This document shows, piece by piece, positions 1 to 23,229 of a stretch of 23,229 nucleotides of DNA (its first letter is position 1; the number at the start of each line of letters is the position of its first letter). This stretch comes from a virus. Where the stretch lies: IMG/VR virus record IMGVR_UViG_3300044911_001715, positions 1-23,229 of that record; one strand, given 5' to 3'. The position numbers were made by a program, and so were the translations under genes. The notes beneath the pieces are model-generated. The model was not told where the DNA came from. It made no database searches and saw nothing but the letters and a program-made list of their open reading frames with translations.

Positions 1-290
1 ATTAGCAGTAGTTGCTGTAGTTGCTGTACCTGTTAAGTTTCCAGTAAAACTAGAAGCAGTTATAATACCAGAAGTATTAATATTAATAGTAGAACTTACG
101 TTATTGGCAGTAGTTGCAGTAGTTGCAGTAGTTGCAGTAGTTGCTGTTCCAGTAAGATTTCCTACAAAAGTAGTAGCAGTTATAATACCTGAAGTATTAA
201 TATTAATAGTAGAACTTACGTTATTTGCAGTGGTTGCTGTTCCAGTAAGACTTCCTACAAAACTAGAAGCAGTTATAATACCTGAAACTC
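1..290 (-). repeat. Fibre repeat block, gene at the left edge
   Basis: Three imperfect copies of a DNA module of about 85-120 bp begin near 56, 176 and 266. Each contains the core gcagttataatacc followed by gaagtattaatatt and then gtagaacttacgttatt (plus-strand reading). On the coding strand they encode NNVSSTININTSGIITA with the linker SSF.GNLTGTATTA. The same core recurs at about 1322 and 1850 in this gene and at 3527-3840 in the neighbouring fibre gene. Confidence 0.85.
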
Positions 291-2655
291 TTGAATCACC
301 AAAAACTTCAAGAGATGCTGTTGGATTTGTGGTTCCTATCCCAACACCACTTTGATTGATTCTTACTTGTTCGTTTTCTGCCAGTAATCCACCAGCAAAG
401 AATGAAATATATTTTGCTGTATCACTAGTGGCAATACCAATCGATAAACTACCATCAGAAGCATATAAGTATCCATCTAATGCTCCATTGACCGTCCAAG
501 AACCAGAAGAGAAAGTACTATTATTAATACCTAAGTCGATAAAGTTTGTTGTATCGGACCCAGTATCTGCCGTAGCAATCAAATCAGAAGAAGCATTTGC
601 GGCAGCAAGAGAGTTTCTTATATTAAGTTGAGTATAACCATCTACACTGCCAGTAAAATCAGCAATCGCATGTGTTAGACCACTAGTTGGAAGAGCATTA
701 TTGGTAATTGTAAGTTTATATGATGGAATTGTGGTTCCAATACCAATAGAACCATTAGCACTCACAATAAAAGCAGTTCCATCTGGACTAGTTTCATCTT
801 CAACTACCAGAGCATTTCCAGAACCAATTTGAGTGATTTTGACTGCATCTGTTGATGTATTGCCCGAAACAACTAATTGTTTTAATGTTCCAACAGTTGT
901 TATGCCAGGAGCATTAACAACACTAGATGCAAGTTCAGTTGAACTTAAAATTGGGTTATCATTAATTTGATAAACTTTTCCTAAAGCAACATTTAAGTTT
1001 TCACTTGATTTTAATGAACTTGAACCATAATTCCATAGTAAAGTTTTTTGAATCGATGTCGAACCAATCGTAATTCCAGCACCATCAAGAACAATATTAC
1101 TTGTTTCTGAAACTGCAACTCCAATCGTTGTAGCACTTGATTGTATGGTTGCTTGTGTGGTTGTGACTGTGGTGCCATCAACTGTAAGATTTCCGAGAAT
1201 TCTTACAGTTCCTGTGGATACACCAATTTGATAAGGATTGATAAAAATTGTATTTGGACCACTAATAATGCCTGTAGTAAATCCAATATTTTGAGTTGAA
1301 ATACCAGTAGAAAAAGTAGTAGCAGTTATAATACCCGAAGTATTAATATTGATTGTAGAACTTACGTTATTTGCAGTGGTTGCTGTTCCAGAGAAAGTAG
1401 TAGCAGTAATAATTCCTGCTCTAAAGTTTCCACTTGCATCACGAGCAACAATTGCTCCTGCTGTGTTGGCACTTGTTGCATCAGATGTTACTGTAAACGT
1501 AACTGCAGTTCCAGTTGCTTGATTTGCAGTAAAGGTCGCAATACCAGATAATCCTGTTCCAGATGTTTTGAGGTCTAATGTTCCATTTCCAACAGTAATT
1601 CCACTAGTTGTTACCCCAGTAATAATTCCTTTATCATTAACTGAAATAGATGGAATAGAAGTACTTGAACCATAAGTTGCAGAAGTAACACCAGAAAGTG
1701 CTAAAGTTACTGCCAATCCAACATTCTGAGTTCCATCAAATGCAACCGAAGAACCAGTAGAAACATCACCACTGACACTAAAATATCTTGTGGTTTGTAA
1801 TTGTATTGCAGATGATGCCACACCAGTAAGATTACCAGTAAAACTAGAGGCAGTTATAATACCTGAAGTATTAATATTGATTGTAGAACTTACGTTATTT
1901 GCAGTGGTTGCTGTTCCAGTAAGATTTCCTACAAAACTAGAAGCAGTTATAATACCAGTTGTGTTTACACTAGCAGTTGTCGTTAAACCAGAAGCAGTGG
2001 TTGCTGTTGCAACATTTCCAGAGATACTAATATCATAAGTTCCAGATAATCTAGCAGTACTAACAATACCAGTAGTTATATTTGCCGCATCTGCAAGGTT
2101 TGTAGCAGTTGTAGCAGTTCCTTGAAAAGTTGGAGCAGTAACAGTACCTATAAATCTACCAGTACCACTTACATCCAATCCTGCTATTGGTGTATTTGTT
2201 CCAATTCCTAGATATTTTGCAGCAGGATTGAAAGCAATATAATCATATGATGAAGAAACACTGGAAATAGTTCCAGAAGTTTGAGGAGTAACTAAAAGAT
2301 ACTGATATTCACCAGTATCAATTGCAGATGATTGGTTTGTTAATAATCCAGTTAAACTAACACCAGAACCAACAAAACCAGTAGCACTTACAACACCCGA
2401 AATATTTGCATTTCCACTTACATTTAATTTTTCAGTCAGAACTGTGGTTCCTATACCAACTGAATAAGTATCCGATACAACTAAATTTGATACAACTTTT
2501 CCACCGATTGAAACATCTGTACTGATAGCAACAGTAGGTGCGTTAAGGTTTAAATTTCCCGCATAAGTGATGGTAGAGGATGCTATAGAAATTGTTGGCG
2601 TACCAGGGTCACCAACAAAGTTTATCCCCTTTACTCCAAAGTTTTTATCTGCCAT
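1..2655 (-). CDS. Tail fibre-like structural protein, N-terminal 885 residues, runs off left edge
   Basis: The frame is open from an ATG at 2655 to base 1, so the C-terminus is missing. It begins MADKNFGVKGINFVGDPGTP, a start I associate with cyanomyovirus fibres. The protein is rich in Ser, Thr, Gly, Ala and Asn, has almost no charged stretches, and is built from repeated beta modules. These include 'SIGIGTT.P' head motifs, 'GIITASSF.GNLTGTATTANNVSST' repeats (several copies, mostly in the C-terminal third seen here), and one 'LADAANITTGI..ARLSGTYDI' block shared with the 1147-aa fibre. Residues of about 485-565 form a distinct domain (VDGTTVTTTQATIQSS... to ...LGKVYQINDNPILSS). The role is inferred: a trimeric distal fibre or fibre segment for host adsorption. 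The receptor-binding tip would lie outside the window. A CATAAATA box lies just upstream. The specific T4 equivalent (gp34-37) cannot be decided. Confidence 0.85.
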   Translation of the reverse strand, partial: MADKNFGVKGINFVGDPGTPTISIASSTITYAGNLNLNAPTVAISTDVSIGGKVVSNLVVSDTYSVGIGTTVLTEKLNVSGNANISGVVSATGFVGSGVSLTGLLTNQSSAIDTGEYQYLLVTPQTSGTISSVSSSYDYIAFNPAAKYLGIGTNTPIAGLDVSGTGRFIGTVTAPTFQGTATTATNLADAANITTGIVSTARLSGTYDISISGNVATATTASGLTTTASVNTTGIITASSFVGNLTGTATTANNVSSTININTSGIITASSFTGNLTGVASSAIQLQTTRYFSVSGDVSTGSSVAFDGTQNVGLAVTLALSGVTSATYGSSTSIPSISVNDKGIITGVTTSGITVGNGTLDLKTSGTGLSGIATFTANQATGTAVTFTVTSDATSANTAGAIVARDASGNFRAGIITATTFSGTATTANNVSSTININTSGIITATTFSTGISTQNIGFTTGIISGPNTIFINPYQIGVSTGTVRILGNLTVDGTTVTTTQATIQSSATTIGVAVSETSNIVLDGAGITIGSTSIQKTLLWNYGSSSLKSSENLNVALGKVYQINDNPILSSTELASSVVNAPGITTVGTLKQLVVSGNTSTDAVKITQIGSGNALVVEDETSPDGTAFIVSANGSIGIGTTIPSYKLTITNNALPTSGLTHAIADFTGSVDGYTQLNIRNSLAAANASSDLIATADTGSDTTNFIDLGINNSTFSSGSWTVNGALDGYLYASDGSLSIGIATSDTAKYISFFAGGLLAENEQVRINQSGVGIGTTNPTASLEVFGDSRVSGIITASSFVGSLTGTATTANNVSSTININTSGIITATTFVGNLTGTATTATTATTATTANNVSSTININTSGIITASSFTGNLTGTATTATTAN
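107..142 (-). repeat. 9-bp in-frame tandem repeat, four perfect copies
   Basis: The plus-strand unit gcagtagtt is repeated four times without mismatch (107-115, 116-124, 125-133, 134-142). Degenerate copies lie at 5-22. On the coding strand it adds Ala-Thr-Thr triplets inside the GTATTA linker. A gain or loss of units keeps the reading frame and only changes linker length. Confidence 0.9.
1316..1392 (-). repeat. Isolated copy of the fibre repeat module
   Basis: One copy of the gcagttataatacc / gaagtattaatatt / gtagaacttacgttatt module, flanked by gagaaagtagtagcagt-type ends. It encodes GTATTANNVSSTININTSGIITATTF on the minus strand. It is separated from the other copies by unique fibre domains. 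Confidence 0.75.
1807..1965 (-). repeat. Fibre repeat block with long identity to the next gene
   Basis: Two module copies begin near 1850 and 1941. The first 50 bases from 1850 are identical to the bases starting at 3527 in the adjacent fibre gene. The stretch leading into 1850 (accagtaagattaccagtaa onward) is also identical to that before 3620. This is nucleotide-level identity, not only protein similarity. Confidence 0.8.
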
Positions 2656-2668
2656 CGGTCTTTTTAGT

Positions 2669-2676
2669 TATTTATG
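2669..2676 (-). promoter_or_regulatory. Possible T4-type late promoter, CATAAATA
   Basis: The minus strand reads CATAAATA in the 66-base gap before the fibre gene starting at 2655. T4-like phages use TATAAATA, and cyanomyoviruses a relaxed NATAAATA, as the late promoter -10 box. Transcription would start about 8 bases before the ATG, which is a very short leader. In an AT-rich genome such 7-mers also occur by chance, so only the intergenic position supports this call. Confidence 0.4.
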
Positions 2677-2721
2677 AATTGAGAACTAAGCATACCGAAA
2701 AACATAATATAAGTTTCAGTA

Positions 2722-4404
2722 TTAGAGTAAGGTATTTCTTGCAAATCTATAAGTCGTCAATCCACTAATATCAGTTTGTGGAGTTGCTTGAAGAATGCAA
2801 TTTCCTCCACTAATTGTTGCTCCAATAGAAACAATCAATGAATTATTATAAACTACTGCATACTCAGAAGAATATGCAGTAGATTGGTCTTGTGTTACGA
2901 GAACCTTCTGTGCCTGAATATAAGAACCAAAACCAATATGAACTGTATATTCAGCAACCTTAAAGTCAGTAGAAGAGACAGAAAAACTATCTATTGTTGT
3001 GGAAACCCCAACAGACGCATCAAATGTTCCAACTCCAGTTTTTACTCCATAAGTCTCAACTTGAAGTGGTGTTCTTGGATTTGTGGTTCCAATACCCAAA
3101 CTTCCACTTGATGGAATATAGGTTAATGTGCTACTTACTAAATTAGATGTTATAGTGCCACTAGTGGCACTTACAAACCCAATATATTGAGGAGCAGTTG
3201 TAGAAGAAGTTGATACTGTATTGGATAACAAATCAGTTAGATTGGAACCAGAACCAGAAAATGAAGTAGCAGTAACAGTACCAGTAAAGTTACCATCACC
3301 AACAACGTGAAGTTTTGATGACGGATTTGTAGTTCCAATGCCAACAGAACCATTGAAGTATCCACCACTCTCCACTTGAAGTGCTTGTGTTGCAGTTCCT
3401 GTTGTAGTTGCTCTCCCTACTAGTATTGGACCATTTGCAAATGTAGAAAGTCCTATGACAGATATAGTATTAAATGATTGACCTGTTGTTGAAATATTAC
3501 CTACTAAATTTCCATAAAATGTGGAGGCAGTTATAATACCTGAAGTATTAATATTGATTGTAGAACTTACGTTATTGGCAGTAGTTGCTGTACCAGTAAG
3601 ATTACCAGTAAAACTAGAGGCAGTTATAATACCTGAAGTATTGATACTAGCAGTTGTAGAGAAACCAAGAGCAGTAGTTGCAGTGGTTGCTGTACCAGCA
3701 AGATTACCAGTAAAACTAGAGGCAGTTATAATACCAGAAGTATTGATATTAATAGTAGAACTTACGTTATTTGCAGTGGTTGCTGTAGTTGCTGTACCAG
3801 TAAGATTACCAGTAAAACTAGAGGCAGTTATAATACCAGTAAATCTTGCATTACCTACTACATCTAGTGGCACTGTTGGTTGTGTGGAACCTATACCAAT
3901 ATTTCCACTCAAATATACAAAGTCAGATGCCCCTGCTAATAGTCCATTACTTGCCTTATATGATATTGAATTTACATTTCCTGGTCCAACTAAATCCGTT
4001 ACGGTAATTCTAACTGTTGCAATACCAGTTTGTTGCGTTACTGCTGCACCAACAAAATCTACTGTTACCCCAGTACCAACAAAATTAAACTTATTAAAAC
4101 TATTTGCGGCACCAACCTGAATACTGTTATTAAATACTGTAAAAGAACCAGGAATTAATCCACCACCAGACAATTGAGAAGAAGCAACCCAATATCTTTT
4201 CCCAGTATTTTCACTATTAGAAATTAAAACATATTGAGTTCCAGCAATTGGAGCAGGATTTGCACCAATAGAAGAAATACCAACTAATGGGTCTCCCAAA
4301 TCTGGTTCTGCTTGGTCTAAACCCAAAAATTCATAACGGTCTGTTGTAAGACCAGTTTGTGATTTCTTTTTAACTCTCTTGCTGAGAAATCCTGGAGTTG
4401 CCAT
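2722..4404 (-). CDS. Tail fibre-like structural protein, 560 aa
   Basis: A modular fibre protein. Residues 1-115 form a non-repetitive N-terminus (MATPGFLSKRVKKK, then a 'DRYEFLGLDQAEPDLGDPLVG' segment) that probably attaches it to the virion. Residues of about 160-300 carry a 'GIGSTQPTVPLDVVGNARF' head and three to four 'NTSGIITASSF.GNL.GTATTA' repeats. A second 'GIGTTNPSSKLHVVGDGNF' head follows at about 345, then a C-terminal globular-looking domain from about residue 455 (ASVGVSTTIDSFSV to SGLTTYRFARNTLL). That last domain type recurs at the ends of cyanomyovirus fibres and may be the tip. Only 7 bases separate it from the 120-aa gene upstream, so the two are cotranscribed. Its repeats are near-identical in DNA to those of the next fibre gene. 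The exact T4 counterpart is unknown. Confidence 0.85.
   Translation of the reverse strand: MATPGFLSKRVKKKSQTGLTTDRYEFLGLDQAEPDLGDPLVGISSIGANPAPIAGTQYVLISNSENTGKRYWVASSQLSGGGLIPGSFTVFNNSIQVGAANSFNKFNFVGTGVTVDFVGAAVTQQTGIATVRITVTDLVGPGNVNSISYKASNGLLAGASDFVYLSGNIGIGSTQPTVPLDVVGNARFTGIITASSFTGNLTGTATTATTANNVSSTININTSGIITASSFTGNLAGTATTATTALGFSTTASINTSGIITASSFTGNLTGTATTANNVSSTININTSGIITASTFYGNLVGNISTTGQSFNTISVIGLSTFANGPILVGRATTTGTATQALQVESGGYFNGSVGIGTTNPSSKLHVVGDGNFTGTVTATSFSGSGSNLTDLLSNTVSTSSTTAPQYIGFVSATSGTITSNLVSSTLTYIPSSGSLGIGTTNPRTPLQVETYGVKTGVGTFDASVGVSTTIDSFSVSSTDFKVAEYTVHIGFGSYIQAQKVLVTQDQSTAYSSEYAVVYNNSLIVSIGATISGGNCILQATPQTDISGLTTYRFARNTLL
3519..3845 (-). repeat. Fibre repeat block, four module copies
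   Basis: Copies of the gcagttataatacc module begin near 3527, 3620, 3722 and 3826. Two carry the full gtagaacttacgttatt half, and the others are variants (ttgatactagcagttgtaga type). The spacing is irregular (roughly 93-104 bp) because linker triplets such as gttgctgta are repeated a variable number of times. This is the clearest evidence of module duplication within one gene. Confidence 0.85.
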
Positions 4405-4411
4405 TTATCTA

Positions 4412-4774
4412 TTATTGATTTGAGGTTTCAAGAACACTTGTAATAAACTTAAGTTTTGCTGGGGTCGTACTTGCACTTCCACTGATTGTAATAAAATCAC
4501 CAGTTTCCAATACCAATTTACCAGGTAATAGATTTACTGTATCGTTTGCTGGAATGTAAAAATCTTTTACTATTTCTGTGGTTACAGTTGAACCAGAACT
4601 TACACGATTATGATACCAACTAATTGATTGAGTGCTAGTACTAATATTAGCACATTGAGCTAATAAAAATACTCCAACATATCCTGCGGGTGCTGTGTAA
4701 ACAATATCAGTTGTCAACCCAACAACTTTGGTATATGTTTTAAAATTATTTACTGCTGCTGCCGCAATTGCCAT
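4412..4774 (-). CDS. Small virion structural protein, 120 aa
   Basis: This 120-residue, mostly beta protein starts MAIAAAAVNNFKTYTKVVG. The pattern 'VYTAPAGYVGVFLLAQCANIS' and 'FYIPANDTVNLLPGKLVLETGDFITI' reads like a compact beta-sandwich. I associate this with small structural or fibre-accessory proteins encoded among cyanomyovirus fibre genes, but no biochemical role is known to me. It has the strongest Shine-Dalgarno sequence seen upstream of a start in this window, suggesting high copy number. It lies between two fibre genes with gaps of 15 and 7 bases, so it is part of the fibre operon. Confidence 0.75.
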   Translation of the reverse strand: MAIAAAAVNNFKTYTKVVGLTTDIVYTAPAGYVGVFLLAQCANISTSTQSISWYHNRVSSGSTVTTEIVKDFYIPANDTVNLLPGKLVLETGDFITISGSASTTPAKLKFITSVLETSNQ

Positions 4775-4781
4775 TTCTAAT

Positions 4782-4791
4782 ACTCCTCCTT
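4782..4791 (-). promoter_or_regulatory. Strong ribosome binding site for the 120-aa gene
   Basis: The minus strand reads AAGGAGGAGT with suitable spacing before the ATG at 4774. It overlaps the stop codon of the upstream fibre gene at 4790-4792. Most other starts in the window have only weak purine runs, so this site stands out and fixes the start of the small structural gene. Confidence 0.8.
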
Positions 4792-7700
4792 AATCTGATA
4801 GTGCAAGAATAAATGGTGTCATAGTAGTGAATAGTGCTTTTGTAAAATCTCTACCTGATATTTGACCTGTTGATTGGTTAATCACAACACCATCACCAAT
4901 ATTAAAATTACCTGATTGGTCTGTACTCGTATAAGTTACAGTTCCACCGTCAATTTGAACTACTTTATTTTCAGGGATTACAACACCACCAAGAGCAGGT
5001 TTTGCTGTAAAAATGTTTGTACCAGCACCAACGTATTCGAATGAAATTGTGGATGCGAGTTGTAAACTTCCCCTTGCAAAATATACAGTTGTTCCAGCAC
5101 TAACTGTATTATTTAGTGTCTGTAAAAATGAGACCGTAGAAATACCAGAAGAAGGTAAAGTCGCAGAAGAAACCTTATAATAAATTGGTTGATAATTAGA
5201 AACAGAAGCAGTTGCTGTTGTTCCTGCACCTGCTGGTCCTGCAATTGTAACTGTTACTCCAGAATTCAAATATTGAGAACCAGAATTTAAAACATTAATT
5301 TCAGTGACTGAACCATTTACAACTGTTGCTGATGCTTGTGCTGCAACTCCATTTGGTCCAGTTGGGTCACTAATCGTAACAGTTGGTTGTCCAGTATAAC
5401 CAGAACCACCATTATCTACTTGAATAGTATTAATATTATAATATAAAGTTCCAAAGTAGCAAGATTGACCGTCATAAGGACGATTGGTTCCAACACCAGA
5501 AATCGTAATTACATTTGACCTCGCTGCTGCCTCTGTTGTTGCGGTTCCAGTGTAACGATAAATGGACTTTGTTGTATTGTCACCAACACCGACTGAATAA
5601 AGACCATAATTACCAAATGATGAGTTGGAGTTGGTAATATCACACTGTCCTCCAGATGCAGTGTAAATTGCAATATCATCACAAATAGTAAAGATGGAAA
5701 CTAATTGTGCGTATCCACCATTTGTAATCGAAACACCAATTCCACCTTGATTGTATTGAGTATAACTATCAACACTCATCGAACCAGTTACACCAATATC
5801 AGTTTGGTCTCCTGGTTCTGCTGCAAATCCATCAACTTTGAGACCAATACTATTTGCAATAAAGTTAGTGCAGTTACGAATATAAGGTCCTTTATCAATA
5901 TTTCCAACTCCTGGAGAGAATGATGGGTCATTTTCGACTGATGTGCCAAGACCCGAATTTCCAGGATATGTCGTATTAATTCCCACACCAAGGACACTTA
6001 AACCTTGATTGATAATTGTTGTAACTACACCAACACAGGAGTAAATTGCCGATACAACATTCGCACAACCACTTAGACTTTCATTGCCGTATGCACCATC
6101 AGGTTGCATACTTAAATCTTTTACTTGAGTATAATACGTTTGATAATTTCCACCACTTGTTTTTGCAAAAGAAACATTATTAATGCAAGACCTTGCAATT
6201 CCAGCAGCATAATTTAGTGCATCAATTGTTTCTGTCTTAAATCCAACAATGTTTTGAAGTGCCCCTTCTGCAGTGTAGTATGATTTTCCTGCTCCTACAC
6301 ACTTGGAATTTCCACCTCTTGTGATATCGTGAGACACTGCTTTCAGTGCAGACTTGACACCTTGTTTAATTGTACTTATTCCAGTATTGAATACTGGATT
6401 TTTATAATCTGTGCTTGTTAAATATCCAACAGTTTCATCTGCAATGAAATCAAGATTTAGTCTAATCAATCTTGCCGCATCAAAAAATCTATCACTTGCA
6501 ACACCAGACAGTGGAACAAATGATACAACTGATGCATTATTAGTTGCGGGAGCACCATTAAAACTTAGGTTAGTTATATGACAACCATTATTTACATAAA
6601 ATAAGTCTAGACCTGAAGATTGTGGAGTTACAATACAGTTGCGAAGTTCTGTTCCTTGAACGGAAACATTTGCTGCTAATGTGATAGGATTATTTTCAAC
6701 ATAAGTTCCAGGGAAAACCTTAATTGTATCTCCAGGTAATGCAAGTGCTGCTGCTGCTTTGATTGTTCTTTTTGCGTCACTTTCCACTAATCCAGTGTTT
6801 GTATCACTACCTTCAAAAGCAACGTAAATTGTTTTACCAATTGAAGTTTTGATTCCAACTTGAACTGTTCCTTTTCCAACTGCTTGAGAAGACGTTAAAG
6901 TGAGACCAGTTCCTACTGTGAGTTGAGTTACAATGCCAACTAAATCAATTCCACTTCCAGAAAAGAAAGATGCAGTAGCAATGCCAACAGAATTTAATTG
7001 ACTCACATTGGCAGTGCCAAGAGTTGTAATTCCTGTTGCTCTTAAATTAGTAACAGAGGCAATACCACCAATAACATTAGTTGCCGTTGTTGCTGTTGAT
7101 GCTTGAGAATCACCAGTAATGCTAATATTATAAGTTCCAGATAATCTTGCTGGGTCTATGATTCCAGTCGTTATATTTGCCGCATCGGCAAGGTTTGTAG
7201 CAGTTGTAGCAGTACCAGTTAAATTTCCACTAAATGTAGTCGCAGTGAGTATACCTGTACTAATATTAATTTGATTTATGGTCGCAATACCAATATAAGC
7301 ATTCGTAATTGAAGAAAAACCAATAGTTGCAATTCCAATACTTGCAATTCCAGTATTGATTTCGTCTAAAGTCGTAAGTTGTAATGCTCTAAGATAATCA
7401 ACAGTCAAATTAGTAATACTAGCAGTATTAATACCTGATAATGTATTTGCTGTTAAAATTCCAACATTTGCATTTGGTGTCGAAATGCTGGATGCCGTTA
7501 AAAATCCTACAGTGGAAATTCCAGAAACATTAGTATTGGTTGCATTCAAAAATCCTATGGTAGCAATTCCAATCGAAGAGAATGTGATTGTAGAATACCC
7601 AATTGTTGCAGTATTGGTTACTGTTAGATTTGTAACTGATGTTACACCTAAAGTAGAAAATCCAGTAATGTTTAAACTTGTTCCAGTAACATTGCCACCA

Positions 7701-8233
7701 GAAAGATTTATAGCAGTAGTGGCAGTTGCTGCATTTCCAGTAATATCAACAGCATAAAGACCTGGTGCTAAATTATAAGAAGTTGCAGCAGAAGAAACAT
7801 TAATATCATATGTTCCAGATAATCTTGATGGATCTATAGTTCCACTAAGAATGTTTGCCGCATCATTTAAATATGTTGCTCGATTTGCTCGACCTTCAAT
7901 ATTAATATCATAAGTATTACCATTTAATCTATCACTACTAATAAATCCAGAAGTTATATTTGCAGCATTCGTAAGTATATTTGCACTATTTACATCAATT
8001 CCATAATAACCAGATAATCTAGAAGAACTAATTGTTCCAGTAGTTATATTTGCAGCATCGTTTAATGTGTCTGCACTCGTTGCGTTCCCTTGGAGAGTTC
8101 CAACAAACTTACTTGCGGTTATAGTTGTAGCACCAACAATACCACTTCCTTGGAGATTTAAATTATCACCAGAAGCCAACTCCTCAATTTGTTTAGATGT
8201 TGGATTGGCTATAAGTGGAAATCTGTCCGTCAT
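4790..8233 (-). CDS. Large tail fibre/tailspike-like protein with pectin-lyase-like region, 1147 aa
   Basis: The N-terminus MTDRFPLIANPTSKQIEELA resembles other cyanomyovirus fibre starts. Residues of about 30-450 contain repeated blocks of the type 'AANITTGIIDPARLSGTYDI.I.G.A..AT' (five or more copies) and 'IGIATIGF' triads. From about residue 465 the segment 'KTIYVAFEGSDTNTG...RTIKAAAALALPGDTIKVFPGTYVENNPI' is a typical entry to a right-handed parallel beta-helix of the pectin-lyase-like class, running to about 840. At about 935-1010 there are two 'GGSGYT..PTVTI..P.G.....A.A.VVNGSVTEI' repeats like those in the gp5-like hub. The end (GDGVVINQSTGQISGRDF...) is unique. It is probably a host-binding fibre or spike. 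Whether the beta-helix has enzymatic activity cannot be read from the sequence. Confidence 0.85.
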   Translation of the reverse strand: MTDRFPLIANPTSKQIEELASGDNLNLQGSGIVGATTITASKFVGTLQGNATSADTLNDAANITTGTISSSRLSGYYGIDVNSANILTNAANITSGFISSDRLNGNTYDINIEGRANRATYLNDAANILSGTIDPSRLSGTYDINVSSAATSYNLAPGLYAVDITGNAATATTAINLSGGNVTGTSLNITGFSTLGVTSVTNLTVTNTATIGYSTITFSSIGIATIGFLNATNTNVSGISTVGFLTASSISTPNANVGILTANTLSGINTASITNLTVDYLRALQLTTLDEINTGIASIGIATIGFSSITNAYIGIATINQINISTGILTATTFSGNLTGTATTATNLADAANITTGIIDPARLSGTYNISITGDSQASTATTATNVIGGIASVTNLRATGITTLGTANVSQLNSVGIATASFFSGSGIDLVGIVTQLTVGTGLTLTSSQAVGKGTVQVGIKTSIGKTIYVAFEGSDTNTGLVESDAKRTIKAAAALALPGDTIKVFPGTYVENNPITLAANVSVQGTELRNCIVTPQSSGLDLFYVNNGCHITNLSFNGAPATNNASVVSFVPLSGVASDRFFDAARLIRLNLDFIADETVGYLTSTDYKNPVFNTGISTIKQGVKSALKAVSHDITRGGNSKCVGAGKSYYTAEGALQNIVGFKTETIDALNYAAGIARSCINNVSFAKTSGGNYQTYYTQVKDLSMQPDGAYGNESLSGCANVVSAIYSCVGVVTTIINQGLSVLGVGINTTYPGNSGLGTSVENDPSFSPGVGNIDKGPYIRNCTNFIANSIGLKVDGFAAEPGDQTDIGVTGSMSVDSYTQYNQGGIGVSITNGGYAQLVSIFTICDDIAIYTASGGQCDITNSNSSFGNYGLYSVGVGDNTTKSIYRYTGTATTEAAARSNVITISGVGTNRPYDGQSCYFGTLYYNINTIQVDNGGSGYTGQPTVTISDPTGPNGVAAQASATVVNGSVTEINVLNSGSQYLNSGVTVTIAGPAGAGTTATASVSNYQPIYYKVSSATLPSSGISTVSFLQTLNNTVSAGTTVYFARGSLQLASTISFEYVGAGTNIFTAKPALGGVVIPENKVVQIDGGTVTYTSTDQSGNFNIGDGVVINQSTGQISGRDFTKALFTTMTPFILALSD

Positions 8234-8291
8234 TACTTATTGCGGGTACTTTTTTTCTTATAATATATAGGTTTCATTCTATAGAGTAAAA

Positions 8292-10181
8292 TTAAACAGT
8301 TCCAATACCAACAGTAGAAGAAGATGTTTTTCCAGTATCAGGATTAAAATAATAAGTTTCTGGTTCATACTGTTTTAAATCTACTGCTCTCAATGCAGCA
8401 AGTTCTGTTTTGAGTTTATTGACTTCGATATCACCATAGACTCTTCCTTGTAAAACAGCAAATGCCTGTCCTTCCATCTTATCTCGAATACTTCTCAAAG
8501 CACTTGCCGACGCAATTAAACTATCAATCTTTGGAGTATTTCTCGCAATAATTGTATCCCTGCTTGTCTCGGCATTAGTGATTGCAGTATCAAGTGGATT
8601 ACAAACACCAGCACTTGGATTTATTGATGATACTCCTACATAACCAATACCAAAAGGAGAAGTAAGACCAAATCCAACAATAACTGTATCTCCCTCTTGT
8701 GCATATGAGAATGATGTAGATATTGCAGGATATCCACCAATACCATAAGTAAAAATATTTTTTACAGGCCAAGAAGTATTTCCTGGATAATATCTTGCAT
8801 AACTTGCACCACAATCGGGTTCTGGATATGTTGCTCTTAAATATCTTTCATTATCATTTAATTGTGCGTCTGTTTTATCCGCAAAACTAGAAGTCATTAC
8901 TTCTTTCCATTGAAATGGACCAACTGGACTTCCATTATTCACTCTTACTAACTTATGTCCCAATCCAAGTGTATTGTTTCCTATAATTCCAATAGTCACT
9001 GGGTCTACGGGATTATTTGAATAATCAAATGTAGTTGCGTCAATTTGTGTAGTTCTTATACATGTAAAATTCGTATTGGTTGCTTCTTTTATGGATGCTC
9101 CACTTAAAATTACTGATGGAAATGTGGATAAAATACCAACTGTAAATGTTCCATCTGTGGTACTACCAATTGATGCAACACTTACAATTAAACTAGGCAC
9201 AGATACTGATGTGCTTATCATCGAACCAACACCAGCACCACCATAATTTGGATTCCAAACTGTTTGAGTTGCAGTTGTAGTTCCAATACCAGCAACTTTT
9301 GTATTTGGTGCTAAAACATTAGAAAGAGTTATTGTATCTCCAACATTAATATTACCAGTAGTTCCAATTCCAGTATGTGCGATAATCGTAGAACCATAAC
9401 TAATTGTACCACCAAATTGTGTAGAAGTTCCTACAATTGCTGTGGTTCCAAAACCAACAATTGAAGGTAAGTTCGCAGAAGAAAATACTGTTGGATTATC
9501 TACATTATCTGTAATCGTATCTCCAACTTGTAAATTTGATGTTCCGTCACTACTTATTATTGCTAAACTTGTACTTCCTGTACTAATAGTACCTAAAAAT
9601 TCTTTAACAATATTTGCACCATAATCTTGGTTTTGTGGTTTTCTATAATACTTTGCTCCATAATAACCGTAATCAGTTCTTACATTTGGATTTTTCTTAC
9701 ATTGATATAATATATTATAATAATAAAAACCTCCATATCCATAATATTGGATGCCTATTTGTTCCCAATACAAATCACTCTTACAACCAGCAGTAATTCT
9801 AGCATCATATGCAGTTTTTACTGATGAAATTGCAACATTAATCTCATCGATAAGAGGAATAATTTCTTTATCAATATTTTGAATAAGAGCATCAAATCGA
9901 TCAATCTTAACGTCCATAATTGTCAATTGATCTTTCAACATCTCAACTTCTGAGAGTTTTCTGTCTAACTCTTCTTGTTGATCTACAATAATGGTTGCTG
10001 TGATTGAAGTATCACTATTTCCTACACCTGTTCTTTTCTCATCTAATTGTGCTTGAAGTGCATTTGTAGTATTTGGTGGGTTGACATAATAACCTTGCGA
10101 TTGACCGATGGACGCAAAATATTGTGCGACTGTGGAATTAATCTGTTGTATTTCAGCAGCATAATCAGTTGATATCGCCAT
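8292..10181 (-). CDS. Virion structural protein with N-terminal coiled coil, 629 aa
   Basis: I do not recognise a named T4 equivalent. Residues of about 75-135 are strongly helical and charged (EELDRKLSEVEMLKDQL, DVKIDRFDALIQNIDKEI), a probable coiled coil. A Tyr-rich patch follows at about 145-190 (IQYYGYGGFYYYN, YGYYGAKYYRKP). Residues of about 200-360 are beta-rich repeats of the type 'VGDTIT...' and 'GSTTDGTFTVG'. The C-terminus has a further helical pair (about 535-600: TAITNAETSRDTIIARN, EVNKLKTELAALRAVDLKQ) and a short beta tail. The helix-beta-helix arrangement suggests a trimeric or fibre-connecting baseplate component. The position between the spike cluster and the fibre operon fits that. 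The ATG at 10181 follows an AATAAATA box. The function is inference. Confidence 0.75.
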   Translation of the reverse strand: MAISTDYAAEIQQINSTVAQYFASIGQSQGYYVNPPNTTNALQAQLDEKRTGVGNSDTSITATIIVDQQEELDRKLSEVEMLKDQLTIMDVKIDRFDALIQNIDKEIIPLIDEINVAISSVKTAYDARITAGCKSDLYWEQIGIQYYGYGGFYYYNILYQCKKNPNVRTDYGYYGAKYYRKPQNQDYGANIVKEFLGTISTGSTSLAIISSDGTSNLQVGDTITDNVDNPTVFSSANLPSIVGFGTTAIVGTSTQFGGTISYGSTIIAHTGIGTTGNINVGDTITLSNVLAPNTKVAGIGTTTATQTVWNPNYGGAGVGSMISTSVSVPSLIVSVASIGSTTDGTFTVGILSTFPSVILSGASIKEATNTNFTCIRTTQIDATTFDYSNNPVDPVTIGIIGNNTLGLGHKLVRVNNGSPVGPFQWKEVMTSSFADKTDAQLNDNERYLRATYPEPDCGASYARYYPGNTSWPVKNIFTYGIGGYPAISTSFSYAQEGDTVIVGFGLTSPFGIGYVGVSSINPSAGVCNPLDTAITNAETSRDTIIARNTPKIDSLIASASALRSIRDKMEGQAFAVLQGRVYGDIEVNKLKTELAALRAVDLKQYEPETYYFNPDTGKTSSSTVGIGTV

Positions 10182-10217
10182 AATAATTAATTATATTTTT
10201 TCTTTATAGTAATAACA

Positions 10218-10225
10218 TATTTATT
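10218..10225 (-). promoter_or_regulatory. Likely T4-type late promoter, AATAAATA
   Basis: The minus strand reads AATAAATA, overlapping the stop codon (10221-10223) of the upstream structural gene. Initiation would fall near 10212, leaving a leader of about 30 bases before the ATG at 10181 that includes an AAGAAAAAA purine run. The position in a small intergenic gap and the spacing suit a late promoter for the 629-aa protein. Confidence 0.5.
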
Positions 10226-11084
10226 GGGCATTATCACCAGGATAAGTTTTATCTTCTTCTTGTTTTGGTTCTATTTCCAATCTTGGAACATCTTTTCTTT
10301 CCGCATAAACAACATAACTACAATCAACTGGTCCACCACAATTGTTTATAATTTTAATTCTAGTTCCCCATTCAATACTTTTTACATAAAGTTCCTGGTG
10401 AAATGTATGTGGAGTTAGTGAAACGGTAATTGTTTCAGCATCTACCAAACCTCTCCAATACTCTGGCAATTCAATTACATTTGAATTTACAAGTCTACCA
10501 CGATAATATACACCAATTTCTGGACCCTCCAAACAAGTATGAACTAACCTATAACCAGATTTTGTGGGATGTGTGATATCAAATTTTTTAAATGGCGCAG
10601 CAACAGAAGAAAAAACACCCAATGCAGCCGTACAATTATTAAAAATTCCTTGGTCTGCCTTAATCAATGGAACAGTAGCAATTGCCTGACAAACTTTTGG
10701 ACCTTGTGTTATTTGTACTGCAGCATTTGTTTTAAGACCAAAAATTGCTTTAAATGCTGCTTGTATTTCGGCACCAATTCTACTAGTAAATCCAAAAATA
10801 TTTGATAGTGCTAAATCGTTTACAGTTCCTGCTGTATTTGTAATACCAGCAAAATTAGTTATTCCAGTCACTTCAAGAGAAACAGGAAGAGTAACTCCAG
10901 GTATAGGAGGACCAATCATACAAGTTGCTCTTGCAATTCCAATTTGTGGAGTTAATCCAATATAACAAGGTCCATTAATAACTGCTGTTCCAGGTGTAAG
11001 TTTGGAATTAGCAGTCAAAAAAGACATATCTAGTTGTCCTACAACTAGTTTTTCCCCAGCATTAAGGACGGTAAAATCAGCCAT
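10221..11084 (-). CDS. Tail/baseplate structural protein with conserved C-terminal beta domain, 287 aa
   Basis: The ATG at 11084 (MADFTVLNAGEKL) is preferred to an upstream TTG at 11096, because the latter overlaps the preceding gene and lacks a ribosome binding site. The N-terminal half is low-complexity beta (NGPCYIGLTPQIGIARATCM, LEVTGITNFAGITN). From about residue 180, 'KKFDITHPTKSGYRLVHTCLEGPE.GVYYRGRL...IELPEYWRGLVD' is a recurrent C-terminal domain of marine phage structural and fibre proteins, ending with 'SYVVYAERKDVPRLEIE' and an acidic tail. It starts 2 bases after the spike gene stop, so it belongs to the hub operon. It could be a spike-associated or fibre-attachment protein. The exact role is unknown. 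Confidence 0.75.
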   Translation of the reverse strand: MADFTVLNAGEKLVVGQLDMSFLTANSKLTPGTAVINGPCYIGLTPQIGIARATCMIGPPIPGVTLPVSLEVTGITNFAGITNTAGTVNDLALSNIFGFTSRIGAEIQAAFKAIFGLKTNAAVQITQGPKVCQAIATVPLIKADQGIFNNCTAALGVFSSVAAPFKKFDITHPTKSGYRLVHTCLEGPEIGVYYRGRLVNSNVIELPEYWRGLVDAETITVSLTPHTFHQELYVKSIEWGTRIKIINNCGGPVDCSYVVYAERKDVPRLEIEPKQEEDKTYPGDNAQ

Positions 11085-11086
11085 AA

Positions 11087-11644
11087 TTAAGCACAAATAG
11101 AATTGAAAAATTCTTTAAACTTTTTAACTGCTTGAAGAATTTGACCCAACACAGAGGAACTATCACTATCTACACCAGAACTAGTAGTAACTTGCGCGTG
11201 TCCTGTAACATCAGTGTTACTTCCAGCAATACTAGCACTTTGAGAGGCAGCTAAAGTTATATTTGTTCCTTGTCCTCCTACTGTTGGAGCATCTATATGA
11301 ACTTGTTTTGATGCTTGAATTGTAATTTCCCCTCCCTTTCCATCAACACCAACTAAACGAATATTTGCTGCTTCTAAAATAATTGTTCCATTCTTTGCTC
11401 GAATGTGAATATCTCCATTTGCTGCATCAATAGTTTTTGCTGGTGTCACATCGTCAGTAAGATGTTCTCCACACAACTCGTGTGAAGATGCTTTATTTCT
11501 AATAATTAGATTTCCATTTTCATAAAATACAAATCCTTGATTATTGTCAGTGGTAACTGAATAATCTATTTTACCTTGTGCGGAACAAGATGTTCCAGAT
11601 TCAACTCTGTGTCCTACATTTTGTTTAATATGTGGGTCGCTCAT
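11087..11644 (-). CDS. Beta-helical baseplate spike protein (gp5 C-terminal needle-like), 185 aa
   Basis: The start is the ATG at 11644 (MSDPHIKQNVGHR), whose ATGA overlaps the stop of the gp5-like gene. An in-frame TTG two codons earlier is less likely. Residues of about 40-130 show short alternating beta strands with turns, for example 'GNLIIRNKAS', 'GDIHIRAKNGTIILEAANIRLVG', 'GEITIQASKQVHIDA' and 'TNITLAASQSASIAG'. This is the pattern of the intertwined beta-helix that forms the needle of T4 gp5 and VgrG. In T4 this needle is the C-terminal part of gp5. Here it is a separate, translationally coupled gene. The C-terminus (ILQAVKKFKEFFNSICA) is a short amphipathic helix. It is likely to form the membrane-piercing trimeric spike on the gp5-like hub. 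No PAAR tip protein was recognised in the window. Confidence 0.75.
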   Translation of the reverse strand: MSDPHIKQNVGHRVESGTSCSAQGKIDYSVTTDNNQGFVFYENGNLIIRNKASSHELCGEHLTDDVTPAKTIDAANGDIHIRAKNGTIILEAANIRLVGVDGKGGEITIQASKQVHIDAPTVGGQGTNITLAASQSASIAGSNTDVTGHAQVTTSSGVDSDSSSVLGQILQAVKKFKEFFNSICA

Positions 11645-13827
11645 ACACAATCTATTACCGATGTTACAATTCCAGAAATTGATGTTGCTGTTGCTGTTTG
11701 ATTAACTGTATTATAAGTTGGGGTAAACTTCATAAGTGGAACAACATTTGCAGCAACTCCTGTTCTGGTATTTATAGTTAATGTTGGTGTCGTCTTAAAT
11801 CCACCAATTGAATTTATTACTGGTTTTATTCCAACAATCGCACCAGAACCAGGAGTAACTATTGGAGTGTAAGTATTTGTACCATCCGTGATTGTATCGC
11901 CAGAGGTATAACCATATCCAGGGGCAATTACAATTATATCTTGAATACCCCCAGATACATCACTGCTTATTCCAGAACTTACAGTTGAACCAACACCAAC
12001 ATTTGTATAATTTCCAGGACAATATCCAGAACCAATATCAGTCAAATATATTGAAGATACAGTACCAGCAGCAGATATAATTGCCTTTGCTTGTGCTCCA
12101 CTTCCGTGTCCTGTATTATCTACAACTACAACTGTTGCTTTAGTATATCCAACTCCACCACTCTTAATGTCAAATGAAAGTATTGAACCAGTTTCATCTA
12201 CAATTGGAGTAGCACTTGCACCTACACCATCACCAACAATTCTTGCGATTGGTGGAATGCATCTTTTGTATTTTGACCCAATTGGTAGTGGGACAATATC
12301 TTCTTGAGTTGTTGGATTGATTACCTTTTCGTTACATTGACTAAATGCATTATTAGATACTCCAGTTATTCCAGCATAAAGTGGAGTTTCACCAAAAGCA
12401 GATTCAATTGATCCCAACCCATCACTTACACCTTTAAATACATTTACATCATCAACCATTTTTTGCCAATTGTCTGCATCTTTTTCACTTGGTCCAAAAT
12501 TAGCAGACCATACACTTGGAGTTTCACAAGCAAGACCAGTACATTCAAGAAAACTAAAAATTTGTGATGCTAATGAACTTGCTTGATTTAAAATACCAGA
12601 TACAGTTGAAAGACCACCAGTCAACCAACCAATTCCAGACATAATTGTGGAAAGTGCTTCTTCAATACTATCCATCACTTTTGCTAAAACTCCAGCAGTC
12701 CATTTCTCCACAGCACAAACTGGTGCATTGATTGTATTTGCTGCTAAATCACCAAGCAATCCTTCAATATAATCAATAATACCACCAGGGAGTTTTTCAA
12801 GAATACAAAAAATTACATCTAATGTTTTTTTCATCACCTCCAAAACAATTGTTTGTTGTGGAGGAGGAACAACCAATCCTACAAGTTTTCTAAATGCCCA
12901 AACAATACATTTGAAAATTGTATTTCTTAAATTGTTAATTATTAATTTTACAATTCCACCAATTTGTCTAGCACAATTTCTAATTGAATTTCCAATATCT
13001 ACAATTTCATTTAATATTGGGTCAATATAAGTACCCAAATACTGGTCCAATCCATTTGTAACCGCAATAAAATCTTGAAGTCCTTGCGTGATTTGACCGA
13101 TTAAATTGTTTTGACAACCATTTGGTTTTATAAATGCGGGTTGTTTTGTAAACGCTGCTCCAATAGCATTCGTTGAAGAAGCAGGAATATTTTTAAATAC
13201 TCCTGCAATTTTGTCTCCCAATTGTGGTGTAACTGGAACTCCATCAATATTGAACCCAAGGTCGGTGGTGTAAGCAAGATTTACTAAATCTTTTGGGACT
13301 GGTGTGGTTTCTTTTGGTGAGTTATTTGGGTCTGCTTGGTCTATTTCCTTCTCACCTCTAATATTTCTTTGCGTACTTGGTGGATTATTTCCAGGGTGCC
13401 CTGTAAATGGTTTAAATTGAGAACTTCTTTCTTTTTTAACTACATCTTCTGTTTGTAAATTCTTAACTCCATCACTACGATACAACAAACCAATAACTAC
13501 AGGTTGTTGCCCGTCATCTCCATCTAGGAAGAAACCAAAACAAGTTTCTCCACCCTTGAGATTTATTGTTCCTCCAATTCCACCTTGTGCGCTTCCAAAA
13601 GAAGGGTCAAGCATGATTTGAGCCCAAGGCAAATCATCATCTGCTAAAATATTTCCATCAAAAGAATGATGCCCTACAATTCTTACTTTGCATCGTGCGG
13701 ACCAATCTCCTTGATTGGAAAATTGAGAACCTTTTTCCCAAGTATCCTTTTTAGCAACTTGTCCTATCCACCAACTAAAACCATCTTTTCCAATATAATT
13801 GGATTTTAATAAAGCCTCTTCAATCAT
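11641..13827 (-). CDS. 5: Baseplate central hub protein, gp5-like, lacking lysozyme domain, 728 aa
   Basis: Residues of about 1-118 form an OB-fold-like domain as in gp5/VgrG (DTWEKGSQFSNQGDWSARCKVRIVG...DDDLPWAQIMLDP...GETCFGFFLDGDDGQQPVVIGLLY), the part that sits on gp27 and crowns the spike. T4 gp5 has a T4-lysozyme domain next. I see no lysozyme motifs here. Instead, residues of about 240-470 are very hydrophobic amphipathic helices with several cysteines (IGGIVKLIINNL, FKCIVWAFRKLVGLVVPPPQ, FSFLECTGLACE). From about 525 there are repeats of the form 'GGVGYTKATVVV.D..G.G..A.A.I...G.V..I.LTDIGSGY'. The needle is in the next gene. It overlaps the 69-aa gene by 8 bases at its start. Confident as a gp5-type hub by the OB domain and context. 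Confidence 0.8.
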   Translation of the reverse strand: MIEEALLKSNYIGKDGFSWWIGQVAKKDTWEKGSQFSNQGDWSARCKVRIVGHHSFDGNILADDDLPWAQIMLDPSFGSAQGGIGGTINLKGGETCFGFFLDGDDGQQPVVIGLLYRSDGVKNLQTEDVVKKERSSQFKPFTGHPGNNPPSTQRNIRGEKEIDQADPNNSPKETTPVPKDLVNLAYTTDLGFNIDGVPVTPQLGDKIAGVFKNIPASSTNAIGAAFTKQPAFIKPNGCQNNLIGQITQGLQDFIAVTNGLDQYLGTYIDPILNEIVDIGNSIRNCARQIGGIVKLIINNLRNTIFKCIVWAFRKLVGLVVPPPQQTIVLEVMKKTLDVIFCILEKLPGGIIDYIEGLLGDLAANTINAPVCAVEKWTAGVLAKVMDSIEEALSTIMSGIGWLTGGLSTVSGILNQASSLASQIFSFLECTGLACETPSVWSANFGPSEKDADNWQKMVDDVNVFKGVSDGLGSIESAFGETPLYAGITGVSNNAFSQCNEKVINPTTQEDIVPLPIGSKYKRCIPPIARIVGDGVGASATPIVDETGSILSFDIKSGGVGYTKATVVVVDNTGHGSGAQAKAIISAAGTVSSIYLTDIGSGYCPGNYTNVGVGSTVSSGISSDVSGGIQDIIVIAPGYGYTSGDTITDGTNTYTPIVTPGSGAIVGIKPVINSIGGFKTTPTLTINTRTGVAANVVPLMKFTPTYNTVNQTATATSISGIVTSVIDCV

Positions 13828-14029
13828 CGTAAATTCTACACTCCAGTGCGTGTGGGTTTAAGTCACAAAATAATTCTAATGTACTTGGAATACCAACAGC
13901 ATCAGGATTGTGCTTTTGATATTCTAAAAGTTCTTCTAGATATGCATTTAAATATCTTTTTCTTTGTACATTTATTGAGGAGTTTTGTAATTCCTCACAT
14001 ATATCGTTGATAAATTCTTGCAATTCCAT
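13820..14029 (-). CDS. Small conserved-looking protein between hub genes, 69 aa
   Basis: I do not recognise this gene. It encodes a small acidic, helical protein (MELQEFINDICEELQNSS, KRYLNAYLEELLEYQKHNPD) with three cysteines. It has a convincing ribosome binding site (AAGAGA just before the ATG at 14029), starts 5 bases after the gp27-like stop, and overlaps the gp5-like start by 8 bases. This tight coupling argues that it is real and made together with the gp27/gp5 hub. It may be an assembly factor or chaperone for hub assembly, purely from position and size. Confidence 0.7.
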   Translation of the reverse strand: MELQEFINDICEELQNSSINVQRKRYLNAYLEELLEYQKHNPDAVGIPSTLELFCDLNPHALECRIYDD

Positions 14030-14034
14030 TTCTC

Positions 14035-15324
14035 TTATTTATTTGAACTATAAAGACCGTAACTATCACGAATCAGTCTCAAACTTGTAACCATTTGTCC
14101 ACCTTCAAAATGATGTCTTAATTCTTTGATTAAATAATATCCACTTTGCTCTTCATCTGAAGTCATATTTGTATTTCTATCTATTCGTGGAAACTCTGCG
14201 TGAATAATTCCACCTACTTTCAAATTTACATTACAAGGAACAACCATATTTAGTGCTTGTGTAAACAATAAATTGTATCTAGAGTATGACATTGCCATAT
14301 CAGCACCACTTCTCAATCTATCACTTACCGAACCATCTGATTTCAAAGAACCTCTATCTGATGTTCTTACCATAATACGAGAAATACTATCACCAAATTC
14401 ATCAGATACAGCAATACTTTCAGCACCACCCAATTTACTCTTAACTTGGTCTTTTACTTTATAAGTATATAAATCCAAAGTATTGGAATACAAATCATAA
14501 AAATAAGTCTTATTTACATACATACCAACTCTTAATGATTTCATTAAGTCAATATTCTTTTCATAATTATAATTCAATATATTAAAATTAGTTTTTGTCT
14601 GATTTTCCTCAATTACTTGTGTAAAAAGATAATATGGTATATTTTCTTTATCGGCACTATTATTTTGTATTTTTGTGCTTGAGACTAAACTATCAATACT
14701 TCTAAAATTAAATCCATCTTTGTTTTCATAAAATAAGAAACCAGCAGTTCCTCTTGCTTCTTCACCAGCAGTTCCAGAATTTTGTCCGTTTGCTGGAACT
14801 GCTTTTGGTCCCAACCAAGTTAAAACGTGAAATGGTTTGCGATTGTTTCCGATAAAAGAATAATCATTTGATGTTTGTTCTATATTTTCAGTTTTATACT
14901 TTTTAGTTTTTAAGTCATCTTTGAGTATTTTTGTTACAGTATTTTGTAAATTTCCTCTATAAATTGTCTGACACCTTGAAGTTTCATTTGTTAATCCTTC
15001 ACGAGAAACAAGATGTAAAGTGAACATTTCTCTTTTTTTCTGTGCATCAAGATTGCTGACTTTATAAACATATAAGTCATCCAATACAAATTCACCAAAA
15101 GCAGTATCAACACTAATTGTAACTTTTTCTCCACCACGAATTGGTAAGATATTAAACAAGGACGAACTATTCATCAGTTCTGCAATAGCAGTCACACAAG
15201 GAGATAAAATATCCTCAAAATAATCAAAGAACAAACAAGAGTTTGTAACATCAACAGTTGTACTACCATCCAAAGATTGAATAGTAAAATAATTCGGTTT
15301 AAAGGATGCTACTGATGCTGCCAT
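14035..15324 (-). CDS. 27: Baseplate hub protein, gp27-like, 429 aa
   Basis: The N-terminal half (FKPNYFTIQSLDGSTTVDVT, FFDYFEDILSPCVTAIAELMN, LPIRGGEKVTISV, VLDDLYVYKVSNLDAQKKREMFTLHLVS) has the strand pattern of the first tube-like barrel of gp27/gpD hub proteins. A conserved-looking segment at about 130-165 (NTVTKILKDDLKTKKY, SFIGNNRKPFHVLTWLG) is typical of this family. The C-terminal part (NVNLKVGGIIHAEFPRI, GYYLIKELRHHFEGGQMVTSLRLIRDSYG) matches the second barrel. The length compares with 391 residues for T4 gp27. It should form the trimeric platform joining tube to gp5 spike. It is coupled by TAATG to the M23/amidase gene upstream and followed by the 69-aa and gp5-like genes. Confidence 0.78.
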   Translation of the reverse strand: MAASVASFKPNYFTIQSLDGSTTVDVTNSCLFFDYFEDILSPCVTAIAELMNSSSLFNILPIRGGEKVTISVDTAFGEFVLDDLYVYKVSNLDAQKKREMFTLHLVSREGLTNETSRCQTIYRGNLQNTVTKILKDDLKTKKYKTENIEQTSNDYSFIGNNRKPFHVLTWLGPKAVPANGQNSGTAGEEARGTAGFLFYENKDGFNFRSIDSLVSSTKIQNNSADKENIPYYLFTQVIEENQTKTNFNILNYNYEKNIDLMKSLRVGMYVNKTYFYDLYSNTLDLYTYKVKDQVKSKLGGAESIAVSDEFGDSISRIMVRTSDRGSLKSDGSVSDRLRSGADMAMSYSRYNLLFTQALNMVVPCNVNLKVGGIIHAEFPRIDRNTNMTSDEEQSGYYLIKELRHHFEGGQMVTSLRLIRDSYGLYSSNK

Positions 15325-17408
15325 TACGTTGCGGAAAGATTGGTGAGTAACATTGTTTTCATAAGACTATTTACCACTTGACCTTCAGTTGGTCCAGGCA
15401 TAATCACAGTTCCACCACCTCCACCTCCTCCAACAGGAATGAAGACTGGTTTTTGTCCTCCACCACCTCCACCCATCATTATAGGCATAATCACAGAAGC
15501 ACCACCACCTGGTTGATTATATGATGGATAATTACTCATTTGATTTATTAACCCTTGTTTATACATCTCAAGCATTTTTGGGTCTGCTTCTGGTCCACCT
15601 ATTCCAGGTTTCTTCGAAGCATCCATTATTGCTTTAATTCTGGAGAGATTTGAATTTGGATCACTTGCTTCATTTGCAATAATAGATTTGTGATACATTA
15701 CATTTAATCCTTGTGCCTTTGCTAATTTTTCTACCAATTCCGCAGTTTTCAAATTATATTCTTTTTCTCCAGAAGCACCAGTTTCACCTTTTGTTACATC
15801 AGCGTGTCCTGCAAAAATATGATATGCTCGTTTAGGATCTTTCATCATTGCTTCAACTATTCTTTTTGCATTTGCTTCAGCACCTAATGCCATATCTGAT
15901 TCTAAAATATTTCCACCTCGATTTGTAACACCCAATCCTCCTCTAAAATTTTTACCATAAGTCCCAAAACTAGAAATAAGTGCTTGAGAAACAGCAGTAT
16001 CTGGACTAGTATTGCTTGGGATTAATCCTGTTTTTTGTCCTTTTGCATTTGGGTCTGCGTGTAATTCTAAAACAAAAGGATTAGAACCTGCTCCCGAAAC
16101 TCCTGCCTTTGGTTTGACTTTTACATTTCCACCAAATCTAAAATACTTATCTCCTTCACTTGTAGGTATTTCTAATCTTTTGCTTCCTTGTCTAACTTCA
16201 AAATGAACGTGTGGTCCAGTAGAACGTCCAGTACTTCCGACATTTCCAATTACAGTTCCAGGTTCTATTTGTTGTCCTTCTTTGACTAATATTTTACTTA
16301 GATGCCCATAAAAACTACTAGAACCACCAGGATGAGCAACTTGTACGGCATATCCATACCCACCATCATTAAATTGTGCGTAGGTTACTTGACCTGGTTG
16401 AATCACACTTACTGGGGTTCCTTCCGTAATAGCATAATCAACACCACTATGAATTCTTCCCCATCTCCAACCATAAGGAGATGAAGTATATTTGCTGGGC
16501 ATTTGACCACCTTCGGCAGTCATATCTGGAAGTTCTCCTGAAATTTCAGGAGCATCTGGAACTGAATCTGGATCTAAACCATAATCCAACATCATTTCAT
16601 CAGAACCAGCAGCAGATGATGCAGCATTCACAACTGAAGCAAATGATTTATAAATAAATTCTTCAAATTTTCCAACCGATTTGTCGAATTTAGATATAGA
16701 ATCAGAAAGAGAACCAGAATCACTAGTAAGTGCTTTTTGTTTTTCTTCTTGTCCTTTTAATCTTTTGGCAAGTTTTTGTTTAAGAGAACTTCCACCTTCA
16801 TAAAGTCTATCTGCAGCAAATCCACCAAGAAAACTACCAGCTATATTTCCAACAACAAAACCAAGTCCTGGAATAGGAATGAGTGCTTGACCGATTGCTC
16901 CACCAAGCAATCCACCAGCAAGTGCTCCACTTGTTCCTGCTGCTGCTTTTCCTACACTTTCACCTTCTGCAAGACCAGTCGCAAAATCAAGTCCAGCAAA
17001 TAGTGCATTACCAACACCAACTGCCCTCATACCACCCAATTTTAATTTTGGTCCTCTAAGTGTTGGTTTTGGTGGTTTTATATTTGATGGTCTTTGTGGT
17101 TTTCCAATCTTCCCTCTTCCAGGAAACATATTACCAACAAATCCACCAAGGTCTAATGCTCCACTAAACAAAGAACCTAATAGATTTCCTGGTTTTCCAA
17201 AATTACTTGCAATATTTAAACTTGCAAGTGCTTTTATTTTCTTCTTGTCTGGTAGTTTTAATTTTTCTAATGACCTTTTTTCTACTTCTAAAAATTTACC
17301 AAAATTAATATATTCACGTTGAAACTTTGATAAAGAGTTTGACCTTGAACCAAGAGAAACAATATTATTTGCTGCAGCAACTAAAGGAGAGGAAAGTGTT
17401 TTTTTCAT
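15324..17408 (-). CDS. Tail protein with M23 endopeptidase and amidase-like domains, 694 aa
   Basis: Residues 1-300 are a helical, Lys-rich region with a long Gly/Ala membrane-like stretch at about 150-200 (GTSGALAGGLLGGAIGQALI, GFVVGNIAGSFLGGFAAD). Residues of about 305-430 are a complete M23/LytM peptidase with H320 and D324 (HSGVD), H369 (FYGHLS), and H400 and H402 (GPHVHFE), which would cleave peptide cross-links. Residues of about 445-625 resemble an Amidase_3-type N-acetylmuramoyl-L-alanine amidase, with H450 (LELHAD), E503 (RGGNILE), H535 (AGHAD) and E548 (GEKEYNL), but in permuted order. The end is Gly-rich with 'VIMPIMMGGGGGGQ'. It is coupled by TAATG on both sides. Probably it is an injected or tail-lumen protein that digests the host wall locally. 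Whether it acts as a gp29-type tape measure is uncertain. Confidence 0.82.
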   Translation of the reverse strand: MKKTLSSPLVAAANNIVSLGSRSNSLSKFQREYINFGKFLEVEKRSLEKLKLPDKKKIKALASLNIASNFGKPGNLLGSLFSGALDLGGFVGNMFPGRGKIGKPQRPSNIKPPKPTLRGPKLKLGGMRAVGVGNALFAGLDFATGLAEGESVGKAAAGTSGALAGGLLGGAIGQALIPIPGLGFVVGNIAGSFLGGFAADRLYEGGSSLKQKLAKRLKGQEEKQKALTSDSGSLSDSISKFDKSVGKFEEFIYKSFASVVNAASSAAGSDEMMLDYGLDPDSVPDAPEISGELPDMTAEGGQMPSKYTSSPYGWRWGRIHSGVDYAITEGTPVSVIQPGQVTYAQFNDGGYGYAVQVAHPGGSSSFYGHLSKILVKEGQQIEPGTVIGNVGSTGRSTGPHVHFEVRQGSKRLEIPTSEGDKYFRFGGNVKVKPKAGVSGAGSNPFVLELHADPNAKGQKTGLIPSNTSPDTAVSQALISSFGTYGKNFRGGLGVTNRGGNILESDMALGAEANAKRIVEAMMKDPKRAYHIFAGHADVTKGETGASGEKEYNLKTAELVEKLAKAQGLNVMYHKSIIANEASDPNSNLSRIKAIMDASKKPGIGGPEADPKMLEMYKQGLINQMSNYPSYNQPGGGASVIMPIMMGGGGGGQKPVFIPVGGGGGGGTVIMPGPTEGQVVNSLMKTMLLTNLSAT
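15610..16075 (-). other. Amidase-like domain in circularly permuted order
   Basis: In canonical Amidase_3 domains the order is GHxx (first zinc ligand), E in 'EK..NL', SIHAN (third ligand), then a catalytic Glu near the end. Here the order along the protein is the LELHAD His450, RGGNILE Glu503, AGHAD His535, GEKEYNL Glu548, then a helix with 'NLSRIKAIMDA' that would normally precede the SIHAN strand. All expected residues are present, but the two halves are exchanged. This is inference from motif order. Confidence 0.55.
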
Positions 17409-19147
17409 TATCCGTCAACGATATTATAAACCATTCTAGAATAAAGAACCAAGAAATTATCAGGATTTCCTGCTGGTAAAAATGGAACTGATGGTCCACT
17501 CCCTTGTGAAGGTGGAGGACCACTCATTCCACCTCCTCCTGATTGTTGTTGTCCTCCACCACCCAAATTAATCGGCATTATAATAGGTTGTTGTTGCTGT
17601 TGTGATGGTGGTGGTTGAGAAACAGTTGTGGCAGAAAGTTTCAATTCTTCTCTTTTCTGCGGTGAAAGCATCAAATCTGGCAAATCTGGACCACCCACTC
17701 CAGGTTTTGGTGTTGGTGATGGTAATACTGGTGCTGGTGGTGCTCCAGAAACTGCTCCTTGTTTAGATTGTTCCAATGCTCTCAAATATTGCTCATTAGT
17801 AACTTGAGCCTTATTTCTAACTGCCGCACTATCATTCCAAGTATAACCTGTTCTTGGGTTTGGAACTGCTCTATATTGTTGTGCAATTGCTGCACCAAAA
17901 TCTTCTTTTGACATTTCACCTTTCACATACTTTCCATATCCAAGTTGATTTAAATGGAACAAATGTAATTGTTTTTGTACTTCTGGTGTAAATTTTGTTT
18001 TAGTTGGATCAATTCCCATTTGTTTTGCCAAACCCTCTGCTGTTTCTGGCATAAATTGATATGCTCCAACTGCACCAGAACTATTGGGGTATTTTGAAAT
18101 ATAAGATCTAAGATTACTTATATTCGTATCCAATATTTTGGGGTCTCCTTTACCTAAGTCAGCATTATAAGCATCAAATCTTCCCCCAGTTTCTGCACCT
18201 GCAACAAAAGATGCCAATCCTTCTATTCCAGGTCCTCCCATTAAATTTGGATTTGGACTAGGACCACCAGGACTAGGACCACCAGGACTTCTCGATCCAC
18301 CTCCTCCACCACCAGGAGATCCTTTTGGTTTATCTTTTTGCGTTTTAAACATCGCACTGATTGCATTTGCAAATCTATCAACAATTGAAGAAAACTTATC
18401 AACAACATCCCCAGGAATTTCTGGGGATGTCTGTGCTGCTTGTGCTTGGTCTTGTGGACTATCAGAGAGTGCATTTACCGCACCAGCACCAAGAGCACCA
18501 AGTCCTAATGCACCAGCACCAAGAGCAAGCATTTTGCCTTTTCCACCCATCATTCTCTGAAGTCCTCTTGGTGCAGATTTCCTCAATCCACCACCAGGAA
18601 TATCAACATCGAGATTTAATCCTCCACCACCAGAAGGTGAAGCAACAGGAAGATTAGATAATTGTTTTACAATTTTGATTATAACTTGACGAATTAATTT
18701 TGCAACCTCAAAACTTTCAGTAAATGATTTTTTAAGTACCTCTAAATTATCTCTTACTTTATTAATATTTTTTTTATTACCAAAAAAGTTTATAAAACCT
18801 AAAGCAGTCTTATAAAAATTTAAAAACTTACCAAGAATACCAATTGGTTTTGCATCATCTACTTGTTTCAATCGTCTTTGATAATCAGCAGAAAATCCCT
18901 GAAGAGTTTTGTTAATTACATTCGTTACATTATTATTAATATTTGTGGTTATTGTGCTTACAATATTATTAACTACTGGAGCTGCTGGTTGAACTCCTGC
19001 TCTTTGAAAACCTACAATTTTATTTGCAGCACCATTCACAACAGAAGCACCAAGTATAGAACCACCTGAAATAAAGTTCTGTGCTGCTACTTTATTTGTA
19101 TTCTGTCTTCCTATTACTTTTTCTGGACTAAGAACAGAACTAACCAT
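17408..19147 (-). CDS. Tail protein with lytic transglycosylase-like domain; tape-measure candidate, 579 aa
   Basis: Residues 1-180 are helical with amphipathic segments (FLNFYKTALGFINFFGNKKN, VAKLIRQVIIKIVKQLSNL). A Gly/Ala hydrophobic segment lies at about 205-230 (MLALGAGALGLGALGAGAVN). A Pro/Gly linker leads to a lysozyme-like lytic transglycosylase fold at about 305-440 with candidate catalytic E319 (FVAGAETGGRF) and the family signature SGAVGAYQFMPETA at 357-370. It would cut the glycan backbone. The C-terminus is Gln/Pro/Gly-rich with 'QPIIMPINLGGGGQQQ', echoing the neighbouring hydrolase. It comes directly after the gp26/gp51-type chaperone pair, the usual place of a tape-measure gene, so it may be the gp29 counterpart. 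The ATG overlaps the 59-aa ORF by 8 bases and its stop overlaps the next start (TAATG). Confidence 0.8.
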   Translation of the reverse strand: MVSSVLSPEKVIGRQNTNKVAAQNFISGGSILGASVVNGAANKIVGFQRAGVQPAAPVVNNIVSTITTNINNNVTNVINKTLQGFSADYQRRLKQVDDAKPIGILGKFLNFYKTALGFINFFGNKKNINKVRDNLEVLKKSFTESFEVAKLIRQVIIKIVKQLSNLPVASPSGGGGLNLDVDIPGGGLRKSAPRGLQRMMGGKGKMLALGAGALGLGALGAGAVNALSDSPQDQAQAAQTSPEIPGDVVDKFSSIVDRFANAISAMFKTQKDKPKGSPGGGGGGSRSPGGPSPGGPSPNPNLMGGPGIEGLASFVAGAETGGRFDAYNADLGKGDPKILDTNISNLRSYISKYPNSSGAVGAYQFMPETAEGLAKQMGIDPTKTKFTPEVQKQLHLFHLNQLGYGKYVKGEMSKEDFGAAIAQQYRAVPNPRTGYTWNDSAAVRNKAQVTNEQYLRALEQSKQGAVSGAPPAPVLPSPTPKPGVGGPDLPDLMLSPQKREELKLSATTVSQPPPSQQQQQPIIMPINLGGGGQQQSGGGGMSGPPPSQGSGPSVPFLPAGNPDNFLVLYSRMVYNIVDG

Positions 19148-19319
19148 TTTGTTGTTGCTGCTGTTTTAATTTTTCTTCTTCAATATGTTGCTGTAAAAGT
19201 GCTAAGTAGATGTCCCTTTCCCAGGGCATCATATTTTCAATCTCAGTTAATGAATATTTATGGAACTGCATCAAGGCAAAATTAATTCTAAAATATGACT
19301 CTAGTTCCATATGAGCCAT
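19140..19319 (-). CDS. Tail assembly chaperone extension (T-like), 59 aa, probably expressed by -1 frameshift
   Basis: This ORF, MAHMELESYFRINFALMQFH to KQQQQQNG, contains 'YSLTEIENMMPWERDIYLALL', a motif I associate with the small partner of gp26/gp51-type proteins. It starts 2 bases after the stop of the gp26/gp51-type gene, in the -1 frame relative to it, and has no ribosome binding site before its ATG (or before Met4 at 19310). A slippery heptamer at 19328-19334 would join it through Arg-Leu-Ser to the upstream protein, giving a product of about 303 aa. It overlaps the transglycosylase gene by 8 bases. Termination-reinitiation (TAA-GT-ATG) is the alternative mode of expression. Confidence 0.8.
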   Translation of the reverse strand: MAHMELESYFRINFALMQFHKYSLTEIENMMPWERDIYLALLQQHIEEEKLKQQQQQNG

Positions 19320-19321
19320 AC

Positions 19322-20050
19322 TTAACCGAAAAAAGATGTCAATCCCTCCAACGTAACTTCACTTTCAATTTTAGTTTTTGGATTTGTAACTTTTACGGTA
19401 TGAGAAAGTCTAGGCATCGTATCAAAGAACTTCTCAATTTCCTTAAATTGATTTGAGTTTAAGGTTTCAATCCAATCAGTCAATTCTTTTTTAGTAGAGT
19501 CCGCAGCAGACCAACTTTCCTCTGCGTTAAAAATAACATCAATACAAGAAGTGATTACATCAAAAGACCTTTCAATACTTGATGAACTTTGTTCTGCACT
19601 AAAGTCAAAATTAGTTTTAATGAACTGGTCTAATGAAGGATACTTCATTCTCAAAACCAAATCAGAATCAAGATGAATATCTGTGCTATGTTCTGGGTCT
19701 TTTTGAACTTCAATTTGGTCGATAAACACTGTAACTGGAACTTGTGTTTCTCCATCATCACCACAAGTTATAATCAAGTCAAGACTTTCTCCAACTGACT
19801 TACCACGAACATTTAAGAAAATATATTCAATATCAAAAGTGGGTAGTTCTTCTACTTTAATTCCTTTTGTTAAAATGCAATCTTTTAATACTTGCTTGAT
19901 TGCATTTGTAATTTCTTTTGTGCTTTGACTTTCAAGAGCAAGAATTAATATCTTTTCTTCTTTGACTAGAAATGGTCTGTATTTAATTGTTTTTCCAGTT
20001 GATGGTAAAACCAAATCATACGTTGGTGTAGAAATCTTAGGTAATGGCAT
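19322..20050 (-). CDS. Baseplate hub assembly protein / tail chaperone, gp26/gp51-type, 242 aa
   Basis: The N-terminus MPLPKISTPTYDLVLPSTGK followed by 'IKYRPFLVKEEKILILALES' is characteristic of the T4 gp26/gp51-type baseplate protein family. The middle holds 'LTDWIETLNSNQFKEIEKFFDTMPRL' and the end 'VKVTNPKTKIESEVTLEGLTSFFG', which resembles the gpG side of siphophage G/GT tail chaperones. In T4 the family members act in hub assembly. The position between a tube-like gene and a tape-measure candidate suggests that it guards the tape measure during tail assembly. The last three sense codons (TTT TTC GGT) carry the slippery site. An AATAAATA box precedes it, overlapping the upstream stop. Whether it equals T4 gp26 or gp51 is not decided. 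Confidence 0.8.
   Translation of the reverse strand: MPLPKISTPTYDLVLPSTGKTIKYRPFLVKEEKILILALESQSTKEITNAIKQVLKDCILTKGIKVEELPTFDIEYIFLNVRGKSVGESLDLIITCGDDGETQVPVTVFIDQIEVQKDPEHSTDIHLDSDLVLRMKYPSLDQFIKTNFDFSAEQSSSSIERSFDVITSCIDVIFNAEESWSAADSTKKELTDWIETLNSNQFKEIEKFFDTMPRLSHTVKVTNPKTKIESEVTLEGLTSFFG
19328..19334 (-). other. -1 ribosomal frameshift slippery heptamer T_TTT_TTC
   Basis: In the frame of the 242-aa gene the codons are TCT TTT TTC GGT TAA. The heptamer T TTT TTC fits the X XXY YYZ rule, so both tRNAs can re-pair after slipping back one base. Reading then continues CGG TTA AGT ATG into the 59-aa ORF. It ends four bases before the zero-frame stop. Confidence 0.75.
19344..19349 (-). promoter_or_regulatory. 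Internal Shine-Dalgarno-like frameshift stimulator GGAGGG
   Basis: The coding strand contains TTGGAGGGATT within Leu-Glu-Gly-Leu codons. The GGAGGG ends 9 bases before the slippery heptamer, close to the spacing of the dnaX stimulator in E. coli. It is 24 bases from the next ATG, too far to serve as its ribosome binding site. A G-rich run is unusual in this AT-rich sequence. Confidence 0.6.
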
Positions 20051-20071
20051 AATTTATACTATCATTAAAAT

Positions 20072-20079
20072 TATTTATT
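20072..20079 (-). promoter_or_regulatory. Likely T4-type late promoter, AATAAATA
   Basis: The minus strand reads AATAAATA, overlapping the stop of the tube-like gene. Initiation would fall near 20066, giving a leader of about 16 bases before the ATG at 20050. It may serve the chaperone, hydrolase and hub operon. Confidence 0.45.
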
Positions 20080-20833
20080 TGTCTAATGTACCGTAATTCT
20101 TTTCCATTACATATCTTGTATACTGGAAAGTGACTGTTGTTTTTACAATTTGACTTCCCTCATAAGTTAAAGGCATCGCAGTGATATTTGTTGGGAATGC
20201 TTCAATCATTCTATAAGTTAAATGTGGTGGGAATTTTACATTATTTGGGTTTGAACTATCAAAATTTCTCTCAAACTTTGTAAGTGATATAATTCTCTTA
20301 TAGTCATCTGGGTATCTAAAACGAAAGAAATCTGTCTTTTCTTTTCCAGGACCATCTCCCTGTCCTCTTGGACTTGGTGGCAATAGACCAGTCCCAGCAT
20401 ATAACGGATTGATATAATTCATCCATTCTTCAAAAAGACGAATTAAATTATATTCATTATCAACATAAAAAGTCATCGTAAATTCTGGAAAAATTCTTCT
20501 CGTTGGAAATCTTTCAATCGTTCCCTGACGACTTCCCATTTCTTCCGTTACATCAAACTGAACTCCAGGAATAACTGCTTCCGCACAATAAAAATCATAG
20601 ACATAATTTTTTGTTTGATTTGCAGTAATAACATTCGAATTACGCAACCAACTCATCAATCCACTTCCACCAGCATCAACATTTGTTAAATGTAATGATA
20701 CTTTAAATTGACTAGTAAGAGATAAATTACCAAAAATATCTCTTGCTGAGGGCATTCCATTTGTTGGAGCACCTTCCGTCATCTTAAGGTAAAATGGTCC
20801 TATACGCGGAGACCCTCTATCTGGAGCAGCCAT
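20075..20833 (-). CDS. 54: Tail tube-like baseplate protein, probably gp54 tube initiator, 252 aa
   Basis: The sequence 'SARDIFGNLSLTSQFKVSLHLT', 'DFYCAEAVIPGVQFDVTEEMG', 'IERFPTRRIFPEFTMTFYVDNEYNLIRLFEEWMNYI' and 'YRMIEAFPTNITAMPLTYEGSQIVKTTVTFQYTRYVM' is the strand-and-helix pattern of the T4 tube-protein superfamily (gp19, gp54, gp48). A tube protein (gp19) would normally sit beside the sheath gene. Here the neighbours are gp48-like (divergent) and hub genes, so the tube initiator gp54 is preferred, although at 252 residues it is shorter than T4 gp54 (320). It should start the tail tube on top of the baseplate with gp48. The ATG at 20833 is the first minus-strand gene after the divergent promoter region. 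Confidence 0.72.
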   Translation of the reverse strand: MAAPDRGSPRIGPFYLKMTEGAPTNGMPSARDIFGNLSLTSQFKVSLHLTNVDAGGSGLMSWLRNSNVITANQTKNYVYDFYCAEAVIPGVQFDVTEEMGSRQGTIERFPTRRIFPEFTMTFYVDNEYNLIRLFEEWMNYINPLYAGTGLLPPSPRGQGDGPGKEKTDFFRFRYPDDYKRIISLTKFERNFDSSNPNNVKFPPHLTYRMIEAFPTNITAMPLTYEGSQIVKTTVTFQYTRYVMEKNYGTLDK

Positions 20834-20834
20834 C

Positions 20835-20842
20835 TATAAATA
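20835..20842 (+). promoter_or_regulatory. T4-type late promoter TATAAATA for the plus-strand operon
   Basis: An exact match to the T4 late -10 consensus lies in the 31-base gap between divergent genes. Initiation near 20848 would give a leader of about 17 bases before the gp4-like ATG at 20865. No equally good box faces the minus-strand tube-like gene. Its region has only TTATAAAC at about 20854-20861. Confidence 0.6.
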
Positions 20843-20864
20843 TTTTTAAGTGTTTATAATATGT

Positions 20865-21332
20865 ATGCCTCGTAACGAAGATAGTAAATATAGACAGGGA
20901 AAATATAGACCCCACAATCCACAAAAGTATGGTGGAGACCCATCAAATATTGTTTATAGGTCTTCATATGAATTAAAGTTTATGCAATATTGTGATTTGA
21001 CTGAAAGTGTGAACTCTTGGAAAAGTGAAGAATTTTGTATTGCTTATCGTTCACCAATTGACAATAAAGTTCACAGATATTTTCCAGACTTTTTTGTGAA
21101 GTATAAAGATAAAGACGGAAACAATCGAACTCTTGTTGTTGAAATCAAACCACAAAAAGATTTAAAAATGCCTGAAACAAATCCAAAAAGAAGAACAAAG
21201 TCTTGGGTGTATTCAGTTAAAATGTGGGTAGTCAATCAGGCAAAATGGGAAGCAGCAAGAAATTGGTGTGCTGATAGAAATTATGAATTTAAAATATTCA
21301 CAGAAAAAGAATTGGGAATTCCAGTCAAATGA
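20865..21332 (+). CDS. 4: Head completion protein, gp4-like TnsA-type nuclease fold, 155 aa
   Basis: The start is the ATG at 20865 (MPRNEDSKYRQGKYRP). A GTG five codons upstream would place the start almost on the late promoter start site. The protein matches T4 gp4 (head completion, about 150 aa). It carries a restriction-like active-site pattern: E36 (SSYELKF), D75 (YFPDFFVKY) and E93-x-K95 (LVVEIKPQKD), as in TnsA N-terminal endonucleases. The C-terminus 'WVVNQAKWEAARNWCADRNYEFKIFTEKELG' is also typical. T4 gp4 acts late in capsid completion, so the fold may trim or act on the packaged DNA end. It overlaps the following gene by ATGA. Confidence 0.85.
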   Translation: MPRNEDSKYRQGKYRPHNPQKYGGDPSNIVYRSSYELKFMQYCDLTESVNSWKSEEFCIAYRSPIDNKVHRYFPDFFVKYKDKDGNNRTLVVEIKPQKDLKMPETNPKRRTKSWVYSVKMWVVNQAKWEAARNWCADRNYEFKIFTEKELGIPVK

Positions 21333-21826
21333 TAGCAGACGACATCAGAAAGCAAGCAGGCAACAAATATCGCAGTAGTGATTGGTGGACCAATTCACTA
21401 ATGAATGAATTGAGAAATCAACAAAAAAGAGATATTAATGAAGCAGATACTGGATTTATAAAACCAGGAGATTTAGTTTTCTTTTTGTATTCTGCAAAGT
21501 ATCCACAGAAATATGAATACTGGGATAAACATCCTCTATCTTACATTATAGAAATTAGTTTTGCAGAAGGTTGGTTTCTTGGAGCAAATCTACACTATCT
21601 TAATCCACAGTATCGTGGAGGTGTCGCACAATCCTTTCTAAATAAAGAAGGAATTATAAATGCACCCAAGAAAACTTTACATAAATACCTCTTCTCTGGA
21701 GTGATGACTGAATTCTTTAAAGTGCCTGAAAAAGAATGGAGAGAAGTATCGTTGCTTCCAACAGAGAAATTTGTTGATAAAAGAGGTCAACCAGTATTTA
21801 AAACCAAAGTTTGGGACGCACCATAG
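21329..21826 (+). CDS. Unrecognised 165-aa protein between gp4-like and gp48-like genes
   Basis: It begins MIADDIRKQAGNKYRSSDWW. The core 'GFIKPGDLVFFLYSAKYPQKYEYWDKHPLSYIIEI' followed by 'GWFLGANLHYLNPQYRGGVAQSFLNK' suggests a small beta-barrel (SH3- or PemK-like pattern), with a conserved-looking 'LGANLHYL' motif I have seen in phage proteins without a known role. In T4, gp53 follows gp4, but this sequence lacks the LysM-like wedge features of gp53, so I do not call it gp53. Its ATG overlaps the gp4 stop (ATGA) and its stop touches the gp48 ATG (TAGATG), so the three genes are translated together. A role in head or tail joining is inference. Confidence 0.75.
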   Translation: MIADDIRKQAGNKYRSSDWWTNSLMNELRNQQKRDINEADTGFIKPGDLVFFLYSAKYPQKYEYWDKHPLSYIIEISFAEGWFLGANLHYLNPQYRGGVAQSFLNKEGIINAPKKTLHKYLFSGVMTEFFKVPEKEWREVSLLPTEKFVDKRGQPVFKTKVWDAP

Positions 21827-23229
21827 ATGGCATATGAAGTATTAAAAGATAATTATTATCGTTCATCTGTTGGACCTTTGGGCCTTGAACTTGGAATTAG
21901 ATACGATCCAACAAATGGTGACTACGAATTAAAAGAAAAAAATATACTTGGTTATGACGCAGTATCAGGAAATGCAATATTTTATAAAAACGGTAGTTGG
22001 TATAATGATGCATTAAAAGACCCGAATTTATTTACAGATGGGGATCCAAACAAACCAACAGCACTGGCACAACAATTATCGACAGATATAAGAAAAAAAG
22101 TATACGCAGCATATCAAGCAAAAGGAGGTACTGCTGGTGGAAACGTGGTTAATGCTACCGCAAGACCAGCAAATCAAAATAGTCCAGCAGGAGTAAACAA
22201 TAGTTTTCCAGGAACAAATCCAGGAATAGCAACGGCAGTGCCAGGAGTAGGTGGTATATTAGCAGCAACACCAGGGTCAATAAATCTTAATGATACTGCT
22301 AATCTTAATTTTGATAGCAACAACGAAGACAAAATTTTTAAAGATAGTGGTCTATTACTATACCCAATTGATATTTTAAAAAATCAACAAGATACATTAC
22401 AAATTACAATGTATCGTTATCAACCACCATCTGGAGACCTTTTTACAAATCCAAACTTTGATTTCTCATCAGTTTTGATAAAAGGATTACAAAGAAACAG
22501 TGCTTTAAAAAAACCAATTGCAACTACAGTTTTACCAATTCCTTCTGGCATTCAAGATAATAATGCTATAGGTTGGGGAGATGACTCAATGAATAATCTT
22601 ACAGCAGCAGTTGCTGGTAAAGTTAGTTCTAACCGAATGCAAACAGGAATCACACAAGCAGCAATTGCAGCTTTGGCAACTGCGGTCCAGGCAAAGTTTG
22701 GTGTCAATTTGCCTAGTCAAAGTATCTATCAGATAGCAGCAATAGGAAGTGCAGCAGGAACTGGTACTGATTTAAATGCATTATTACAAAATCAACAAAC
22801 CAAAGCAGCAATAACTTCATTATTATTAAAAAATGCTGGATTTGAACTTCCAGCAGAAACTATTTTAGCAAGAGGTTATGGAATTGTCCCAAACTCAAAC
22901 CTTGAATTATTATTCCAAGGTCCAACACTTCGTCAATTTGGTTTCACTTGGCGTATGAGTCCAAGAAGTGCCAGTGAAGCAACAAATGTAAAAAGAATTA
23001 TTCGTATGTTTAAACAGGGAAGTGCCCCAAGAAAATTAAACTCACAGTCTGGTGCTGGTGCTGCTTCTCTTTTTCTTGGAACTCCAAATGTTTTTAAACT
23101 TTCATACAAAACAGGGAATGAAGAAATATCTGGATTAAATAAATTTAAGATTTGTGCTCTTGTTAATATGAGTGTAGTTTATGCTCCTGACGGTCAATGG
23201 GCTGCGTATGATAAAGGACAACCAGTATC
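21827..23229 (+). CDS. 48: Baseplate tail-tube cap, gp48-like, partial (467 codons, runs off right edge)
   Basis: The frame is open from the ATG at 21827 to the end of the window. After an N-terminal region (MAYEVLKDNYYRSSVGPLGL) and a Pro/Asn/Gly-rich linker (about 105-150), the segment 'LLYPIDILKNQQDTLQITMYRYQPP' begins a tube-like beta domain. The motif 'NSNLELLFQGPTLRQFGFTWRMSPRSASEATNVKRIIRMFKQG' and 'FKLSYKTGNEEISGLNKFKICALVNMSVVYAPDGQWAAYDKGQP' match what I know of gp48-type tube caps of T4-like cyanophages. T4 gp48 is 364 aa, so this one is longer, with an Ala/Gln-rich helical insert at about 260-330. It should join baseplate and tube with the gp54-like protein encoded divergently. 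Confidence 0.8.
   Translation, partial: MAYEVLKDNYYRSSVGPLGLELGIRYDPTNGDYELKEKNILGYDAVSGNAIFYKNGSWYNDALKDPNLFTDGDPNKPTALAQQLSTDIRKKVYAAYQAKGGTAGGNVVNATARPANQNSPAGVNNSFPGTNPGIATAVPGVGGILAATPGSINLNDTANLNFDSNNEDKIFKDSGLLLYPIDILKNQQDTLQITMYRYQPPSGDLFTNPNFDFSSVLIKGLQRNSALKKPIATTVLPIPSGIQDNNAIGWGDDSMNNLTAAVAGKVSSNRMQTGITQAAIAALATAVQAKFGVNLPSQSIYQIAAIGSAAGTGTDLNALLQNQQTKAAITSLLLKNAGFELPAETILARGYGIVPNSNLELLFQGPTLRQFGFTWRMSPRSASEATNVKRIIRMFKQGSAPRKLNSQSGAGAASLFLGTPNVFKLSYKTGNEEISGLNKFKICALVNMSVVYAPDGQWAAYDKGQPV

Follow-up and report, generated by a model that had tools for sequence, protein, structure and literature searches.

Analyzing the window, i.e. the whole stretch of 23 229 nucleotides of viral DNA considered here, we found a gp26-like gene followed by a gp51-like reading frame, which with high confidence form a single G/GT-type tail assembly chaperone gene (TAC-N/TAC-NC) having a long form produced by −1 slippage. 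We observed a heptamer with conserved sequence and phase, coding in the −1 frame, an SD-like element and local structure, together with a fold match and a gp51 of T4-type phages that holds both parts in one frame. Taken together, these features make it very likely that the gp26/gp51-like locus encodes a chaperone pair of the G/GT type.

Layout of the locus and its junction

All features described here lie on the minus strand. The gp26-like gene (19322..20050), encoding the predicted short form TAC-N of 242 aa with an HK97 TAC-like N-terminal domain, matched PF12322 (E 8.7e-71) and columns 5–232 of phrog_150. It ends with the codons TCT TTT TTC GGT TAA and thereby carries the slippery heptamer T_TTT_TTC (19328..19334) in the zero frame, as the first-pass annotation of this DNA had stated, although three bases (GGT) and not four separate it from the TAA (19322..19324) that closes the short form. 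The GGAGGG noted there as lying 9 bases upstream was indeed found 9 nt 5' of the heptamer, at 19344..19349, and is a predicted SD-like stimulator. Equally correct was the claim of a stop-free downstream ORF in the −1 frame, since the gp51-like ATG (19319–19317) is located 2 nt past the zero-frame stop with no intervening stop in its frame. This ORF of 59 aa (19140–19319; phrog_634, E 5.5e-28; phrog_150 columns 239–280, E 1.2e-6) is contained within a −1-frame extension (19140..19328) of 62 residues, RLSMAHMELE..., plus stop, recognized through profile matches and alignment, which would constitute the C-terminal part of TAC-NC. Translation of the window in the −1 frame gave ...LTSFF-RLSMAHMELE..., a product of 303 aa as had been proposed, with ...GLTSFFR and LSMAHMELESYFR as the predicted junction peptides.

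The gp26-like gene directly follows a tail tube-like gene (20075..20833; PF23849, E 3.8e-18; phrog_45, E 4e-35), which is the gene order of a TAC. The proposed order of tube, chaperone pair and tape measure genes was thus borne out upstream, whereas the downstream tape-measure candidate (17408..19147), overlapping the end of the extension by 8 nt, is weak, with an endolysin profile (phrog_90, E 3.7e-9) scoring better than that of a tape measure protein (phrog_1272, E 0.00098). In the HTVC008M record, a putative tape measure is annotated as the second gene after gp51. Within the window, the 18 main ORFs (7679 codons in total) contain a single in-frame T_TTT_TTY, and GGAGG together with the heptamer at the same spacing was found once, compared to 0 in 100 shuffles.

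Conservation of the heptamer among gp26 relatives

A gp26 match at E 1e-5 was found in 680 phage records. The comparison covered 239 distinct relatives, the window included, after merging of identical gp26 proteins; one sequence (L016) having no stop within its contig was dropped, and 14 named phage records that we examined separately lie outside of these 239. Comparison of the junction across relatives, as the first-pass annotation had suggested, showed that 234/239 (69/73 representatives at 70% clustering) carry T_TTT_TTY in frame close to the 3' end of gp26, with 228 of the 229 complete −1 extensions encoding 57–69 aa when the 5/234 incomplete ones were excluded from the length counts. The loss of heptamer or phase in relatives that, according to that annotation, would have refuted the reading was therefore not seen. 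The sequence also fits the X_XXY_YYZ pattern of −1 frameshift signals. The five lacking the heptamer were Vibrio K469 and K447, SFP10, RB9 and R3_1, while in S-SCSM1 the heptamer is kept but an 11-nt insertion disrupts the −1 path. The codon preceding TTT TTY was AGT, TCT, GAT, GCT, AAT or GGT, specifying S, D, A, N or G and ending with T in all cases. As controls, T_TTT_TTY was seen in only 10/260 other Phe-Phe pairs of the same genes, and the conserved Phe pair of the FFxTMP motif was encoded by TTC TTT in 126/216.

Coding in the −1 frame and start codons of gp51

An alignment of 26 extensions, including that of the window, showed the extension to be conserved in the −1 frame. Codon periodicity shifted to that frame after the heptamer, with codon-position entropies of 0.96/0.60/1.48 in the zero frame before it and 1.21/0.70/1.53 in the −1 frame after it (+2..+25). 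No ATG, GTG or TTG able to start the whole extension was found in 83/234 (46/69 at 70% clustering), and the −1 frame of 62 start-less representatives nonetheless gave entropies of 0.93/0.62/1.30. Since these lineages are still constrained for coding in the −1 frame, frameshifting would be the only obvious route to its translation there.

A possible, albeit rather unlikely, situation is one where the fusion is accompanied by some free gp51 made from an internal ATG where such a codon is present, which would be compatible with the frameshift reading. An ATG in the open −1 frame within 25 nt past the heptamer was found in 144/234, and that of the window lies 8 nt 3' of the heptamer, so that a separate 59-aa product may be made as well. 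However, the SD preceding the internal ATG was weak (mean −2.2 kcal/mol, and −4 or lower in just 3% of 68 relatives) and the ATG of the window lies within the 5' arm of the predicted hairpin described below. The starts of gp26 in these 68 relatives were likewise poor (mean −1.3 kcal/mol), which makes the missing ribosome binding site of gp51 weak evidence, and we dropped it as an argument for frameshifting.

That gp26 and gp51 would instead be purely separate proteins, with translation of gp51 coupled to termination at the nearby stop and beginning at an ATG of its own, we consider improbable. The same ATG codons would agree with such coupling, as would nine phages having an ATG that overlaps the stop (K469, K447, Ps15, Y68, phiM19, W14, ValKK3, Ds23CZ and S-CRM01) and the annotation of two genes in many public records, but it does not account for the start-less lineages with their −1 coding constraint and leaves the invariant T-ending codon followed by TTT TTY unexplained.

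Elements flanking the heptamer

An SD-like motif 8–10 nt upstream of the heptamer was present in 216/234, with none of the motifs sought in the other 18. The Glu codon at this site was GAG in 80/105 (76%), compared to 30% elsewhere, giving a p of 1e-22 if the events were independent, which they are not as the sequences are related. The preference for GAG over GAA goes beyond codon usage, and the SD-like element exceeds what is required for coding of the protein.

Downstream of the heptamer, the pairing of ATATGG with TCATAT that had first been suggested was replaced by a better hairpin (19292..19322) predicted from folding energies, in which AGTATGGCTC (5' arm, 19322–19313) pairs across a loop with GAGTCATATT (3' arm, 19301–19292) through 9–10 pairs. 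This hairpin had −9.5 kcal/mol as compared to −4.8 for the synonymous null (P 0.031), with 10/11 register pairs, and did not differ significantly from dinucleotide shuffles (z −0.6 and −1.0). Over the family, folding of +5..+50 against the synonymous null gave a mean z of −2.26, with 53% below −2, while eleven other folding windows in the same test gave mean z values of −0.05 to −0.77; the local 3' structure thus appears, across the family, to exceed the protein-coding requirement. (L082 was excluded from the SD-strength comparison, the synonymous-null folding and the register-pair count.) RNAalifold found no consensus fold for 112 ungapped sequences, and registers were mixed, with at least 8 of 11 pairs in one register in only 39/112. 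We therefore rejected a universal hairpin, the structure being seen solely per sequence against the synonymous null.

These flanking elements also bear upon the notion that RNA polymerase, rather than the ribosome, slips on the T run to give the long form. The run comprises six T, or seven in 14/234, a length of six being short for slippage during transcription. With the SD-like element, the local structure and the fixed codon phase favouring the ribosome, polymerase slippage seems highly improbable. A sequencing error or chance motif, in favour of which we found nothing, is refuted by conservation across separate isolates and contigs, as well as by the uniqueness of the in-frame heptamer in the main ORFs of the window.

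Relation to known tail assembly chaperones

Using VIA-align, the best solved-structure match of the gp26-like N-terminal domain was 2ob9 (HK97 TAC) with a Z of 7.9, i.e. under 8, over 84 residues, followed by 3fgx (7.6) and 3klu (7.2), with the next at 4.9. The fold match rests on VIA-align because Foldseek against the PDB gave nothing at E 0.001 (E 0.66); the gp26 profile against solved-structure sequences gave weak unrelated matches only. The two parts of the window locus matched the T4 gp26/gp51 family profiles (PF12322, phrog_150/634), with PF12322 of the gp26-like protein being common to T4-type gp26 and gp51. T4-type gp51 spans columns 13–280 of phrog_150 and T4-type gp26 only 14–235, such that this gp51 looks like a one-frame homologue of the predicted fusion and this gp26 like the short form. 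That argument rests on the PHROG profiles, because direct hhalign against the single RB9 gp51 gave only moderate values (Prob 50.7 and 72.1). The HK97 TAC fold match and the T4-type gp51 holding both parts in one frame nevertheless strengthen the G/GT analogy.

Xu, Hendrix and Duda reportedly described, in 2004, the lambda G/GT pair and other −1 frameshift chaperones. Lambda G/GT resembles the predicted layout of the window, with a short and a long form, a −1 slip at the 3' end and a position between tube and tape measure genes, the latter being a weak candidate in the window. The N-terminal fold of the window protein matches the TAC of HK97. The E. coli dnaX frameshift signal is composed of an SD-like element, the heptamer A_AAA_AAG and a hairpin, and the window has the same three parts, with the hairpin as a predicted one, but with T_TTT_TTC as heptamer. 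That slippage occurs, its rate and the chaperone function we infer as follows. Most ribosomes would follow the gp26-like frame to its TAA, yielding the 242-aa short form, while some would pause at T_TTT_TTC, with GGAGGG held by the 16S rRNA tail and the hairpin about 5 nt ahead. Two Phe-tRNAs would then slip from TTT_TTC to TTT_TTT, and continued −1 translation would append RLSMAHMELE... to give the 303-aa long form. If lambda is a guide, the tape measure protein may be coated by a large number of short copies and a small number of long ones, which would recruit tube subunits and then leave.

Vladimirov, Gautam and Davidson are said to have identified, in 2022, tail assembly chaperone genes in T4-like phages, under a title that emphasizes an alternative mechanism to frameshifting. 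PMC12846349 (2025) cites Vladimirov et al. (2022) in noting that TAC-N genes of T4-like phages have poly-T shift sites, and PMC10885494 cites the same study in noting that some T4-like phages carry a short gene along with a long, fused one. The idea of a frameshifted chaperone in T4-like phages, as far as these sources describe it, is hence not new (Vladimirov et al. 2022; PMC12846349). PMC12846349 also describes a conserved −1 frameshift in the TAC gene of Vandenendeviridae and Andersonviridae, which like that of the window involves a poly-T sequence but has the motif GTTTTT and belongs to other phage families. According to PMC3004832, T4 gp26 and gp51 are hub assembly chaperones, with gp51 being required yet absent from the particle.

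Distribution and annotation

The first-pass annotation had placed a hidden G/GT switch beneath the gp26/gp51 annotations of T4-like cyanophages. The switch itself very probably stands, and it was hidden only in part (Vladimirov et al. 2022), but it is not limited to cyanophages, as we found the site also in phages of Pelagibacter, Desulfovibrio, Aeromonas, Stenotrophomonas, Delftia, Vibrio (ValKK3) and Sinorhizobium. When the Desulfovibrio phage was used as the starting point, a search of viral_contigs yielded no relatives. Ackermannviridae are an exception, using a different site. The two T4-type phages examined share PF12322 with the window but have two divergent genes, without any extension after gene 26, and T4 seems to have swapped frameshifting for two separate genes. 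We lean towards the view that an SD-like element, T_TTT_TTY and a hairpin made up the ancestral two-chaperone switch of T4-like phages, with 'gp51' often being just the tail of the long form, and that it disappeared or was remodelled on several occasions, giving two genes in T4-type phages, ATT_TTC or GTT_TTC in Ackermannviridae and, in certain Vibrio phages, a TAATG start. The records that we examined divide the locus into 'gp26' and 'gp51', several of them with a late or absent gp51 start, and with gp26 matches in 680 phage records, annotating the two as one locus could affect hundreds of genomes.

The gp26-gp51 junction

The gp26-like gene lies on the minus strand of the window, a virus fragment of 23,229 nt (19322-20050; PF12322, E 8.7e-71), and its 3′ end reads, in order, GGAGGG, 9 nt, the slippery heptamer T_TTT_TTC, GGT and TAA, with the gp51-like ORF of 59 aa in the -1 frame starting 2 nt past the gp26-like stop. 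Reading through the junction in the -1 frame gives a predicted product of 303 aa with the junction residues SFF-RLS. Upon re-reading of the window sequence we could confirm the coordinates and phase proposed for this junction in the first-pass annotation, but the distance from heptamer to stop is three bases, not four as given there. In-frame T_TTT_TTY (Y being C or T) was found solely at the junction among the 7679 codons of the 18 main ORFs in the window, and GGAGG together with the heptamer at the junction spacing occurred once in the window versus never in 100 shuffles. Across the window, TTTTTTY occurs less often than expected (19 times versus a shuffle mean of 43).

Conservation of the heptamer and the -1 frame

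In a first sample, comprising the best 80 of at least 600 viral contigs with a gp26 relative, a readable stop was seen in 79 of the 80 and a recognizable gp51 part in 77, all 77 having identical phase. An enlarged set of 239 distinct gp26 proteins, made up of the window, the first and further contigs and 12 named records, was mostly cyanophage-like because the queries were so. T_TTT_TTY was present in 234 of these 239 (220 with TTC and 14 with TTT) and in 69 of 73 representatives after 70% clustering, and the complete -1 extensions were 57-69 aa long in 228 of 229, with phage S-SCSM1 as the sole exception; the heptamer and its -1 phase, which the first-pass annotation had proposed to align across relatives, were thus kept. 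The heptamer was missing in Vibrio K469, Vibrio K447, Salmonella SFP10 and the T4-type phages RB9 and R3_1.

The codon preceding TTT TTY (n = 234) was AGT in 108, TCT in 60, GAT in 49, GCT in 11, AAT in 5 and GGT in one, so that the residue varies with an invariant last base T, and the first six heptamer bases had zero variation among aligned representatives. From the codon use of the genes, the chance of a T-ending codon plus TTT was 10^-23 after 70% clustering, assuming independence of representatives that are partly related. Phe-Phe pairs elsewhere in the same genes were encoded by T_TTT_TTY in 10 of 260 cases.

Among 142 representatives, the mean entropies at codon positions 1, 2 and 3 were 0.96, 0.60 and 1.48 in the zero frame 5′ of the heptamer and 1.02, 0.67 and 1.45 in the -1 frame over +2 to +169 (nt counted 3′ of the heptamer), being already 1.21, 0.70 and 1.53 over +2 to +25; at single sites, the first positions of the earliest -1 codons were also variable. 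The -1 open frame had no ATG, GTG or TTG up to 25 nt past the heptamer in 83 of 234 relatives, and the first start codon was located more than 25 nt downstream or was absent in 62 of 141 representatives. These 62 kept the -1 periodicity over +2 to +25 (0.93, 0.62 and 1.30) and, judging from the extension alignment, a separate gp51 protein in such lineages would miss conserved residues.

Predicted stimulators

An SD-like motif of four or more bases was found 8-10 nt upstream of the heptamer in 216 of 234 relatives, with none in 18, and anti-SD pairing peaked in the 8 nt beginning 15 nt 5′ of the heptamer. In the LEG motif, the residue preceding Gly was Glu in 105 of 142 representatives, encoded by GAG in 80 (76% versus 30% elsewhere), and the Leu codon was G-ending in 56% versus 28% elsewhere. 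Folding of +5 to +50 against a protein-preserving null gave a mean z of -2.26, with 53% of 140 sequences below -2, versus -0.05 to -0.77 for eleven other 45-nt segments. The hairpin in the window had -9.5 kcal/mol versus -4.8 under this null (P 0.031), without significance against dinucleotide shuffles. Its register was mixed among relatives, with 39 of 112 having at least 8 of 11 pairs in common with the register of the window (10 in the window itself), and no consensus fold was obtained over 112 sequences.

Variation among named phages

T_TTT_TTY was found in 17 of 26 named records (24 annotated, two without annotation), from phages of Synechococcus, Pelagibacter, Desulfovibrio, Aeromonas, Stenotrophomonas, Delftia, Vibrio (ValKK3) and Sinorhizobium, and Rhizobium Y68 had T_TTT_TTG at the site. 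The extension, with translations judged by eye, was in -1 phase in 23 of 26, the exceptions being the T4-type pair and S-SCSM1. Four Ackermannviridae records (L089, L265, L266 and L267) instead had G_ATT_TTC, A_ATT_TTC or G_GTT_TTC, the last similar to the T7 gene 10 site; their extension is still -1, and in three of the four records no ATG, GTG or TTG opens it. Vibrio K469 and K447 (records L086, 3223, and L088, 3172) had neither the heptamer nor an Ackermannviridae-type site, and showed a TAATG stop-start overlap, with a possible switch from frameshift to separate gene as read from sequence. S-SCSM1 (record L082, 3217-3240) kept the heptamer and had an 11-nt insertion past the zero-frame stop that moves its gp51 part to the +1/-2 frame; this may reflect a sequencing error or another route. 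No joined CDS was found at the junction in the 24 annotated records, and the annotated gp51 of S-RIM2, ACG-2014g and syn9 begins at an internal ATG more than 25 nt past the heptamer. In public records L087, L088, L268, L089 and L266, the gp51 part either lacks an annotation or has one that begins only at an internal start.

RB9 gp51 (249 aa) matched phrog_150 columns 13-280, covering the gp26 part plus the extension, and also phrog_634; its residues 207-244 aligned with the extension in 38 columns at 37% identity (hhalign Prob 50.7, E 1.6e-4). RB9 gp26 (208 aa) matched phrog_150 columns 14-235 only, and R3_1 had a similar profile pattern. In both phages the gp26 and gp51 genes adjoin and are divergent, with no extension after gene 26. 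Since gp51 covers both parts and gp26 only the short one, each predicted product has its own gene in these two T4-type phages, whereas the window has one gene with a predicted -1 frameshift.

Predicted function and earlier work

Lambda G/GT is a tail assembly chaperone (TAC) made in a short and a long form. The gp26-like gene most likely has the same function, also in two forms, because the N-terminal domain of its AlphaFold model (68 sequences, mean pLDDT 89.9) matched the HK97 TAC best among solved structures (2ob9, Z 7.9, rmsd 4.1, 84 residues) and the gene stands after a tube-like gene in the window. Next came 3fgx (Z 7.6) and 3klu (Z 7.2), which we take to be TAC-like, before a fall to 4.9; Foldseek alone gave no significant PDB match with the gp26 model.

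Vladimirov, Gautam and Davidson (2022) reportedly identified TAC genes of T4-like phages and suggested a mechanism other than frameshifting. Passages citing them place poly-T slippery sequences in the TAC-N genes of such phages (PMC12846349) and describe a short gene with a fused long gene in some of them (PMC10885494), or give the citation and nothing more (PMC12859696, PMC12671138 and PMC11131426). The idea was thus already known, and the window locus is a further member. Judging by titles and abstract openings, we found no paper on the SD-like element, the hairpin or the start-less lineages.

Other features of the window

Of two adjoining minus-strand ORFs (15324-17408 and 17408-19147), one has an M23 peptidase domain and the other gives weak signals of transglycosylase and tape measure; by sequence, the pair may constitute a tape measure split in two and combined with cell-wall enzymes. 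Within the tail gene cluster we also found a CP12-domain protein of 69 aa (13820-14029, minus; PF02672, E 1.7e-10); S-SCSM2R has a CP12 protein annotated at the same place in the gene order. Positions 1-8233 (minus) encode large proteins, and three ORFs there carry SGIITASSFTGNLTGTATTA-type repeats.
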